A DNA stretch of 64,000 nt from Desulfoscipio gibsoniae DSM 7213. Lineage in GTDB: Bacteria > Bacillota > Desulfotomaculia > Desulfotomaculales > Desulfallaceae. Made by a program: the position numbers and the translations under genes. Below are positions 1 through 64,000 of this stretch, piece by piece. The stretch is from assembly GCF_000233715.2 (NCBI RefSeq), contig NC_021184.1, forward strand, positions 3,682,001-3,746,000, read 5' to 3'. How positions within the stretch are numbered: the stretch's first letter is position 1; the number at the start of each line of letters is the position of its first letter. The notes beneath the pieces are model-generated. The model saw only the letters and a list, made by a program, of their open reading frames with translations, made no database searches and was not told the DNA's origin.

Positions 1-76
1 TTTAATTAAAACTTGCATCTTGACCTATAATCCCTGTCCAACCTTTCAACTTTCAACACCCGGTACCAGTTTCAAA

Positions 77-232
77 TCAACCGGCAAGCCATAATATAAA
101 AAACAAAAGCAGTGAGCAGGCTGTAAAGAATAAAAATATTAATAAAAATATAGGGTCAACAGCCAGCTTACCAATAACTATCTTTTTAGGCCCATTTTCC
201 CTATCCTGTCCCTTTTCGTTGGACAAAGCCAT
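77..232 (-). CDS. Small single-span membrane protein
   Basis: A 51-residue ORF starts MALSNEKGQD and ends in a long hydrophobic run (PIFLLIFLFFTACSLLLFF) that would form one membrane span with the N-terminus as a charged, probably cytoplasmic, tail. A second ATG lies one codon upstream at 235. The purine-rich GGGAAGG is too close to be an ideal ribosome site. It lies about 50 bases downstream of the radical SAM gene on the same strand and may be its operon partner. I do not recognise a family. Coding status rests on the clean amphipathic layout only. Confidence 0.45.
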   Translation of the reverse strand: MALSNEKGQDRENGPKKIVIGKLAVDPIFLLIFLFFTACSLLLFFILWLAG

Positions 233-284
233 CATCCTTCCCACCGTGGATATTCAATCGTGGTTTTGTCACCGGCATACGGTA

Positions 285-1415
285 CTATACAAATTGGCGG
301 CGCATTCTGGCCAGCGCTATCTTTAGCTGCTCAGGGCTCTCTATATTTGAAAGTAACTTTTCCACATATAAATACCTGTTTTGGTCCTGCATATCATTCA
401 TAGTTGCATAAATACCGGCCCGCCTGCCCAGCTGAAAATTGGCTTTTTCCTTCAGGGTCATGTTCAGGTAGCGATCAATAATGCCTAGCATCTTGTCACG
501 GTCAGCGGGCAGGGTACCCTCCAGTTCCTGCAGCAAATTTAATATATGGTCACTAACCACCGTTGTATTTACCCCTTCCAACGATGCAAGCAGTAGCCGC
601 TGCTCTTCGATTACTTCATCTTCATCCAGTGGCGTAAAATCGCCCTTTTGCATCATCTCGTGCAGCGGCGTATTTTTAATCACCGACAGTGTTCTAAAGC
701 GCATATAATCCGGGTTCCCCTGGTTAATCACGGCAGCGGTTCCCAGAGCATGTTCCCGGGAGTACTCCCTGCCCCCCAAGCCCGGCATAATGTACCAGCA
801 TAGGGATATACCCGCAGCCCTAATCTTTTGACCCGCTTCAATTAATTGTTTGGCAGTAGTACCCTTTTGAATCATTTTCAATACTATATCTGATCCCGAT
901 TCCATACCCATGTGTATCCTTGCCAGACCGGCCTCTCTCAGCTCAAGCAATTCATCTGTACTCTTTCTGGACGCCGTATCAGCTCTAGCATAGGTAGTTA
1001 ACCTTTCCACCGAGGGTAAGGTATTGCGTACATATTGAATAATATGCACTAATTCAGTGGTTTTTAATATTAGTGAATTGGCATCCTGTAAAAAAACATT
1101 TTTACCACCATAATACAGCCACTGGGCAACATGGTAATGTAAATGGCCGTAACGCGAGCCTGCCTCGCTAACCACCTGCCCGTTTACTCTGCCGCTCCAT
1201 CCCTTATCCCATGAAATTTGCTTTACCTGCTCAGTAACCGTGGCCAGTGTATCTATGTCCCGTTTAATTTCCTCAACCGAACGCCTGCTAAACTGCTTGC
1301 CCTTGTAGGTTTTGCAAAAAGCACACCTGTTCCAGGGACAGTTTCTGGTTACTCTGATAAGTAAACTGGATGCCTCACTGGGCGGCCTGATTGGACCCTG
1401 CTCAATATGCACCAT
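285..1415 (-). CDS. Radical SAM protein with CX4CX2C cluster motif
   Basis: Radical SAM enzyme of 376 residues, reaction unknown. The SAM-cluster cysteines lie near the N-terminus in TRNCPWNRCAFCKTYKG, giving C-x4-C-x2-C instead of the usual C-x3-C-x2-C. Downstream come the expected beta/alpha-barrel elements, for example the glycine-rich IHMGMESGSD and the later GISLCWYIMPGLGG. No C-terminal auxiliary Cys cluster or B12 domain is visible. I set the start at the ATG at 1415 because a strong GGAGGGG lies 5 bases upstream. An ATG 15 codons further up (1460) has no ribosome site. It is transcribed divergently from the TauE gene. Family membership is secure, substrate is not. Confidence 0.85.
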   Translation of the reverse strand: MVHIEQGPIRPPSEASSLLIRVTRNCPWNRCAFCKTYKGKQFSRRSVEEIKRDIDTLATVTEQVKQISWDKGWSGRVNGQVVSEAGSRYGHLHYHVAQWLYYGGKNVFLQDANSLILKTTELVHIIQYVRNTLPSVERLTTYARADTASRKSTDELLELREAGLARIHMGMESGSDIVLKMIQKGTTAKQLIEAGQKIRAAGISLCWYIMPGLGGREYSREHALGTAAVINQGNPDYMRFRTLSVIKNTPLHEMMQKGDFTPLDEDEVIEEQRLLLASLEGVNTTVVSDHILNLLQELEGTLPADRDKMLGIIDRYLNMTLKEKANFQLGRRAGIYATMNDMQDQNRYLYVEKLLSNIESPEQLKIALARMRRQFV

Positions 1416-1562
1416 ATATCCCCTCCGAAAATTGTTTCTATTATCCAACGATTCAAACATAAAAGATCGTTAGCATGCTTAAAAAAAGTATATCTTACTA
1501 CATAAGGCACTGCAAGACAGTATAAAAACGGCCTGACAAGAAGCTAAAAATAATTACTTTGA

Positions 1563-1580
1563 TTGTGAAAAACTTTACAA
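1563..1580. promoter_or_regulatory. Rex/HcpR-like 18-bp palindrome (TauE promoter, site 1)
   Basis: The sequence TTGTGAAAAACTTTACAA is a near-perfect TTGTGAA-N4-TTCACAA palindrome. It ends 8 bases before the -35 box of the promoter at 1588. It is one of 11 such sites in the window. Binding by a Rex- or HcpR-type regulator is inferred from the family consensus. Confidence 0.5.
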
Positions 1581-1587
1581 ATAACTA

Positions 1588-1615
1588 TTGACAAATGTAG
1601 TGACATATATATACT
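1588..1615 (+). promoter_or_regulatory. Sigma-A type promoter for TauE gene
   Basis: TTGACA at 1588-1593 and TATACT at 1610-1615 are separated by 16 bases. The predicted start near 1622 gives a leader of about 375 nt ahead of the permease ATG at 1997. Two palindromic sites flank the promoter and a third lies in the leader. Confidence 0.6.
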
Positions 1616-1638
1616 TAATATTAAGCAGATTAAATTAT

Positions 1639-1656
1639 TAGTTACTTATTTCACAA
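1639..1656. promoter_or_regulatory. Rex/HcpR-like palindrome (TauE promoter, site 2)
   Basis: TAGTTACTTATTTCACAA lies about 17 bases downstream of the predicted transcription start. It closely resembles the site at 5088 (TTGTTACATTATTCACAA). A regulator bound here would block elongation or clearance. Confidence 0.45.
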
Positions 1657-1705
1657 ACGCCAACATCACAAAACCCATGGATAATTAAGCAAAAAATTAT
1701 CACAT

Positions 1706-1756
1706 AAAGGAGGTATGAACAAGGATAATAACGTACTAACCCCGGAAGGGAAGTGA
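1706..1756 (+). other. Orphan ribosome-binding site with 13-codon ORF
   Basis: AAAGGAGGT at 1706-1714 abuts an ATG at 1715 that opens a 13-codon reading frame ending in TGA at 1754-1756. The spacing is too short for efficient initiation, and no gene starts nearby. It may be a leader peptide or a ribosome-binding mRNA stabiliser in the TauE leader. Low confidence. Confidence 0.25.
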
Positions 1757-1800
1757 TAATTGAATAGCTTAAGAAAAAAGAACATTTTTTTTCACTACAT

Positions 1801-1818
1801 TTGTGAAATATTTCACCA
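1801..1818. promoter_or_regulatory. Rex/HcpR-like palindrome (TauE leader, site 3)
   Basis: TTGTGAAATATTTCACCA differs from the perfect palindrome TTGTGAAATATTTCACAA at one position. It lies in the leader, 179 bases before the TauE start. Confidence 0.5.
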
Positions 1819-1996
1819 ACGCAAGTCAATCAAATACCGGGCTAATGCATTTAATTCATAAAGATTTTTGTCATTACCCCGGGGACCCCTTGACCCCGGA
1901 GTAGATACCACAGTATACCAACTTTGCATATAAAGAAAAATGTCATTATCAGTAGCTTATGCTCAGTCAAATCGTCTAAAAAAAGGGGGCGAACCC

Positions 1997-3286
1997 ATGA
2001 GGAAAATCTACGAGGGCATAATGCAGGCATCAAGATCATATGCCCAGTGGGAAATAGCAAACTCCAACGCGATATTAAGAGATCGCAAAAGGGTCATGCT
2101 ACTATTTGTAATGCTGCTGCCCGTAATTATCCCGGCCATTGCTCATGCCGCAGGCGGAAGTGGATTGCCGGAAGTGCTTGGGGGCAAGTCAGCCTACGGT
2201 CCTTCATACTATAACCCGACCATTTTTTATGGTTCAATATTGGTGGGGCTTGCCGCAGGTCTAATCACGGGATGTGTCGGCGCCGGTGGTGGATTTATCA
2301 TTACCCCCGCACTGATGACCATGGGTGTTAAGGGAATTATGGCCGTAGGTACAGACCAATTCCATATTTTCGCCAAGTCTATAATGGGCACAGTTGTGCA
2401 CAAAAAATTAGGTAACGTCCACGTTGGTTTAGCAATAGCATTTTTGTGCGGCTCACTACTGGGGGTTACCGGCGGCGGTATGCTTAACCGGGCACTTTTT
2501 ACCATAAACCCTGTACTAAGTGGATTTGTAATTAATACAGTATACGTAATCATGCTTGGATTTTTAGCCATCTACGCATTGAACGACTTCTTTAGAACCA
2601 GAAAGTCCGGGCATTCTGTAGATGCCCACGGCGGAGGAGGATCCACTGATCTCACCAGTGCAGCAAGAAAGATGCAGTCCGTCAAGATTCCGCCCATGAT
2701 TACCTTTGATGAAGATATTCATCCCGGCGGCAAAAAAATTTCCGGTGTGTTCGTGGCCATCTGCGGTGCCATCGTAGGTTTCATGGCAGCTATCATGGGA
2801 GTAGGCGGCGGCTTTTTAACCTTCCCCATGTTCGTATATGGTCTGGGCGTATCCTCCTTTACCACTGTGGGTACTGACATACTGCAAATTATCTTTACTG
2901 CAGGCTTTGGTGCCATTACCCAATATGCCATATACGGTTACGTGTTCTACACTCTGGCCATGGGCATGTTGGTTGGATCCCTGCTGGGCATTCAAGTTGG
3001 TGCCATGACCACCAAGGTTGTATCGGGTGCTACAATTAACGGTTTTTATGCTATCACCATCCTGGCGGGCTTTGTCAACAGGTTGTTTGATATGCCCAAC
3101 AACTTACAGCAAATGGGTTATATTTCCATAAGCTCGCAAACTGCTAGTATTATTGCTCAAATTGGTGCAGTTATCTTCTTTGCCATTGTGGGAATATTTG
3201 CCGCCTGGGTAATAGCAGTATTTATTAAGAGCGTACCCAGGCTGCGTGAAGAGGCAGCAATGGCATCTAATGGAAAGGGGGAATGA
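1997..3286 (+). CDS. TauE/SafE (TSUP) family sulfite/anion permease
   Basis: Membrane permease of 429 residues of the TauE/SafE (TSUP) family, whose members move sulfite, sulfonates or other organosulfur anions. It has the duplicated layout of the family. Each half carries a glycine-rich motif, GAGGGFIITPALM near residue 96 and GVGGGFLTFPMFV near residue 268, followed by several hydrophobic spans. A hydrophilic loop (RKSGHSVDAHGGGG) joins the halves. I chose the ATG at 1997 because AAGGGGG lies about 9 bases upstream. The in-frame ATG at 1940 lacks a ribosome site. The next gene follows after 4 bases, so the two are one operon. Three Rex-like palindromes lie in the upstream region. Direction and substrate of transport are inferred from context. 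Confidence 0.85.
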   Translation: MRKIYEGIMQASRSYAQWEIANSNAILRDRKRVMLLFVMLLPVIIPAIAHAAGGSGLPEVLGGKSAYGPSYYNPTIFYGSILVGLAAGLITGCVGAGGGFIITPALMTMGVKGIMAVGTDQFHIFAKSIMGTVVHKKLGNVHVGLAIAFLCGSLLGVTGGGMLNRALFTINPVLSGFVINTVYVIMLGFLAIYALNDFFRTRKSGHSVDAHGGGGSTDLTSAARKMQSVKIPPMITFDEDIHPGGKKISGVFVAICGAIVGFMAAIMGVGGGFLTFPMFVYGLGVSSFTTVGTDILQIIFTAGFGAITQYAIYGYVFYTLAMGMLVGSLLGIQVGAMTTKVVSGATINGFYAITILAGFVNRLFDMPNNLQQMGYISISSQTASIIAQIGAVIFFAIVGIFAAWVIAVFIKSVPRLREEAAMASNGKGE

Positions 3287-3290
3287 CTTC

Positions 3291-4001
3291 ATGATAACCA
3301 ATAAGAAAACATTCACCCTGGGATTGGTGCTTTTGGTATCCTTTGTAGCTGTATTCGCCTTTATCATGTCCCCTTCTTTCGGAGATGGCCGAAATGGTCT
3401 TGAATATGCCGATGATATGTTCAACTCGCTTTCCAAAGGCTCAGCTTACTTTATTAGTGAAGAAATGGTGAAGGCGGAAAAGATGGCTGGCCATGAAGTT
3501 AACGTGACTATCGTGGCGGCAGACAGCACACAAGCCCAAATGTGGGAAAAACTCTACACCCCTACCGGAGCTAACGTAGATATTAACGGCAACGAAGTGA
3601 CTATTAAAGGCGATCTCGGCAACATCTTTACTGCGTCCATCACCGACAGCGATGCTATGTACAATAACCAGGGCGATAAGATTGCCAACAATTACGGTGT
3701 TGACGCCCGGACTGCATCCTATGGCTGGTACACTTCACTTAAGGCCATGAGCGGCGCACTGGATAAGCAGGGAATGTTCCCTGAATCCGCTGCTATCCAA
3801 AGCGTCATGAAAAAAGCGCTGGAACCCTCTTATAATTACTATGGTATTGAACCCAAGAAAGTCGCGGACTATACAGTAGCTGTTTTCCTACTGCTGGCCT
3901 TCTACCTGGTGTATACCCTGTGGTACGGATTCTCAATCTACTTCCTGGCTGATGGCTTTGGTATCACCGCATCCAAGTCAGCCAAAAAGGTGCAAGCATA
4001 A
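3291..4001 (+). CDS. Periplasmic-domain membrane protein, TauE partner
   Basis: Uncharacterised protein of 236 residues with an N-terminal span (TFTLGLVLLVSFVAVFAFIM), a hydrophilic middle part of about 165 residues, and a C-terminal span (VAVFLLLAFYLVYTLWYGF). The topology puts the middle domain outside the membrane. No cysteines or haem motifs are visible in that domain. The start at 3291 follows GGGGG about 9 bases upstream, and the gene begins 4 bases after the permease stop, so co-translation is likely. I infer an accessory or substrate-capturing role for the TauE-type permease. The family is not one I can name. Confidence 0.7.
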   Translation: MITNKKTFTLGLVLLVSFVAVFAFIMSPSFGDGRNGLEYADDMFNSLSKGSAYFISEEMVKAEKMAGHEVNVTIVAADSTQAQMWEKLYTPTGANVDINGNEVTIKGDLGNIFTASITDSDAMYNNQGDKIANNYGVDARTASYGWYTSLKAMSGALDKQGMFPESAAIQSVMKKALEPSYNYYGIEPKKVADYTVAVFLLLAFYLVYTLWYGFSIYFLADGFGITASKSAKKVQA

Positions 4002-4040
4002 CGAAACCGGGCAAAGCCCGGTTCCCTCTCGCTACTTATA

Positions 4041-4069
4041 CTGCCAGCATAATTGTTGGCAGTTTTTTT
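4041..4069 (+). terminator. Rho-independent terminator after TauE operon
   Basis: A 9-bp stem (CTGCCAGCA / TGTTGGCAG) with a TAAT loop is followed by seven T. A second GC-rich hairpin (AACCGGG / CCCGGTT) lies just upstream at about 4005-4022. Confidence 0.85.
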
Positions 4070-4125
4070 ATCTATATTTTTAAATCTATTTTTTCTCTTT
4101 AACCCTATTTGATTACTATTAACTA

Positions 4126-4566
4126 TTATGCATAGCGGTAACCGGAAGAAAAGCGCGCTAAGTAAGTTGGACCATCCATCTCCCAGTACCCCACGGGAGG
4201 CCTGGAGTTTTGCATCACCGAGGCCACGGAGATTTTTTGGCTGCTGACCACAATTGAGCTACAACCGGTTAGCTGGGCTTTTTCCCCGGGTCCGATTATC
4301 TGGTAATTTCCCTGGTACCCGACCTCATCAAATATGCATATGTAGCATTCACCGGCATCGATCGTTGTTACACGGGGCATGTTGTGAAAGTTTCTTATAG
4401 ATGTATTGGGTATCAGGGGGTAAGAAAATCTGCCGTGCCAAATGCGAGCCTGCCGTGTGGTACATGTTGTTCTGAAAAAGCCTTCCAACGACTTTATAAA
4501 CCGCTGCACAAAACTTGGTGCTCCCAAATTAATACTATGGTTATCTGCATGGGATATACTTGACAT
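4126..4566 (-). CDS. Beta/gamma-crystallin-like Greek-key protein
   Basis: Protein of 146 residues whose C-terminal half reads like a single beta/gamma-crystallin Greek-key domain. An aromatic-rich strand ICIFDEVGYQGNYQIIGPGE is followed by SSIVVSS, which resembles the D/N-x-x-S calcium-site region of bacterial crystallin-like proteins. The N-terminal 65 residues are basic and of no recognised family. There is no signal peptide, so it is probably cytoplasmic, or spore-associated in this sporeformer (inference). A GGTGAG ribosome site precedes the ATG. Domain call by eye, moderately sure. Confidence 0.55.
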   Translation of the reverse strand: MSSISHADNHSINLGAPSFVQRFIKSLEGFFRTTCTTRQARIWHGRFSYPLIPNTSIRNFHNMPRVTTIDAGECYICIFDEVGYQGNYQIIGPGEKAQLTGCSSIVVSSQKISVASVMQNSRPPVGYWEMDGPTYLARFSSGYRYA

Positions 4567-4915
4567 TTTTACTCACCACCCTTGCATATATAATAACCAG
4601 TTTTTAAAATTACGTACTAGTTTCATGCCGAAAAGCAGATTTTGCAAACCCAAAACACTTTAAGTATAGTCCAACGTTTCACAATCAGGGTCCTTCATAT
4701 TTTTGATTGTCCAACTTTTAAAATACTTAATGATTCTTTTTTATATTTTACCTTGTCACCACATTTGTTTGCAAGTATTTTTTTAGATAATACTTACAAG
4801 CTGCACTTCTTGTTTTACACATTGCACTATTTGTCATCATGTTTTTCAAAACAACTCTCCATAATTTTGCATGCCGTGAGTCATATAAATTAAAGTTGGG
4901 CCCGACAAAAAAATA

Positions 4916-4946
4916 ATAGGCTGGCTACGAAATATAGCCAGCCTAT
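4916..4946 (-). terminator. Strong hairpin, terminator on the minus strand
   Basis: ATAGGCTGGCTA and TAGCCAGCCTAT pair perfectly around a 7-base loop. On the minus strand the stem is followed by TATTTTTTTGTC, so it would stop minus-strand transcripts. No gene is known on that strand between here and 5305, which suggests a non-coding minus transcript or a use as a boundary. Confidence 0.5.
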
Positions 4947-5068
4947 CGTTGTTCGATTCGGCGATGCTTTTAAAACCAAATTTATTTTTTATACATAGTA
5001 ACAAGGAATTAATTATATGTCAATACTTATTTTAACGAAAAATTAAATTATAAATTTAAAAAAACCGG

Positions 5069-5097
5069 TTGACACAGAGAAAATTATTTGTTACATT
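5069..5097 (+). promoter_or_regulatory. Sigma-A promoter upstream of first DUF2292 gene
   Basis: TTGACA at 5069-5074 and TACATT at 5092-5097 are 17 bases apart. The predicted start is near 5104. Transcripts would run through the hairpin at 5176-5230 before reaching the gene at 5306. Confidence 0.65.
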
Positions 5098-5105
5098 ATT
5101 CACAA
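5088..5105. promoter_or_regulatory. Rex/HcpR-like palindrome over the -10 box
   Basis: TTGTTACATTATTCACAA covers the -10 box and transcription start of the promoter at 5069, the classic position for a repressor. It belongs to the set of 11 related sites. Confidence 0.55.
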
Positions 5106-5175
5106 ATGAATTATGTATACAAATATAAAGTTATTAAATTTTAATATATTCAATCGGCTAAATCGAACAACGATA

Positions 5176-5230
5176 GGCCGGTTATCTCTGCTTTAAGGAA
5201 AAGTAAGCAGGGATAACCGGCCTTTTGTTT
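5176..5230 (+). terminator. Leader terminator or attenuator
   Basis: An 18-bp stem (GGCCGGTTATCTCTGCTT with AAGCAGGGATAACCGGCC, one G-T pair) is followed by TTTTGTTTT. It lies between the promoter at 5069 and the DUF2292 gene at 5306, so it would either release a small RNA of about 120 nt or control read-through. Confidence 0.7.
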
Positions 5231-5305
5231 TAGCTGAAAGCTAGTTTTTAGGGATATATATAGCAGTCAATATAAACCTATAAACCAGGTGGGGGGGATT
5301 AAATA

Positions 5306-5530
5306 ATGCATCGGGATACCGGAAACACTAAAAATTTGTCTCACCGGGAAAAACAATTAATTATATTCATCAGGCAACTTGGTTGGGGAGAAATAAGAAT
5401 AAGAGTGGAAAACGGGCAGCCTGTATTAATATATGAAGCCATTAAAACGTTTAGGCTGGAGGATGATCCCGTATCAGTGCCAGTCAGAAAAAAGCCTAAA
5501 GGTATACCTGCCAATCGGGTGTTAACCTAA
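5306..5530 (+). CDS. DUF2292 (YezD-like) small protein, copy 1
   Basis: A 74-residue cytoplasmic protein with the core EKQLIIFIRQLGWGEIRIRV followed by ENGQPVLIYEAIKTFRLED, matching the DUF2292/YezD type: a short helix, then two strands around an N-G turn. Function of the family is unknown. Two paralogs lie at 8668 and 9323 with the same core but different tails. This copy has a longer basic tail (VPVRKKPKGIPANR). A GGTGGGGGGG ribosome site precedes the ATG. The SLC13 transporter follows 193 bases downstream and is probably in the same regulatory unit. Confidence 0.75.
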   Translation: MHRDTGNTKNLSHREKQLIIFIRQLGWGEIRIRVENGQPVLIYEAIKTFRLEDDPVSVPVRKKPKGIPANRVLT

Positions 5531-5584
5531 TTTGCTAATCAATTGCATCATGATCATGCTGAATGTCAAAATAAAATCTTAGAG

Positions 5585-5674
5585 AAAGGGGGGGGTAATA
5601 CTAAAATTAATATGAATACATGGCGTTGCGGAATCGGTTGGAAGTTAAGCATCAAAACTATTTATTTGGCTTAA
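5585..5674 (+). other. G-rich ribosome site and possible 20-codon leader ORF
   Basis: AAAGGGGGGGG at 5585-5595 is followed 16 bases later by an ATG at 5612 opening a 20-codon frame that ends at 5674, in the leader of the SLC13 gene. The spacing is long for initiation. It could be a leader peptide or an orphan ribosome-binding stabiliser. Weak evidence. Confidence 0.2.
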
Positions 5675-5723
5675 TTATTAATTACTAAACTCATTTATTA
5701 AAGGTTAAAGGAGGTCGGTGCAA

Positions 5724-7337
5724 ATGTCAGAGGGAACAGTAATTGTTCAACAACAGGCAAAAGTAGGATCCTGGGCCTGGTGGGCTGGTATACCAGGGAA
5801 CAAACCCCTTATATGCTTGCTCTTATTAGCCTTTTTTCTAACCATGGTCTTAATTCCCGTTCCCGAAAGCATGATCGGTTTAATGACCGAGGAAACACCA
5901 CTGGGATCCAAACTGGAATCGGGAACCACCACTTATGTAGATTCTTATAATAAATATGTCAAAAGCGAAGATGCCCTAACTGCCGAACAGGTGGGCCAAA
6001 GAGCAAAAATAACCGTAGGGCTTTTGTTGAGCGTGGCTTTACTTTGGGGCACTGAAGCAATACCTCTTGGGGCCACCAACTTCCTGGTAGCTGTTATACT
6101 TTACATCTTTATGATATTGCCCATTGATAGAATATCCCAGGCATATATGAAAGACGCAGTGTTCTTTATCGGAGGCGTACTTTGTGTAGCGGCAGGGGTC
6201 TCAATTTCAGGCCTGGATAAACGCATTGGCTATCTACTCCTGGGGAGAATAGGTGGATTAAAAAGCTTCTGCTTTATATTTTTCCCTCTGCTGGCAGTAT
6301 TGGCCGGATTCTTTTCCGAACACGCCCTGGTGGCAATTATGTGCCCGATCTTACTGGTTGTTTATATGCAGGCTTGTAAGAAAGCCGGTGTGAAGTTTGA
6401 TAAAAAATTAGCCGTTCTGTTGTTTATTGGCATTTGTTTTGCGGCCAACGTGGGTGGTTCCGGTTCACCGGCGGTGGGCGGTCGCTCGGCAGTGATGATA
6501 GGCTACTTCAATGGCTACGATATGCCCATGAACTTTACTCAGTGGATGATGTACGGCCTACCCCTGGTGCCAGTGTTAGCACTTGCCATGGGTGCCTACA
6601 TGTACTTCATGCTGGGACGCAATTCCATTGCCAAAGATTTTAATATTGCCAAGGCAATGAAGGAAAACGTCAGTGAAATGGGGCCGATTAAAGGTAAAGA
6701 GTTACGCATGGCTATACTGTTTGCCGCACTGGTGATATTGTGGGTATTCTTCAGTGGCACCTTAGGACTTGGTGGAACTACCATAATTATTGTCGTGGCT
6801 ATGCTGCTGTCCAGGGTGGTTACCTGGCAGGATTTGCAACGCAGGGTGGCCATGGACGTGGTGCTGCTATATGCAGCGGCTTGTGCCATGGGGGTGGCCC
6901 TGGATAAAACCGGGGGAGCTTTGTGGCTGGCCAGGGCTTTCCTGGATGTACTGCCCGATTTTATGACCGACGGGCAATGGATCATTATGGCGGTTAGCTT
7001 AATGACAGTGATTATTACCAACTTTATGAGTGATGGTGCCACGGTGGGGGCTATTGGCCCGGTGGTGCTGCCGATGGCGGATATTGGCGGAGTACATCTA
7101 TGGAAGATTGGGTTGGCGTGCTCATTTACCTCATCATTTGCCCATATCATGATCGTGGGCACGGTCAATAACGCCATTGCCTATACCATGGCCAGAGACC
7201 CTGAAACAGGTGCACATTTAATTACAGTGACGGATTTCATAAAATATGGATTTGGCGCTGTAATTATAAGTCTGATTGTGACTTGGGGATTCTGCTTCTT
7301 CGGTTACTGGAACCTGCTTCCCTGGCCTGGCATGTAA
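5724..7337 (+). CDS. SLC13/DASS family anion transporter, copy 1
   Basis: Inner-membrane carrier of 537 residues of the SLC13 (DASS) family, which imports dicarboxylates or sulfate, usually with sodium. In sulfate reducers SLC13 carriers are among the candidate sulfate importers. It shows many hydrophobic spans, an external loop after the first span (about residues 45-90), and the conserved core VGGSGSPAVGGRSAVMIGYF near residue 250. The SNT-like second motif reads ITNFMSDGATVGAIGPVVLP, so the usual SNT is altered. The ATG at 5724 is preferred because GGAGGT lies 8 bases upstream; the GTG at 5718 is too close. It follows a DUF2292 gene, and a CBS-pair gene converges on it, which hints at regulated uptake. 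Confidence 0.85.
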   Translation: MSEGTVIVQQQAKVGSWAWWAGIPGNKPLICLLLLAFFLTMVLIPVPESMIGLMTEETPLGSKLESGTTTYVDSYNKYVKSEDALTAEQVGQRAKITVGLLLSVALLWGTEAIPLGATNFLVAVILYIFMILPIDRISQAYMKDAVFFIGGVLCVAAGVSISGLDKRIGYLLLGRIGGLKSFCFIFFPLLAVLAGFFSEHALVAIMCPILLVVYMQACKKAGVKFDKKLAVLLFIGICFAANVGGSGSPAVGGRSAVMIGYFNGYDMPMNFTQWMMYGLPLVPVLALAMGAYMYFMLGRNSIAKDFNIAKAMKENVSEMGPIKGKELRMAILFAALVILWVFFSGTLGLGGTTIIIVVAMLLSRVVTWQDLQRRVAMDVVLLYAAACAMGVALDKTGGALWLARAFLDVLPDFMTDGQWIIMAVSLMTVIITNFMSDGATVGAIGPVVLPMADIGGVHLWKIGLACSFTSSFAHIMIVGTVNNAIAYTMARDPETGAHLITVTDFIKYGFGAVIISLIVTWGFCFFGYWNLLPWPGM

Positions 7338-7402
7338 ATAAAGGAACACTGCGGCGATTAATTACTATAACCTCATGAGAAGGAAAAAGTCATTAAGTGC
7401 GG

Positions 7403-7429
7403 GATGACCGGGTTCGCGGCCCGGCCATC
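7403..7429 (+). terminator. GC-rich hairpin between convergent genes
   Basis: GATGACCGGG pairs with CCCGGCCATC with one A-C mismatch. The tail TCTGTTAAAAGTTTT is only weakly T-rich, so termination is plausible, not certain. Confidence 0.4.
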
Positions 7430-7465
7430 TCTGTTAAAAGTTTTAAAATCTTTGTCTAACACATT

Positions 7466-8083
7466 TTATAGAGTCCCTTGTGGGGCTCCATTCTTTTTTT
7501 CTAGCTCTTCGAGGAAATCTACATAATAATCGTCAAACAAACCGTAACGTTGATAATCATAACTCATAAATGCCTGTTTTAAAAAGCTGGATCCCAATCC
7601 AAGAGCGTGAAAAACATCGCCCGCCTGTACTATACCAATTATTTGCCTGAATATATTTAGCACTGGAAGCGTACCAACGTTATTGTCACATAGTATGGAG
7701 AAAGCTTTACTGGCTGTGTCGGTGCTTTTTAATGCTATTTTATCCACCGGTATCATAATATCTTCTAATTTACGATGCGGTAATAAACTGGAGGTTATCT
7801 CGTCGCATTCATTTTCTAAAATACGCACGGACGTTCTGGAGATAACGTTGTGTACCCACGGATCTGTGCTCTGATGAAAGGATTCCAGGCTTATCAAACC
7901 AGTAAATTGATTTTCTTCATCCACCACCAGGGCCATTCGTTCACCGGTGCATGAAACACCTGAATTGTTGTAATAAAAGGAGGTTATAATTTCCCAAGCC
8001 TGTTGTATTGATTGCCCTAATGATACAGTTGGGTAATTATCAGGATGTCTCATAATATCCATAATTCTTATAGGTCCATTCAT
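7466..8083 (-). CDS. Tandem CBS-domain protein, copy 1
   Basis: Cytoplasmic protein of 205 residues made of two CBS domains (about residues 5-80 and 105-165). The second is clear: LEDIMIPVDKIALKSTDTAS, then DNNVGTLPVLN and IIGIVQAGDVF. CBS pairs usually bind AMP, ATP or related adenylates and switch a partner. A tail of about 40 residues rich in Tyr, Phe and Asp follows. The ATG at 8083 is chosen because AAGGGGG lies 11 bases upstream; the GTG at 8095 sits directly on the ribosome site. It converges on an SLC13 gene, and a second CBS/SLC13 pairing occurs at 16.7-19.4 kb, so I infer control of transport by energy charge. Confidence 0.8.
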   Translation of the reverse strand: MNGPIRIMDIMRHPDNYPTVSLGQSIQQAWEIITSFYYNNSGVSCTGERMALVVDEENQFTGLISLESFHQSTDPWVHNVISRTSVRILENECDEITSSLLPHRKLEDIMIPVDKIALKSTDTASKAFSILCDNNVGTLPVLNIFRQIIGIVQAGDVFHALGLGSSFLKQAFMSYDYQRYGLFDDYYVDFLEELEKKNGAPQGTL

Positions 8084-8346
8084 ATTTGTTCTCACCCCCT
8101 TTCCGGGTGATTGTAAAACTCTTTTAAACTGTTTACATCAGCCAGATATTTCACTGGCTGTCACTTTAATATATCCATCCCCTCTGTATATTATATGAAT
8201 TATTAGAATATTCTTAACACAGTTAGATAGTATTGTCAAGGTTCATTTTTTACGTACCTTTATGCCCTAATGATACCTAATTCCAGGTAAAAAAACCCGT
8301 AAGGGTGCAATCACGCCACGTCTTAGCGACCAATGACAATAATTGG

Positions 8347-8424
8347 TTATCTTAAGTATTGCAAAAAGAACAGAATAATACCGGCAATGGCCACCCAAAC
8401 CACAATTCTTTTCAACTTTTTCAT
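8347..8424 (-). CDS. 25-residue membrane peptide
   Basis: A short ORF reads MKKLKRIVVWVAIAGIILFF and five further residues: a basic start and one complete hydrophobic span. AAAGGGG lies about 9 bases before the ATG, a good ribosome site. It sits alone between the CBS gene and the second DUF2292 gene. Such peptides often modulate membrane transporters or kinases, but no homologue is recognised. The combination of start signal and topology is the only evidence. Confidence 0.45.
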   Translation of the reverse strand: MKKLKRIVVWVAIAGIILFFLQYLR

Positions 8425-8607
8425 TAAACGTCGCCCCTTTCCACCAGCAGTTAATAAGTGGTGAAGCAGATATCAAACGAGATAGCTATATATACTAAAG
8501 TAATTGTAATACTTCTTTTTAATATTATAACTCCACATTTTCTCCTTGGCCATCATTTTAGCTATTTAGCTATGGTTATTTTGACCGGCTTATAATATAA
8601 TGTAATT

Positions 8608-8625
8608 ATGTGATATATATCACAA
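8608..8625. promoter_or_regulatory. Rex/HcpR-like palindrome before DUF2292 copy 2
   Basis: ATGTGATATATATCACAA contains a perfect TGTGA-N6-TCACA palindrome 42 bases ahead of the GTG at 8668. Possible core promoter elements (TTGACC at 8581, TATAAT at 8596) lie just upstream, so a bound protein would cover the transcription start. Confidence 0.5.
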
Positions 8626-8667
8626 ATCATTTTTTTCAATATTTGTTTATAAAGGAGGGGGTTTTTA

Positions 8668-8853
8668 GTGCCTTTAAGCAATACAGAAAAGCAGTTAATA
8701 AAATTTTTAAGGGCAATTGGCTGGGGTGAAGTAAGGGTTCGAATAGAAAATGGCAAACCGGTGTTGATTTGCGAGGCTATCAGGACTTTTAAGCTTGATG
8801 ATCGACCTTCCAACTTATCCACAAGAAGCACCTCGGGCCCTTTGACAGGCTAA
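8668..8853 (+). CDS. DUF2292 (YezD-like) small protein, copy 2
   Basis: A 61-residue paralog of the proteins at 5306 and 9323, with the shared core GWGEVRVRIENGKPVLICEA then IRTFKLDD. It starts with GTG, preceded by AAAGGAGGGGG. It is the first gene of a three-gene cluster with the response regulator (8937) and DUF2292 copy 3 (9323). The conserved K/R-x-x-I/V-R-V-E-N-G turn suggests a small beta-hairpin binding module, function unknown. Confidence 0.75.
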   Translation: MPLSNTEKQLIKFLRAIGWGEVRVRIENGKPVLICEAIRTFKLDDRPSNLSTRSTSGPLTG

Positions 8854-8936
8854 AGTAGTCACCTTATATAGTTAATTCAATTCAATTTAATTTAATTTAA
8901 TTTTAAGTAGTATACCTTCAAACAGGAGGGAAGAAA

Positions 8937-9317
8937 ATGAAAAGATTTTTAATTATAGATGACGATGAAGGAATGTGTTGGGCACTAAAAAAAGCGCTGG
9001 AGCACGAAAACCGTGATATATTGACAGCCACCAGCGGTTCCGACGGCCTGGCACTATTTGATGCTTATCAGATTGATTTAATTTTATTAGATATAAAAAT
9101 GCAAGATACAAATGGCTTGGATGTATTACAACAAATCAGACAGAAAAATTTAGAAGTACCCGTTTTGATTATGACGGGTTATAGTTCGCTGTCGATAGCT
9201 TTGCAAGCAATTGAAAAGGGAGCTACCGGTTATATTACAAAACCGGTGCAAATCCCTAGATTAAAAGAAACGATTCAAAAAATATTCCCGGAAGATAACA
9301 TTACGGAAGGGGTGTAA
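8937..9317 (+). CDS. Receiver-only response regulator
   Basis: Stand-alone receiver domain of 126 residues, Spo0F/CheY-like, with no output domain. The acidic pair lies at residues 8-10 (DDD), the phosphorylated aspartate is D52 (LILLDIKM), the conserved Thr is T80 (LIMTGYSS), and the lysine is K102 (ITKPVQ). It probably passes phosphate on or acts by protein contact. The convergent sensor kinase at 9582 is the likely partner. AGGAGGG precedes the ATG. It sits between two DUF2292 genes, 6 bases before the second, which suggests the DUF2292 proteins act with the phosphorelay. Confidence 0.85.
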   Translation: MKRFLIIDDDEGMCWALKKALEHENRDILTATSGSDGLALFDAYQIDLILLDIKMQDTNGLDVLQQIRQKNLEVPVLIMTGYSSLSIALQAIEKGATGYITKPVQIPRLKETIQKIFPEDNITEGV

Positions 9318-9322
9318 ATTGC

Positions 9323-9520
9323 ATGTCGTCAGAATCCGGTAAAGCCAAACCTTTAACAAATCGCGAAAAGCAGTTGATACGCTTTTTAAGGCATCTTGAA
9401 TTTGGAGATATAAGAATACGTGTGGAGAATGGCCAACCGGTATTAATATATGAAGACATAAAAAACTTTAAGTTAGATGGAAAAACAGATTCGAGTAAGA
9501 CGGAATACAAAGAAACCTGA
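9323..9520 (+). CDS. DUF2292 (YezD-like) small protein, copy 3
   Basis: A 65-residue paralog with the core NREKQLIRFLRHLEFGDIRI then RVENGQPVLIYEDIKNFKLD. AAGGGGTG lies upstream of the ATG, and the gene starts 6 bases after the response regulator stop, so the two are co-translated. Compared with copies 1 and 2, the GWGE element is changed to EFGD, and the tail is polar and basic-acidic mixed. Confidence 0.75.
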   Translation: MSSESGKAKPLTNREKQLIRFLRHLEFGDIRIRVENGQPVLIYEDIKNFKLDGKTDSSKTEYKET

Positions 9521-9540
9521 ACCCCACTAATTTCTAAAGT

Positions 9541-9579
9541 TTTAAATACTTGGAAGTAGATATCTTCCAAGTATTTAAA
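9541..9579. terminator. Perfect 16-bp stem between convergent genes
   Basis: TTTAAATACTTGGAAG pairs without mismatch with CTTCCAAGTATTTAAA around a 7-base loop. The A/T-rich outer part of the stem gives a T-rich 3' side on either strand, so it can serve as a bidirectional terminator for the regulator operon and the kinase. Confidence 0.7.
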
Positions 9580-9581
9580 GC

Positions 9582-11090
9582 TTAATCTTGTTCCGGGGCA
9601 TTACAAATTTGCTGCAGCGGTAAACGCATAGTAAATATACTTCCGCTTCCAGCTTCACTTTTTGCATCAATTATACCGCCGTGGATTTGAATGATCCGCT
9701 TGCTTATCGCCAGTCCCAAACCGCTTCCCCTTGCTTTTTTCGTATAAAACGGTTCAAAAATGTTGGGTAAATCTTCCGGTGCTATTCCTTCTCCCGTATC
9801 ACGGACCGAAACCAGCGCATACCCGTCTTTACTGTATGTCTGGATGGTTAATGTTCCATGTTGTTGCATGGCATCCAGGGCATTCAAGCTTAGATTAATG
9901 AACACTTGTTTAAGCTTTTCAGCGTTTCCACTAATAATTAACGGTGTTTGTGCCGTGGTTTTGAACTCCAGCATGATATCCGCTTTAGAAAACAAGGGCT
10001 CCATGGTTGTAAGCACAGAGTTTACTAAATCATTTATATCAAGAGGTTCCATGGTGCCTGGATCAGGGCGGCCAAAGTCGAGAATTTCATTAATGAGTTT
10101 ATTATGGCGCTCTACCTGCTGCTCAATTCTTTCCACGTAATCCTTTAACTGGGTATCCTTGATATTTATTTCCATGGCCTGGGCAGTAGCCTGAATTACA
10201 CTAACCGGCGCGCGCAGTTCATGAGCGATTTCAGTAATAGTGCGCCCCATGGACATTAAATTTTCCGAGCGCCTGTACTGATCAATTAATTGTTCCTTCT
10301 CAGCCAGTACCTGCGCCATTTCATTGATTGCCGCAGCAACATGCCCCATTTCACCGGACATTTCGGGTAACCTATTATTTAAATTTTTCTCCATTTTTAT
10401 AATGCCATCTTTAATAATGCGGATACGATTAACAATTCCGGAAATGGTAAATAACGTAACGGCAACACCAATGCCAAAAACGCAAAATATAATATATCTA
10501 AGTACCAAGCGTACCCGGGAACTTTGAGCAAAAATAGGGTGCATCATTTGCTCGGTCCAGATTACGGCAATTACCTCAGAATTATTATTTTTTATAGGTA
10601 CCAGGTGTTCCAAAAATCTGTCGTCATAAGTTTTACCCAATCTGGTAATGGGTGTGCCACTGGACAGAACGGAGGCGATACCAGCCTGAGTTTCGTTATA
10701 GATACGCCTTTCACGTTCTTTTTTTTCTTCGGGCAGGCGTGCCCCAAACTCATGAAGATGGCCATATATTATTATATTATCGGTCTCTCTTTCATACAAA
10801 CAAATGCGCACCCCGGGGTAATGCTCAATTAACGGCACGACAACCGAATTAAAAATATCAGAAAGTGTGGCGCACCTTATTTCATCACTTATATTTATTT
10901 CTCTCTGCATTTGTTCGTTAATTAAATTCGTGATCTGAATTAGCTTTTGTTCTGTTTCATTTATTAGTACATCGTCGGTTTTAGTGGCAATAAAAATGTC
11001 GTAAAGCATTGCTGCCGCCGGCACCAGCATGGCTAGCAGAATAATTATCAATAACTGTGTTTTTAGGCTGGATACACGAAAAAAATGCAT
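9582..11090 (-). CDS. Membrane sensor histidine kinase
   Basis: Sensor kinase of 502 residues: a transmembrane span near residues 10-30, an extracytoplasmic sensor region of about 160 residues, a second span near 195-215, a HAMP linker, a HisKA domain with the H-box TEIAHELRAPVSVI, and an HATPase domain with the N-box FINLSLNALDAM, G1 DTGEGIAPEDLP and G2 GSGLGLAISKRI. It would phosphorylate the receiver protein encoded convergently at 8937. The ATG at 11090 has AAAAGGGG 8 bases upstream; the GTG at 11099 does not fit. A Rex-like palindrome and a promoter lie upstream. The ligand is unknown. Confidence 0.9.
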   Translation of the reverse strand: MHFFRVSSLKTQLLIIILLAMLVPAAAMLYDIFIATKTDDVLINETEQKLIQITNLINEQMQREINISDEIRCATLSDIFNSVVVPLIEHYPGVRICLYERETDNIIIYGHLHEFGARLPEEKKERERRIYNETQAGIASVLSSGTPITRLGKTYDDRFLEHLVPIKNNNSEVIAVIWTEQMMHPIFAQSSRVRLVLRYIIFCVFGIGVAVTLFTISGIVNRIRIIKDGIIKMEKNLNNRLPEMSGEMGHVAAAINEMAQVLAEKEQLIDQYRRSENLMSMGRTITEIAHELRAPVSVIQATAQAMEINIKDTQLKDYVERIEQQVERHNKLINEILDFGRPDPGTMEPLDINDLVNSVLTTMEPLFSKADIMLEFKTTAQTPLIISGNAEKLKQVFINLSLNALDAMQQHGTLTIQTYSKDGYALVSVRDTGEGIAPEDLPNIFEPFYTKKARGSGLGLAISKRIIQIHGGIIDAKSEAGSGSIFTMRLPLQQICNAPEQD

Positions 11091-11204
11091 TATATGCACC
11101 CCTTTTAATTATTACCTATTCAAAACCGATGGGTGCAGAATATAAACCGCTCTCTATTAATATAATAAAAAATTAGAACATGTTCATTTCTAATGCCAGC
11201 AATT

Positions 11205-11222
11205 ATGTTATTTTTATCACAA
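11205..11222. promoter_or_regulatory. Rex/HcpR-like palindrome before sensor kinase
   Basis: ATGTTATTTTTATCACAA lies about 13 bases downstream of the -10 box of the minus-strand promoter at 11236-11264, so over the transcription start region. It is a weaker member of the set. Confidence 0.4.
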
Positions 11223-11235
11223 AACACCTAGGAAT

Positions 11236-11264
11236 AATATAACACAGTATTTACTAAATCACAA
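11236..11264 (-). promoter_or_regulatory. Promoter for sensor kinase
   Basis: On the minus strand TTGTGA (11259-11264) and TATATT (11236-11241) are 17 bases apart. The leader to the kinase ATG would be about 135 nt. Confidence 0.45.
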
Positions 11265-11419
11265 TTACCGAAGGCAAAAAACGAATTGATTAAAATTATT
11301 CAATAGACACAGCAAATTGGAACGGTTAACCGATATCTTTTAATTAGCAAGCAAACAATTTTTCCTTAGTTATAATAATGTTAAATTGGGTGAGTTTCCA
11401 CTAAGTGGATACAAAGAGA

Positions 11420-11566
11420 ATGGCCAATGGGGTAAGGGAAATTTGGAAACCAAGGTACCGGCGAATGCTCCAATTATATATGGCCTTGAGCATTTATGAA
11501 CAGTATAAACAATCTCTTAATAAAGAAGGATTTCTACACTATTATAGAGAATCATATTGTATGTGA
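11420..11566 (+). CDS. Possible 48-residue basic protein
   Basis: A short ORF begins MANGVREIWKPRYRRMLQLY and is rich in Arg, Tyr and Lys, unlike the AT-rich non-coding sequence around it. The ribosome site is poor (AAGAGA). It could be a small regulatory protein, a remnant, or chance. It lies in the 560-base gap between the kinase and the acyl-CoA synthetase. No other structure was recognised in that gap apart from the kinase promoter region. Confidence 0.3.
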   Translation: MANGVREIWKPRYRRMLQLYMALSIYEQYKQSLNKEGFLHYYRESYCM

Positions 11567-11654
11567 TGAAAGACAAAAGTGAATTATAATTGTTTTATAT
11601 ATAACAGGACAAGTCGTTAACCACTATCTCCGGCATAATAAGGAGGGTATCCGT

Positions 11655-13190
11655 ATGAACCTGCCTATGAGGCTTGCAGAAATTGCTCGGGTTTCCCCGG
11701 GTCAAGAGGCAATAGTATTCAAAAACCAGAGGATGACTTACGCTCAGCTAGATACCCGGGTCAGCCAATTGGCCAGTGGTTTCCAGCAACTGGGCATAAA
11801 AACAGGTGACCGGGTGCTGCTGGCTATGCGCAATTGCCCGGAATTTGTCATTGCATACTATGCTATTATGCGCATGAAGGGTATTGTGGTACCAGTCAAT
11901 CCCCAGTATACCATCAATGAAATGGGTGTAATCATTAAGGATTGCATGCCTACCGCCGTTATAACCTGTCCGGAAAGGCAGGAATTGTTTGATAATATTA
12001 GACAATCCATAAATATACCTGCGGGTATCATTGTAAATAGCTGCGATTCACTTAATGAAGACATAAAAACATTCGATCAAATTAGCGATAAAAGCATTAA
12101 TGCCTTTCAGGAAGTAAAATATAATCGCGAAGATGTAACTGAAATCATGTATATTGCCGGAATGACCGGCAAACCCAAGGGAGTAATGCTTACAAATTAC
12201 AATCTTTACAGCAATGCACTGACATTCTCCCAGGCTTGTTCTTTAAGCCCGGCGGATCGCGCTCTTTTAACAGCGCAAGCTTACCATGCGGGACCACAAA
12301 CCTGTGTCATGAATAGTACTATTATTTCAGGAGGTACCCTTGTAATACAGGAAGGTTGGAGAGGTGCGGAAGAGGTGCTACGGGCTATTGATGAAGAAAA
12401 AATTACCTTCTTTTTCGGCCCACCAACAATGTACAGCCTGATGCTCAAGTACCCGGAGTTGGACAAATATGATACCAGCTCACTGCGTATAGCGCTCTGT
12501 GGCTCTGCCAGCATGCCACCGGATCTTTATGAATCCCTGGTATCAAAGCTTAATATCTATCTTACTGAAGGTTACGGCTTAACTGAAACATCCCCAGTGG
12601 TAACACTAAACTTTATTAACAAATCAGGGAAAAAAGGTTCTATAGGAAAACCCATACCAGGCGTGGAAGTGAAAATATTTGATTACGAAGACCGGGAGGT
12701 TCCCCAAGGCCAGGTGGGCGAAATTGTTGTACGTGGTCCCAACGTAATGAAAGGGTTTTTAAACCGGGAAGAAGAAACCCGCTGGGCACTGCGTAATGGT
12801 TGGTTTCACACCGGAGATCTGGCATATGAAGATCAGGATGGCTATCTTTACCTAGTAGACCGAAAAAAGGATCTTATCATACGCGGTGGTATAAATATTA
12901 ATCCCCACGAGGTTGAAGAAGTACTATACGAACACCCTGGCATATTTGAAGTTGCCGTAGTAGGTGTGCCGGACGCAGTAATGGGAGAAGAAGTGCTGGC
13001 CTATATAATGCCCAGAGAAAATTACGAATTAGATGAGTTGAAAATGAAAGAATTTTGCAAGGATAAAATATCAAAATATAAAATACCTCGCTATTTTCGT
13101 TTTGTAGATAATCTGCCCAAAACGTCATCCGGCAAATTAATGCGTAAAGAGCTAAAAAACTGGATTGCTAAACAAAAACCTCCGGTATAA
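11655..13190 (+). CDS. AMP-dependent acyl-CoA synthetase/ligase
   Basis: Adenylate-forming enzyme of 511 residues that would activate a carboxylic acid with ATP and CoA. The domain order is complete: the phosphate-binding loop IAGMTGKPKGVML near residue 171, LTEGYGLTETSPV near 302, the hinge region WFHTGDLAYEDQDGY and DRKKDLIIRGG near 385-415, and the C-terminal catalytic lysine in PKTSSGKLMRK. The loop is unusual because the common TSGTTG reads AGMTG. AGGAGGG precedes the ATG. Best fit is a medium- or long-chain fatty acyl-CoA ligase for growth on fatty acids; substrate not determined. Confidence 0.85.
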   Translation: MNLPMRLAEIARVSPGQEAIVFKNQRMTYAQLDTRVSQLASGFQQLGIKTGDRVLLAMRNCPEFVIAYYAIMRMKGIVVPVNPQYTINEMGVIIKDCMPTAVITCPERQELFDNIRQSINIPAGIIVNSCDSLNEDIKTFDQISDKSINAFQEVKYNREDVTEIMYIAGMTGKPKGVMLTNYNLYSNALTFSQACSLSPADRALLTAQAYHAGPQTCVMNSTIISGGTLVIQEGWRGAEEVLRAIDEEKITFFFGPPTMYSLMLKYPELDKYDTSSLRIALCGSASMPPDLYESLVSKLNIYLTEGYGLTETSPVVTLNFINKSGKKGSIGKPIPGVEVKIFDYEDREVPQGQVGEIVVRGPNVMKGFLNREEETRWALRNGWFHTGDLAYEDQDGYLYLVDRKKDLIIRGGININPHEVEEVLYEHPGIFEVAVVGVPDAVMGEEVLAYIMPRENYELDELKMKEFCKDKISKYKIPRYFRFVDNLPKTSSGKLMRKELKNWIAKQKPPV

Positions 13191-13205
13191 GCCGGAGGTT
13201 TTTTA
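13177..13205 (+). terminator. Terminator overlapping the acyl-CoA ligase stop
   Basis: AACCTCCGG and CCGGAGGTT form a 9-bp stem around TATAAG, followed by a T run. The stop codon lies in the loop. Confidence 0.85.
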
Positions 13206-13279
13206 ATTTAAGCCACGGCAATAATGCTTACTTTGAATATTACATTATATACTCATTGGCTTGTTTGCGTTTTTCAAGT

Positions 13280-14443
13280 CTACTGATACTGGGTCGGTTT
13301 TTCCCCCACCTGCACGTCAACATAAATAGCCCTTTGCTCACGCAACACCCTAAGCTGTATTTTTTGTCCTATATCTGCCTTTTCAATCTCCCCTGCCAGC
13401 TGCTCGGAATTTTGAACAGGCTTTTTATCTATACCCAAAATAATATCACCCTGGAGCAAACCGGCTTTTGCAGCAGGACTGCCAACTACAACGCCGACCA
13501 CCACGACACCTTCAGCGCTATCCAAACCATAGTATTCCACCAAATCCGGAGTCAAATCATGCATCTGGATACCCAGCCACGGCCTGATTACCTTGCCCTT
13601 CTCTATTAACTCCACCAGTACGTCATCTACAGTACTGGTGGGTATGGCAAAACCAATCCCCTGGGCCTGGGCCACCGCTGTGTTTATACCAATTACTTCG
13701 CCGTGCAAGTCCAGCAGAGGGCCACCGCTATTACCAGGGTTTATAGCAGCATCTGTCTGGAGCAGGTTCTTATAATACCTTCCCTCGACCGGCACTGGCC
13801 TACCCTTGGCGCTAATCACACCAACAGTGACAGTATGATCAAAACCATATGGATTGCCGATGGCAATTACCCAGTTACCAACCTTAATATCACCGGAGTC
13901 ACCCAGCTTTAAATGTGGCAAACTATTCCCGGCCTCTATTTTTAGAACAGCCAAATCAAAATCGTAATCCGCACCAACCAAGCTGGCAACATACTCCTTG
14001 TTATCTTCTTGCATCACCACCGTAATTCTATCAGCACCAGCTACAACATGCTCGTTTGTCAAAATATAGCCTTCAGGTGAAATAATAAACCCCGACCCCA
14101 CACCACTCTCCGTGCGCGGTTGCTCTCCTTGAGAACCAAAGAAGTAACGGAAAAAGGGGTCACTAAACAATGAATTATTACGCATTCCCTGGCTTATTTT
14201 TTCCACATTTATTTTAACCACTGCTGGCCCGGTATCATTAACAATATCCGCTATGGTACCTGCGTTCACCCCCGGCGCAACCTGCTCTGCATTTGCCCGA
14301 TTACCTGGCAAAACATTTTCTATTGCATTGCTATCCCCTTTTAGATCATTTACCAGTTGACAGCCCCCGGCAAACATAATCCCTGCAATAAAAGCGGCCA
14401 ATCCTATAAATAATATGGATCGCCTTAATCCCCCCAACAACAT
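13280..14443 (-). CDS. HtrA/DegP-type membrane-anchored serine protease
   Basis: Trypsin-like quality-control protease of 387 residues acting outside the membrane. An N-terminal span (residues 8-27) ends in a cysteine that forms at best a poor lipobox (FAGGC). The catalytic triad is H132 (TNEHVV), D163 (YDFDLAVLK) and S239 (PGNSGGPLL). One PDZ domain follows (about residues 285-375) with the peptide-binding loop of the WLGIQM type. The start is the ATG at 14443 with AAAGGGGGG just upstream. Function in degrading misfolded secreted proteins is established for the family. It appears monocistronic. Confidence 0.92.
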   Translation of the reverse strand: MLLGGLRRSILFIGLAAFIAGIMFAGGCQLVNDLKGDSNAIENVLPGNRANAEQVAPGVNAGTIADIVNDTGPAVVKINVEKISQGMRNNSLFSDPFFRYFFGSQGEQPRTESGVGSGFIISPEGYILTNEHVVAGADRITVVMQEDNKEYVASLVGADYDFDLAVLKIEAGNSLPHLKLGDSGDIKVGNWVIAIGNPYGFDHTVTVGVISAKGRPVPVEGRYYKNLLQTDAAINPGNSGGPLLDLHGEVIGINTAVAQAQGIGFAIPTSTVDDVLVELIEKGKVIRPWLGIQMHDLTPDLVEYYGLDSAEGVVVVGVVVGSPAAKAGLLQGDIILGIDKKPVQNSEQLAGEIEKADIGQKIQLRVLREQRAIYVDVQVGEKPTQYQ

Positions 14444-14697
14444 TCCCCCCTTTATGTTTTATTAGCGTTATCATTATAATATCAGACATAGCTCAAGAAA
14501 ACATCCCCGCCAATAAATCCTCAAACCAGCATCAGATTGCTCCTCATAAAATGTCAAAGTGGTGACAAGCGACAGTGACAAAATTTTTTTTAAAAAACTA
14601 TTGAATTAACTGGTTACATTGTGTTAATATGTTGTCAAATGTTAATGTTAAAAATTTATTATTTTTGATTCTTGAGAAGAATTGCACAAGCACAGCC
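14444..14697. other. AT-rich intergenic stretch with TGACA repeats
   Basis: Between htrA and the downstream end of the transposase-like gene. The only structure seen is the pair GTGACAA...GTGACAA 13 bases apart near 14575-14595, which may be part of the htrA promoter region. No ORF or hairpin of note. Confidence 0.3.
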
Positions 14698-14731
14698 AAA
14701 AAAAAACAGTTGCCATAAAAAGACAACTGTT
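14698..14731 (-). terminator. Terminator of the transposase-like gene
   Basis: On the minus strand AACAGTTG and CAACTGTT form an 8-bp stem followed by a run of T (A-run at 14698-14706). It lies 23 bases after the stop codon. Confidence 0.8.
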
Positions 14732-14753
14732 CCATTAGGCTGATTAGATATAT

Positions 14754-16415
14754 TTAAACTATAGTACGCTGTTCTTTAAACAAACCAATAGCGTTAAATA
14801 TATCTTCCTGATATTGGGAGATATTTGTTACTGATTTAAGCTCTTGATCGTCTAATTGACTAATTACTATTTTAATATCTTCAAGCAAAAGCAACGCTTG
14901 GCGCATATCCAAAGTTAATCCTGCCTGGCGCATTAATATTTCCATCGTTTTTTCAATTATGGCAGCAAGAACGCAAATGAATATATTAGCTGATACTTTA
15001 AGCTCTGCATGCAGTAAGTTTTCCCAGGGTTCAAAGTTTTTTATTTCACGAAATGAGTCAGATAAAAGAGCAAGGCCGGTATAAGCTTTAATTATCTCTT
15101 CCCCCCTGAGGAAATTATTATTCGTTTCCAGGAGGAAAGATCCAGCTAATACTCCATCTTGGTCCAACAAGTCATCTCTGCGCCGGTAACTAAACTCCAT
15201 AGTAGACTCATCATAGTGCCATTCAAAATATTTGCGGCAGTAATTATCTTTAAAAACTAGCAAGTTTTTATTAAATACTGGTTTTCCCTTACTGGTACGG
15301 CCATCTTGAACCGTCTTTTTAATAACTTGTAATTCATTTTCTATATCATGTAGTCTTTCACCAAGCAGGGCCCTCATTTGCTCGGACCCCATGGGATTAC
15401 TGCATAACAAATAACGGGTGTCACCATTTTTTATTTCTTTGAACCATAAATCCTCGGATATTTCCTGAAACTCATGCCTGTTCGCTTGCCATTCAAGTTT
15501 AAACATTTCACGGTCCGGCTTGGAAATTAATTTACTACCAATAATATAATCATAATTATGTGCGATTAAAATTTCGAGGTTAGGGTTATTAATAACGCTA
15601 CGCTCTCCCATAAAGGTACATTTATCAATACCAAAGCTTTTCTTCAAGTAATCCATGATACTTCTAAATTCCCAATCCTCAGATGACTCATGCAAAACAC
15701 GGTGTCCCAGAGGCATACCGTCACGGCTAACCAGTAAACCAAAGTCAACTTTCTTATACTCTTCAGGTTCGCCCAGGATGTATCTCCCATAGGATGTTAA
15801 ATTCAATTCCTCGCGTGGCGCGGGTTCAATCATACCAGTGGCAAGTCGACAAAAGGCCAGGTCGGTATTAATATGCATTAAAGAAGTTAGTTTGTTAAAT
15901 ATATTTCTTTCCAACTCTTCTTTATAATCTGCTACCACATCTAACGCCCGATAAAAATGATGCGCTGATAATTCTTTCCCTGATAGCGATGGCAAATATA
16001 AACACTTATACCAGTCACTAATGGCCTGCTTATGCTGCGGTTTAATAATCTGATTTATGGCCATCAACTCAACTAACAGGGATATATTCATTGTTTCATA
16101 ATCCTTGCCCGGGGCTACAGTTTCCTCAATAATTCTTTCGACTCCCAGTAATTCGTAAATTTTATGTATGGCCAATACTTCGCCATAGCGCAAAATTTTT
16201 TTAGTTTCCAAATGGCCGGACTGGTGATCGACACCACATATTTTGGAGAGACCGGCGATTAATCCGTTGACTTTATCAGGAGTCAGTTTATCCATACTCC
16301 CAAGATTAGCAATTACACGTTGTTTAACTTTATCGCCTTCCCTATAATTCTCTATTAATTTTAGGTAGGTATATTCTTTACCGTTGCTCCGGCTGGTTAT
16401 TTTCCGGAAAAACAT
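14754..16415 (-). CDS. IS1634-type transposase homologue, catalytic residues replaced
   Basis: Intact ORF of 553 residues in the IS1634 (IS4-like DDE) family. The N-terminus (GKEYTYLKLIENYREGDKVK then QRVIANLG) and the RNase H-like core are clearly recognisable. By eye alignment to family consensus, all three catalytic acids are changed: the usual FYDTT reads FCRLA (D to R), VGDRG reads MGERS (D to E), and VEEAFRTLK reads LSDSFREIK (E to S). The start at 16415 has AAGGTGG upstream. No terminal inverted repeats or target duplication were found. It has its own terminator and a sigma-A promoter overlapped by the same palindrome found at the transporter genes. Either a decayed IS that has kept its frame, or a domesticated DNA-binding protein. 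Confidence 0.85.
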   Translation of the reverse strand: MFFRKITSRSNGKEYTYLKLIENYREGDKVKQRVIANLGSMDKLTPDKVNGLIAGLSKICGVDHQSGHLETKKILRYGEVLAIHKIYELLGVERIIEETVAPGKDYETMNISLLVELMAINQIIKPQHKQAISDWYKCLYLPSLSGKELSAHHFYRALDVVADYKEELERNIFNKLTSLMHINTDLAFCRLATGMIEPAPREELNLTSYGRYILGEPEEYKKVDFGLLVSRDGMPLGHRVLHESSEDWEFRSIMDYLKKSFGIDKCTFMGERSVINNPNLEILIAHNYDYIIGSKLISKPDREMFKLEWQANRHEFQEISEDLWFKEIKNGDTRYLLCSNPMGSEQMRALLGERLHDIENELQVIKKTVQDGRTSKGKPVFNKNLLVFKDNYCRKYFEWHYDESTMEFSYRRRDDLLDQDGVLAGSFLLETNNNFLRGEEIIKAYTGLALLSDSFREIKNFEPWENLLHAELKVSANIFICVLAAIIEKTMEILMRQAGLTLDMRQALLLLEDIKIVISQLDDQELKSVTNISQYQEDIFNAIGLFKEQRTIV

Positions 16416-16523
16416 TAGAATCACCACCTTACTATTTAAAATATAACCAACAACTTAGCGCCTAGTTTATACCAATCTATTTTTGCGCGGCACCACCGCA
16501 TGCTACGCATTAGGTTGAGATTC

Positions 16524-16545
16524 AGTGGTTTTCACCACTTTTTTT
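16524..16545 (+). terminator. Plus-strand terminator antisense to the transposase leader
   Basis: AGTGGT and ACCACT pair around TTTC and are followed by seven T on the plus strand. No plus-strand gene ends here, so it would stop an unannotated transcript antisense to the transposase gene. On the minus strand it is a GAAA-capped hairpin in the leader. Confidence 0.5.
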
Positions 16546-16599
16546 ACACTACCTCTCGCTATGTTTTCCTTTAAGAAAACATTATATCTATTTAAATTT

Positions 16600-16628
16600 A
16601 ATATACCACATCAAATGCATTTGTGCAA
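16600..16628 (-). promoter_or_regulatory. Promoter of the transposase-like gene
   Basis: Minus-strand TTGCAC (16623-16628) and an extended -10 TGGTATATT (box at 16600-16605) with a 17-base spacer. The leader to the ATG at 16415 is about 180 nt. Confidence 0.6.
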
Positions 16629-16638
16629 TAATTCACCA
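16621..16638. promoter_or_regulatory. Rex/HcpR-like palindrome over the -35 box
   Basis: TTGTGCAATAATTCACCA overlaps the -35 box of the transposase-like gene promoter. Two positions differ from the perfect palindrome. Confidence 0.45.
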
Positions 16639-16711
16639 GTCATATTTAAATAGTCGTAATTGTCAGATAGTTAAATATGCTATATTGATGTATAATTGTT
16701 GTCACTTTTTT

Positions 16712-18211
16712 TTACCAGATTCCCAGCATGCGCCACCATATACCTGCCAGGCCAACCACCACAATAAAAAATGAAAGGATAAACAAAAACCCACCGGCTT
16801 TTAAAAAATCAGAGGCCTTTAAGAATCCAAGACCATAAACAATGGCATTAGCCGGGGTGGCTATTATCAGCAAGTAAGAAAAAGCCGACCCCAGTGATGT
16901 GGCCACTCCAATGGCCAGGGGAGAGGTATCAGCTAATTCAGCTGCTTGAATAAATACAGGCCCAAGAAAGGCAACGGTGGGGCCGTCCGCCATAGTATTA
17001 GTAGTAAACGCCGTAATGGCGGTGGTAACAGCCAGCAGCGGCAACCCTTTAGTAATCCCAAAAGCAACGGAGGCAGCAGCAAGAAGCTGTGTAGCCAACC
17101 AGGTCGCCGCACCAGTAGCCACCAGCATTTTACCCATAGAGATAGCCCCTGCATAAAGAAGCACCACACCCCACTGCGTTTTTTGCTGTAAGTAATTCCA
17201 ATCCACCAGGCCTAAAATTGCAGCCGCAACAATCCCCATCATAGCTATATTACCAACACCGAACTGTGTACTAAACAATACCCAACCGATCACCACCGCA
17301 ATGAATATGACCAAGGCAAGTTTTGCCTGAACACTCATAGGACCGCCGGCATCAATTTCATGCTGAATCCTTTCCAACACTTCCTCCAAATCATTAACTT
17401 CTGGCTTAAACAACCTCAACAGCCAGTATGTAACAAAGAAAATCATCAGCATCGTAAAAGGAAAGGCCATCAATATCCACTGCCCATAACCCATGCTAAC
17501 CCCCAGGCTATTTAAATAGCTTAGCATCAAAGCATTCCGAGCACCACCTGACGGAGTAAATACGCCACCGATAATTACCCCATAGGCAATGGCCAGCATC
17601 ATTAGTTTACCGAGATTTGGCACCTTTTTTATGCCCCCGCTGAGCGATACAATGGCAACGCCTATAGGCAGCATTATCGTAACTGTTGCATGTTCAGTAA
17701 TAAATCCGGCGCTAAGTGCGCAAAATGCCACCGTACCCAGCACCACTCGGTCGATACGAGTGCCGGATATTCTAAGCATGTACATAGCCAGCTTATTATG
17801 TATATTGTACTTAACAAGCATGGCCCCCATCATAAGCACGCCCATGATAAAGATAACGGCGTCGTCCATAAAAGTACGGGGCACATCCCTGTATGTACCA
17901 ATACCCATTACAACTTGATAAAAACCAATAATCATCGCTGTCATGGGGAGAGGAACAGCTTCAGTTAAAAAACAAACCACCACAAATACCCACAGAGCAA
18001 TGGCATATTTCCCTTCAGTGGAAAGACCACTAGGGGTGGGCATCAGACAGATAAAAATAAGCAGCAATACGGCTAGTATAAGCCACTTGCGCTCATCAAA
18101 CCGACGCGCAGGACTACCACCTGTGGAACCCCCAACAGGAGAACTACTATATCCGGGTGGTTTGTCTTTATTTTTAAAATGATGTAAATCAATAATTTTT
18201 CGTGTCGTCAT
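16712..18211 (-). CDS. SLC13/DASS family anion transporter, copy 2
   Basis: Membrane carrier of 499 residues of the SLC13/DASS family. A hydrophilic N-terminus of about 40 residues (with GGSTGGSPARR) precedes the first span. The core motif GGVFTPSGGARNALMLSYL lies near residue 215 and the second family motif reads AFTTNTMADGPTVAFLGPV, which is closer to copy 1 (5724) than to copy 3 (41938). A GGTGGAT ribosome site precedes the ATG. A leader hairpin and a Rex-like palindrome lie upstream, and a CBS-pair gene diverges at 18797. Sulfate or another divalent anion is the likely substrate by context only. Confidence 0.85.
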   Translation of the reverse strand: MTTRKIIDLHHFKNKDKPPGYSSSPVGGSTGGSPARRFDERKWLILAVLLLIFICLMPTPSGLSTEGKYAIALWVFVVVCFLTEAVPLPMTAMIIGFYQVVMGIGTYRDVPRTFMDDAVIFIMGVLMMGAMLVKYNIHNKLAMYMLRISGTRIDRVVLGTVAFCALSAGFITEHATVTIMLPIGVAIVSLSGGIKKVPNLGKLMMLAIAYGVIIGGVFTPSGGARNALMLSYLNSLGVSMGYGQWILMAFPFTMLMIFFVTYWLLRLFKPEVNDLEEVLERIQHEIDAGGPMSVQAKLALVIFIAVVIGWVLFSTQFGVGNIAMMGIVAAAILGLVDWNYLQQKTQWGVVLLYAGAISMGKMLVATGAATWLATQLLAAASVAFGITKGLPLLAVTTAITAFTTNTMADGPTVAFLGPVFIQAAELADTSPLAIGVATSLGSAFSYLLIIATPANAIVYGLGFLKASDFLKAGGFLFILSFFIVVVGLAGIWWRMLGIW

Positions 18212-18268
18212 AGATCCACCATCAATTTGATATACTTTTTATTATACTTCAAGCCATGGCAAAAAACA

Positions 18269-18298
18269 GCACCCTTTATTTTCATTAATAAAGGGTGC
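18269..18298 (-). terminator. Leader hairpin with T tail ahead of SLC13 copy 2
   Basis: GCACCCTTTATT and AATAAAGGGTGC pair perfectly over 12 bp. On the minus strand the stem is followed by TGTTTTTTG, so it would act as a terminator between the palindrome/promoter region near 18390 and the gene starting at 18211. This repeats the promoter-hairpin-gene order seen at 5069-5306. Confidence 0.65.
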
Positions 18299-18389
18299 GT
18301 ATAGTTGTTTTGCACATATAAAGCCCGTTACGTCCCAAATAACATAAAATAATCACAACAGGCCTGCAAAAAAACTATTTCATTTTTGA

Positions 18390-18407
18390 ATGTGAAATAT
18401 TGCACTA
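18390..18407. promoter_or_regulatory. Rex/HcpR-like palindrome before SLC13 copy 2
   Basis: ATGTGAAATATTGCACTA, three changes from the perfect palindrome. On the minus strand a TATACT box lies 11 bases upstream of it. Confidence 0.4.
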
Positions 18408-18475
18408 TGTTGACTAATAGTATATAATAATCCTTAAAAATAAGAATTGGATTTTTGACTGACATTGTCACCATC

Positions 18476-18553
18476 AAGGGGGGTGTTAATCAAATAGAAG
18501 ATGCTTCTGGGAAGTGCTTTAACCCGGCCCCACCCGGTCAAAGCATACTTCCC
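18476..18553 (+). other. G-run and long imperfect hairpin in divergent intergenic region
   Basis: AAGGGGGGTG at 18476-18485 looks like a ribosome site but leads only into a four-codon frame. It is followed by a hairpin at 18509-18553 whose arms GGGAAGTGCTTTAACC and GGTCAAAGCATACTTCCC pair with small bulges. No T tail follows. A structured RNA or a regulatory element is possible; no known riboswitch class was recognised. Confidence 0.35.
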
Positions 18554-18677
18554 CAAACGCATAATTGCATTGCATATTACGTTAAATTAACATGATTTTT
18601 CCTACAGGCTATTAAGGCGATGTGGATCTACTAAAACTAAATTTTTAAAAATTTGTCATTATGTTTTATATTAGTTT

Positions 18678-18705
18678 TTGACACCATTCCTTTTGTAAAT
18701 AATAT
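18678..18705 (+). promoter_or_regulatory. Promoter for CBS protein copy 2
   Basis: TTGACA at 18678-18683 and TAATAT at 18700-18705 are 16 bases apart. The -10 box lies inside the palindrome at 18693, the same geometry as at 5069/5088. Confidence 0.6.
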
Positions 18706-18710
18706 CACAA
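18693..18710. promoter_or_regulatory. Rex/HcpR-like palindrome over the -10 box
   Basis: TTGTAAATAATATCACAA covers the -10 box and likely start site of the CBS gene promoter. Confidence 0.5.
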
Positions 18711-18796
18711 CCTAAGTAGTTTGACAATAATTTTGTTTATATTTTCGTCACTACTTTTAATAAAAAATATGGTGATAAACGAAGGGAGGCATTAAT

Positions 18797-19399
18797 ATGA
18801 AAAATCCCTACGAAAAGAAAGTACAAGATATTATGATCCCCATGTATGACTACCCTACAGTATCTGCCAAGGCAACCCTTAAAGATGCGGTCCAGGTACT
18901 GATGAACGCATATAACCCGCAGAAAAATAAGCCCCGGACGGGGCGACAGTGCGTTTTCGTTGTGGAAAATAACGAAATGGTGGGTATTTTTGGTATTAAC
19001 GAACTACTGGCAGCCATTGAACCCCACCACGTAAAGGGTACTATCTTTGGAGGAACCAAAGGTTACAATGTCTGGGCTATGCCTGTTTTTTGGGAAGGAC
19101 TTTTCACCGAACGCTGTGCAGAGGTCACCAATAAACAGGTTATTGAATACATGAGACCTATTGAAAGTTATGTTGATATAAAAGATACCCTGCTTAAAGC
19201 AGCATATTTCATGATCCAAAATAATATCGACGATGTGGCGGTAAAAGACAAGGGGCGCATTGTAGGGATGATTCGCAGGGCGGATTTATTCAAGGAAATT
19301 ACACGGTTAATGATAAGCGATGTCCAAATGCCCAATACAGCGGATCCCAACACCATGCCATATATGGGCAACCTGGCGGTTGATACCAAATCAATGTAA
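18797..19399 (+). CDS. Tandem CBS-domain protein, copy 2
   Basis: Cytoplasmic protein of 200 residues with a CBS pair. The first domain (about residues 8-75) carries VQDIMIPMYDYPTVSAKATL and VFVVENNEMVGIFGINELL. The second (about 115-170) carries YMRPIESYVDIKDTLLKAA and DDVAVKDKGRIVGMIRRADL. It shares layout with the protein at 7466 but differs in the linker and tail. GGGAGG precedes the ATG. It diverges from an SLC13 gene and faces an ArsB/NhaD-type gene. I infer adenylate sensing that sets transporter activity. Confidence 0.8.
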   Translation: MKNPYEKKVQDIMIPMYDYPTVSAKATLKDAVQVLMNAYNPQKNKPRTGRQCVFVVENNEMVGIFGINELLAAIEPHHVKGTIFGGTKGYNVWAMPVFWEGLFTERCAEVTNKQVIEYMRPIESYVDIKDTLLKAAYFMIQNNIDDVAVKDKGRIVGMIRRADLFKEITRLMISDVQMPNTADPNTMPYMGNLAVDTKSM

Positions 19400-19415
19400 A
19401 TAGGTTAATATATAA

Positions 19416-19513
19416 GCATAGAGTTTAAGGCACCTCCAAGAGGTGCCTTAACCGGATCAAACTCTATGCTGCGTAGTGGCACATTATGGATGAAATAATT
19501 ATGCCACGCAGCA
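19416..19513. terminator. Nested and overlapping hairpins between convergent genes
   Basis: GCATAGAGTTT (19416-19426) pairs with AAACTCTATGC (19459-19469) and encloses AAGGCACCTC / GAGGTGCCTT. A second hairpin uses ATGCTGC (from 19466) and GCAGCAT (to 19513), sharing the ATGC, so the two outer stems compete. No strong T run. Likely a bidirectional transcription barrier. Confidence 0.5.
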
Positions 19514-19529
19514 TGAATCCTTTTACTTA

Positions 19530-20954
19530 TCAAACTGATTTATTCGCAGTTTCGCTTTTTGCTTTTTTAGCAGCGCTCTTTTCCAGCGCCTTGTTAATAG
19601 GCATTGCGGCTACTGCAACCAGCACTCCAAAAGCCAGAGTTATAACAATAGTTATTGTTTCCGGATAAATATGCCATAATAACATATATGCACTGCTAAG
19701 CACCAGTGAAATCAACATTAGCGGGAAAGCCACCACAAAATATTTCATAAAAGTTATATGGATACCCCGCTTTTCCGACATTCCGATCACTACAACATTT
19801 GCAGAAGCTCCTATTATTGTTCCATTCCCACCCAGGCAAGCACCCAGGGACAGTGACCACCAGAATAAATTAAGAGCTGTGGGATCGGTTATACCCATTA
19901 ATACACCCATATCATTAATCATTGGAATCATGGTTGCAACAAATGGTATATTATCAACAAAGGCAGATGCTATACCAGAAAGCCACAATATCAACATAGA
20001 GGTGGGTATCCAGGCACCGCCCGTTATATCCATAGCGGCAGCGGCCACCGCAGCAATTACCCCCGTTTCAACAAGGCCGCCCACTAGTACGAACAAACCA
20101 ATAAAGAAGAATATTACGGGCCATTCTACAGCGTGTAAAGCGTGTTCCGGGTCTTCCTTGCTGATTAGCAGCAGCAAGCTGGCCCCGGTCAAGGCAATCA
20201 CCGAGGACTCAAGGTGTAGATACTGGTGCAAAGCAAATCCGGTTATAGTAAGTGCCAGTACAATCAAACATTTACGCAGCAACTGCATATCTTTAAGTTC
20301 ATCGTGCTCGTTTAATTCCATTATTTTGGCTTGGCGTTGAGGGTCGGTGATTAGTTGAGAACGATATATAAAGCGCAATAGAGTCAGAGTAACTACATAA
20401 ATAACCACAACAATTGGGGTAAGATTAATGATAAAGTCCATGAAACCCAGGTGGGTTGCACTGCCGATCATGATGTTGGGCGGGTCACCTATCAAAGTGG
20501 CGGTGCCGCCTATGTTGGACGAAATTATTTCAGCAATTAATATAGGCATAGGATTAATTCTAAGTTTTTGGGCAATGGCAAATGTCACCGGGACAATGAG
20601 CAACACAGTAGTGACATTATCCAAAAGTGCTGACAAAACAGCCGTAACCAGGGACAGCGCCGCCATAATTTTTAGAGGCTCTCCCTTTGAGCTTTTGGCT
20701 GCCTTAATGGCAAGGAACTCGAAAATACCCGTCTGGCGTGTGATACCCACAATAATCATCATACCTACCAATAGGCCAATGGTATTAAAATCGATATGAT
20801 GCACCGCTTCTTCAGGCCCCAAAATTTTAGTAACGACAATTAATGCCGCACCTACCAGGGCAATAACAGTACGGTGAATTTTTTCAGATACTATGATAGC
20901 GTAAACGATTAAAAAAGTTGCAGTTGCAAAATATACTTGCAGATGCTCAGGCAA
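19530..20954 (-). CDS. ArsB/NhaD-type ion permease (IT superfamily)
   Basis: Membrane carrier of 474 residues in the ion-transporter superfamily (ArsB, NhaD and P-protein relatives, distantly SLC13). Diagnostic stretches are LLDNVTTVLLIVPVTFAIA and GGTATLIGDPPNIMIGSA in the first half, and FVDNIPFVATMIP and GGNGTIIGASANVVVIG in the second. It starts with TTG, preceded by AAAAAGGGGG 7 bases upstream. A hydrophilic KSAAKKAKSE tail closes the protein. The substrate may be Na+/H+, arsenite or an oxyanion; its place among sulfate genes favours an anion but does not prove it. A Rex-like palindrome lies at 21139. Confidence 0.82.
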   Translation of the reverse strand: MPEHLQVYFATATFLIVYAIIVSEKIHRTVIALVGAALIVVTKILGPEEAVHHIDFNTIGLLVGMMIIVGITRQTGIFEFLAIKAAKSSKGEPLKIMAALSLVTAVLSALLDNVTTVLLIVPVTFAIAQKLRINPMPILIAEIISSNIGGTATLIGDPPNIMIGSATHLGFMDFIINLTPIVVVIYVVTLTLLRFIYRSQLITDPQRQAKIMELNEHDELKDMQLLRKCLIVLALTITGFALHQYLHLESSVIALTGASLLLLISKEDPEHALHAVEWPVIFFFIGLFVLVGGLVETGVIAAVAAAAMDITGGAWIPTSMLILWLSGIASAFVDNIPFVATMIPMINDMGVLMGITDPTALNLFWWSLSLGACLGGNGTIIGASANVVVIGMSEKRGIHITFMKYFVVAFPLMLISLVLSSAYMLLWHIYPETITIVITLAFGVLVAVAAMPINKALEKSAAKKAKSETANKSV

Positions 20955-21138
20955 ATCTCTTCCCCCTTTTTAAGCAGCATAAATTAAGTTAGCAAAAGCT
21001 TTCTAAATTTGTATAATTTAGCAGCTGAGTATTTAGAATACTTTCATGTTTTACCCCCCTTGTCCAAACAATCTTATCCATGCGATTATGTATTTTGAAG
21101 GATATCAACTATTTAGTTAAGGTAAACATGCTCATATG

Positions 21139-21156
21139 TTGTGAAATATTTAACTA
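21139..21156. promoter_or_regulatory. Rex/HcpR-like palindrome before ArsB/NhaD-type gene
   Basis: TTGTGAAATATTTAACTA, two changes from the perfect palindrome, about 185 bases upstream of the gene. On the minus strand it starts next to a TATGAT box. The rest of the 20955-21312 gap is AT-rich with no further structure seen. Confidence 0.45.
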
Positions 21157-21312
21157 TCATAAATAAAAAAATTTTGCCATTATCAAATGCAAAAGTGAAT
21201 TTTCTAACTACTACACTTACCATATTTAATTTTATCATAACAATGCCAACTGTTCAATTCAGTTTCTTAAAAATACATAATACTTTAAATATTTTTGTCA
21301 TCTCAAATTACT

Positions 21313-21355
21313 GCAAAAAAAATAATTAAGCTCCCCTCTTTTTTAAAGGGAGCTT
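21313..21355 (-). terminator. Terminator of the qmo-hdr operon
   Basis: On the minus strand AAGCTCCC and GGGAGCTT form an 8-bp stem followed by AATTATTTTTTTT. It lies 27 bases after the hdrB stop. Confidence 0.75.
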
Positions 21356-21381
21356 AACAAGCACGATAAATGCACAAATCA

Positions 21382-22263
21382 TTACGCACTCACTCCAATT
21401 GATGCCAGAGCAGCACTCGGTGACACAATGTTATATTTAAGAGCCCAAGTTTCCGGTGGCAAGTCAAAAGCTATGGCCATTAATTGGGTGAAAAACAAGA
21501 TAGGCATGTTAAAATTTGTACCATGCACTTTATTAACCCGCCGCTGGTATGCGTCCAAGTTCATCTGGCACATTGGACAGGGGGTAGCAATAACTTGTGC
21601 TCCACCACGGTCTGCAGAATCAAAGATCTTGTGGATGCTATCAACAACTATTTCAGTTCCCGCAAGAGCGTTAGAACTGCCACAACAGCGAGCTTTCATG
21701 GGAAAATCGGTAGCCACCGCACCCAGGGATTCCATCAACCGGTCTAGCAGCACGGGATATTCGGGATCGTCAAACTCATATGGAATAGCCCGTACGGTTT
21801 GGCATCCCACATAGCCAGCTACTTTAAGCCCTTTAAGGGGACGTTTTACCCTTTGAGCGACTTTTTCAAAGCCTACATCATTGATCACTACTTCCAAGAA
21901 CTGGCGTACCCGCAGCGTACCGTCATAGTGGTAACCGCCAGCCGCCAGCGCTTCATTAGCCCTAGCTTTGAAATGCTCATCCTCCTGAAAACGTTTATTA
22001 GTTACTGCCAGGGTCAAATAACATGAACTGCAGCCAACCACCACATCCAATCCCTTGGGTTCTGCAATGGCCAGATTACGCCCGGTCATCACCTGCTGGG
22101 TAAAGTCACCCACTACACCGGAGGCCACTGATGCACCGCAACAGTTCCAATCAGGAATCTCCTCCAGCTGCAGGTCAAGAGCATGGGCTACTGCCTCAAT
22201 TGATTTTAAATTAGCCTGGGCTGTGGCCTCCATGGAACAACCAGTGTAAAAGCTATATCTCAT
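21382..22263 (-). CDS. hdrB: HdrB-like subunit of the Qmo complex
   Basis: Heterodisulfide reductase subunit B homologue of 293 residues, replacing part of QmoC. It carries two CCG domains: FYTGCS near residue 9, DWNCCGAS near 41 and VGCSSCYLTL near 79, then GYVGCQTVR, ARCCGSS and TPCPMCQMN in the second half. In HdrB these cysteines bind noncubane [4Fe-4S] clusters at the thiol/disulfide site. Its ATG overlaps the hdrC stop by 4 bases. In Gram-positive sulfate reducers QmoAB with HdrCB is the known arrangement for feeding electrons to AprBA. The final electron source here is not shown by sequence. Confidence 0.9.
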   Translation of the reverse strand: MRYSFYTGCSMEATAQANLKSIEAVAHALDLQLEEIPDWNCCGASVASGVVGDFTQQVMTGRNLAIAEPKGLDVVVGCSSCYLTLAVTNKRFQEDEHFKARANEALAAGGYHYDGTLRVRQFLEVVINDVGFEKVAQRVKRPLKGLKVAGYVGCQTVRAIPYEFDDPEYPVLLDRLMESLGAVATDFPMKARCCGSSNALAGTEIVVDSIHKIFDSADRGGAQVIATPCPMCQMNLDAYQRRVNKVHGTNFNMPILFFTQLMAIAFDLPPETWALKYNIVSPSAALASIGVSA

Positions 22264-22862
22264 GATCTAGCCTCCCTTTGGGCAAGTTCCTGGGCTTTAC
22301 GAATAATTTTTTTCAAGTTACCCAGGTCCTTAACTTTTTTCGGCGGCAGAAAAGGTAACCGGTTATGTTTGAGCATATCAATACCAACGTCTTTCATATC
22401 CATATATTTAATTACCTCGTCTAAGCCCTGAATCAAGAAATACCGGGCTGTTATGCCGCTCTCAAAAGACCTGCCACGGCTGGCAACTTCCGCCCAAAAG
22501 GCTTTATAAAAGGCGGCCTGAGGGTAATTGCAATACCCGTTATCCAAGGCATACTTTTTGAGGTCATGCATTACATCAACCAGAGGTATCCCCCTGGGGC
22601 AGCGTGCCTTGCAGGTACAGCAAGAGGTACAGTACCAAAATGTATTGGCCTGCATAACCTCGTCCTTTTTACCAAGCTTGATTAAATTGAACAACTTCCT
22701 GGGCGAGTAATCCATAATGTCACAGGTGGAACAGGAAACAGCGCACATGCCACACTGCATACATTGTTTAATATAAGCGCCATTCTCTAAACTATATATC
22801 TCTCTGGCAAATGTCAAATCATATTTAACTTTTTCAGGCAATTTATTAGTTTGTTCTATCAA
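22260..22862 (-). CDS. hdrC: HdrC-like iron-sulfur subunit of the Qmo complex
   Basis: Small iron-sulfur protein of 200 residues with two [4Fe-4S] motifs, CMQCGMCAVSC near residue 35 and CTSCCTCKARCPRG near 78, as in HdrC. It would link QmoA/QmoB to HdrB. No membrane span is visible, so the complex lacks the QmoC-type haem b anchor. It starts with TTG at 22862, with AAAGGAG 9 bases upstream. A hairpin separates it from qmoB. It overlaps hdrB by 4 bases and must be co-translated. Confidence 0.88.
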   Translation of the reverse strand: MIEQTNKLPEKVKYDLTFAREIYSLENGAYIKQCMQCGMCAVSCSTCDIMDYSPRKLFNLIKLGKKDEVMQANTFWYCTSCCTCKARCPRGIPLVDVMHDLKKYALDNGYCNYPQAAFYKAFWAEVASRGRSFESGITARYFLIQGLDEVIKYMDMKDVGIDMLKHNRLPFLPPKKVKDLGNLKKIIRKAQELAQREARS

Positions 22863-22898
22863 AAGGCATGCTCCTTTTCCTTTTTTTAAAGGAGTACA

Positions 22899-22920
22899 GG
22901 ACGGCCATTACGGGCCGTCC
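22899..22920 (-). other. Intercistronic hairpin between qmoB and hdrC
   Basis: GGACGGCC and GGCCGTCC form a perfect 8-bp GC-rich stem. There is no T run directly after it on the minus strand, so it more likely sets mRNA processing or relative expression than full termination. Confidence 0.55.
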
Positions 22921-22979
22921 TTTCTATCTAGGTTGATACTAAACAAACTAAGATAAAATAGTTCCCCTAGTATTTCTAC

Positions 22980-25187
22980 CTATTGGAAGTCTTTCATCGG
23001 GTTGGGTCCTAATTCCTCTAGCTCGGCGGCAAAGTCATCAAGCATGGCCGGGATTTTATCGTAATCCATAATATTCACTGTGGTTGCACGTACCCGCTCG
23101 GATTCCAGACCCAGCCTGTTTAATGTCTCTGATATCTTGGAAAGGCGAATTTCAGCCAGCTCACTACCTTTCATAAAGTGGCACTGGTAGTCATCACCAT
23201 GTTTGCATCCCATCAACAATACGCCGTCAAAGCCCTTGGCCATAGCGTCGTTAACCCATACCAGGTTCAATGAGCCCAGGCAGCGTACGGGGATAATTCT
23301 TACCCACGGATTGTACTGTAAACGATTGATACCTGCCATATCCAGGGCGGGAATGGCATCGTTTTCGCACGCAAAGATAAGGATTCTCGGCTTTTCTTCA
23401 TCTTCTTCAGGAACTTCGATAGCCTTGACCATGTTACCAATCATTGGTACCGAGTAGTTCTTAAAGGAGATAATCCGCTCGGGGCAAGCACCCATACATG
23501 TACCGCATCTTCTGCAGCGGGTGGGGTTGGGCAACGGATTAGCCTTGGCATCCTCGTTAATGGCACCAAAGGGACATTCCTCGGTACACCGTTTGCACTG
23601 AGTGCAGCGGTTCATATTGAATTCCGGGAAGGACATATCGCCGGAACGGGGGTGCACCGCCTCACCCTTCATAGTGGATTCTATACACTGGATAGCCTTG
23701 AGTGCAGCGCCGGTGGCATCTTCCATGGCCGAAAGCATATCCATAGGAGCTCTTACCACACCAGCGGCATAAATACCAGTACGCCGGGTTTCATAAGGGA
23801 AGCAAATATAATGTGAATCAGGAAAACCATATTTTAGGGACGGCAATTCAGGACCCTGCCTGTATTCCAGATTCAACAAGTTGGACTTAATAATGGGCGG
23901 GACCGTCACCTTGGGCTCGTCAGCAGCAGCAGCGGCTTCTGCTTCGGCAGCTTCCTCTTCTATAAGTTCACCCAGTGCAGCACTGGGAACCATACCGTTG
24001 GCCAGTACCACCAGATCAAACTCATCAGCTTCGGACTTGGTGCCCATAGTATGATCATCAGCTTCAATGGTCAACTGGCCATCACTTTCACTGATATCAG
24101 TGATATCACCCTTGACAAAAATAACGCCTTCCTGCTGGGCTCTTTTATAAAAATGCTCGTACTGGCCATTGGAGCGAATATCTTTATAGTATACATATAC
24201 ATTAGCTTCTGCGTTCTTTTCTTTAACGTACAAAGCTTGTTTAATTGACTCAATGCAGCAGGCCGCGGAGCAATATGGCAAGTGTTCCTGATCCCTGGAG
24301 CCAGCGCACTGTATAAAGGCAACCTTGTTGGCTTCCATCTTGCCTGCGGCAACCATTTCTTCAAACATTAGCTGGGTAATCACATTTTCATACTTACCAA
24401 ATCCAAGATGTCCAAGCTTCTCAGGATCGTAAGGTTTAGCACCGGCAGCCAGAACTATTGCTCCTACTCTTTCCTCTGTTTCAGAGCCATTTTGGGCAAT
24501 AGTGACATCAAACATACCGGGACCACCGTCTGTTTTTGCTATACCGGCTGATGTATACACCTTAACGCCGGCGTCTTCGACAGCTTTAATCAAGGCGGGA
24601 ATACTGTTTTCTTCTAAATCGGTGAAAGGAGGCTTGGTGGGTATTTGCTTATACATTTTACCTACATAGCCACCCAGCGTATCTTCCTTTTCCACCAGTA
24701 CTGTTTTATACCCGGCTTTGGCTGATTCCAGCGCAGCGGTAAGACCAGTAAATCCACCGCCGACAACCAGAACTGTACTGGAAAGATTTTCGCCAATAAA
24801 GGGTTCCGGTATATTCAAGTTCTTGAGCTTGGCAAGGGACATACGCACGTAATCCTCAGCCAGCATTTGGGTATCTTCATCATCATTAGTATGACACCAG
24901 ATAACCTGTTCCCTTAAATTTACTCTTTCCACTATTTTGTCGGAGCCAAAATTGAATACGTCTGTATTAATCCTGGAAGAGCAGCCCACTACTACAACGG
25001 TATTGACGCCCTCTCCTTCGATATCAGCCTTAATTAACTCAATGCCGTTTTTTCCGCAGAGGAAAGCATCGGTTTTACAAATATCGGCTTTATATTCCTT
25101 AGATGCCACTTTAGACAGCGCATCTATATCCAAGGCATCTCCAATTCCGCATCCTGTACAAATATATACACCAATCTTCTTTTCCAT
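22980..25187 (-). CDS. qmoB: Quinone-interacting oxidoreductase subunit QmoB
   Basis: HdrA/MvhD-like flavoprotein of 735 residues. The N-terminal 130 residues carry extra cysteines, then comes the FAD fold (VLVVGGGFTGLTAALESA from residue 139). A low-complexity EAAEAEAAAAADEP insert lies near 410-425. Two ferredoxin motifs follow (CTQCKRCTEECP near 520 and CRRCGTCMGACP near 550), and an MvhD-type domain closes the protein (about 590-735, with FACENDA and MGCKHGDDYQCHF). It passes electrons between HdrCB and AprBA. The ATG overlaps the qmoA stop by one base (TAATG). Confidence 0.93.
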   Translation of the reverse strand: MEKKIGVYICTGCGIGDALDIDALSKVASKEYKADICKTDAFLCGKNGIELIKADIEGEGVNTVVVVGCSSRINTDVFNFGSDKIVERVNLREQVIWCHTNDDEDTQMLAEDYVRMSLAKLKNLNIPEPFIGENLSSTVLVVGGGFTGLTAALESAKAGYKTVLVEKEDTLGGYVGKMYKQIPTKPPFTDLEENSIPALIKAVEDAGVKVYTSAGIAKTDGGPGMFDVTIAQNGSETEERVGAIVLAAGAKPYDPEKLGHLGFGKYENVITQLMFEEMVAAGKMEANKVAFIQCAGSRDQEHLPYCSAACCIESIKQALYVKEKNAEANVYVYYKDIRSNGQYEHFYKRAQQEGVIFVKGDITDISESDGQLTIEADDHTMGTKSEADEFDLVVLANGMVPSAALGELIEEEAAEAEAAAAADEPKVTVPPIIKSNLLNLEYRQGPELPSLKYGFPDSHYICFPYETRRTGIYAAGVVRAPMDMLSAMEDATGAALKAIQCIESTMKGEAVHPRSGDMSFPEFNMNRCTQCKRCTEECPFGAINEDAKANPLPNPTRCRRCGTCMGACPERIISFKNYSVPMIGNMVKAIEVPEEDEEKPRILIFACENDAIPALDMAGINRLQYNPWVRIIPVRCLGSLNLVWVNDAMAKGFDGVLLMGCKHGDDYQCHFMKGSELAEIRLSKISETLNRLGLESERVRATTVNIMDYDKIPAMLDDFAAELEELGPNPMKDFQ

Positions 25188-26443
25188 TACTGTTGCCCCC
25201 TCACCGTAGATTGGATCGCCTTAAGTGCAGTAGCTGTGGCATCTCTCACAGCTGAGGCAACGTCCAACGGGTTTTTGACGCATCCGGCGGCATAAATCCC
25301 AGGCTGTGAACCGGATATTACAAAGCTATCCTCGTCATAATCCACTTCGGCGGGTATCTTGCTCACATTGGTAGCAGGTGCCATACCAGTGGCCAGCACT
25401 ACCATGTCATATGCTTTTTGTTCAACTTTTTGTTCAATCTGGTTTTCAGCCACAACTATTAATTGCTTGGTTGACGGGTCTTCCTTGATTTCGCCGGCCT
25501 TACCCTTGATGAATTGAACATTGGCTTCCCGCTCAACCTTAGTATAGAAATCTTCATATTTGCCCCTTGCCCTGATGTCTATATAATAAATATAAATTTC
25601 AGCATCAGGGTACTGTTCCCGCACATAAGTCGCTTGTTTCAAAGAAGCCAAGCAGCACACAGATGAACATGCTTTCAAATGGTTCTCATCCCGGGAACCG
25701 GCACATTGGATAAAAGCAATGCTCTTGATTTCTTTACCGTCGGAAGGACGTACAATTTTACCATTGGTTGGACCATTGATGGCAGCTAATCTTTCCATCA
25801 TTACATTGGTAATAACATTTTCATACCGTCCAAAGCCATAGTAGCTGAGTTTGGTAGCGTCATAGGCGTCCCAACCGGTAGCCCACACAATGGCACCCAC
25901 ATTTAAGTTCATTGTCTTAGGCTGCATATTTAAATCAATTGCTTCATACGGGCAGGCTGCCGCACATTTGCCGCACTCCGCACCTTGACATGCATCCATA
26001 TCAATAACATATTTCATAGGAAAGGCAAATTGATGCGGCAGGTAAATTGCCTTTGTCTTATCCATGCCATAATTAAAAGCATTGGGCCTTTGGGTAGGGC
26101 AAGCATCAACACAGTTATTGCAGCCGGTGCAGTTCTCATTAACAAAACGTGGGTTGATTTTTACTGTAACATCAAAGTTACCTTCCTGTCCTGAAATACT
26201 TTCAACTTCGGCCATGGTAAAGAAATTGATCCTGGGATTTTTCTTAATCCGCTGAAAATTAATTTCCAAACCACAGTTAGGTGGACACAGTTTTGGGAAG
26301 TACTGGTTAACCTGAGTTACCTTGCCACCCAGATACGGCTTTTTTTCTACAATGTAAACCTGCTGACCTGTTTCAGCGGCTTCCAGGGCTGCAGTTATAC
26401 CGCTAATGCCCCCCCCTACTACCAATATGCTTTTATTTGCCAT
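25187..26443 (-). CDS. qmoA: Quinone-interacting oxidoreductase subunit QmoA
   Basis: HdrA-like flavoprotein of 418 residues. FAD binding is shown by ILVVGGGISGITAALEAA (residues 6-23) and the later IVWATGWDAY. Cys53 and Cys57 (CPPNC) precede two [4Fe-4S] motifs: C105, C108, C111, C115 and C152, C157, C160, C164. QmoA is the conserved electron-transfer partner of APS reductase. The ribosome site is weak (GGTGAT). A terminator hairpin at 26536-26570 lies upstream, so qmoA may have its own promoter or depend on read-through from aprA. Confidence 0.93.
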   Translation of the reverse strand: MANKSILVVGGGISGITAALEAAETGQQVYIVEKKPYLGGKVTQVNQYFPKLCPPNCGLEINFQRIKKNPRINFFTMAEVESISGQEGNFDVTVKINPRFVNENCTGCNNCVDACPTQRPNAFNYGMDKTKAIYLPHQFAFPMKYVIDMDACQGAECGKCAAACPYEAIDLNMQPKTMNLNVGAIVWATGWDAYDATKLSYYGFGRYENVITNVMMERLAAINGPTNGKIVRPSDGKEIKSIAFIQCAGSRDENHLKACSSVCCLASLKQATYVREQYPDAEIYIYYIDIRARGKYEDFYTKVEREANVQFIKGKAGEIKEDPSTKQLIVVAENQIEQKVEQKAYDMVVLATGMAPATNVSKIPAEVDYDEDSFVISGSQPGIYAAGCVKNPLDVASAVRDATATALKAIQSTVRGQQ

Positions 26444-26535
26444 ATTTTATCACCACGCCATTTCTCCCGTGTTTGTATTTATCCTTTAATCATTTAGCAA
26501 GTTTTGTAATCTTTTTCTTACAGCCACCGGGAATG

Positions 26536-26570
26536 AAAAAAAACTCCAGGCGGCCTGTAAGGACGCCTGG
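26536..26570 (-). terminator. Terminator between aprA and qmoA
   Basis: On the minus strand CCAGGCG and CGCCTGG pair around an 11-base loop and are followed by AGTTTTTTTT. It should reduce transcription from aprBA into qmoAB. Confidence 0.8.
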
Positions 26571-26668
26571 CAAAATACTATCTCTGTAAACATTCGCCCA
26601 GTCCCTACAGCGCGACACAGTCATGACTGCAACATAACTGTTCGTTGTGCACCCTGTTCATTGTTACA

Positions 26669-26711
26669 GCGCAAAAGGCCCGTGGCCATCGGCTACGGGC
26701 CCTCTTTGCGC
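26669..26711 (-). terminator. Long GC-rich hairpin downstream of aprA
   Basis: Outer arms GCGCAAA / TTTGCGC and inner arms GGCCCGT / ACGGGCC give a long two-part stem. On the minus strand it reads on into TTTTGCGC. It is a second barrier between aprA and qmoA and could protect the aprBA mRNA 3' end. Confidence 0.6.
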
Positions 26712-26797
26712 CGTGGATGGCACATACTAAGAGTTACTTAACCTCGCCCGGGACATGGGGTGAGACTAATTTTTTGTAATTGGGGACATATTCGTTT

Positions 26798-26854
26798 GGG
26801 ACATACCTCCGAAGAGGTGTGTCCCCTTTCCATATTAGAGGTGTGTCCCCTTTC
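26798..26854. repeat. Direct and inverted repeat next to the aprA stop
   Basis: AGAGGTGTGTCCCCTTTC occurs at 26813-26830 and again at 26837-26854. The first copy also pairs with GGGACATACCTCC at 26798-26810 to form a hairpin. It lies 6 bases after the aprA stop and may be a small repeated palindromic element. Confidence 0.7.
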
Positions 26855-26860
26855 AATTAT

Positions 26861-28741
26861 CTAACCGAACAAGCGGATAACGGGCTTCTTAAATACATCC
26901 CACTGAGCAGTGGCGGGATCCCACTTAAGGTTAACAAAGCACAGCCAGTTTTCTTCATCCATCTTCGGAGCATCAGCACGGAAGTAGTAACCGGGCCAAC
27001 GGGTCTCTTCACGGAACATCACTGTGCGTACGTGAGATTCGGCTTGCCACATCCGGTGGATGTTTTCCCAGCATCTCATCAGTTCATGCAGGTCAGCAGC
27101 AGCCAGTTTTTCGGCGTCTTCTTTCATGAACTTAAGCAGTTCCACAGCCCTGTCGAGGCTAGGCTTGTTGGTGCTGAAGTTGGCACTCACGCCACCAACA
27201 TACTCGTCCATGAGCTTTTGCAGGCGGAACATGAACATTTTGGGTTTAATGTAAGCCGGGTTGACTTCGGGGTCAGTGGTAAAGTCTTTATTGGCTTCGT
27301 AGATTTCCAGAGGCTTGTAGGTAGCAGCCTTCAGTTCTTCCACTTTAGCAGCATCAACATTGGGCTGGGTGTTATTTTCCACGATGAACTTAATAGCAGC
27401 TTTAGCAGCAATTCTACCTTCAGCGTGTGAACCGGAGGAGAACTTATGGCTGGAAGCGCCGGAAGCGTCACCAGCAGCAAACAGACCCTTGACAGTAGTC
27501 ATGTTGGCATAACCCCAGAAATATTCAGCCGGAGCGATATCTTCGGGACCGGATACCCATGCGCCGGATGCACCGGAGTGAGAGCCGATGAAGTAAGGCT
27601 CAGCAGCAGCGATTTCGGAGGATTTCTCTTCCGGAGCAGTGTTGGTAGCTGCCCACAGCAGAGCTTGAGAGATAGTCATATCAAGGAAATCTTCCCAAGC
27701 TTCGGATTCCAGTTCCTTCATTTTCTTCTTGAAGGCCTTGGGATCATCTTTATAAGCATCAGCCAGCTTGGCAATAGCTTCGTTGGTCATCATGAGCAGG
27801 GGGCCTTTGCCTTCGCTTACATCCAGCATGCCAAGATAGTTACGCAAGTTGGCCGGAATCGGCTTCACCAGGCCATAAGGAGCCCAGTTTTGCAGTTCGT
27901 CACGGCGCTCTACCATGTATTCGCCACCAATAGCACTAATGGCTCTTGATTTAAAGAGCAGGAACCAAGCACCAACCGGGCCGTAAGCATCCTTGAAGCG
28001 AACCGGGATGAAACGTACTTCCTGGCAGGTCATTTCTGCGCCGGCACGGATTGTGAAATATGCACTGGAACCAGTGGAGAACGGGGGATACCAGGAACGG
28101 CCGAGACCTTCACCAGTGGAGCGTGGCTTGAATACGCCTACGGCACCGCCCATGCAGGCCAATACAGCTTTAGCTTTAAAAACATAGAATTTATTTTCGC
28201 GAACGCTGAAGCCCACAGCACCGGCAATTCTATCGCCATCAAGAAGAGGCTCAATAATGAATACGCGCTCGTAAATATTGTCCATACCAAGAGCGTTCTT
28301 GGCGGCTTCAGCAACGATGACCTTGTAAGATTCACCGTTGATCATGATCTGCCAACGACCTTCATTTACGTAATCACCATCGTCATTTTTCCAAATGGGC
28401 AGGCCCCACTTTTCAAACAAATGCACAGTGCCGTCAACGTGGCGGGCAATGTTATATACTAAGTCGTCACGGGCAATACCCATGAGGTCGTTTTTAACAT
28501 ATTCTACATACTGCTCAACAGTATTTTTGCCTTTACCAACACCGAGGTACTGGTTAATAGCGGACAGACCCATGGCCACAGCACCGGAGCGATCCATCGC
28601 GGCTTTGTCCACTAAGGTAACTTTTAGACCGTTTTTCTTGGCCCAGTAAGATGCTTCCACGGCTGCCCCGCAGGCTGCCATACCACCGCCTACGATAAGA
28701 AAGTCAGTGGTAACTTCAACAGTTTCAAAATTCATCGGCAT
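26861..28741 (-). CDS. aprA: APS reductase alpha subunit
   Basis: Dissimilatory adenylylsulfate reductase flavoprotein of 626 residues; it reduces APS to sulfite and AMP in the cytoplasm together with AprB. FAD binding is shown by FLIVGGGMAACGAAVEA (residues 14-30) and MDRSGAVAMGLSAINQYLG near 48-66. RFIPVRFKDAYGPVGAW and the C-terminal WPGYYFRADAP are typical of AprA. Length is normal. AGGAGG lies 9 bases before the ATG. The aprB gene is 54 bases upstream, in one operon. Electrons come from QmoAB-HdrCB encoded downstream. Confidence 0.97.
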   Translation of the reverse strand: MPMNFETVEVTTDFLIVGGGMAACGAAVEASYWAKKNGLKVTLVDKAAMDRSGAVAMGLSAINQYLGVGKGKNTVEQYVEYVKNDLMGIARDDLVYNIARHVDGTVHLFEKWGLPIWKNDDGDYVNEGRWQIMINGESYKVIVAEAAKNALGMDNIYERVFIIEPLLDGDRIAGAVGFSVRENKFYVFKAKAVLACMGGAVGVFKPRSTGEGLGRSWYPPFSTGSSAYFTIRAGAEMTCQEVRFIPVRFKDAYGPVGAWFLLFKSRAISAIGGEYMVERRDELQNWAPYGLVKPIPANLRNYLGMLDVSEGKGPLLMMTNEAIAKLADAYKDDPKAFKKKMKELESEAWEDFLDMTISQALLWAATNTAPEEKSSEIAAAEPYFIGSHSGASGAWVSGPEDIAPAEYFWGYANMTTVKGLFAAGDASGASSHKFSSGSHAEGRIAAKAAIKFIVENNTQPNVDAAKVEELKAATYKPLEIYEANKDFTTDPEVNPAYIKPKMFMFRLQKLMDEYVGGVSANFSTNKPSLDRAVELLKFMKEDAEKLAAADLHELMRCWENIHRMWQAESHVRTVMFREETRWPGYYFRADAPKMDEENWLCFVNLKWDPATAQWDVFKKPVIRLFG

Positions 28742-28795
28742 TTATATTAACCTCCTCCGTAAAGTTCTCTTAAATAACTTGACCTGGATTACTGG

Positions 28796-29239
28796 TTACT
28801 TCTTGATGGTCGGCACTTCGTCCATCAACAGGGATGCCGGCTCGGTGAACAGAGCTGGGCTATTCAGGTCACCAGCGCCTTCGGCAAAATCGCCGCCGGG
28901 AACTGCGGTACCTTCTTCAGTGGTCCTGATGGGGAATTTGAAGCGCTTAACCATACCGTCTCTGAACTTAACGGTCCACATAATGTTGTCCGAACCTCTC
29001 AGAGGAGTTACACTGGCACCCATGGGTACGAAGTCAGCGTAACCACGCAGGTCCATAGCTTGCTGCGGACAGGCTTTGGCGCAGCACAGGCATTCCCAGC
29101 AGTGCCAGGGGTCACGGTTAAAAGCTTTCATTTTCTCTTTGTCGAGAACCATCAAATCGTTGGGGCATGCATACATGCAAGCGGTTTTGTCTTGACCCTT
29201 GCAACCGTCACATTTCTCAGCCATTACAAAAGTTGGCAT
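28796..29239 (-). CDS. aprB: APS reductase beta subunit
   Basis: Iron-sulfur subunit of 147 residues. Cluster ligands are C10, C13, C21, C25 and C47, C50, C53, C57 (CDGCKGQDKTACMYAC and CWECLCCAKAC). The C-terminal part wraps around AprA in known structures. GGGAGG precedes the ATG. It is the first gene of aprBA, and its leader holds an isolated, almost perfect anti-16S sequence. Confidence 0.96.
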   Translation of the reverse strand: MPTFVMAEKCDGCKGQDKTACMYACPNDLMVLDKEKMKAFNRDPWHCWECLCCAKACPQQAMDLRGYADFVPMGASVTPLRGSDNIMWTVKFRDGMVKRFKFPIRTTEEGTAVPGGDFAEGAGDLNSPALFTEPASLLMDEVPTIKK

Positions 29240-29766
29240 TTATTCAACCTCCCGTTCCCAAATTGTTTAAGAAATTACCTTGACTTTTCGATAACAGGTA
29301 GTTTTTTACCTTCTTGAGGAGCATGGCACATATAATTAACTAGTCACAAAATACTAAAACCCTTCTCCTCCCTAAAAAAACCTTACTGTATATTTACTGA
29401 TTTTTTTGCCGGTGTCTATAACACCGTGCAGTAAAATCACCTCCTTCAAAAACTATTTGTTCATTGCCTTCAGGCATCTCAGATACCATTGTCAGGTATC
29501 TGCCCCTGATTTGTCGGGTAAATGCTAAAAATAATCCCGGCTCCATGTTAAAGTTGTGTTATAAAGTAGCATGAAAAGTTGTACTGCTTTTAAGTATAAT
29601 TATACTTTCGACATAACTGTCCGGGCTCCTTCTTTTTTTATGTGTTAATCTATACTTTTTTTTTTGGCAATTTTCACCATTGGTGAATGACCTGTAGTCA
29701 TGTTAATTCTAAAAATTGACTATATCAGTATAGATGTTCCATGCTTAGAAGGTTTTATATATTGCT
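29240..29766 (-). promoter_or_regulatory. aprBA leader region with palindromes and orphan ribosome site
   Basis: On the minus strand this leader contains AAGTATAATTATACTT (29592-29607, perfect palindrome, possible -10), an inverted TTCACC/GGTGAA element at 29673-29687, AAGGAGGTGAT (29436-29446), which matches the 16S 3' end but has no gene after it, and a small CGGTGT/ACACCG hairpin at 29411-29427. No clear -35 box was found and no Rex-like site of the type seen elsewhere. Confidence 0.45.
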
Positions 29767-29800
29767 GCTTCTGCTTAAATAATATTATTTAAGCAGAAGC
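29767..29800. terminator. 34-bp perfect palindrome downstream of sat
   Basis: GCTTCTGCTTAAATAAT is followed immediately by its exact inverse. It lies 45 bases after the sat stop on the minus strand. It can fold as a 14-bp or longer stem in RNA; the lack of a T run leaves termination unproven. Confidence 0.6.
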
Positions 29801-29844
29801 CATTATTTTATAGTGCATTGTTGCGCAAACCTTACATAACAAGC

Positions 29845-31083
29845 TTATTTCTGGGGACCAGGGATGTCTTCATATGCACCCTTCTTAATCTCAACTTTTT
29901 CCGCAGTTTTATAGTACTCGCGAAGAATTTCCATAACTTCGGGGCGGCCAAACTCTTTGGGAATTTCTTCACCCTCCTGCATCATGCGGCGGAACTTGGT
30001 GCCACTGACCACACAACGATCTTCCGGACCATGCGGGCAGGTGCGCTGGCTGGCCATACTCTGGCACTTGTAACAGTAGAATGTCCAAGCAATCAACATT
30101 GGTTTAAGCTCGAGGGCACCTTCCCAGAGAGTATCAAATATCGTCTGGGCATCAAATGGACCATAGTAGTCGCCTACACCGGCATGGTCGCGACCCACGA
30201 TGAGGTATTTGCAACCCCAGTTTTGACGGAAAACGGCGTGCAATAGAGCTTCACGAGGTCCGCCATAACGCATTTCCATAGGATATACACCCAGAGCAAT
30301 ATTTTCTTTCGGGAAGTACTTGTCAACCAAAACTTCATAGCATTTGGTACGGACTTCACCCGGAATATCGCCAGGCTTTAATGCACCTACGATGGCATGG
30401 ATAAAGCAGCCGTCCACCATACCGCTTTCCATGGCGAACTTGCAGAGATATTCGTGAGAGCGGTGCATGGGGTTCCTGGTTTGGAACGCAACCACGTTGG
30501 ACCAGCCTTTTTCTTCAAAGAGCTTACGGGCTTCAGCGGGGTACAGGTAGTACTTGGGGTATTTTTGAGGATAGATACCCTCGTTAAGTACCTTGATGGG
30601 GCCGCCCACGTTGAATTCGCCTTGCTTCATAACGCTGGCTACGCCGGGGTGACCTTCGGCATCCAGGGTTTTAAATACTTCACGGCACTCGGCTTCTTTG
30701 TCATAAGTATAAATTTCTTCTACCAGCATGGTAGCGTACAATTCACCAGATGCTCTGTCATAAAGAGCCACTTCCATGCCTTCCTTGAGGCCAATGGCAT
30801 CTTTTTCTTCACCGGTAATCGACAGGGTTACCGGCATAGGCCACATAGTTCCATCGGTTAGTTTAAGATTAAATACGCAGCCGGTATAATCATCTTTCTT
30901 CATAAAACCTTTTAACGGGGTAAATGCACCAATACCGAGCATCAGAACATCGGAAGTTTCCCTTGAACTCATATAGACCTTGGGCAAGCCTTCCGCTCTT
31001 TTGATCTCAGCTGCTCTTTCATCGCCATACAGCAACAAGGGCATTAATTTTCCTTCAGGGCCATGCGGTTTAGGTAGCGCCAT
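29845..31083 (-). CDS. sat: Dissimilatory ATP sulfurylase
   Basis: Sulfate adenylyltransferase of 412 residues: ATP plus sulfate to APS plus pyrophosphate, the activation step of sulfate reduction. The nucleotide motif QTRNPMHRSHE is at residues 201-211 and GRDHAGVGDYYG near 298. A Cys/His cluster (CYKCQSMASQRTCPHG) near 332 is the metal-binding insert typical of the dissimilatory type. There is no APS kinase domain. GGAGGGG lies before the ATG. It is followed on the same strand by aprBA after 605 bases and appears separately transcribed. Confidence 0.97.
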   Translation of the reverse strand: MALPKPHGPEGKLMPLLLYGDERAAEIKRAEGLPKVYMSSRETSDVLMLGIGAFTPLKGFMKKDDYTGCVFNLKLTDGTMWPMPVTLSITGEEKDAIGLKEGMEVALYDRASGELYATMLVEEIYTYDKEAECREVFKTLDAEGHPGVASVMKQGEFNVGGPIKVLNEGIYPQKYPKYYLYPAEARKLFEEKGWSNVVAFQTRNPMHRSHEYLCKFAMESGMVDGCFIHAIVGALKPGDIPGEVRTKCYEVLVDKYFPKENIALGVYPMEMRYGGPREALLHAVFRQNWGCKYLIVGRDHAGVGDYYGPFDAQTIFDTLWEGALELKPMLIAWTFYCYKCQSMASQRTCPHGPEDRCVVSGTKFRRMMQEGEEIPKEFGRPEVMEILREYYKTAEKVEIKKGAYEDIPGPQK

Positions 31084-31609
31084 AAATAATTCCCCTCCTA
31101 TTTTTTAATTATTACAACCAAGGAACAAAGATGTTCCTAATTGAAAACCCAATCTCCCAATACACCCTAATATTTTATCTCTGTCCATTTATACATATAC
31201 AACACACCTTAGAGCTCAACGCATATAATTGTCAACTAATTGTCATTATAGTGTCAGTAGCTTGCTAAATGGGTATGCTGTATATTGTTTAAAATATAAT
31301 GGGCTATTAATGAAATTAGACACAAAGCAGGGATATTCCTTCTTTTGTTACCAAGAAAAAATAAAATATTTATGGGGTGCAATAATCATTACTGCCATTG
31401 TGAAGATATGCACAAGAACGGATTAAATACAACACGTGCTTTTAATAACACGTGCAGATAAGGTACTTGTTTCTTTATACACAAGAATTATATCACGAAT
31501 TACAAGCATTGACAAGCTTAATTCACACCCCCACAACATCACTCACAATATAAAAATCACTTCATTTCCCAGGCCAGTCACTTCCACTTTCAGGCACAGG
31601 AGCACATCA
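31084..31609. other. sat upstream region with 11-bp-period direct repeat
   Basis: AT-rich and without a convincing ORF. TAATTGTCA occurs at 31226-31234 and again at 31237-31245, an 11-base period typical of tandem regulator half-sites. TTGACA (minus strand, 31229-31234) overlaps it, but no good -10 box was found at 16-18 bases. CACGTG elements lie near 31433-31453. Confidence 0.4.
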
Positions 31610-31628
31610 TTAAAATGATGTGCTCCTG
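31597..31628. terminator. Strong hairpin at the end of the YkgJ-type gene
   Basis: CAGGAGCACATCATT pairs exactly with AATGATGTGCTCCTG. It overlaps the stop codon of the gene at 31610. The plus-strand tail is TACTTTTC; the minus-strand tail is not T-rich. Confidence 0.6.
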
Positions 31629-32350
31629 TACTTTTCTATATATTTTTCCAGCAGTTCACTGTGACCCTGAGCCAGAAATTCCTGCATCACTTTAGGACGA
31701 CGCAATCTTGCCCCTTCGCTGACAACACTCATCACCAAATGATTGACATAAGGCATAAATGTAAATTGACTTTCAATCACAGGCATGGGCACAAAAAACA
31801 ATTCCAGTTGTCCAATGTCAGCTGTTAAAAGTTGGACTAATTCCATTGGCGTTTTATGATCCCCATTGGTCACCTTAACTTTTTCGCAATAGGGTAGCTC
31901 AAATTCAACTATCTCCCCGGGCAATTCTATATTGTGCTCCGACCTGTACTTCTCCACCAGCTTTTCCATATTGCGCCGGGTCAAATCATGTGTATTTCGC
32001 TTTCCCATCATACCATAAGTCCGGCATGCAAAGGGGCGAACTTCATATACCTGGCAGTTATTGTGCTCATCTAAAAATGGGCAGCGCTGGTGTATGTCCA
32101 CCAACTCCAGAAAATAGTAGCGCACTGCACCTTCAATAAACTGAGGCCACTTTTCTGGATAATTTTTATTAACATAGCGAAACATATTTAAATATTCCAC
32201 TATATACGCCGGGTGCGGCACTGTACAGCAAGTACCGCAGCGATCACATACCATCTCCGGCAATTTATTGTATATTTCCTCTAATTTGTCAAACAAATTA
32301 TTATCCTCAGCCTGGCTTATAGCGGGATTAAGCTTAACCAGTGGCAGCAT
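31610..32350 (-). CDS. YkgJ-type cysteine-cluster protein
   Basis: Protein of 246 residues with the zinc/iron-chelating cysteine pattern of the YkgJ family: CDRCGTCCTVPHP near residue 36, then CPFLDEHNNCQVYEVRPFACR near 90-115. The C-terminal half is without known motifs. I set the start at 32350, where an ATG follows AGGAG 11 bases upstream. Function unknown; the family is thought to bind an Fe-S cluster or zinc. It neighbours sat and the NifX-like gene but has its own hairpin. Confidence 0.75.
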   Translation of the reverse strand: MLPLVKLNPAISQAEDNNLFDKLEEIYNKLPEMVCDRCGTCCTVPHPAYIVEYLNMFRYVNKNYPEKWPQFIEGAVRYYFLELVDIHQRCPFLDEHNNCQVYEVRPFACRTYGMMGKRNTHDLTRRNMEKLVEKYRSEHNIELPGEIVEFELPYCEKVKVTNGDHKTPMELVQLLTADIGQLELFFVPMPVIESQFTFMPYVNHLVMSVVSEGARLRRPKVMQEFLAQGHSELLEKYIEKYRSTSF

Positions 32351-32686
32351 TAAAACATCAACTCCTCCCAAATTTAAACCTGTAAACATTACCGCAACTA
32401 ACTTAATAATAAATTAAAATAAAACTAATTACAAAATCATTTTTTTCCACGCCTCAGCTCAAACAACTCTGCCGCCAGTCTACATAGGCCCTGATCTGCC
32501 GCGAGAGATTGAAAAGAGAAATAATGCATGATGTGTAAAAAGTTGTTTAACAAAAAAAGAGACACCACATGGGTGTATTAAAGATGTATGCCATTGACAC
32601 TGTAAGCTCACTTTTTCATACTTTCTTAAATTTAGACAGGTATTATTATATTAACATTCGCTTGATATGGTATATTGACATCCTTA
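32351..32686. other. Intergenic stretch, little seen
   Basis: AT-rich at the right side. A TTGTTTAACAA inverted repeat near 32545 and weak promoter-like boxes are the only features. No ORF is supported. Confidence 0.3.
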
Positions 32687-33058
32687 TTAATGGCTGCATC
32701 CATCACCATGATGCTCGCCGTGATGATGGCAACAAACTTCAGAATTGGTGGGTAATTGGCCCTGCACATATTTATACACAGCTTCTTCAATTTTCCCATT
32801 AACTCCGCTAACCACAGTCAAACCCATATTTTTTAATGGCTCCAACGCCCGGGCTCCAATGCCTCCCACGATCACAACATCCACTTGCTCGTCTGTTAAC
32901 AACCCGGCCAATCCTTCGTGATTATGCTGCAATTGCTCAGATGAAACGATTTTTTTACCTACAATTTCACCCTCTGTCAATTCTACAATAATAAATTCCC
33001 TACTTCTGCCAAAGTGCTGGTTAATATGGCCATATTCATGGGGTAAAGCAATTTTCAT
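32687..33058 (-). CDS. NifX/NifB-type Fe-Mo cofactor-binding family protein
   Basis: Protein of 123 residues of the dinitrogenase iron-molybdenum cofactor family: MKIALPHEYGHINQHFGRSR then FIIVELTEGE, and DVVIVGGIGARALEPLKNMG. A His/Cys-rich tail (CCHHHGEHHGDGCSH) suggests metal binding. In many anaerobes such proteins are not linked to nitrogenase. The start at 33058 has GGAGG 9 bases upstream; an earlier start at 33085 has none. It lies directly downstream of dsrC and is separated from it by a terminator. Confidence 0.85.
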   Translation of the reverse strand: MKIALPHEYGHINQHFGRSREFIIVELTEGEIVGKKIVSSEQLQHNHEGLAGLLTDEQVDVVIVGGIGARALEPLKNMGLTVVSGVNGKIEEAVYKYVQGQLPTNSEVCCHHHGEHHGDGCSH

Positions 33059-33210
33059 TTGTAATACCTCCAGTGCAAATTTCAATAATTAAGCATGAAA
33101 CCCCCTAGCACATTGTTATGTACAAAAAAATATTTTTTCAACATTTGCCCAATTTAAATTTTATTATTTAATGAATGTTATGTCAATATACATTATATCT
33201 TAGGGATCAG

Positions 33211-33250
33211 CAAGAAAAAAAATCCCGCCTCTTGTAGGCGGGTTGCTTTT
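33211..33250. terminator. Bidirectional terminator after dsrC
   Basis: CCCGCCT and AGGCGGG form a 7-bp stem with T runs on both sides (TTTTTTTT on the minus strand, TTGCTTTTTT on the plus strand). It starts 4 bases after the dsrC stop. Confidence 0.85.
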
Positions 33251-33253
33251 TTA

Positions 33254-33571
33254 TTATACACAACCGGTGGGCTTGGGCAGACCTGCCAATTTGCATGCGC
33301 CTTTGGCCGGACCAGATGGGAATAATTCATAAATTTGTTTTAAACTGTAACCGGTTTGTTTACACATTTTCCTTACCATCGGGGCAACCTGGAACTGCTT
33401 GTAATAATCACGCAAGTAATGAATTACTTTCCAATGGTCTTCGGTAAGTTCCTTAATACCTTCGCCTTCGGCAAAGGAGGTCGCTACGCCATCAGTCCAT
33501 TCATCGGGGTTAAGAACAAAACCGTCCTCATCCAGTTCAATCTGCTTTCCATCTACTTCAAGAAAAGCCAT
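33254..33571 (-). CDS. dsrC: Sulfite-reductase sulfur carrier DsrC
   Basis: DsrC of 105 residues. The flexible C-terminal arm carries both conserved cysteines, C93 and C104 (CKLAGLPKPTGC), spaced as in true DsrC rather than TusE relatives with one. DEDGFVLNPDEWTDGVA at the N-terminus is typical. It accepts sulfur from DsrAB as a trisulfide that is then reduced at the membrane. DsrAB is not in the window. The ATG at 33571 follows GGAGGTG. The in-frame ATG at 33616 gives an N-terminal extension absent from the family. Monocistronic, with its own promoter and terminator. Confidence 0.95.
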   Translation of the reverse strand: MAFLEVDGKQIELDEDGFVLNPDEWTDGVATSFAEGEGIKELTEDHWKVIHYLRDYYKQFQVAPMVRKMCKQTGYSLKQIYELFPSGPAKGACKLAGLPKPTGCV

Positions 33572-33687
33572 TAATCTTACACCTCCAAAACTATTTGTTA
33601 AAATAATTTTTCTCATTTCTCCCCTAAAAAAATTCTTTTATTTTCTATATCTATTTTTAGGGCGAAAAGCTTTTTTGTACTAGCATT

Positions 33688-33716
33688 ATATTATCATTCC
33701 ATGCCAGGGAGTGCAA
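33688..33716 (-). promoter_or_regulatory. dsrC promoter
   Basis: Minus-strand TTGCAC (33711-33716) and TAATAT (33688-33693) with a 17-base spacer; leader of about 110 nt. Nothing further was recognised between 33717 and 33911. Confidence 0.6.
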
Positions 33717-33911
33717 CAGGTTCATTAACTAAAACAGCACTCATTTTCACGGGTCTTATAAACTGTCGTGCATGATTTGTCGCCAATGAAAACAAATAAG
33801 TCCGGTTTAATCCTATTTAGTATTCCCTAATCCACGGTAGATAAACAATCTCAATGCGTACATTATTTAATTACGACAAGCCGGCTTAAATTCCTGCTAT
33901 TAAATATAAGT

Positions 33912-35666
33912 TTAATTTTTATTTCTTGCCCCGTCCTCATCCTCGGCTATCCTTTTACTGACTATTTTAACCTCCATGCGCTCTGTGGCTCCCATTTGTC
34001 CCAGCACATATTCTGCTATATTGACAGCATGATCACCGACCCGCTCCATATTGCCCAATAAATCCAAAAATACCGAGCCCTCGGTTCCGGTACAAATACC
34101 TTCATTCAAGCGCATAATATGGCCTTCCCGAAATTCCTTTTCCAAATTATCTATAATCACTTCGTTTCGGATTACCTGCCTAGCTAAGGTGTGGTCACCA
34201 GTTTCCAGAGCTTTTAAAGCAAGTCTAAGGGTTTCACCGGTAAGTTCCGCCATGGAGTGGATACTGGCCAGGGCCTCATCCGAAAACTTAATTTTATGCT
34301 CCACACTGTAAATAGCCAGTTCTACAATATTATCCGCATGGTCGCCAATTCTCTCCAGATCATTAACTGCCTGCAATAAAGTTTGGGCGTAATTGGATTG
34401 ATCCTCATTCATTTTTTTGTTTGAGGATAACTTAACAAGGTAATCAGTGATATTAGTATCAAGCCTGTTGATTAATTCTTCTTTTTGCTCCAGATACATG
34501 GGATTAAGCTCCTTGCCCCTGGGATTAAAGAAAAACTGCAAGGACTCCCCGAAAAATTCACTGGCATGCCGCCCCATGCGCATTATCTCCCGGGTAGCCT
34601 GCCCCAGAGCCACCGCCGGGTTGGCCAGCAAGCGCGGTTCCAGGTAGCGGGGTTTTATATCGAACTGGGCATCCGCACCGGGCACTAATTTGGTGACTGC
34701 CCAGGCCAGGTAGGATACCAACGGCAGTTGAATAAATGTGTTGGTTATATTAAACATACCGTGTGTCTGGGCAATCTGCATTCGGATATTGATTGTTTCC
34801 CAAGTGCCTTCAAAGCCGGGTAAAAGCACAAAAAAATAGTTTGTGGCCAGGTGGACCAATTCAGGGAAAATGCCCACCAAAAACAGCGGCAAAAACAAAG
34901 CTGTGCCACTCAAGTTAAATAAAGTATGGGTAAGGGCCGCCCGCCGCGCTGCTACTGTTGTGCCAATGGAAGCCAGTAAAGCAGTCACCGTGGTGCCGAT
35001 ATTGTCTCCAAATAAAATAGGCACCGCCTGCACATAAGTAACCGCACCCTGATCGGCCAACTCCTGCAATACACCGATGGTGGCGCTACTGCTTTGTACC
35101 ACAAATGTAAATATCGTGCCGATTAACACCCCAAGCAGCGGGTTATTCTCTACATTAGTCATTAAATTAAAGAAAACCGGCCAGTCCTTTAACGGCTTAA
35201 GACCATCACCCATGACACTCATACCATAAAACAACATGCCGAAGCCAAATAAAACCTGTCCCACATTACCAATTTTTTTATTTTTTATAAAGAATAGCAT
35301 AATAACACCTATGGCAATAATGGGTAGAGCATAATCCTCCAACTTAAAACCAATCAAGTAAGCAGTCAATGTTGTTCCAATATTGGCGCCCATGATCACA
35401 CCAATGGCCTGCCTTAAAGTCAATAGCCCGGCATTAACCAGACCTACTGTCAAAACCGTGGTACCACTGCTGCTTTGTATAAGGGCGGTAACTAAGGCCC
35501 CGGTAACAACACCGCGCAGCGGCGTCTTGGTCCCCTTCTCCAGAAATTCGCGCATGCGCTCACCGGCCACACTCTGCAAACCTTCAGACATATATTTGAT
35601 ACCAAATAAAAAAATACCCAGGCCGCCCAACGCATAAAACAGCATATCTTGAACCGAAAAAGGCAT
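33912..35666 (-). CDS. Na/Pi cotransporter family protein with PhoU-like tail
   Basis: Membrane protein of 584 residues. Two inverted Na/Pi repeats each hold a QSSS motif (ALIQSSSGTTVL near residue 62 and VQSSSATIGVL near 190). The C-terminal part (about 350-560) is helical and PhoU-like, with two copies of an ERVGDHA/ERIGDHADN motif. It probably imports phosphate with sodium or controls it; relatives are also linked to nucleotide signalling. GGAGGGA precedes the ATG. Single gene. Confidence 0.9.
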   Translation of the reverse strand: MPFSVQDMLFYALGGLGIFLFGIKYMSEGLQSVAGERMREFLEKGTKTPLRGVVTGALVTALIQSSSGTTVLTVGLVNAGLLTLRQAIGVIMGANIGTTLTAYLIGFKLEDYALPIIAIGVIMLFFIKNKKIGNVGQVLFGFGMLFYGMSVMGDGLKPLKDWPVFFNLMTNVENNPLLGVLIGTIFTFVVQSSSATIGVLQELADQGAVTYVQAVPILFGDNIGTTVTALLASIGTTVAARRAALTHTLFNLSGTALFLPLFLVGIFPELVHLATNYFFVLLPGFEGTWETINIRMQIAQTHGMFNITNTFIQLPLVSYLAWAVTKLVPGADAQFDIKPRYLEPRLLANPAVALGQATREIMRMGRHASEFFGESLQFFFNPRGKELNPMYLEQKEELINRLDTNITDYLVKLSSNKKMNEDQSNYAQTLLQAVNDLERIGDHADNIVELAIYSVEHKIKFSDEALASIHSMAELTGETLRLALKALETGDHTLARQVIRNEVIIDNLEKEFREGHIMRLNEGICTGTEGSVFLDLLGNMERVGDHAVNIAEYVLGQMGATERMEVKIVSKRIAEDEDGARNKN

Positions 35667-35818
35667 GGCATGTCCCTCCGCAGATTATTGAAAAATATCA
35701 CGTTAATTCTATCAAATTAAAAGTTATTTGCCCATGCCTTTACATTTTCTTTACACACAATTAAACTTCACCCACTGAGTTAACATTTTCTTAACGCATT
35801 TTTAATAAAGCACGGAAT

Positions 35819-36514
35819 CTAACGAGCAAAGACATGACGACCTATTTGCGCCACCTGTTGGCGCTGCCAAACCCAGGGATTAACCGGCTTTGCCGGGTTC
35901 CAAAAATATAGTGCATTGCCGGTGGGATCCTGACCAGACCAGGCATCCCGAGCAGCCCGACGTGAATCAGCACTAATTTCGCGGCCAAATTGCCCGTTCC
36001 AAACCGATTCAAATGCTCCCGGCTGAAATATTACTCCCCCTAAAGTATTTGGAAAACTAGCACTATCTATCCGATTTACAATCACGGCCCCAACGGCAAC
36101 TCTACCCAGGTAAGGCTCATTAGCAGCTTCACTCTCTATAATAGCCGAGAGCAGAAAAACATCTTCCCTGGGAATATCCTCAGCCACCGGTTTAAAAAGT
36201 AATAAATGTGTTTTTTCATCCAGCACGCCCCGAGCTGCAATTTTGTTCCGCCCTTGAAATCTGCGCACGGATTGAACGGTATCCCGATCATAATAACCCG
36301 TCACTTGTCCCTCGTATAAATTATATTGCTTTAATTTTCGCTGCACTTGTGCCACGTCACTACCCCGGTCACCCCAGGATAGTACACGCCGTTCACCCGC
36401 CTGCAAATCCCGGGCGGCTATAAGCAAAACAGCAACAAACACTACCCCGCATAAAATCCTCAGTATCCTGGGCTTTAATAATGGCAATGTTGTTTTTGTA
36501 TTACCATTATGCAT
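35819..36514 (-). CDS. sleB: SleB-type spore cortex-lytic hydrolase
   Basis: Exported cell-wall hydrolase of 231 residues. An N-terminal hydrophobic segment (about residues 18-36) is followed by a peptidoglycan-binding domain (about 45-110, WGDRGSDVAQVQRKLKQYN) and a Hydrolase_2 domain (about 120-231) with LSAIIESEAANEPYLGRVAV and ALYFWNPAKPVN. In sporeformers SleB degrades cortex during germination. The start at 36514 is supported by GGGAG 8 bases upstream. A ypeB partner is not seen next to it. Confidence 0.9.
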   Translation of the reverse strand: MHNGNTKTTLPLLKPRILRILCGVVFVAVLLIAARDLQAGERRVLSWGDRGSDVAQVQRKLKQYNLYEGQVTGYYDRDTVQSVRRFQGRNKIAARGVLDEKTHLLLFKPVAEDIPREDVFLLSAIIESEAANEPYLGRVAVGAVIVNRIDSASFPNTLGGVIFQPGAFESVWNGQFGREISADSRRAARDAWSGQDPTGNALYFWNPAKPVNPWVWQRQQVAQIGRHVFAR

Positions 36515-36647
36515 TTTATGCACTCCCAAAAATCGCACAAATTATTATTATCCTTTTCATTTTCAATCCTGGTCATACAAAAATAACTTTTGCTTGTTTA
36601 CAACCATAGAGGTAGGGTAAACTTTATGGGTATGGGAGTGATGGTTA

Positions 36648-38558
36648 GTGATAGTATTACAGGCGTCACATATTTATAAATCCTTTGGCGGCACACAATT
36701 GCTCAAAGACGTTACCCTGGCCGTTCGGGAAGGAGAAAAAATCGGGCTAGTGGGAAGAAACGGAGCAGGGAAAACCACCTTGCTAAAAATCCTTACCGGG
36801 CAGCTACCCCCTGACGCCGGGGAAATCATACGCCCCAAAACAATCACCCTGGGCTATCTGGCCCAGCAGGGCGGCCTACAGTCAAACCGCACAATTTGGG
36901 AGGAATTGCTGTCAGCATTTGCCCACCACACAGCTATGGAGGAGAAGTTACGCAACTTGGAAATTACCATGGGAAGACCGGAATACACAGCCAACCCGGC
37001 CATGCTAAAAAAAGTCACTGAAGAATATACCGGCTTGCGGGAAACATTCGCCAGAAACGGCGGCTATGAGTATCGTGCCGCCATCCGTGGTGTGCTGCAC
37101 GGACTACAATTCGGTGAAGAATATTACAACATATCTGTGGACCAGCTAAGCGGCGGCGAAAAAACACGCCTTGCTCTGGCCAAGCTGTTGTTAACCAAAC
37201 CCGAGGTGCTGATATTGGACGAACCCACCAATTACCTGGACATGGAAACCATGGGCTGGCTGGAAAAATATCTACAAACATACCCCGGCGCTATTTTAGC
37301 GGTTTCCCATGACCGTTACTTTTTGGACACTGTCGCAAAAGCGGTTTATGAATTAGAATTTTCCCGTCTGAAGCGCTATAACGGTAATTATTCCCGCTAT
37401 CTTGTTTTAAAAGCTGAGGAATTGGAACAGCAAGCCAAACAATACCGCAAACAGCAGGAAGAGATTACCCGTCTCCAAGATTTCGTCAGGCGCAATATCG
37501 CCCGGGCGTCCACCACTGGAAGGGCTAAAAGCAAACAAAAATTGTTAGAAAAAATTAAGCCTCTTGAAAAACCGCACTCAGACGATAAAAAAATCAATGT
37601 ATCCATGGGCACAGTCCGATCCAGCGGCAAAGAGGTAATGACTGTTAAAGATTTAAAGATAGGTTATCAAGGTCATGCGGTGGCCAGCAATCTAACTTTT
37701 AGTATATTTCGTGGTGAACGGGTAGCGCTGCTGGGGCCAAACGGCACCGGCAAAACTACACTGCTAAAAACGCTGGCCGAAATATTGCCCCCCATATCGG
37801 GCTCAATCAACAAAGGTTATCATGTTAGCACAGGTTATTATGAACAAGAACAAAAACATATGGCCGGCAATAAACAGGTTATTTATGAGCTGTGGGACGA
37901 ATTTCCTCAATTCGATGAGCAGACCGTGCGCACAATTTTAGGAAGTTTCTTATTTAGTGGAGAAGATGTACTTAAATATGTAGGCGAGTTAAGCGGCGGT
38001 GAAAAAGCCAGGCTTGCTCTGGCCAAGCTAATGTGCAGGCAGGCTAATTTTTTAATGTTGGACGAACCCACCAGTCACCTGGACATACTGGGCAACGAAG
38101 CCATGGAAAATGCATTGCTACAATACCCGGGCACTTTGCTGTTTGTTTCCCACGACCGCTACTTCATAAATAAGATAGCCACCCGGATTATTGAGCTTAC
38201 TCAAACCGGCGTAAATAGTTACCTGGGTAACTTTGATGATTATCAAAGCAAAAAGGCCGCTGAAGCCAGGAATCAGCAACCAGAAAGCCGGGACAGCGAA
38301 ACAACCAGTGAAACAAAAAAGCATTACCTCCAGCGCAAGGAAAAACAGCGGGAAGAGAGAAGGAAACAGCGTCGCACGGAGGAACTGGAAAAACTGATTA
38401 ACGATGTTGAAGTAAACATTAAACACCTGGAGCAGCAGCTATTTCTACCTGAAGTATATAACGACCATAAGGCCTACCAGCAGAAAAACTCTGAATTGGA
38501 AGAACTTCACAAACAGCTGGAAGAGTATATGGAAGAATGGGTGGAATTAACCGGGTAA
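36648..38558 (+). CDS. ABC-F family ATPase
   Basis: Soluble protein of 636 residues with two ABC cassettes and no membrane span. Walker A motifs are GRNGAGKTT near 36 and GPNGTGKTT near 365; signatures are LSGGEKTRLALAKLL and LSGGEKARLALAKLM; Walker B is LILDEPTNYLD and LMLDEPTSHLD. The linker (about 250-320) is basic and the C-terminus (about 550-636) is a charged coiled coil. ABC-F proteins act on the ribosome in translation or antibiotic protection. It starts with GTG, with GGGAG 9 bases upstream. Confidence 0.92.
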   Translation: MIVLQASHIYKSFGGTQLLKDVTLAVREGEKIGLVGRNGAGKTTLLKILTGQLPPDAGEIIRPKTITLGYLAQQGGLQSNRTIWEELLSAFAHHTAMEEKLRNLEITMGRPEYTANPAMLKKVTEEYTGLRETFARNGGYEYRAAIRGVLHGLQFGEEYYNISVDQLSGGEKTRLALAKLLLTKPEVLILDEPTNYLDMETMGWLEKYLQTYPGAILAVSHDRYFLDTVAKAVYELEFSRLKRYNGNYSRYLVLKAEELEQQAKQYRKQQEEITRLQDFVRRNIARASTTGRAKSKQKLLEKIKPLEKPHSDDKKINVSMGTVRSSGKEVMTVKDLKIGYQGHAVASNLTFSIFRGERVALLGPNGTGKTTLLKTLAEILPPISGSINKGYHVSTGYYEQEQKHMAGNKQVIYELWDEFPQFDEQTVRTILGSFLFSGEDVLKYVGELSGGEKARLALAKLMCRQANFLMLDEPTSHLDILGNEAMENALLQYPGTLLFVSHDRYFINKIATRIIELTQTGVNSYLGNFDDYQSKKAAEARNQQPESRDSETTSETKKHYLQRKEKQREERRKQRRTEELEKLINDVEVNIKHLEQQLFLPEVYNDHKAYQQKNSELEELHKQLEEYMEEWVELTG

Positions 38559-38681
38559 TTGCAACCCAAAGCTCTGCTTAAGTAAACATATGCACAGTGA
38601 ACTACCCCTGCCTTTTGCAAACTCACAGACGGGGATTTCCCGGCGGAGGAGTTGAATATACCTACCCTGGCCGGGCTTAAC

Positions 38682-39320
38682 TTACAACCCCTTTAAAATC
38701 GCAGCCAGCTCCGGCCATGTGTCTGCGATAAAGTCCGGACCGCAGGCTTGCAATTCTTCCCGGGAAGCCATACCCCAGGATACCCCAACGGTAATTACCC
38801 CGGCGTTACGTCCAGATTCAATGTCATAGTAACTATCTCCTACAAATACAGCTTGCTCCGGGCTGGCCCCCAATTTGCCCAAACCTCGCAGCACGGGCTC
38901 GCCGTGGGGTTTAGGTTTCTCAACATCCTCCAAAGCAACCAGATGCTTTAGGTAGCGATTAAGACCGGTTACATCAATGCCCCGCTCGGCCATGGGACGG
39001 CGTTTAGATGTCACCACCCCCATACCTTGCACTAATGGCTTAATTTCATCCAGCGTTTCCAGGGCCCCTTTATATACTTTGATATATTGATCATGTAACG
39101 TCAACTGATGGTTAATGTAGTTATTAAATAACTCCTGCCACCTTTCCCCGGCAAATTGCCTGCATGCATCACGCAGAGGTAAGCCTACTGTCTTCATAAC
39201 CGCACCATTTTCCCAGGGAATATTCATTTGTTTAAAAACATGATAAAAGGCAGCCTCAATGAGCGGCAGTGAATCAAGCAATGTCCCGTCAAGGTCAAAC
39301 AATACATAATCCCTTAGCAT
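38682..39320 (-). CDS. HAD-superfamily phosphatase (PpaX/Gph-like)
   Basis: Haloacid-dehalogenase hydrolase of 212 residues. Motif I is LFDLDGTLLDS, motif II VVTSKRR, motif III lysine in EKPKPHGEPV, motif IV VFVGDSYYDIESG. The cap is the small helical type between residues 18 and 80. Likely a phosphoglycolate or pyrophosphate phosphatase; substrate not fixed by sequence. It converges on the ABC-F gene. Confidence 0.85.
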   Translation of the reverse strand: MLRDYVLFDLDGTLLDSLPLIEAAFYHVFKQMNIPWENGAVMKTVGLPLRDACRQFAGERWQELFNNYINHQLTLHDQYIKVYKGALETLDEIKPLVQGMGVVTSKRRPMAERGIDVTGLNRYLKHLVALEDVEKPKPHGEPVLRGLGKLGASPEQAVFVGDSYYDIESGRNAGVITVGVSWGMASREELQACGPDFIADTWPELAAILKGL

Positions 39321-39517
39321 ATCTGTTCTCCTTACTTTTTAGTGATACTTTTCAACTAAAAGTATATCACGACATAATTCTTTTAAATGGTTTTTTACAG
39401 GGTAATTTTTTATCATAGATTTTTATTATAACAGAATGGATATAATGATGCACCAACTGCATATCAGCAGCTGCATAACAAAAAAACAAACATTAACTTT
39501 AGTTCCTTGTCCGACCG

Positions 39518-39526
39518 TGGTATAAT
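39518..39526 (+). promoter_or_regulatory. Extended -10 promoter for ylbF
   Basis: TGGTATAAT is an extended -10 element, about 95 bases upstream of the ylbF start. No good -35 box is present, as expected for this class. The remaining gap from 39321 holds nothing else recognised. Confidence 0.5.
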
Positions 39527-39620
39527 ACTGCTGTATGTTAATTTGGAGCAGGTTTGCCAAGGTGATAATATATTGCCATTGGACCATATTAAATTTATAT
39601 ATTTTATAAGGAGGTAACTA

Positions 39621-39965
39621 ATGTCCCAAGACGTATTTGAAAAAGCCACAGCACTGGGTAATAGTATTATAGATTCCGAGGAGTTCAAAGAAATACAAAA
39701 AAGGGAAAAGGATATGCTTGGTGACCCTGACGCCCAGAATTTACTAAAAAAATTCCATGAACTCCAAAGTATACAAAAGGAAAAACAAAAAAAAGGTGAC
39801 CAATTAACCCCGGAAGAGGCCAAAGAGTTCGAACGGGTACAGCTTAAAATAGTTGAGAACAAGGCCATTAAAGCATTCTCAGAGGCCCAAAATAAATTTC
39901 AGTCCATGATGAACCAGGTGATGAAAATCATAAAAGAAGCCGGAGTAAGTAAAATTAAGGAATAA
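39621..39965 (+). CDS. YlbF/YmcA-family protein
   Basis: All-helical cytoplasmic protein of 114 residues of the Com_YlbF type, with long amphipathic helices (EEFKEIQKREKDMLGDPDAQ then LLKKFHELQSIQ). In Bacillus, YlbF with YmcA and YaaT affects RNase Y, sporulation and competence. The YmcA and YaaT partners are not nearby. AGGAGGT precedes the ATG. A terminator follows directly. Confidence 0.8.
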   Translation: MSQDVFEKATALGNSIIDSEEFKEIQKREKDMLGDPDAQNLLKKFHELQSIQKEKQKKGDQLTPEEAKEFERVQLKIVENKAIKAFSEAQNKFQSMMNQVMKIIKEAGVSKIKE

Positions 39966-39966
39966 G

Positions 39967-39988
39967 GCGGGTTTATCCCGCTTTTTTT
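39967..39988 (+). terminator. Terminator after ylbF
   Basis: GCGGG / CCCGC stem with a TTTAT loop followed by seven T. Confidence 0.8.
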
Positions 39989-40018
39989 AATATTTATAAA
40001 ACTGGGGGTAGTTTACCA

Positions 40019-40543
40019 ATGTCAGTTATTAAAGAAGCCGAGTTACCAGGGCTGGGTAAAAAATATGCAGTTACCCTGGAAAACGGTGACCAGGTAGTGA
40101 TTGTAATCCATGATGAAGGCAACCGGGAGGTTTATTATTTCCCCACTGGCGAAGATGATCCCATCGCCTCCGTAACTATGACGGACCAGGAAGCCCGGCA
40201 GGTAGGGTCCATCATCAGCGGTTCTTTTTATCAGCCCCGCTTACTGGAGAAGTTAGAAACAGCTGTGGCGGAATTACATATTGAATGGCTACAGGTAGAG
40301 CCAAGTTCGGAGTTGTCGGGCAAGAGCATCGGAACACTGGGCTTACGCAAAAACCTGGGCATTATTGTCATCGCTGCCATTGAAGATAAACACAAGGGCC
40401 GGCAAGCAAAAACCTATATCAACCCGGGCCCCTCCTATGTTTTTACACCGGGCCATACCATCGTGGTAGCCGGCACTAAAGAAAAAATGAACGAATTTGA
40501 GCGCCTTTTAAACAATAGTTCGAAAGAAGTCGATGCCAATTGA
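40019..40543 (+). CDS. khtT: KhtT-like regulatory subunit of K+/H+ antiporter
   Basis: Cytoplasmic protein of 174 residues with an N-terminal domain (GKKYAVTLENGDQVVIVIHD) and a C-terminal RCK_C/TrkA_C domain (about 90-165, LRKNLGIIVIAAIEDKH and FTPGHTIVVAGT). KhtT regulates the antiporter KhtU and binds nucleotide in known members. The stop overlaps the next gene start by 3 bases, so the pair is translationally coupled. Confidence 0.88.
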   Translation: MSVIKEAELPGLGKKYAVTLENGDQVVIVIHDEGNREVYYFPTGEDDPIASVTMTDQEARQVGSIISGSFYQPRLLEKLETAVAELHIEWLQVEPSSELSGKSIGTLGLRKNLGIIVIAAIEDKHKGRQAKTYINPGPSYVFTPGHTIVVAGTKEKMNEFERLLNNSSKEVDAN

Positions 40544-41760
40544 ACACTGATTTGATACTGAACCTGGGGCTGTCCTTTACATTTATCACCCTGGCCATTT
40601 ACATATCCAATAAAATTAAGTTCTCTTCCATTCCTTTTTTGATAATGGCCGGTATGCTCGTAGGACCGCACGCCCCAGAGGCCTTGGGTACGTCACTGGC
40701 TATCGTGCATAAAACTGAATCAATTGACTTGTTGGCACGTCTTGGGGTACTGTTGATGCTCTTTTACTTGGGATTGGAATTCTCCACCAGCAAACTGGCC
40801 GCCGCAGGTTCATCTTTAATAAAGGGCGGCACTGTCTATGTAGGTCTGAACTTTGTGAGGGGTGTAATTTTTGGCTGGATTTTTTTCCAGGCCTGGCCTG
40901 AGGCATTTGTTGTAGCAGGCATCACAGGCATTTCCAGCAGTGCCATAATTACAAAGCTGCTAGTGGATTTAAAAAGAACCGCCAACCCCGAAACGGAATT
41001 CATACTGGGCATTATGGTGTTTGAGGATGTCTTTCTAGCCATATACTTATCGGTTCTTTCCGGTTTGCTTTTCAGCAAAGGCGATGTGGAGCTGCTTAAT
41101 ATATTGCCCGGGATGGTGCTAATATTCGTCTTTATAATATCCATAATCGTGCTGGGAAAGCGCATTGGAAAGCTATTGGAACCCAGATTGTCCGTCAAGT
41201 CGGCGGAAAGTTTTGTGGTTATTATTTTCACCTTGCTGCTTTTAACCGCTATACTGGTGGAAACCATTCACATAGCGGAAGCTATTGGGGCACTGCTGCT
41301 TGGGCTGGTTCTGGCGGAAACCATTCATTCCAAGAGGGTTATTCAATTCATCAGTCCTATGCGGGATCTTTTCGGTGCTGTGTTTTTCTTTTCCTTCGGG
41401 CTGGACATAGATTACCGTCTTTTTGGCGGTGCCGTATCTATCACATTGGCCGCCGTATTAATGACCGTGCTGGGTAACATTATCACCGGGCTGCTAGCCT
41501 CCTGGCTGGCCGGGTACAAAAGCAAGCGTGGATTTAACGTAGCATTCACTATCATAGCCCGGGGCGAATTTGCCATTATCGTGGCCAGCCTGGCCGCAAC
41601 TGCCGGGGTTAGCGAAATACTACCCGCCTTTGCGGCTCTTTATGTGTTGATATTAGCCTTTATCAGCCCGGTGCTGGCCAAAAATTCCCGGTTATTATAC
41701 GAGAAATATAGCAAGTTCAGCGATTATTTTTTCAAACCAGGTACGCAGAAAACAAACTAA
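40540..41760 (+). CDS. khtU: CPA2-type K+/H+ antiporter KhtU
   Basis: Membrane antiporter of 406 residues of the CPA2 family (KefB/KhtU-like) with about 12 spans. GMLVGPHAP in the first part, LGLEFS and GITGISSSAIITKLLVD are typical. It ends soon after the membrane domain without its own RCK domain, which is supplied by KhtT. The start is TTG at 40540, overlapping the khtT stop (TTGA). Role: potassium or cation efflux in pH control. Confidence 0.88.
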   Translation: MNTDLILNLGLSFTFITLAIYISNKIKFSSIPFLIMAGMLVGPHAPEALGTSLAIVHKTESIDLLARLGVLLMLFYLGLEFSTSKLAAAGSSLIKGGTVYVGLNFVRGVIFGWIFFQAWPEAFVVAGITGISSSAIITKLLVDLKRTANPETEFILGIMVFEDVFLAIYLSVLSGLLFSKGDVELLNILPGMVLIFVFIISIIVLGKRIGKLLEPRLSVKSAESFVVIIFTLLLLTAILVETIHIAEAIGALLLGLVLAETIHSKRVIQFISPMRDLFGAVFFFSFGLDIDYRLFGGAVSITLAAVLMTVLGNIITGLLASWLAGYKSKRGFNVAFTIIARGEFAIIVASLAATAGVSEILPAFAALYVLILAFISPVLAKNSRLLYEKYSKFSDYFFKPGTQKTN

Positions 41761-41869
41761 AAGTTTGAAGTAATACACACTAATGGACGACTTGCTTTTC
41801 TGCCCAGGTTTTTTGTTCAGTTCTACTTACTCAAATGCAACCAAAAACCAAAATAACCTGTTAATATTA

Positions 41870-41910
41870 AAAAAAGCAATTGTTGTGTTGATTACAACAA
41901 CTGCTTTTTT
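41870..41910. terminator. Bidirectional terminator between khtU and SLC13 copy 3
   Basis: AAAAAGCAATTGTTGT pairs with ACAACAACTGCTTTTT (one bulge). T runs occur on both strands, fitting convergent genes. Confidence 0.8.
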
Positions 41911-41937
41911 GTATTAGCATAAACTAGGAGTTACAAG

Positions 41938-43446
41938 CTATTTAACCAGGGCCGGTACACCCAACAAGGGCCATACCACTAAGGCGAATACCGCTACCAT
42001 AACCAGGGCCAGGATGGTGAATGGAACACCTATCATGAAGAATTGACCGGTGGTGAATTGCTTAGACTGGTAAGCAATAGCGTTGGGCGCTGCCCCTACC
42101 AGTAACATGTAGGGCAGAGCAGCCATAGCTAGGGATGAGTAAAGAATCAAGTACGGGTTAACCCCTAGATACTCAGCCATCACCAGGGCCACCGGCATTG
42201 TAATGGCAATTGCCGCCACGTTCATAATAAAGTTGGTCATGATGATCACTAGAAAGGCAATGGCCACCACAAAAACCAGCCAGTTGGCATTTTGGAACAT
42301 GGTCAGCCAATGTATGGCCATCCACTCGGCGGCACCGGTCACCCATAAGCAGGTGCCGATACTCATGGCACCACCAAACAGCAGCACTATGTTCCAAGGA
42401 ATACTTTTTTCAAGGTCCTCCACAGTAAACAGCTTAGTCATAAACATTATAATTGCCGCTACCAATATGGGTATACTTCTGCTTAAATCTTTAATGGCCG
42501 GGATAAACTGCTGGGTTGCCAGCACAGTCACCACAGCCAGGGCCAGCACGATAACAAAAATCTCTTTACCTGTCATGGGTCCCATTTGTGAATAAACTTC
42601 ATCCACTTTCTTTTTTAGACCATCTATTTTATTCTGTTCCGGCTTAAAGAACACATAGCAGAGCAAGAACCAGGTTATGCCCACCATTATTATGCCAAAA
42701 GGCGCCATAACCAATGAGTACTCCAGAAAACCAATATCAATACCGGTGAATTCTTTGAAAAATCCCAAGGCCACCGGACCGCGGGCTGCACCCAACAAGG
42801 TAATCATACTACCGGCACCGGCAGCGTACGCCATACCTATAAACATTGCTTTACCAAAATTAGAAGGCACGTCTTCTTTACCATACATACTCATAATGAC
42901 CAGCATCAGCGGGAACATGGTCGCAGCTACGGCGGTATGGGCCATCAACAATGTTAATACCATGGTAACCATAAACACGCCTAACAATATTTTACGTGAA
43001 TCTTCGCCTACGACTGACAACATCTTGAAGGCCAACCGGGTTGTTACACCTGCTTTGGTAAAAGCTACGCCGAGCAGCAGTGAACCTAATATAAACAGCA
43101 CCGACGGGTCCATAAATACGGCAAAAGCTTCACTGGCCGGGCGGATCATAAAAGCCGCCTGCATCACGCCGATGGTTAGACTGGTTACACCAATAGGTAT
43201 TACTTCAAACACCCACCATACACCGGCCAGCAGGAAAAGTCCAATGGCCAACTGCGCCTGTCGCGATAATTCAAATGCTTTACCCGTGGGGTCTACAGCC
43301 GGCGGAAGTTGGGGCAGGAAATAAAAAAGTGCAAATAACCCAATACCCAATATTGCAAAGGCTATTCTTTTCCACTCGCCGGATAAGTCATTAATTTGTT
43401 CGGCTTTAGCGGATGCGCTAATGGTTGCTTGTGTGGTATTACTCAT
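41938..43446 (-). CDS. SLC13/DASS family anion transporter, copy 3
   Basis: Membrane carrier of 502 residues. Family features are MAYAAGAGSMITLLGAARGPV near residue 205 and the second motif IIMTNFIMNVAAIAITMPVA, followed by PYMLLVGAAPNAIAY near 460. The second motif differs from copies 1 and 2, so a different substrate or coupling ion is possible. GGGGGTGG precedes the ATG. A near-perfect Rex-like palindrome lies 67 bases upstream. It is separated from sulfate genes by other functions but carries the same operator. Confidence 0.85.
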   Translation of the reverse strand: MSNTTQATISASAKAEQINDLSGEWKRIAFAILGIGLFALFYFLPQLPPAVDPTGKAFELSRQAQLAIGLFLLAGVWWVFEVIPIGVTSLTIGVMQAAFMIRPASEAFAVFMDPSVLFILGSLLLGVAFTKAGVTTRLAFKMLSVVGEDSRKILLGVFMVTMVLTLLMAHTAVAATMFPLMLVIMSMYGKEDVPSNFGKAMFIGMAYAAGAGSMITLLGAARGPVALGFFKEFTGIDIGFLEYSLVMAPFGIIMVGITWFLLCYVFFKPEQNKIDGLKKKVDEVYSQMGPMTGKEIFVIVLALAVVTVLATQQFIPAIKDLSRSIPILVAAIIMFMTKLFTVEDLEKSIPWNIVLLFGGAMSIGTCLWVTGAAEWMAIHWLTMFQNANWLVFVVAIAFLVIIMTNFIMNVAAIAITMPVALVMAEYLGVNPYLILYSSLAMAALPYMLLVGAAPNAIAYQSKQFTTGQFFMIGVPFTILALVMVAVFALVVWPLLGVPALVK

Positions 43447-43512
43447 TTAACCACCCCCATATAAATTAACCAGGCCCATTGTCATTTAGTTAAATAATTA
43501 ACAATCAACGGT

Positions 43513-43541
43513 AGTGAAATATATCACTATATGAATTATAA
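43513..43541 (-). promoter_or_regulatory. Perfect Rex/HcpR-like palindrome and -10 box for SLC13 copy 3
   Basis: TAGTGAAATATATCACTA (43513-43530) is a perfect TAGTGA-N6-TCACTA inverted repeat. A minus-strand TATAAT (43536-43541) lies 5 bases upstream of it, so the site covers the transcription start. The rest of the 43447-43783 gap is AT-rich without ORF. Confidence 0.6.
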
Positions 43542-43783
43542 GTCCGGATTAATTCAGGTTAATTCCCACTACCCCCCCTTTGTATTTTATTTTACTTTTG
43601 TTACCCAGTATCAGTCCCTGCATCAATTTAGGTTTGTGCATTATGTAACTTACTAAGATTATATTTAATTCTCAAACTTTTTGCAACTACTTTTTGTCAC
43701 TACACTAAAAGTTTTCAAAAAAAACAGGACCATACCAAAGCCAAATGCCCATGTGAATTAGTTAACATATCCATAGTTGCGGA

Positions 43784-45934
43784 TTACATCCGCATTGACA
43801 AAGATATTCTATGGCGTGCGACATCAACCTCGAGAACGCGGACGTTAACCACATCTCCCACCGAAACAACATCCATCGGGTGACGCACATAACCTTCGGC
43901 CAGCTCTGAAATATGCACCAGACCATCATTTTTAACACCAATATCCACAAAGGCACCAAAATCCACCACATTGCGCACGGTACCTTTAAGCAACATCCCT
44001 GGTTGGAGGTCTTCTATACTAAGAACATCGACCCGGAAAACCGGCGGGGGCAGTTCCTCACGAGGGTCACGGCCGGGACGCATCAAACTTTCCACTATAT
44101 CCCGCAAAGTTGGAACCCCGGCATCCAGCTGCTCCGCCACAGTCTCAACATTTAGCACCACCAGTTTGGTGCGCAAAATCGGACGACCGATATCCGTTAT
44201 TTGTAAACCTAAAAAATCCAATAATTTAGCCGTTAAGGGATAGGACTCCGGGTGAATGGGCGTAGCGTCAAGCAGGTTTTCCCCACCACTGATGCGCAAA
44301 AAACCCACACACTGTTCAAAGGTTTTAGGACCTAACCGGGGTACCAGCGACAGTTGGCGGCGGTTTATAAACCGGCCGTTTTGCTCCCGGTGGTGCACGA
44401 TGTTTTCCGCCACCACAGCATTGATTCCAGCCACATACCCAAGCAGTGAAGCCGATGCAGTGTTTAAATCAACGCCAACGTAGTTGACGGCTGATTCCAC
44501 CACTTTAGCTAGGCTTTCATTCAGTTGCTTGGGTGCAACATCGTGCTGATATTGACCTACACCAACAGCCCGGGGTTCAATTTTCACCAGCTCAGCCAGC
44601 GGGTCTTGTAGACGCCGCGCAATTGATACAGCGCTGCGGGCGGACACATCTAAATCGGGAAATTCCCTGGCGGCCAACTCAGATGCTGAATAAACGCTGG
44701 CCCCAGCCTCACTGACAATGGTGTAAGCCAATCCCGGCTGATTTTGTTTTTTTATAAAATCGGCCACAAACTGCTCTGTTTCCCTGGAGGCAGTACCATT
44801 GCCGATAGTGATTACTTGTACTGCGTACTGTTTAACCACCCGTGCCAACTCTGCTTCGGCCTCAACTATCTTTTTTTGTGGCGGCGTGGGGTAAACAACG
44901 CCTGTTTCCAGTAATTTGCCGGTCTCATCCACCACTGCCCACTTACATCCTGTCCGGTAGGCAGGATCAATTGCCAGTACCACCACATCTCGCACCGGAG
45001 GCTGCATCAGCAGGCTGCGCAGGTTGCGGGCAAAAACCTGTACGGCCCGTGACTCAGCTTCTTCTGTCAATTCACTGCGGATATCACGTTCCACAGCCGG
45101 TGCCACCAGCCTTTTATAGGCATCCGCCACAGCCCTTTGCACCAGACTTGAAGTAACAGCTTCCTGTTTAACAAAACGGCGATATAACCAATTGAACACT
45201 ACATCCTCATTCACTTGCACCGCCACTTTCAGGTATTCCTCACGCTCACCCCGGTTAATAGCCAGCACCCGGTGCGGCACCACTTTGCGCACCGGTTCCT
45301 GGTAGTCATAATACATCCGGTAAACTGATTCAGGTCGGGCATCCCGGGCCCGGGTTACCAGTAGACCTTGGCGACGGGTATAATCCCGCACCCAGCCTCG
45401 CACATCAGGATCATCAGCCACCTGTTCGGCCACTATATCCATTGCTCCCTGTAGTGCGTCCTCCACTGTGAGCACCGCATCCGACAAATAATCACCGGCC
45501 TCGTTCTTGGGGTTACCAGCCTGCGGAAAAGTAAGAAGATATTCGGCCAACGGCGCCAATCCCCGCTCCCGGGCCACCCCGGCCCGGGTTTTGCGTTTCT
45601 GCCGGAAGGGCCGGTATAAGTCCTCCACCTCGGTTAACTTAACAGCATTAATAATACGTATCCGGAGTTCTTCGGTAAGCTTACCCTGTTCCGCAATAAG
45701 ACGAAGCACCTCGGCTTTGCGCTGATCCAAATGACGGTGAAATTTTACCAGCTCTTCTACATGGCGTATCTGCACTTCATCAAGCTCACCGGTTGCTTCT
45801 TTACGGTAACGGGCGATAAAAGGAACGGTGTTTCCTTCTTCCAGCAGCTGAACAGTTCTCTCCACTTTATACCTAGGTATACCGGTCTCCCGGGCCACAA
45901 TTTGCAAAATATCATTCGACACTACGTTTGTCAT
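43784..45934 (-). CDS. tex: Tex/YhgF family RNA-binding protein
   Basis: Cytoplasmic protein of 716 residues with the complete Tex order: N-terminal helix-turn-helix region (MTNVVSNDILQIVARETGIP), a YqgF/RNase H-like domain near 325-450 (VLAIDPAYRTGCKWAVVDE), a helix-hairpin-helix region near 495-560 (ASLLGYVAGINAVVAENIV), and a C-terminal S1 domain (about 640-710, GMLLKGTVRNVVDFGAFVD). It acts as a transcription/RNA accessory factor. AAGGGGAAG precedes the ATG. Confidence 0.95.
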   Translation of the reverse strand: MTNVVSNDILQIVARETGIPRYKVERTVQLLEEGNTVPFIARYRKEATGELDEVQIRHVEELVKFHRHLDQRKAEVLRLIAEQGKLTEELRIRIINAVKLTEVEDLYRPFRQKRKTRAGVARERGLAPLAEYLLTFPQAGNPKNEAGDYLSDAVLTVEDALQGAMDIVAEQVADDPDVRGWVRDYTRRQGLLVTRARDARPESVYRMYYDYQEPVRKVVPHRVLAINRGEREEYLKVAVQVNEDVVFNWLYRRFVKQEAVTSSLVQRAVADAYKRLVAPAVERDIRSELTEEAESRAVQVFARNLRSLLMQPPVRDVVVLAIDPAYRTGCKWAVVDETGKLLETGVVYPTPPQKKIVEAEAELARVVKQYAVQVITIGNGTASRETEQFVADFIKKQNQPGLAYTIVSEAGASVYSASELAAREFPDLDVSARSAVSIARRLQDPLAELVKIEPRAVGVGQYQHDVAPKQLNESLAKVVESAVNYVGVDLNTASASLLGYVAGINAVVAENIVHHREQNGRFINRRQLSLVPRLGPKTFEQCVGFLRISGGENLLDATPIHPESYPLTAKLLDFLGLQITDIGRPILRTKLVVLNVETVAEQLDAGVPTLRDIVESLMRPGRDPREELPPPVFRVDVLSIEDLQPGMLLKGTVRNVVDFGAFVDIGVKNDGLVHISELAEGYVRHPMDVVSVGDVVNVRVLEVDVARHRISLSMRM

Positions 45935-46300
45935 AAGGTCTTCCCCTTCCCGAGTATTATATATCCTAAAAATCTAACATAGGCAATGCCCTTTTAGAAA
46001 TGGTATTTCAATTATAAGGCACAAACACTAATTTACCAATGTCGGCTCGACCATGTAAACTCAACGACATAACACTAACACGATAGTACAAATCATCCAA
46101 CATAACATATTTAAACAACAGTTAGCTATTCCTAACGGCACCTTTCATACTTTATCGATACCGTAATGCATAATTAACGCTTCTAATTTATTATCTGAAG
46201 CCATATGCTTTACTAATGTTACCTTGTGGTTTTTTGCCACAGAACGGGGTAACCCGTCTTGCGGCAATAACCAATCCGGCTAACCTTGGGAGGTGTTTTA
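45935..46300. other. Intergenic region, weak structure only
   Basis: Upstream of the ferritin-like gene. An imperfect GC-rich fold (TTGCCACAGAACGGGGTAAC and CCGTCTTGCGGCAA) lies at about 46233-46267. No recognised riboswitch or ORF. Confidence 0.3.
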
Positions 46301-46852
46301 TTGACCCAGAACAACACTAATCAAACCAATACCAGTAATGCACACTTACACAGGTGGTGCGCCCTGCCCACACCGTATCCGGAATTAAGGGTACAAAGAC
46401 CCAATCGTTATTACGCTGAACTGCTGCTGGAGGATTATGCCGGTCAAGTTAGCGAAACCACCGCTATCAATCAGTACTTTCACCACCACATCGTCTTTGA
46501 GGAAAAGTTTGCCGACCTTGCAGAACTGGAAGAATGCATTTCTATAATTGAAATGTGGCACCTGGAAATGCTGGGCGAAACCATTCGCCTGCTGGGCGTG
46601 GATCCTCAGTTACGCACCCTGACTAATAATAAAGCAACCTACTGGTGCGGTAATTTTGTATATTACGGGAACTCGGTTTGTGACCGGCTGGCCGCCGACG
46701 TGGCCGCGGAAAAATCCGCCATCGAGCAATACCGTAAGCACCAGCATTTAATTAATGATCCGTTTATCGTAGAAATGCTGGAAAGATTTATTATGGACGA
46801 ACAGCACCACCTGCGACTGTTTACCGAGGCAATGGACAAATATTGTAAGTAA
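46301..46852 (+). CDS. Ferritin-like di-iron protein
   Basis: Four-helix protein of 183 residues with two ExxH-type metal sites: a glutamate in SETTAINQYF with IEMWHLEM, and AEKSAIEQYRKH with MDEQHHLRLF, as in rubrerythrin or manganese-catalase relatives. No rubredoxin domain is present. The start is placed at TTG 46301 because GGGAGG lies 7 bases upstream; the TTG at 46286 falls on that ribosome site. Oxidative-stress defence or spore-coat location are both possible. Confidence 0.7.
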   Translation: MTQNNTNQTNTSNAHLHRWCALPTPYPELRVQRPNRYYAELLLEDYAGQVSETTAINQYFHHHIVFEEKFADLAELEECISIIEMWHLEMLGETIRLLGVDPQLRTLTNNKATYWCGNFVYYGNSVCDRLAADVAAEKSAIEQYRKHQHLINDPFIVEMLERFIMDEQHHLRLFTEAMDKYCK

Positions 46853-46933
46853 TGCCATGAAATACGGCATACTTATTTTATGCCTTCCCACCTAAGCTGC
46901 ATCCCAAGGCGGAGGGTTATAATCGGTTACATT

Positions 46934-46971
46934 AAGGCGCATTAACCGCCAGGGTTAATACGCCTTTTTTG
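46934..46971 (+). terminator. Terminator after ferritin-like gene
   Basis: AAGGCGCATTAACC and GGTTAATACGCCTT pair with one mismatch and are followed by T. The following 46972-47273 stretch is AT-rich and without ORF; it should hold the MFS gene promoter. Confidence 0.8.
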
Positions 46972-47273
46972 CCCGCCGGTCTTTTTGCTATCTCTGTTAT
47001 CTCTATCCAACTTTGGGACTTCACAGAGACATCATTAAATAAGCGCTTTTTAACTTATAACGGGTAAATACTATAAAATTATGACGTATAGGTGATACGC
47101 CATGATAACACCCTTGCGAGTTATCTCTGCTATCAAAACTAAATATATTTATCACCGATTTTGTCATTTATCTGATATTTAAAAGGGTTTTTAGATTAAA
47201 TGATGAAGAATACACAACGCAGATATATAGTTACAACAATATTACATTATTTTCAACGAAAGGGTTTACGCAT

Positions 47274-48500
47274 ATGAAAATGAACAAAAAAATACTGGCC
47301 CTGCTGGGCACAGGCCATGCCATGACCGACATCAACCAGGGCGCGCTGCCCATGATGCTGGCCTTTTTACAGCCCGTATTCGCGCTTAGTCAGCTACAGG
47401 TGGGTATGGTAATGATGGCTTTCAATTTAAGCTCTTCGGTGATTCAACCGGTATTCGGCATTCTTAGCGACCGGTTCCGGGCAGCCTGGCTGATCCCCCT
47501 GGGATGCTTGCTGGCCGGTGCGGGTATGGCATTGACCGGGTTTAGCATTAGTTATCCGGTACTGCTGCTGGTGTCATTGGTTAGCGGACTAGGGGTGGCT
47601 GCCTATCATCCCGAGGGCTCCAAGTATGCCCGCCTGGCCAGCGGGACACGCAAAGCAACAGGCATGTCCATGTTTTCAGTGGGTGGTAACCTGGGCTTTG
47701 CGGCTGGCCCGGTGCTGGCCACTTTTTTCTTCGGTTTGGCCGGTTTGCAAGGCTCGGCAGGTTTTTTAGCCTTAAACGGCATTATGGCTTTGCTGCTCTG
47801 GCTTTCTCTGTCCAGTATAACGGCTAATCCGGTCGGCGCAGTTGATAAGACTGCCTCGCAAGTTAAGGGCGGTGCCGCAAAGAATTCACCAATTGTTAAC
47901 CCCACCCAAAAGGCAAGTACGGGTAGGGCATGGTTTGTACTTCCAATGGCCCTGCTGGTTACGGTAGTCATTATGCGGTCTTTTGTGCACTTTGGTCTGG
48001 TTACTTTTTTACCCCAATATTACGTGCATTACCTGCAACATAGCGAAAAGTATGCCGCCGCTATTACCTCGATATTCCTATTTGCCGGAGTTTTCGGTAC
48101 TATAGTAGGCGGACCGGCAGCCGACCGCTGGGGGCTGAAAAGTGTCATCACCGCGTCCATGGCCTCGCTTATACCTATGCTGTACTTATTTGTGCACTTA
48201 GGCGGCGCCTGGACAACCATAATAGTAGCTCTGATGGGTTTTGCGGTCATATCGACCTTTGCCGTAACAGTGGTTTTGGGTCAGGAAATGATGCCCAATA
48301 ATGTCGGCCTGGCCTCAGGGCTGATGCTGGGCTTCGGCATAGGCATGGGCGGGGTGGGTGCCACCCTGCTGGGCTGGGTGGCGGACAAGTGGGGATTGCC
48401 TGCAGTTTTTGAAACAATGATCATCTTTCCGGTAATTGGTCTGCTGCTGGCTTTACTGCTGCCCGGCCGGGAAGAGCTGGCTAAAAGACAGCAGGCATAA
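47274..48500 (+). CDS. MFS exporter, fosmidomycin-resistance (Fsr) type
   Basis: Twelve-span major-facilitator protein of 408 residues. TGHAMTDINQGALPMMLAFL at the N-terminus, PVFGILSDRF and GLGVAAYHPEGSKYARLASG are typical of the Fsr subfamily. A basic cytoplasmic loop (about 190-215) joins the halves. The ATG at 47274 and a second at 47280 are both possible; the ribosome site AAAGGG is moderate. Substrate unknown. Confidence 0.88.
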   Translation: MKMNKKILALLGTGHAMTDINQGALPMMLAFLQPVFALSQLQVGMVMMAFNLSSSVIQPVFGILSDRFRAAWLIPLGCLLAGAGMALTGFSISYPVLLLVSLVSGLGVAAYHPEGSKYARLASGTRKATGMSMFSVGGNLGFAAGPVLATFFFGLAGLQGSAGFLALNGIMALLLWLSLSSITANPVGAVDKTASQVKGGAAKNSPIVNPTQKASTGRAWFVLPMALLVTVVIMRSFVHFGLVTFLPQYYVHYLQHSEKYAAAITSIFLFAGVFGTIVGGPAADRWGLKSVITASMASLIPMLYLFVHLGGAWTTIIVALMGFAVISTFAVTVVLGQEMMPNNVGLASGLMLGFGIGMGGVGATLLGWVADKWGLPAVFETMIIFPVIGLLLALLLPGREELAKRQQA

Positions 48501-48700
48501 ACAATTACACATTATCTCCGACGGAGAAAGGGCCTTTCGCAGGAGTTGTAAGTTTTCCAGGCATGGGGGATTTGGCCATTACTCGGGGAATGCTTAAATG
48601 GTTTGGTCTCTGAAAACGCTGCGCGGGAGCAGTATGGAGTGATAACGGATGATGATAATTAATCTAACCCCATGTATTCATTGAATATCTCCCAATAGTA
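48501..48700. other. Intergenic stretch without recognised gene
   Basis: Moderately GC-rich relative to other gaps, with GGAGAAAGGGCCTTTC near 48523 able to fold. No ORF or known RNA recognised. Confidence 0.25.
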
Positions 48701-48738
48701 AAATATCAGAAAGCCAATAGGCCTTCTGATATTTTTTT
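48701..48738. terminator. Bidirectional terminator
   Basis: AAATATCAGAAAGCC and GGCCTTCTGATATTT form a stem of about 13 bp with a T run on the plus strand and an A/T-rich end on the other. It serves the MFS gene and the convergent small gene. Confidence 0.8.
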
Positions 48739-48759
48739 AATATATTGGTTTTATAACTA

Positions 48760-48945
48760 TTAATTTTTGCTCCGGGGATCGTTGCCGCCCATAATAAATT
48801 CCAAAGGCAAGTTTCGAAAAGCTCTGGATGCATTGATCATTTTGGACTGGTTATCGCTTTCACTATCGAATTCCTGGACTTCAGTTAACCGGTCTTCAAA
48901 TTCCTGGTTATCTAATAGTTTGTTATCCTTTTCCTTTTTCGACAT
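48760..48945 (-). CDS. Small acidic hypothetical protein
   Basis: A 61-residue hydrophilic protein rich in Asp, Glu, Asn and Ser (NQEFEDRLTEVQEFDSESDN) with a more ordered C-terminus (INASRAFRNLPLEFIMGGND). A strong AGGAGG lies 7 bases before the ATG and a terminator follows. No family recognised. Small acidic proteins of this kind are common in sporeformers. Confidence 0.6.
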   Translation of the reverse strand: MSKKEKDNKLLDNQEFEDRLTEVQEFDSESDNQSKMINASRAFRNLPLEFIMGGNDPRSKN

Positions 48946-49139
48946 GACATACCTCCTGATTTAAGCTCTTTGATTAAATGTACCGAAAAAACCTTTGATT
49001 ACTAGATCTTACCACAGTAACAATGATAGAAACATTGCAAATTAATAACAGGTAGCATATTAACTTATCTTGAGCATACTAACAAAAAATTATTATAGAT
49101 GTTCTAACAGATTTTTTATTTTTTATGGAGGTATATCTA

Positions 49140-49901
49140 ATGAATATAAAACCCAAACGTTCCTATGCCTGGTCATTACTTGTGCTTTTCCTGATCATCG
49201 GTTGGATCTACCCAGTGGTGGGCATAATGGCCCTGGTGTGCATGTTGGCCCCTATTATTGTGGCCCTGGTTTCCGGCAAAAGAAAATGGTGTGCCTTGTT
49301 TTGCCCTCGGGGTATATTCAGTGATGTTATACTGGCCAAAATCAGTCGCCACCGCAAAGCCCCTGCCTTTTCAACATCAAATTATTTTAAAATAGGCTTT
49401 TTAATTTTTTTAATGGCCAATCTGATTTGGGGCATCGCCAACGCAGGCGGCAATTTGGTGGCCATAGGACTGGTTTTTGTCAGGTTGGTATCTCTCACCA
49501 CCGCCATAGCCATTGTGCTGGGTTATATTTATAGCCAAAGGACCTGGTGTGGCTTTTGCCCAATGGGTTTTTTAGCCACCTTAAGCATCAAAGCCAGGCG
49601 TTTTTTCAAAGCACCACGCCAGGCGCCTCAACAGTCTACGATAGATAAACCCGGGGTAGTATTGTATACCGGTGATCAATGTCCGGCCTGCGATGGGGTC
49701 AAAGAAATGCTGCGGGATCTTAAGGTTGCTTTCAAAGAGATTAATATTGACCATGACAGAAGGGTAAGGGAAGCCATGATAGCTAATCATAACAGCGCCT
49801 CCGTACCCACCCTGGTTGTGAACGGTAGGTCCGTTAGTAACATTAAAAAAGAAAATTTGGCAAAACTTTTGTCCCCCAAAGATACGCCTATGGCCGGGTA
49901 A
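49140..49901 (+). CDS. NapH/YccM-like membrane protein fused to glutaredoxin
   Basis: Protein of 253 residues. The first 155 residues form about four spans with two CP motifs on the same side, KWCALFCPRGIF near residue 50 and TWCGFCPMGFL near 141, as in NapH/YccM quinol-linked electron-transfer proteins. A glutaredoxin-like domain (about 172-245) follows, with active site CPAC (YTGDQCPACDGVKEML) and the cis-proline region SVPTLVVNG. The architecture suggests membrane electrons passed to a cytoplasmic dithiol. GGAGG lies 8 bases before the ATG at 49140. A divergent-type MarR gene follows on the opposite strand. Confidence 0.8.
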   Translation: MNIKPKRSYAWSLLVLFLIIGWIYPVVGIMALVCMLAPIIVALVSGKRKWCALFCPRGIFSDVILAKISRHRKAPAFSTSNYFKIGFLIFLMANLIWGIANAGGNLVAIGLVFVRLVSLTTAIAIVLGYIYSQRTWCGFCPMGFLATLSIKARRFFKAPRQAPQQSTIDKPGVVLYTGDQCPACDGVKEMLRDLKVAFKEINIDHDRRVREAMIANHNSASVPTLVVNGRSVSNIKKENLAKLLSPKDTPMAG

Positions 49902-49930
49902 CGGCTTTTAAATAGATGAGGATTACCTGC

Positions 49931-50356
49931 TCAAATAATTTTTGCTATTATTCTTTTTAAAAACTCCATTTCTTCAGCCGATAAATTCTTAGTCAACTTT
50001 GCCAGTATATTTTTAAACATCATTTCAAATTTAACCATGATATCCCGGCATAACCCGTCACCTTTTTCAGTCAATCTAACTATCACCACACGACGATCTT
50101 TCATGCTCCTGGTTCTTTCTACCAACTGTTTCTGCTCTAGGCGGTCAATGATCGAGGTAGTGGTGCTTAAGGGCATATTCAACTGTCTGCTAATATCGCT
50201 AACCTTCAATTGACTGGCCCTATCCAGAAGCAAAAGGATAATAATCTCTGTTTTTGACAAAGCTAAGTCAACTTCAAGCCATTCCATGGGCGAATATAAA
50301 CTGCCTAAATTATTAAAGGTAAATTCCAGGTATTTATGAAATATAGTCTTTTCCAT
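49931..50356 (-). CDS. MarR-family transcriptional regulator
   Basis: Winged-helix regulator of 141 residues. The recognition region reads LKVSDISRQLNMPLSTTTSI then IDRLEQKQLVERTRSMKDRR, and the wing VVIVRLTEKG is standard. It lies between the NapH-Grx fusion (convergent) and the DUF296 operon (divergent, 178 bases), either of which may be its target. Confidence 0.9.
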   Translation of the reverse strand: MEKTIFHKYLEFTFNNLGSLYSPMEWLEVDLALSKTEIIILLLLDRASQLKVSDISRQLNMPLSTTTSIIDRLEQKQLVERTRSMKDRRVVIVRLTEKGDGLCRDIMVKFEMMFKNILAKLTKNLSAEEMEFLKRIIAKII

Positions 50357-50534
50357 AGTGCCGCCCTTCTAGATAATTCATTCTTCGTATTATTCACTTA
50401 TAAGATAATTTAATTATAAGGAAAAGTCAAGCTGCTGGTGTTGCTGGCATGTTCCGGGTGTCTATTAAGATTTACTCGACCATGATATACTGTTAAGTGA
50501 TTAGTACCGGTATAGGGAAAGGAACGGATGATAG

Positions 50535-50975
50535 ATGCAATATGCGCAAGGAAAAGTGGGCCGTGTCTTTGTTGCCCGGGTAGAGCACGGGGATGACTTG
50601 CTCGCAGAATTAAAGAAGCTAGCCGAGCAAGAAAGTATCCAGGCGGGCATTTTTTATACCATTGGTGCGATGAAAGAAGCCTCCCTGGTGGCCGGTCCCA
50701 AAGCATGCACCCGCCCCCCGGAAACAGTGTGGCGTCATTTTGACGACTGCCGTGAAATCATCGGCATAGGCACAATTTTTGAGGATAACGGTGTACCGGC
50801 ACTGCACCTGCACGGTACCCTGGGCAAGGGTGACATCGCTTTAATGGGCTGTCTAAGGGGCGAGTCGGAGGTCTATCTGGTGGTGGAAGTAATTATTCTC
50901 GAATTATTAGGCACCGGGGCCATTAGGAAATTCGATGCAGCATCCGAACTTAAAATGCTCAGCTTTATAAAGTGA
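50535..50975 (+). CDS. PPC/DUF296 domain protein
   Basis: Cytoplasmic protein of 146 residues of the PPC (DUF296) family. The fold elements AGIFYTIGAMKEASL and the metal-binding histidines in ALHLHGTLGKGD are clear. Bacterial members form trimers and may bind DNA or small ligands. It starts a three-gene run with spacings of 14 and 11 bases to the ferredoxin-like gene and menG. Confidence 0.85.
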   Translation: MQYAQGKVGRVFVARVEHGDDLLAELKKLAEQESIQAGIFYTIGAMKEASLVAGPKACTRPPETVWRHFDDCREIIGIGTIFEDNGVPALHLHGTLGKGDIALMGCLRGESEVYLVVEVIILELLGTGAIRKFDAASELKMLSFIK

Positions 50976-50989
50976 ATTGAGGTTTTAGA

Positions 50990-51586
50990 ATGAATCTTTT
51001 TACCATAAAAAAATGCCGCAACTGCCCCAACCGGTTGGTGAATTTGGACAAGTTGGAGAACCAATTGCAGCAAGTTATGGACAGCTGCCAATTTAACATT
51101 CGCACAGGGGCCAGGATAAATAAAGAACGCCCTCTGCATCACCAAATGTTTCACCTGGCCCTGGCCGGCTGTCCCAATTCCTGCAGCCGGCCCCAGATTA
51201 AAGACTTTGGCGTACAGGGGCAGGCCGTCCCGGAAGTGGGCGATGGATGCAGCAAATGCGGTGCCTGTATCGACGCATGCGCAGAGGCTGCCATAAGCAT
51301 GGCGGAGGAAAAGGCAGCCATTGACCGCAGCGTCTGCCTTAATTGCGGGCAGTGCGCCCGCGCCTGCCCTACGAAGGCATTGCAGTTAAACAAGGTGGGT
51401 TACAAAGTGCTGGCCGGGGGCAAACTGGGACGGCACCCCCGTTTGGCCACCGAATTAATGGCTATGGCCACTACAGAGGAAGTGGAGGTATTGCTTAAAC
51501 GCTGCGTCGAACTGTTTATTAATGAAGGTCGGCCCGGTGAGAGGTTTGGCAGCGTACTGAACCGAACTGATAAAGATTTTAATTAG
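50990..51586 (+). CDS. Sulfite-reductase-like fragment fused to 2x[4Fe-4S] ferredoxin
   Basis: Protein of 198 residues. The first 70 residues resemble only the siroheme-adjacent cluster part of sulfite/nitrite reductases: CRNCPNRL, then [20 protein letters not shown], which matches the second C-x3-C ligand pair. It is followed by a two-cluster ferredoxin domain ([16 protein letters not shown] and [16 protein letters not shown]). The N-terminal ferredoxin-like repeats of a full sulfite reductase are missing, so it is not a complete enzyme. It may be an electron carrier or accessory protein. Second gene of the DUF296-menG operon. Confidence 0.75.
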
Positions 51587-51597
51587 AAGGGAAATTT

Positions 51598-52305
51598 ATG
51601 CATCAATTGAAAGAAGAACGCGTACACGATGTTTTCGAATCCATTTCAGACAAATACGACTTTATGAATTCAGTGATCAGCTTTCAAAGGCACAAAGCCT
51701 GGCGCAGGGATACCATGCAACGCATGCGGGTGCAAAAAGGCCAAAAGGCGCTGGACGTATGCTGCGGAACAGCCGACTGGACCATTGCCCTGGCCGAAGC
51801 CGTCGGTCCGGGCGGAACAGTATACGGACTGGATTTCAGCCAGAATATGCTTCAAATCGGGCGGGAAAAAGTACGGGACCGGAATCTGCAACACATACAG
51901 CTTATCCACGGCAATGCCATGGCGTTGCCCTTTGATGATAATTCATTCGACCACGTGACTATCGGCTTCGGTCTGCGCAATGTCCCGGACTACCTGCAGG
52001 TTCTGCGGGAAATGAGACGGGTGGCCAGGCCGGGCGGCCAGGTAGTCTGTTTGGAAACCTCCCAGCCCACCATGCCGGTGTTCCGGCAATTATATTATGT
52101 ATATTTTGGCTATGTGATGCCGTTTTTGGGCAAGCTGCTGGCCAGAAGCTACCAGCAATACTCCTGGCTCCAAGAATCAGCCAAGGATTTCCCGGGGCGC
52201 CGGGAACTGGCAAATATATTCCGGCAAGCCGGTCTGGTTGATATAGAAGTTAAGGCGTATACCGGGGGAGTAGCCGCCATGCACCTGGGGCGTAAGCCAA
52301 AATAA
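51598..52305 (+). CDS. menG: Demethylmenaquinone methyltransferase
   Basis: SAM-dependent methyltransferase of 235 residues, UbiE/MenG type, last step of menaquinone synthesis. Motifs: [17 protein letters not shown] (UbiE signature 1), [17 protein letters not shown] (SAM loop), and [10 protein letters not shown] with [13 protein letters not shown] (signature 2). Start ATG with AGAAGGG upstream. Menaquinone links membrane donors to the reductive pathways here. Terminator follows. Confidence 0.93.
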
Positions 52306-52310
52306 TTAAT

Positions 52311-52356
52311 AAAGACGTTATACATTGTTCGTTGAAACATGCATAACGTCTTTTTT
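52311..52356 (+). terminator. Terminator after menG
   Basis: AAAGACGTTAT pairs with ATAACGTCTTT around a 21-base loop, followed by T. Confidence 0.8.
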
Positions 52357-52433
52357 GTCTGTGTTTCTACATATAGGCAATATTGACACGGGGATATCCA
52401 AGCACTCGGGGCAAGCAAGAACCGTCCTCGCTA

Positions 52434-53258
52434 TTATAGGTATTTCCAGGGACATAGCCTGTGCTCCAGGTAGTCGAGAATCATGTAAATAACGAAGCCC
52501 AGCAAACCCATGGCGATAATGCCGGCAAACATTTCTTGGAAAGCATACCGAGACCAAGCATCCAGCAGATAATAGCCTAATCCCTCCCGGCTAACGATGG
52601 TTTCCGAAAAAAATAAGATGGCAATAGACGTACCAGACGCAATTCGCAATGATGTGAGCACCTCGGGCAACACCGCCGGCCACACCACGTGCTTGTATAT
52701 ATCCCACTGGCGTGCACCAAGCGATTTAATGGAGTTAATCACAGCTGCATTAATACCCCGGGCGGCATCTCTTATAGGGACCAGGATTTGAAAAAAAACC
52801 ACCAGGGTTATTAGGGTAATTTTGGATATGTCCCCGATACCAAGGAGCACCATGAGTACCGGCAGAAAAACAATTTTGGGCACCGGGTATACCAGGTACA
52901 AAACGGGAGCCACATAGCGGTCCAACTTCGCCTCCCGACCCAGCACCATACCCAAAGGTATAGCTATGGCCAGGGATATAACCAGGCTTACCAGCACCCG
53001 GTAGCTGCTAATGATAAAATGCCGCCATAAATCACGCGTCAATTCCTGAAAAAACGTAGCAAATGCCGGGAGCGGCCCGGGCAGGGCGGGGTTGTCCAGC
53101 ACGACGGCCAGCAACTTCCAACCCAGCAGCAAACTGGCTATGGAAACTATGATAGCCAATAAATTATTATATTTTTGTTTATGCATCAGAATTTTACCTC
53201 GATACACAATGGCAGTGTTTTTATTCAAATCCAGTTTAAAGGAGGAAAACCACCTCAC
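52434..53258 (-). CDS. ABC transporter permease, SsuC/TauC type
   Basis: Inner-membrane permease of 274 residues with about six spans and the EAA loop NSIKSLGARQWDIYKHVVWP near residue 180. It belongs to the nitrate/sulfonate/taurine/thiamine-precursor group. The GTG at 53258 overlaps the ATPase stop (GTGA), the same junction as between the other two genes of the operon. An internal ATG at 53186 with GAGGT upstream is an alternative start. Last gene of the three-gene operon. Confidence 0.85.
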   Translation of the reverse strand: MRWFSSFKLDLNKNTAIVYRGKILMHKQKYNNLLAIIVSIASLLLGWKLLAVVLDNPALPGPLPAFATFFQELTRDLWRHFIISSYRVLVSLVISLAIAIPLGMVLGREAKLDRYVAPVLYLVYPVPKIVFLPVLMVLLGIGDISKITLITLVVFFQILVPIRDAARGINAAVINSIKSLGARQWDIYKHVVWPAVLPEVLTSLRIASGTSIAILFFSETIVSREGLGYYLLDAWSRYAFQEMFAGIIAMGLLGFVIYMILDYLEHRLCPWKYL

Positions 53259-54022
53259 GGCACCAGTTTTTCACGCAATACCGTAGTCAGCGTGTGAAAT
53301 TGGGCTGATTTTCGGTAACCGGGCTCCCCTACCCGGGGATTATCCACAATATCTAAAATCCGCCCGGGATGGCCAGACATCACGATAATTTGCTGCCCCA
53401 GGAAAATGGCTTCTTCTATACTGTGGGTTACCAGTACAATAGTCATTCGCTTGCTTTGCCATATCTGCAGCATTTGTCTCTGCAGTCTTTCCCGGGTCAA
53501 AGCGTCCAGCGAAGAAAACGGCTCGTCCATTAACAGCAGGTCGGGCTCTAGTGCCAGGGCCCGGGCTATACCGATGCGCTGCCGCTGGCCACCGCTAAGC
53601 TGAGAGGGGTAACGATCTTGAAGTTCCCACAGCCCCACTTCAGCAAGCACCCGTTTAACCACGGCATGTTTTTGTTCCCCTTTCACCCCCCTGATCTCCA
53701 GACCCAGGCCCACGTTATCAAAAACCTTTTTCCGGGGCAATAATCCGTAATCCTGCAAGATAAGAGCCGTCTGTCTGCGCAGAGGTGCCACAGGCTCTGT
53801 ATCCACCAGCACCTTACCATTGAATTTTCCCAGCAAACCTGACAACACGTATAACAAGGTTGACTTGCCACAGCCCGAAGGGCCGATAATCGCGCAGGTG
53901 CTGCCACGGGGAATATTAAATGATATTTCCCGCAAGGCGGGCACCACTTTTTGCTGCTGATAATAGTCCACCGATAGATCGGTTACTTCAACCATTAATA
54001 ATCGTTCCAAGGAATTTATCAC
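53255..54022 (-). CDS. ABC transporter ATPase, SsuB/TauB type
   Basis: ATP-binding protein of 255 residues. Walker A GPSGCGKST near residue 50, Q-loop LILQDYGLLP, signature LSGGQRQRIGIARAL, Walker B LLLMDEPFSSLD, switch VTHSIEEA. The GTG start overlaps the preceding stop by 4 bases (GTGA). It powers the permease at 52434 and works with the lipoprotein at 54019. Confidence 0.92.
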   Translation of the reverse strand: MINSLERLLMVEVTDLSVDYYQQQKVVPALREISFNIPRGSTCAIIGPSGCGKSTLLYVLSGLLGKFNGKVLVDTEPVAPLRRQTALILQDYGLLPRKKVFDNVGLGLEIRGVKGEQKHAVVKRVLAEVGLWELQDRYPSQLSGGQRQRIGIARALALEPDLLLMDEPFSSLDALTRERLQRQMLQIWQSKRMTIVLVTHSIEEAIFLGQQIIVMSGHPGRILDIVDNPRVGEPGYRKSAQFHTLTTVLREKLVP

Positions 54023-54999
54023 TTACTGATAACCCGCCCGTCTACCAAATCATCATAGTTTAGTTCTTTTTGCAGCAAGTCATGGTCTTTCATCCAAGTA
54101 ATGGTTCTTTCCAGGCTGTCCTTATCCGGCAGCCCGGGTGCTGAAAAATGCAATGCCAGGGGATGTTCATTACTTGATAGCACGTCCGCAGGAACCTTAG
54201 CCTTTTCGGTTAAAAGGGTCTCATACTGCAGTGGATCTGACTGTAAATCTTCCACCGCCCGGGTATAAGCCCGTATTAATTTCTGCATCCCCACCAGTTT
54301 GGTATCCAGAGTTTCTTTGCGCACAATTACCACTGTTTGCGCAACAGTGTTTTCTGTGTTGTCCACCACAAGCCGGGCTCCCTTAATTTCCGCCAGGGTG
54401 GCGAAAGGATCGGGCAAAGCAGCCGCTTTTACCTGTCCATTTAAAAGGGCATCCATCCGTATAGGCAATTTAACTATATTAGTTTTATCAATTTCCCCGG
54501 GCTGCAAACCCCGGGCACCCAGCAAACTATCGGTGATGTATTCATTGATGGTGTTCAGGGAAAGGGCGATGGGTACATTCTTTAAATGTTCCGGGCTTGT
54601 GATACCCGACCGAGGAGCCGCCAGAATGGCAAAACGGTTTTCCCCCGGCACAGCACCCTGGGCCACGCATACAGCCCGCACTGGAGTACCCCCGTTGTTC
54701 ATAGCGGCCACAGCCAGCAGGTCACCAACACCAGCGTCTATCTGCCCGGCAATAAAAGCACTGTCCCTCTCCAACGCACTGGGAAATGGCACCAGTTCCA
54801 CTTCCAAACCTTCTTCCGTGAAATAGCCTTTTTCCTCGGCCACCCAGAAGGGCAAGTTATCTGTAATCGGCATCATGCCCACCTTAATAAGGGCCGGTTT
54901 TCCCCCAGCCGACTGTGGTTCAGGGCCGCCGCAGCCGCTTATGACAAGTAATAAACCCACAATTAGCCCAATAACAGCTGTTTTTCCACGCAAATACAA
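54019..54999 (-). CDS. ABC transporter substrate-binding lipoprotein, SsuA/NMT1 type
   Basis: Lipoprotein of 326 residues. A signal peptide ends in the lipobox LVISGC (Cys about residue 23). The NMT1/SsuA fold is shown by VGMMPITDNLPFWVAEEKGY then FTEEGLEVELVPFPSA and IDAGVGDLLAVAAMNNGGTP. Substrate may be a sulfonate, nitrate or a thiamine precursor; the sulfur setting favours a sulfonate by inference only. It starts with TTG, with GGAGGGA 6 bases upstream. Confidence 0.88.
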   Translation of the reverse strand: MYLRGKTAVIGLIVGLLLVISGCGGPEPQSAGGKPALIKVGMMPITDNLPFWVAEEKGYFTEEGLEVELVPFPSALERDSAFIAGQIDAGVGDLLAVAAMNNGGTPVRAVCVAQGAVPGENRFAILAAPRSGITSPEHLKNVPIALSLNTINEYITDSLLGARGLQPGEIDKTNIVKLPIRMDALLNGQVKAAALPDPFATLAEIKGARLVVDNTENTVAQTVVIVRKETLDTKLVGMQKLIRAYTRAVEDLQSDPLQYETLLTEKAKVPADVLSSNEHPLALHFSAPGLPDKDSLERTITWMKDHDLLQKELNYDDLVDGRVISK

Positions 55000-55165
55000 T
55001 TAGTTTCCCTCCTATATATGCATAGGCGCTTTTATTTAACCTCACTCAACATTTCTATTTTAACAATTTAAATCCTGCCTCTACATTTTTTCACCTACAC
55101 AAAAACATAATCAGGCATTAAAAAAGACAAAATAATAATAACCTTAATTAGCAAGGAGGATTTTT

Positions 55166-55306
55166 GTGAAGGGTGTAAAAAGAAACAATAAAGCTAAAAA
55201 CAATACTCCCACGTATAACCAGGGTTTAACCAGAAAAGATGAACTTGACAGGGTCAGGGGATTTTCTACTATCGTTGACCCTGAGCGGGGCCCGTCCAAT
55301 AAGTAA
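55166..55306 (+). CDS. Small basic-acidic hypothetical protein
   Basis: A 46-residue ORF starting with GTG, preceded by AAGGAGGA 5 bases upstream. It begins MKGVKRNNKAKNNTPTYNQG and ends in RGFSTIVDPERGPSNK. The N-terminus is basic, the C-terminus polar, with no span. The good ribosome site and non-random sequence support a gene. No family recognised. A strong GC-rich hairpin follows. Confidence 0.6.
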   Translation: MKGVKRNNKAKNNTPTYNQGLTRKDELDRVRGFSTIVDPERGPSNK

Positions 55307-55320
55307 TAGTTTCTATTATG

Positions 55321-55366
55321 CCCGCCCGGGCCACGGTTGTTTAAAACTACGGTGCCGGGCGGTGCT
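55321..55366 (+). terminator. GC-rich hairpin after small gene
   Basis: CCGCCCGG...CACGG pairs with CGGTG...CCGGGCGG around TTGTTTAAAACTA, with a two-base bulge. There is no T run, so it may stabilise the mRNA instead of ending it. Confidence 0.45.
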
Positions 55367-55534
55367 TTGCTGCTATAACTGCCTTCGCCGACTAGTCTGC
55401 CGCATGTTTGGGACTCTATTGGCTTAAACCAATGCAACCCCAAATAAACGATTCCTCAGTGTGTTTTTTGCATATTTTCATAATCCATGCTACAATGCGA
55501 TTAATTATAATATCTTAAGGAAGGTGACATTAAT

Positions 55535-55834
55535 ATGGATATATTCACGGAAATAAAGGATCAGATTTTATGGGATTTTCGTTTGGAAAATGAAAATAAA
55601 AACAGGCAACCGGGTTATGCCTTTGTTATAGATGTCTTTGAACAAACCCCCCGGGTGGCCCTGTACATTATTAAAAAACATTTAAGCAAAACCCAAACCC
55701 TGCCGGATGATCAACAACCACCCCGGGATATACTGCTAAAAGCACTGGAAGAGCAAAACGTTGATTTGAAATACGCTAATATTTATAATATCAACCAGCA
55801 AATACGACAGTGGCTGGAACAAAATATTTTCTGA
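55535..55834 (+). CDS. Hypothetical cytoplasmic protein
   Basis: A 99-residue protein with alternating helices and a central stretch (PRVALYIIKKHLSKTQTLPD). It has no signal, span or cysteine. AAGGAAGGTGA precedes the ATG. It lies 120 bases before the Hnd-type operon on the same strand. No family recognised. Confidence 0.6.
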   Translation: MDIFTEIKDQILWDFRLENENKNRQPGYAFVIDVFEQTPRVALYIIKKHLSKTQTLPDDQQPPRDILLKALEEQNVDLKYANIYNINQQIRQWLEQNIF

Positions 55835-55881
55835 CATATGTCAAAAACCATATCGTAACATATGGATTCTTTAATCTAGTT

Positions 55882-55890
55882 ATGCTATAA
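55882..55890 (+). promoter_or_regulatory. Extended -10 promoter for the Hnd-type operon
   Basis: TGCTATAAT fits an extended -10 element 66 bases before the first gene. No good -35 box was seen. Confidence 0.45.
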
Positions 55891-55955
55891 TTAACATGTT
55901 AACTTATTAGCTAAGCTCTCCGAATTTTCAATAATTTTACATTGGGGCGATGATT

Positions 55956-56477
55956 ATGAAAATAACAGAAGAAGAAAAGAAAATAGCTATCGAAACAACC
56001 CGGCAGTTGCTATCCACATATAATGACAGCCGGGGAAACCTGATACCCGTATTGCAGCAAGTACAAAACAAATTGGGTTATGTGCCGGCGGTGGCCATGG
56101 AAGAAGCAGCCGCCCATTTCAATGTACCGGCCGTCGATGTTTATGGGGTAATCACCTTTTATAATCAGTTCCGCCTTACCCCGCCGGGTAAAAACCAGGT
56201 CAAAATTTGCATGGGTACGGCCTGTCACATGAGGGGCGCGCATATTATCCAGGAATCCTGGGAACGGCGCCTCAACATCAAGATGGGCGAAACCACCGAA
56301 GACAGAGAATATAGCTTGGAGCGGGTGGCCTGCGTGGGCTGCTGCACCATGGCACCGGTGGTGCTGATTAATGAAGAGGTACACGGCAAAATAACTCCTA
56401 CCAGAGTTGATGGTCTCATATTTGCGCATCAACTGGATAAGCAGAAAGCGAAAGAAGGTGCTGCCCAAGATGAGTAA
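55956..56477 (+). CDS. NuoE/HndA-type [2Fe-2S] subunit
   Basis: Thioredoxin-fold subunit of 173 residues. The helical N-terminus (LIPVLQQVQNKLGYVP) is followed by the [2Fe-2S] domain with ligands in CMGTACHMRGA and CVGCCTMAPV. It accompanies NuoF-type diaphorases in NADH-linked hydrogenases, formate dehydrogenases and complex I. The ATG at 55956 has GGGG 8 bases upstream; the ATG at 55950 is too close. It overlaps the next gene by 8 bases. Confidence 0.9.
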   Translation: MKITEEEKKIAIETTRQLLSTYNDSRGNLIPVLQQVQNKLGYVPAVAMEEAAAHFNVPAVDVYGVITFYNQFRLTPPGKNQVKICMGTACHMRGAHIIQESWERRLNIKMGETTEDREYSLERVACVGCCTMAPVVLINEEVHGKITPTRVDGLIFAHQLDKQKAKEGAAQDE

Positions 56478-58398
56478 TCAATATGCCGCCGCTGCAGCAG
56501 CATTTGCCAAACTACAGGAACACGCTCAAAAAGATTGGGCACGTTTAAAGGAAAAACCATTGATATTAATCGGTGCCGCCACTTGCGGCCGGGCCGCAGG
56601 TGCTCTCACTCTACTGGAAGAAGTAAAAAATGAGCTGGCCCGGCTTAACCTGGACGCTAACGTACTGGAAGTAGGCTGCATGGGTCACTGTTATGCTGAA
56701 CCCATCATGGTCATTTATAACGAAGGGTTCCCGGCCATCTGCTATGGGTATGTAACCGAGGGGGTGGGAGCAAGAATAGTGCGGGATTACCTCACCGAAG
56801 GCGACCCCGGTATTGAATTCGCACTGGCGGCCCTGGAGCCCAATGATATGTTCCCCACTTTTGCTGATTTTCCCCGGGGCATCCATGAAAATAAGATAGT
56901 ATTGGAACAATGCGGTTTTATTGATCCTCAAAATATTGATCATTATATTGCCACCGGGGGCTATGCAGCATTAACCAAAGCATTGGGCATGACATCTGAG
57001 GAAATCATCACTACCATTAAAGACTCCGGGCTGCGCGGGCGCGGCGGAGCCGGTTTCCCCACCGGCGTCAAGTGGCAAACCTGCCTGAGTGCCCCCGGCA
57101 CAACCAAGTACGTGATTTGCAACGCCGATGAAGGTGACCCCGGCGCTTTTATGGACCGGACTATTCTCGAATCCAACCCACACCTGATGATAGAGGGATT
57201 GGCCATTGCCGCCCTGGCTGTAGGGGCAGCCAAGGGGTACGTTTATATCAGAGCCGAGTATCCCCTGGCCGTGGAGCGGGTAGCCCTGGCCATTGAACAG
57301 GCCCGGGACAGAGGCCTTTTGGGCGATTGTATTTTAGGCAGTAATAACAGTTTGGACATAGAAATATTCCAGGGCTCGGGGGCCTTTGTGTGTGGTGAGG
57401 AATCCGCGCTGATTGCCTCTATGGAGGGCCAACCCGGTATACCCAGACACCGCCCGCCTTTTCCTGCCCAAGCCGGATTATGGGGGCAACCCACAATAAT
57501 CAACAACGTAAAATCACTGTCCTATGTGCCGCACATCGTTAAAAACGGTGCGGCCTGGTTCACCAGCATAGGTTCAGAGAAGAACCCGGGCACGGCCATT
57601 TTCGCTCTAGCCGGTAAAGTGGTAAACACCGGCCTGGCCGAAGTACCTATGAGCACTACTTTAAATGAATTAATTAACGAAGTGGGCAGTGGCATTGCAG
57701 GAGGTAAAAAATTCAAAGCGGTCCAAATCGGCGGGCCTTCCGGCGGCTGCCTGCCCGAGTCGGCCATGGACACCCCTATAGACTTTGACTCACTGACCCA
57801 GGCGGGAGCCATGATGGGCTCCGGCGGCATGGTGGTGCTGGATGAAGATGATTGCATGGTAGAGATCGCCAGGTTCTTCCTGGACTTTACCCAGCAGGAA
57901 TCCTGCGGCAAATGCACATTCTGCCGCCTGGGCACCAAACACATGCTGGATATATTGGAGAGGATCACCAAGGGACAGGGTAAGCCGGAAGATATCGACA
58001 CCCTCACCGAGCTGGCCGCCAAAGTCAAGGCGGGCTCGCTATGCAGCCTGGGCAAGACAGCGCCTAACCCGGTGCTGAGCACCATCAAATACTTCCGGGA
58101 AGAGTACGAGGCACATATCAATGAAGGGCGCTGCCCGTCTAAAATGTGCAAAGAATTAATTGCCTATTACATTTTACCTGATAAGTGCGAGCGCTCCTGC
58201 GATGCCTGTGTGGGTAGCTGCCCGGTGGAGGCCATCCACGACAATGAGGACCGGATCAAGGTTATTGACCAGGAAAAATGCGTCAAGTGTGACAGCTGCT
58301 TGGTGGCCTGCCCGCCCCAATATAAGGCTGTAGTCAAATTGTCACCGCCTCACCTAGTTTTAGAAAAAGATAAGGAATACAGGGAGGGGAAAAAATAA
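56470..58398 (+). CDS. NuoF/HndC-type NADH-binding flavoprotein
   Basis: Protein of 642 residues. Order: N-terminal thioredoxin-like [2Fe-2S] domain (about 30-115, ATCGRAAGA and GCMGHCYAEP), NuoF core with NADH/FMN motifs (RGRGGAGFPTGVKWQ near 197 and CNADEGDPGAFMDR), SLBB domain, [4Fe-4S] domain (SCGKCTFCRLGTKHML near 479), and two ferredoxin motifs at the C-terminus (CDACVGSCP and CVKCDSCLVACP). This is the HndC/HydB architecture of electron-bifurcating complexes. The true start is at 56470 with GAAGGTG upstream. It ends in a one-base overlap (TAATG) with the next gene. Confidence 0.93.
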   Translation: MSNQYAAAAAAFAKLQEHAQKDWARLKEKPLILIGAATCGRAAGALTLLEEVKNELARLNLDANVLEVGCMGHCYAEPIMVIYNEGFPAICYGYVTEGVGARIVRDYLTEGDPGIEFALAALEPNDMFPTFADFPRGIHENKIVLEQCGFIDPQNIDHYIATGGYAALTKALGMTSEEIITTIKDSGLRGRGGAGFPTGVKWQTCLSAPGTTKYVICNADEGDPGAFMDRTILESNPHLMIEGLAIAALAVGAAKGYVYIRAEYPLAVERVALAIEQARDRGLLGDCILGSNNSLDIEIFQGSGAFVCGEESALIASMEGQPGIPRHRPPFPAQAGLWGQPTIINNVKSLSYVPHIVKNGAAWFTSIGSEKNPGTAIFALAGKVVNTGLAEVPMSTTLNELINEVGSGIAGGKKFKAVQIGGPSGGCLPESAMDTPIDFDSLTQAGAMMGSGGMVVLDEDDCMVEIARFFLDFTQQESCGKCTFCRLGTKHMLDILERITKGQGKPEDIDTLTELAAKVKAGSLCSLGKTAPNPVLSTIKYFREEYEAHINEGRCPSKMCKELIAYYILPDKCERSCDACVGSCPVEAIHDNEDRIKVIDQEKCVKCDSCLVACPPQYKAVVKLSPPHLVLEKDKEYREGKK

Positions 58399-59036
58399 TG
58401 GCAGAAACAGTAACCTTAACTATCGACGGTCGCCAAATCCATGCTGCGCAGGGTGAAATACTGCTCTGGGTGGCCCTGGACAACGATATATACATTCCCC
58501 ACCTGTGCGCGGACCGGGAGGAGGAACACCCCACTGCCTCTTGCAGGCTGTGTTTCGTTGAAGTAGAAGGCCGTCCGGCCCCGGTGCCGGCCTGCACACT
58601 GCCGGTAACCGAAGGCCTGGTGGTAAAAACCCGCAGCCCGCAGGTAGACGGCCTGGTGGCAGCCGGATTTGAACTTATTATGTCCAATCACCGCCTGGAC
58701 TGTAAAAATTGTTCGGCCAACGGCAACTGCGAGTTACAGCGTATCGCCAAAACCCGCAAGCTGCGCCTGAAGCCGAAAAACCTGCCGGTGCTGGATAAAA
58801 ATCTCCCGGTGGATGATAGCGCAACCACCTTCGCTTACGACCCCAATAAATGCGTACTCTGCGGCCAGTGCATCAGGGCTTGCCGGCGCAGCGGAAATGG
58901 CACCTTAGGTTTTGCCCGGCGCGGCTACTTGCGTGTGGTCACCACCTTTGGTGATATGCCCCTGGGTGAGAGCAACTGCACAGAGTGCGGTGCATGTGTC
59001 AAGGTTTGCCCGGTGGGGGCGCTGGCTAAAAAATAA
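58398..59036 (+). CDS. NuoG N-terminal-like iron-sulfur subunit
   Basis: Protein of 212 residues equal to the N-terminal part of NuoG/HndD: a [2Fe-2S] domain (HLCADREEEHPTASCRLCFV), the His-ligated cluster motif (HRLDCKNCSANGNCELQ), and two [4Fe-4S] motifs (CVLCGQCIRACRR and CTECGACVKVCP). The H-cluster hydrogenase or molybdopterin domain that usually follows is absent and the ORF ends cleanly. The three genes therefore form an electron-transfer module whose catalytic partner must be encoded elsewhere, for example a formate dehydrogenase. Confidence 0.9.
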   Translation: MAETVTLTIDGRQIHAAQGEILLWVALDNDIYIPHLCADREEEHPTASCRLCFVEVEGRPAPVPACTLPVTEGLVVKTRSPQVDGLVAAGFELIMSNHRLDCKNCSANGNCELQRIAKTRKLRLKPKNLPVLDKNLPVDDSATTFAYDPNKCVLCGQCIRACRRSGNGTLGFARRGYLRVVTTFGDMPLGESNCTECGACVKVCPVGALAKK

Positions 59037-59069
59037 TACTTGATTATTTATGTGATTTATAAACATAAC

Positions 59070-59103
59070 TACCCCCTGGCCGATGGACACCAGCCAGGGG
59101 GTA
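59070..59103. terminator. Hairpin between convergent genes
   Basis: TACCCCCTGGC and GCCAGGGGGTA form a perfect 11-bp stem. There is no T run. Confidence 0.6.
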
Positions 59104-59132
59104 ATAATTTAACATATCTTCGATCTTAATCA

Positions 59133-59636
59133 TCAATTTTTCTGAATGCTAAAACACTTCAGGGTATTGATTTTCCAGCAGGTCATTCCCACGTTACCTT
59201 CCGCAGGGTCACAGCCTGCCGCAGTACCCGCACTGGCCAGTTCCAGCACAAGTGGAATATAATCAGTTATCTGGCCCTCCCCCGGTGCACCGCCGCTGCT
59301 TACGGCAACCTGTGCATGCTGCCCATCTACATATTGCAGTTCTCCAATTTGGGGGTTGTCCAGTAAATCCGAAAGATTTCTCTTCAAATCAATGACAATA
59401 CCGTCCAGCGCATCCTTTAAAAAATTTTCATCTTCGGCCAACAGGGAAATACCGGCTAAATCTGCGTTCCCCATGGCGTAAAACCACATCCCCATAAAAT
59501 AACCCTGGCCCTGCTTATCCAGCATGCGCCAGAAAGCAAGCGTATCCCTATTATTAATAGCCTCTAAAAACGTGCCGATCAAATCGGATGCACTTTGCGC
59601 GTAAATGCCATCGTTAAAACTATGCAAAATATTCAC
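59133..59636 (-). CDS. Hypothetical protein, possible NTF2-like fold
   Basis: A 167-residue soluble protein. The N-terminus (DLIGTFLEAINNRDTLAFWR) resembles the first helices of NTF2/SnoaL-like domains, and the C-terminus has two cysteines (GCDPAEGNVGMTCWK). It starts with GTG and a poor ribosome site. No confident family. Confidence 0.5.
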   Translation of the reverse strand: MNILHSFNDGIYAQSASDLIGTFLEAINNRDTLAFWRMLDKQGQGYFMGMWFYAMGNADLAGISLLAEDENFLKDALDGIVIDLKRNLSDLLDNPQIGELQYVDGQHAQVAVSSGGAPGEGQITDYIPLVLELASAGTAAGCDPAEGNVGMTCWKINTLKCFSIQKN

Positions 59637-59746
59637 CCCATACCATTTTCTAGTGTAACTTGTTCCAATGTTACGCTATCTTTCCCTCTATAGCAAGTCT
59701 TTTACACATTTTTTATAAAAAATTTTTCAGGTGTGGTACGAGCTGA

Positions 59747-60544
59747 TTATTTTCCGCGCTCCGGCAAACCAAATGAAATAAATTTGTCATTATCCCCAGG
59801 TAAGCTGAATGGGTATTTCAATTGTTCCTGCGGGGTTATTTTTTGAGCTATCGCTAATAGCAGCTCCTCCGGTGGGTGGTACTGATCACCGGCTGATAAC
59901 TTGGTTTTTTTTACTTTTTTTTTACGCGATTTCTTCTGCGCCAACCCGTTTTTTCTTGCCGGCACCAATGCAATGGGTTCCACCGTCACCGAGGATATTG
60001 GCGATTCAACTGTTACTAATGTCACCGGAGGCTCTGTATCATCCACCGGGGTGTTGTCCATGGGGGGGTGTTGGAACTTATCGTCCCCCGCCTCCGCTGG
60101 TTCGGGCATAGACATCTGTAAGTCATCCAACACCGGAACTGTCGCCGGGGCCGCTTCAGTGCGGGCTGCTTGTATTGAACGCCCGGCCCGTTTGGCCGCA
60201 GTACGGACAATACGCTTATCCAGGTTCAGCCGCCTCATTTGGTCCCTCAGATTAACCGCGTCGGACATCATCTTTTCCAATTCCAACAAATCTTCCGGTG
60301 TTCCGGATTCGCCGGCTGCCAGATCGATTAAATCAGATACATCAATCATCCAGTCAAAAAGTTTTTCAAAAGTACCATCGATTTCTTCCAAAACAGATTT
60401 AGCCTTTTTAACTATTGTCGAGCCAAGCCACGCCTGTTCCTCAAGCAAGCTCTGCAACTCATGCCGGTCATTATTGCTTAATTTTCCGGCTCGTGCACCC
60501 AGTTCCTCCAAGCGCAGCATCACTTCACCATATCTTTTGAACAT
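59747..60544 (-). CDS. Hypothetical coiled-coil protein with disordered linker
   Basis: A 265-residue cytoplasmic protein. Residues 1-130 are helical with heptad-like spacing (LRLEELGARAGKLSNNDRHE, VKKAKSVLEEIDGTFEKLFD). A Pro/Thr/Glu-rich region follows (about 135-205), then a basic KKSRKKKVKKTK patch near 215 and a short ordered tail. The ATG at 60544 follows GGAGGTGAT. No family recognised; the basic patch may bind nucleic acid. Confidence 0.6.
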   Translation of the reverse strand: MFKRYGEVMLRLEELGARAGKLSNNDRHELQSLLEEQAWLGSTIVKKAKSVLEEIDGTFEKLFDWMIDVSDLIDLAAGESGTPEDLLELEKMMSDAVNLRDQMRRLNLDKRIVRTAAKRAGRSIQAARTEAAPATVPVLDDLQMSMPEPAEAGDDKFQHPPMDNTPVDDTEPPVTLVTVESPISSVTVEPIALVPARKNGLAQKKSRKKKVKKTKLSAGDQYHPPEELLLAIAQKITPQEQLKYPFSLPGDNDKFISFGLPERGK

Positions 60545-60613
60545 TAATATTATCACCTCCATATATAAAAAATTGCACGTTTTACATAATTTTCCTGCAT
60601 GTGAATAAAAAAT

Positions 60614-61051
60614 TTATGCCTTTTTTTGATCTTTTAAATCTTCTTTAATCTTTTTATTATTAAATATAGAACGAAACAAAACTACCCCCAGCCACACCCC
60701 GGAAATACCGGTAACCACTGGATCCGCAAAAAAAATATAGGGGTAGTTATGACCGCCCACCTGCAGCCACAAGGGTGCCGGCACCAGGCCGAGTACAGCG
60801 GCCGGCCCACCCTGGAGTATGAGCAAATCAACGTTTATTTTCACCTCAATGACCCATCCCCAAAAGCGGCTCAGCTCTATTAAAAGCCCGGCCAGCACTG
60901 CAGTCATGGATAAAAGAAGCGCCACACTCCAGCTCTCCGCCAAACCCGGTATCGTTTGGTAAGTGCTATAAAAAAAATATGTATAAATAAGCAAAAATAC
61001 ACTTATACCGATTAGCGCCTGTGCAGCAGCGTACCTGTCTTTTTTATTCAA
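60614..61051 (-). CDS. Small multi-span membrane protein
   Basis: Protein of 145 residues with four hydrophobic segments (about 10-30, 40-60, 75-97, 108-128) and a charged lysine-rich C-terminus. It starts with TTG, preceded by AAGGAG 9 bases upstream. The stop and start signals are good; function unknown. It lies 28 bases downstream of the TtcA-like gene and is probably co-transcribed. Confidence 0.65.
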   Translation of the reverse strand: MNKKDRYAAAQALIGISVFLLIYTYFFYSTYQTIPGLAESWSVALLLSMTAVLAGLLIELSRFWGWVIEVKINVDLLILQGGPAAVLGLVPAPLWLQVGGHNYPYIFFADPVVTGISGVWLGVVLFRSIFNNKKIKEDLKDQKKA

Positions 61052-61079
61052 ATTTGTTCACTCCTTGGCATACTCTATC

Positions 61080-61850
61080 TTAATTTTTCTCCCCTGCACC
61101 ACCACGGCGCCAATCACGGCCAGTCATGGGCGGCCATAAATTGCTCGGATCCAGCGTCTGAAAAGCCGTTAAAAACCGGGTTTTAAATTCCGGGTAACGG
61201 TCGCTTAGCATTTCTACCAGCTCCTTCATTTCTTCCCGTTTAGTTATACCATTTACAGGACAAAGACTTTTCACCACAGGAAGATTATAGCGCTGCACAA
61301 AGGTTTCCACGGTTTTTCCAGTAATATAAACCATGGGACGGATTAAGGTGATACCACTGCGATCCATATAGGTCACAGGCGCAAATGTTCTAAACTGGCC
61401 GGTGAAAATTAAACTCATTAAAAAAGTTTCGATAGCGTCGTCCAGATGGTGACCCAAAGCCAGCTTATTTAATCCCAAGTCCCGGGCGGTATTGTTGATC
61501 GCCCCCCGGCGCAGGTTGGCACACAAAGCACAGGGATTCTTTTCCTTGCGTTCATTAAAAACCACCTCGCCGATATCGGTTAACTTATTGGTAAAAGGTA
61601 TATCCCTTTGCCGGCAAAAACCGGCTAATGTATCAATATCCATGGGCCAGCCGGGGTTAACGAATATTGCATGCAGGTCGTAGCGCACAGGCACCTCCCT
61701 GCGTATCAAACATAGCACATGCAGCAGTGCCATACTATCCTTGCCCCCGGACAAGCCAACCGCCACTCTATCCCCGTCACTAATCATATTATAATCAGTC
61801 ATGGCTTTTTTAACTTTGCCCTTGAACCATTTTAAATAGGAATCCTTCAA
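61080..61850 (-). CDS. TtcA-family tRNA 2-thiolation protein
   Basis: PP-loop ATPase of 256 residues of the TtcA/TtuA type. The PP-loop is VGLSGGKDSMALLH near residue 32; the Fe-S ligands are CALC (KNPCALCANLRRG near 108) and the later cysteine in KSLCPVNG. GHHLDDAIETFLMSL is characteristic. It thiolates a cytidine or uridine in tRNA using an Fe-S-bound sulfur. It starts with TTG, with AAGGATGA upstream. TtcA versus another PP-loop tRNA thiolase is not decided. Confidence 0.85.
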   Translation of the reverse strand: MKDSYLKWFKGKVKKAMTDYNMISDGDRVAVGLSGGKDSMALLHVLCLIRREVPVRYDLHAIFVNPGWPMDIDTLAGFCRQRDIPFTNKLTDIGEVVFNERKEKNPCALCANLRRGAINNTARDLGLNKLALGHHLDDAIETFLMSLIFTGQFRTFAPVTYMDRSGITLIRPMVYITGKTVETFVQRYNLPVVKSLCPVNGITKREEMKELVEMLSDRYPEFKTRFLTAFQTLDPSNLWPPMTGRDWRRGGAGEKN

Positions 61851-61994
61851 AAATCATCATCCTTTTCTACACTGCATATTGACAGCACACCAAAAGATAA
61901 CAATTATTATAACACAACGCCAACCTGGCTAGTGGTATAGTAAATTAAAGTTACAATATAACAATAAATACAGCAACAGTACACAAGATAAAGA

Positions 61995-62034
61995 AAAGCA
62001 GGCTGCGTTATACATCCGTAAAGCAGCCTGCTTT
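61995..62034 (-). terminator. Terminator after CBM-like gene
   Basis: AAAGCAGGCTGC and GCAGCCTGCTTT form a 12-bp stem with T-rich tail on the minus strand (TCTTTATC). The remainder of 61851-62046 holds nothing recognised. Confidence 0.75.
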
Positions 62035-62046
62035 CTTTCAACTAAT

Positions 62047-62343
62047 TTAGGCTCTGGCAATCCAGTTATGACCGCTATTATTATCCCAGTTATTAGCACT
62101 ATCTTTAAAACAAAAAGCCATGGTATGGTTTTTCATGGGCACGTTTTGCTCCCACCCTCTAGCTGTACGATCCATATTAGTGGTAATTGTTTCCTGCCAG
62201 TTGTTGGGATCGCGGTAACCGCAGTGCAGGTATACCTGGTCAGCACCGGACTTGTCAAGCAACCCGGAGTAACAAATATTGATTTGGTTTCCAAAGGTTG
62301 GTCTTACTTCAACGCCCTTCTCCATGTCGTTCCAGCTTTGCAA
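62047..62343 (-). CDS. Carbohydrate-binding-module (CBM25/53)-like protein
   Basis: A 98-residue protein that is almost entirely one beta-sandwich module: QVYLHCGYRDPNNWQ, MDRTARGWEQNVPMKNHTMA and FCFKDSANNWDNNSGHNW match starch-binding-module type CBM25/53 in its aromatic and Asn pattern. No catalytic domain or signal peptide is present. The start is placed at TTG 62343, with GGAGGTG 6 bases upstream; the ATG at 62358 sits on that ribosome site. It may bind internal glycogen or act in the spore (inference). Confidence 0.7.
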   Translation of the reverse strand: MQSWNDMEKGVEVRPTFGNQINICYSGLLDKSGADQVYLHCGYRDPNNWQETITTNMDRTARGWEQNVPMKNHTMAFCFKDSANNWDNNSGHNWIARA

Positions 62344-62477
62344 TAATGACACCTCCATAGTTTTTTAAATTTTAAAGCAAAAACAAAGAAGAACTAATAT
62401 TTATAGTGCTTTTTTTTGGTTCATTTATACGTGGAAAAATGTTATATTGTATTTAGAAAAATTTAAGGGGCGTTTTT

Positions 62478-62822
62478 ATGAACTGGTTACTCACTTTTTT
62501 ACTTAATGCGCTGGCCGTGGTACTGGCTGATCGTCTACTGGCAAATATCCACATTTCAGGTATCGTACCAGCGCTAATGGCCGGTGCGGCACTGGGTATT
62601 GTCAACACATTTTTGCGCCCGATACTCATGCTGCTGACCTTCCCATTGACATTATTTAGCCTGGGGCTATTTATTTTCATCATCAACGCTATTACCTTTA
62701 CAATCGCCTCCTGGCTGGTACCCGGGTTTGATGTACTCAGTTTCGGCGGTGCCTTTTGGGGTGCATTAATCACAGGCATAATCAGCTGGCTGCTTAATTT
62801 GCTGTTTCAAGAAAGAAAGTAA
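62478..62822 (+). CDS. Holin-superfamily IV (DUF/PF04020-like) membrane protein
   Basis: Four-span protein of 114 residues of the so-called phage holin IV / YvlD type: MNWLLTFLLNALAVVLADRL, NTFLRPILMLLTFPLTLFSL, and FGGAFWGALITGIISWLLN. Such proteins are chromosomal and widespread, so a phage origin is not implied. AAGGGGCG precedes the ATG. Confidence 0.85.
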   Translation: MNWLLTFLLNALAVVLADRLLANIHISGIVPALMAGAALGIVNTFLRPILMLLTFPLTLFSLGLFIFIINAITFTIASWLVPGFDVLSFGGAFWGALITGIISWLLNLLFQERK

Positions 62823-62832
62823 AGTTAATTAT

Positions 62833-62860
62833 TTGACAATTAAAGATTAAGTGATAGAAT
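62833..62860 (+). promoter_or_regulatory. Sigma-A promoter for BFN gene
   Basis: TTGACA (62833-62838) and TAGAAT (62855-62860) with a 16-base spacer, about 90 bases before the gene. Confidence 0.65.
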
Positions 62861-62954
62861 AACCACAGACAAACGAGCATATATACAGGTAACCGCAGCA
62901 ACCATCGGACCAGCAGCCCCAAAAATACTATATTATTCCGGGAGGTATGGTCCC

Positions 62955-63428
62955 ATGATCGTTAAAGTAAAAGGAATTGCTTATGATATGTCGGGCAGCC
63001 CTATAATATTGCTGACCGATTCCACGGAAAAAAGGGTATTGCCGATCTGGGTCGGGCTTTTGGAGGCCCACTCCATTGCTTTGGCCATGGAAGGAATTCC
63101 CCAAACACGACCACTGACCCATGATATTACTCTAACCATCTGCCAAACCCTGGGTGCCAGTATTACCGGGGTGGAAATTTCCGATTTAAAGGACAACACT
63201 TACTTTGCCGAGTTGTATGTTTCATCCGGGGAAGATAAATATTTGATTGATGTTCGTCCAAGCGATGCTATTGCCCTGGCATTAAGGGCGGGAATACCTA
63301 TTAATATTTCCCAAACGCTCCAAGGACAGATGCTGGATATCCAGGAAATTCTTGATGAGGATGCTAAAAAAACCCTTGAGGAGTTATCTGATAACCTGCT
63401 TGATGAGTATAAGAAGTCATTACATTAA
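62955..63428 (+). CDS. Bifunctional nuclease (BFN/DUF151) family protein
   Basis: Protein of 157 residues: the BFN domain occupies residues 1-135 (LPIWVGLLEAHSIALAMEG then RPLTHDITLTI, and DVRPSDAIALALRAGIPI), with an acidic helical tail. Members show DNase/RNase activity or bind transcripts in some bacteria; function in sulfate reducers unknown. GGGAGG precedes the ATG. Confidence 0.88.
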   Translation: MIVKVKGIAYDMSGSPIILLTDSTEKRVLPIWVGLLEAHSIALAMEGIPQTRPLTHDITLTICQTLGASITGVEISDLKDNTYFAELYVSSGEDKYLIDVRPSDAIALALRAGIPINISQTLQGQMLDIQEILDEDAKKTLEELSDNLLDEYKKSLH

Positions 63429-63429
63429 A

Positions 63430-63456
63430 ACCCGCCTGATATCAGGCGGGTCTTTT
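63430..63456 (+). terminator. Terminator after BFN gene
   Basis: ACCCGCCTGATATCAGGCGGGT is a perfect palindrome followed by CTTTT, directly after the stop codon. Confidence 0.8.
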
Positions 63457-63491
63457 ATATATAACTTACCTTAATGGCTATTTTTTATTTA

Positions 63492-64000
63492 CTAAATCAC
63501 GTCTGACCCTGGCTGGCTTAATGGCATATCAATGCATACTGCCGTACCTTTGCCGTTACTGCGCAACATTATTTTTCCCCCGTGGGATTCAACCACTTTT
63601 TTACAAACAGTTAATCCCAAACCCACACCGTTTGCTTTAGCGCTGACAAAGGGCTCAAATATAGCATGCTGTATTTCCTTGGCCAAACCTAAACCACTAT
63701 CCTCAACTATAATAAAACTTCTTCCCTGACCTTCAGTGGTAATAATGCGCAGGCGGCCGCCACCCGGCATGGCATCCAGAGCGTTTTCCATAATATTACC
63801 AAAAACAGCGTGCATTTTCTCCCGATCCAAATATAGTTTCAGAGAAGGGGCATAATCCTTTACCACTACCACATCCGGGTCCATAATCGGACCCAGCGTT
63901 TCCAAAACCTCGTCCAACAGATCGTTCACGTCCAACCATTCCTTCTTAAGATGAAGATCATGGGAGAGGTTAAGTAAAAAACTGATGGTTTTGTCCATAT
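63492..64000 (-). CDS. Histidine kinase, C-terminal part, cut by window edge
   Basis: The last 168 or so residues of a sensor kinase: a partial dimerisation region (MDKTISFLLNLSHDLHLKKE) and a complete HATPase domain with N-box FGNIMENALDAMPGG, G1 VEDSGLGLAKEI and G2 NGVGLGLTVCKKVV. The ORF runs off the window, so the apparent ATG at 63998 is most likely internal and the H-box and sensor domain lie beyond 64000. HATPase type as in the kinase at 9582. Confidence 0.85.
   Translation of the reverse strand, partial: MDKTISFLLNLSHDLHLKKEWLDVNDLLDEVLETLGPIMDPDVVVVKDYAPSLKLYLDREKMHAVFGNIMENALDAMPGGGRLRIITTEGQGRSFIIVEDSGLGLAKEIQHAIFEPFVSAKANGVGLGLTVCKKVVESHGGKIMLRSNGKGTAVCIDMPLSQPGSDVI

Follow-up and report, generated by a model that had tools for sequence, protein, structure and literature searches.

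An IS1634-derived gene among transporter and sulfate-reduction genes

The window (the whole stretch of 64,000 nucleotides analysed here) lies in a host genome of 4,855,529 bases, a single contig. It contains the gene of an IS1634-derived protein of 553 aa, together with genes for anion transport and for sulfate reduction.

14754..16415, minus strand: coding sequence for the IS1634-derived protein of 553 aa, with its ATG start at 16415; AAGGTGGTG precedes the ATG
16236..16415, minus strand: N-terminal domain, residues 1-60, three strands and a helix, near-invariant across the family
14925..15857, minus strand: RNase H-like (Tn5-like) region, residues ~187-497, catalytic residues lost
16600..16628, minus strand: sigma-A type promoter, -35 TTGCAC at 16628-16623, 17 bases, -10 TATATT at 16605-16600, read directly
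14703..14733, minus strand: intrinsic terminator of the 553-aa gene, found by scan
1940..3286, plus strand: TauE/SafE-type transporter, putative target (domain match, upstream site)
16712..18211, minus strand: SLC13/DASS anion symporter, putative target (TIGR00785 over its cut-off)
18797..19399, plus strand: CBS-domain protein, conserved neighbour (domain match, synteny)
19530..20954, minus strand: CitMHS-type transporter, putative target (domain match, synteny)
21382..31083, minus strand: sulfate-reduction genes (HdrB-/HdrC-like, two HdrA-like, aprA, aprB, sat; domain matches)
26861-28741, minus strand: aprA, part of the sulfate-reduction genes
28796-29239, minus strand: aprB, part of the sulfate-reduction genes
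29845-31083, minus strand: sat, part of the sulfate-reduction genes

The first-pass annotation of this DNA had described an uninterrupted 553-residue frame of IS1634 type with a sigma-A promoter and a terminator, and all of these points were borne out. The stop-free open frame runs from 14754 to 16427 on the minus strand, starting with a GTG at 16427, and the protein matches the IS1634 transposase model NF033559 of NCBIfam with an E value of 1.1e-74 and 252 bits (cut-off 100) over positions 1-481 of the 483 in the profile; the Pfam scan of the protein gave a single chance-level line (E 0.098). The promoter TTGCAC-17-TATATT lies at 16628-16600 and the terminator at 14733-14703, both on the minus strand. 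A consensus promoter scan gives a weaker hexamer pair that overlaps this promoter, and a similar promoter is seen in most of the orthologs shown. A T-box or other RNA leader was considered for a T-box-antiterminator-like leader at about 16482-16496 and was rejected; Rfam gave no gathering hits in the window and chance-level lines only in 16400-16720.

The two HdrA-like genes are, judging by gene order, presumably QmoB and QmoA. The closeness of a DASS gene to sat and aprAB in Desulfotomaculum gibsoniae, as seen in the window, is on record in a paper on sulfate transporters of sulfate reducers, the main text of which has no word beginning with "regulator" (PMC5840216).

Loss of catalytic residues on a retained transposase fold

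The three residues at the catalytic positions are encoded as follows.

15846..15848, minus strand: codon of R190 (FCRLA), first catalytic D position (alignment)
15603..15605, minus strand: codon of E271 (MGERS), second catalytic D position (alignment)
15060..15062, minus strand: codon of S452 (LSDSF), catalytic E position (alignment)

These positions align with the D, D and E that are kept in 14/14 IS1634 rows outside the family, which agrees with the earlier reading by eye that D, D and E had become R, E and S; the sequence alignment places the triad nowhere else in the protein. In the alignment of 29 family members, none has the first D (R in 9, L in 9, H in 7, and four others) or the catalytic E (G in 13, R in 7, S in 3, A in 3, Q in 2 and K in 1); 18 retain the second D, and the others have E (6), N (3) or K (2) there. 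Five full-size members outside this alignment (G032, G062, G065, G068 and G071) have also lost the first D and the E. Since the losses of the first D and of the E are family-wide, the loss is old and common to the family, and the D-to-E change at residue 271 is local. The loss of catalysis predates the genus and is not particular to the source species.

In the AlphaFold model (pLDDT 82), R190 lies in a strand (187-196), E271 ends a strand (266-271) and S452 lies in a helix (438-453), as expected for an RNase H fold. Compared to the Tn5 transposase, the model scores Z 12.2 over residues 80-525 (317 aligned, rmsd 6.4), with a Foldseek E value of 1.7e-4. Assignment of the N-terminal 60 residues to a known fold was rejected, the best Tn5 matches beginning only at about residue 77-80.

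A single-copy, syntenic family under purifying selection

All seven genomes of the genus carry one near-full-length, stop-free copy each, with 60-100% identity. The whole protein finds matches at 1e-20 in 58/113 genomes of the order, a count that includes true IS elements, and the N-terminal 124 residues find matches at 1e-12 in 53/113. With the same N-terminal query, a phylum sample of 398 genomes gave 9 matches, every one inside the order. Within the genomes searched, the family is restricted to the mostly sulfate-reducing order Desulfotomaculales; the relatives that have names carry the labels Desulfallas, Desulfoscipio, Desulfotruncus and Sporotomaculum.

The orthologs share 31-80% identity, are nearly all free of stops and are syntenic across taxonomic families, and they had lost the first D and the E wherever aligned (29/29). 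In a tree of 59 proteins built by a quick maximum-likelihood method, the 45 family rows part from the 14 triad-keeping rows with an SH-aLRT of 99. Whole-gene dN/dS (Nei-Gojobori) is 0.06-0.29 for the 11 of 12 pairs that yielded a value, and 0.00-0.06 for residues 1-60 (10 of 12 pairs), with several pairs near saturation at silent sites. Conservation is concentrated at the N-terminus: the mean majority fraction is 0.92 over residues 1-40, of which 22 are invariant, and 0.52-0.58 past residue 62. Four members of the genus keep the gene though they have neither aprA nor nearby transporters, and two close pairs among them show higher dN/dS (0.25 and 0.29).

Mobility of an IS1634 element would appear as several copies or differing sites; what is found is a single copy with conserved neighbours. 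The host genome does hold multi-copy IS1634-type elements, at 25-26% identity to the 553-aa protein, and no close sister copy of the gene. The earlier proposal to look for active copies is answered in two ways: a sister copy is missing from the host genome, but IS1634-type multi-copy elements exist and a pair resembling terminal repeats was found (see below). A decaying or selfish IS, recently inactivated and misread as domesticated, would fit the profile annotation as an IS1634 transposase, but it would hardly leave orthologs at 31-80% identity nearly all stop-free, copies in 7/7 genomes of the genus, synteny and low dN/dS, and we regard it as highly improbable. Domestication, which the first-pass annotation had suggested, is strongly supported by orthologs that have lost D and E, single copy number, synteny, purifying selection (dN/dS had been named as a check) and a clade of their own. 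The family is old, mainly vertically kept and under purifying selection.

Four forms make up the family. Besides the full-size form, there is the f8 form of genus g27, with 448-472 aa once cut back to the conserved start, which is homologous to the full-size form along most of its length (profile comparison, 99.9%, 9e-36); the two members tested against the IS1634 model gave 0.011 or no match, and the structure model still matches Tn5 with Z 10.1. A third form of 487-499 aa is related to the family by profile comparison (6e-69). The short form (seven members, 273-344 aa as called) matches the family over its first 66 residues only (98.4%, 5.6e-15, with five of the seven members aligned). The steps of the process can therefore be viewed side by side: IS1634 copies with an intact triad, a catalytically dead form of full size, eroded forms barely or no longer matched by the IS1634 profile, and short forms that keep the N-terminal segment alone.

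Scored by eye, and in family contexts only, a TauE, SLC13, CitMHS or CBS gene is present in the stretch retrieved around the gene in 26/32 full-size contexts (L091 and L100 were left uncounted, the ORF caller having chosen another frame over the gene), in 4/5 contexts of the 487-499 aa form and in 7/7 of the short form. Such genes are present in 8/8 contexts of the f8 form, in the order gene, TauE and TauE partner, frequently with two such modules in tandem. A gene for aprA scoring over its cut-off is present in 45/53 genomes with the family and 25/60 others. An essential partnership with sulfate reduction was rejected, since co-occurrence with aprA is partial: 25/70 aprA genomes are without the family, and 8/53 family genomes are without aprA over the cut-off.

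A palindromic site shared with transporter genes

The earlier reading had a palindrome of transporter genes overlapping the -35 of the gene, and this site was confirmed at 16621-16638. With up to 3 mismatches to TTGTGNAATATTNCACAA (site A), the window has 8 sites compared to 0.69 expected, a number that 0/100 shuffles reach. The sites, palindromic and entered without a strand, include the following.

16621..16638: site A over the -35 of the 553-aa gene, 2 mismatches to TTGTGNAATATTNCACAA
18390..18407: site A before the SLC13/DASS gene, 187 bp upstream
21139..21156: site A before the CitMHS gene, 193 bp upstream
1801..1818: site A before the TauE gene, 1 mismatch, 130 bp upstream
43512..43529: site A before another SLC13/DASS gene, 3 mismatches, 74 bp upstream
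14672..14689: second A-like site of the 553-aa gene, 64 bp past its stop, 3 mismatches, in inverted orientation to the promoter site

The host genome has 7 sites when no more than 2 mismatches are allowed, of which 4 are in the locus, before TauE, the 553-aa gene, SLC13 and CitMHS; as a negative control, the reversed pattern gave none in the host genome. Two other palindrome-like sequences at the same place, CAAATGCATTTG and TGCACAAATGCA, were rejected as the shared operator, there being no excess of either in the window.

Site A was then surveyed at up to 3 mismatches across 54 contexts (828,968 bases). Upstream regions shorter than 60 bp were dropped (3/37 for the family gene outside f8, 10/30 for SLC13, 3/21 for CitMHS, 14/31 for CBS, 1/7 for the short forms and 137/363 for other genes), as were 19 further other-gene regions, the intergenic stretch being common with family genes. 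The site lies upstream of the family gene in 26/34 regions outside f8, although part of this conservation may be that of the promoter because the site covers a conserved -35. It is upstream of TauE in 12/32 regions, SLC13 in 8/20, CitMHS in 5/18 and CBS in 8/17, and upstream of short paralogs in 4/6, compared to 6/207 for other genes. In f8, it is upstream of the gene in 1/13 and of TauE in 0/14, and it fits the third form poorly (1/5 at 4 mismatches). The short paralogs carry a variant site of the TTGAGAAATATTATACAA type beside other transporters; the variant beats site A in 6/7 short paralogs (one tie), whereas site A beats the variant in 30/32 full-size genes.

Site A resembles CRP/Rex-type operators (TGTGA-N6-TCACA) in its general form, so another regulator could bind it. 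A separate CRP/FNR- or Rex-like regulator would then act on the palindromes, and the domesticated gene would merely be in the regulon, for example with a DNA-architectural or RNA/DNA-binding role. The window does hold a response regulator and a histidine kinase. However, the whole 4.86 Mb has only 7 sites with no more than 2 mismatches, and 4 of these belong to the locus, which is unlike the reach of a global regulator, and no established DNA-binding domain scored above its cut-off among the conserved neighbours scanned, at least four of which have no Pfam match. The distribution of sites across genomes also argues against a separate regulator. The exact 14-base core GTGAAATATTKCAC tracks the gene, being present in 21/34 genomes with the full-size gene and 2/79 others (2/113 genomes for the reversed control), and divergent short paralogs pair with divergent sites. 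The sites also occur in trans, preceding a TauE gene on a contig other than that of the family gene in G018 and G020. In G019 (contig C100), G028 (contig C92), G033 and G078, the core is found in or before genes that match no target.

The closer TauE orthologs (53-76% identity) in eight genomes that lack the family, two of which are 86% and 57% complete, have site A at up to 3 mismatches in 0/9 cases, which again speaks against a separate regulator (p 0.04, where Fisher p-values overstate because related genomes are not independent). Of 24 TauE-like loci, two have sites: a weak one in G038 and an exact core in G047. In G047, the exact core lies ~550 bp before a TauE homolog with 33% identity to that of the window, with small frames between; this genome has no family member at 1e-12, and D, D and E are intact in its IS1634 protein. 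The site in G047 argues against a strict link between gene and site and favours a separate regulator, which on the whole evidence we consider unlikely.

The element GTARTGACAA was also tried as the operator and rejected, as it precedes 0/6 short paralogs and is also found in 2/9 TauE loci of genomes that lack the family. It precedes the gene in 7/13 regions in f8 and 12/34 others (8/207 other regions), and TauE in 9/14 in f8 and 18/32 others. In its 11-base form, the element is found 9 times in the genome (2 in the window), compared to 4 for the reversed control. It is a possible second element beside site A.

Possible relic transposon ends

The first-pass annotation had reported no terminal repeats, and here it has to be amended: a degenerate inverted pair of 19 nt (79% complementary) spans the gene at 14671-14689 and 16621-16639, and is the first-listed and strongest such pair. 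Both arms are the operator itself, with 3 and 2 mismatches to TTGTGNAATATTNCACAA, and the pair resembles the ends of a 1.97-kb element. An inverted A-type pair (up to 3 mismatches) recurs in G000, G004, G022, G023 and G024 and is decayed in G006; the second site is 52-78 bp past the stop, the span is 1.92-1.98 kb, and the next gene beyond the pair differs, being HtrA in G000 and G004 and TauE in G022-G024.

If these are true relic ends, the operator goes back to one end of an old transposon. An alternative account would start from this point: the operator would be a relic terminal inverted repeat through which an immobile IS represses itself with its end-binding domain, and the transporter sites would have arisen later, by convergence or copying. 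The span of the pairs is close to that of the repeats common to IS1634 copies in these genomes, which are 1.84-2.02 kb long, but the pair is confined to 5/32 orthologs, all in one taxonomic family (23/489 background genes), and the ends of the multi-copy IS1634 elements look different from site A and were rejected as a match for it. We hold this account to be rather doubtful; it extends the reading preferred below and does not exclude it.

Proposed role

With a catalytically dead core, a frozen N-terminus and palindromes linked to the gene both in cis and in trans, the simplest account is an autoregulated, transposase-derived regulator of anion/sulfate uptake, which we consider the best explanation, with a probability of about 0.58. 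Its main rival is the separate regulator described above, and its weak points are the lack of site A in f8, the site in G047, the overlap of the site with a conserved promoter and the relatedness of the genomes; the core sites at genes that match no target, the partial co-occurrence with aprA and the genus members that keep the gene with no transporters nearby also count against it. The protein derives from an IS1634 (IS4/Tn5-fold) transposase and has lost cutting. Its N-terminal ~60 residues are kept nearly unchanged; in the ancestral enzyme this segment presumably took hold of the transposon ends, and residues 1-60 are the presumed DNA-binding part. The protein would bind TTGTGAAATATTGCACAA-type sites over its own -35, giving autoregulation, probably repression, which a site on the -35 (TTGCAC) would suit. 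It would also bind TTGTGAAATATTGCACAA-type sites before the TauE, SLC13/DASS and CitMHS genes, and the gene for the CBS protein, and in this way would adjust how much sulfate, or a related anion, is taken up. Dimerisation or sensing may be the task of the drifting RNase H-like part. We infer the 553-aa protein as the binder of the sites, the sign of the regulation and the signal. The earlier suggestion of a DNA-binding regulator gains by association, from the distribution of the operator and the frozen N-terminus, and binding itself is a prediction from sequence.

A broader version is more tentative, and we think it is somewhat less probable than not: that regulators descended from a bacterial DDE transposase have radiated into a family (full-size, f8 beside TauE, and a 300-aa form beside SLC13/CitMHS), each form having upstream sites of its own. 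The operator would then be what is left of a transposon end, the end-binding domain would serve as the DNA-binding domain of the regulator, and the family would govern the uptake of sulfate across a major group of sulfate-reducing bacteria.

Relation to known systems

The protein resembles the IS1634 transposases (NF033559, IS4/Tn5 superfamily) in its near-whole profile match and its Tn5 fold (Z 12.2), and these transposases have the same N-terminal segment, much less conserved than in the family. Unlike them, the family has lost D and E, is single-copy and syntenic, and has its first 40 residues frozen. In eukaryotes, domesticated DDE transposases serve as DNA-binding proteins or host regulators; the likeness lies in a dead RNase H fold with a retained DNA-binding domain, while those proteins are eukaryotic and come from unrelated transposase families. 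TldR proteins originate from nuclease-dead TnpB. They are described in the abstract of PMC13418256 as RNA-guided transcription factors, and share with the family a transposon-borne protein, a lost nuclease and regulation of host genes, but they are TnpB-derived and RNA-guided, whereas the family is DDE-derived and would bind DNA directly. No TnpB model matched the 553-aa protein in the NCBIfam and Pfam scans at E values up to 1. Ner/SfsB are mobile-element transcription factors taken over by hosts, as passages of PMC8987985 describe, and are likewise DNA binders of mobile elements reused for host control. They differ in having been HTH regulators already; those passages name no regulator derived from a DDE transposase, and the main text of that paper has no word beginning with "DDE".

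In the literature searched, we found no report of a domesticated IS1634 transposase and no bacterial regulator derived from a DDE transposase; eukaryotic cases and TnpB-derived regulators appeared. The same searches gave no literature on a transcriptional regulator of sulfate transporters in Desulfotomaculum and nothing on topic for a Desulfotomaculum transposase tied to sulfate transport. Judged by these searches, what is new is the domestication of a transposase in bacteria, from a DDE transposase and tied to anion/sulfate transport. Some of the genes that these genomes list as "IS1634 family transposase" may be something other than mobile elements, and the short DNA sites offer a direct test of bacterial DDE-derived regulators and of the control of sulfate uptake.

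Gene neighborhoods of the family and its relatives

In the window, the sulfate-activation cluster and the TauE partner gene lie at the following positions:

21382-31083, minus strand, sulfate-activation cluster with HdrB, HdrC, two HdrA-like genes, aprA, aprB and sat, in this order
3246-4001, TauE partner protein, overlapping the TauE frame

Anion transporter genes adjoin the sulfate-activation cluster, whose two HdrA-like genes are taken to be Qmo-type from the gene order. The TauE partner protein had no match in Pfam and NCBIfam scans, and its relatives adjoin TauE in many of the fetched contexts. In the taxonomic family with the eroded form of the gene (f8; L190-L197), a degenerate transposase gene is grouped with TauE and the TauE partner in modules, often in tandem, most of which have an AAA ATPase gene and a VWA protein gene ahead of them; strings such as GTGCAAAAAAGTACTTG are found upstream in place of site A, the putative operator.

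The short paralogs (L198-L204; 273-344 aa as called) have only their first ~66 residues in common with the family (5 aligned members), and SLC13 and CitMHS genes adjoin every one of their genes. No match was returned when two of these proteins were scanned against NCBIfam and one against Pfam.

Occurrence of the gene and of the site core

Four members of the genus (G001, G002, G003 and G005; L073-L076) lack aprA over its cut-off and retain the gene, but no anion transporter genes were seen in the fetched stretches. The two close pairs among them showed higher dN/dS (0.25 and 0.29), while residues 1-60, the presumed DNA-binding part, still had a dN/dS of 0.02-0.04 in the same pairs. The G047 genome, which has no family member, carries an exact site A core (L254, position 893-910) ~550 bp before a TauE homolog.

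Other sequence elements

Further elements were identified in the window:

8608-8625, palindrome ATGTGATATATATCACAA, differing from site A, located 320 bp upstream of a gene for a single-domain response regulator
14553-14590, 16699-16706 and 43694-43701, GTGACAA-type repeats, related to GTARTGACAA
16524-16539, plus strand, hairpin resembling a terminator, AGTGGTTTTCACCACT followed by a T run, inside the leader of the family gene

In G020 (L212), TTGTGATATATATCACAA lies 296 bp upstream of the related gene, so the palindrome may represent an operator separate from site A. The GTGACAA-type repeats are enriched upstream of family genes and TauE in many genomes, and are a possible second regulatory element. 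In the leader, GTGGTGAAAACCAC on the strand of the gene is retained in two other genomes (G004 and G006).
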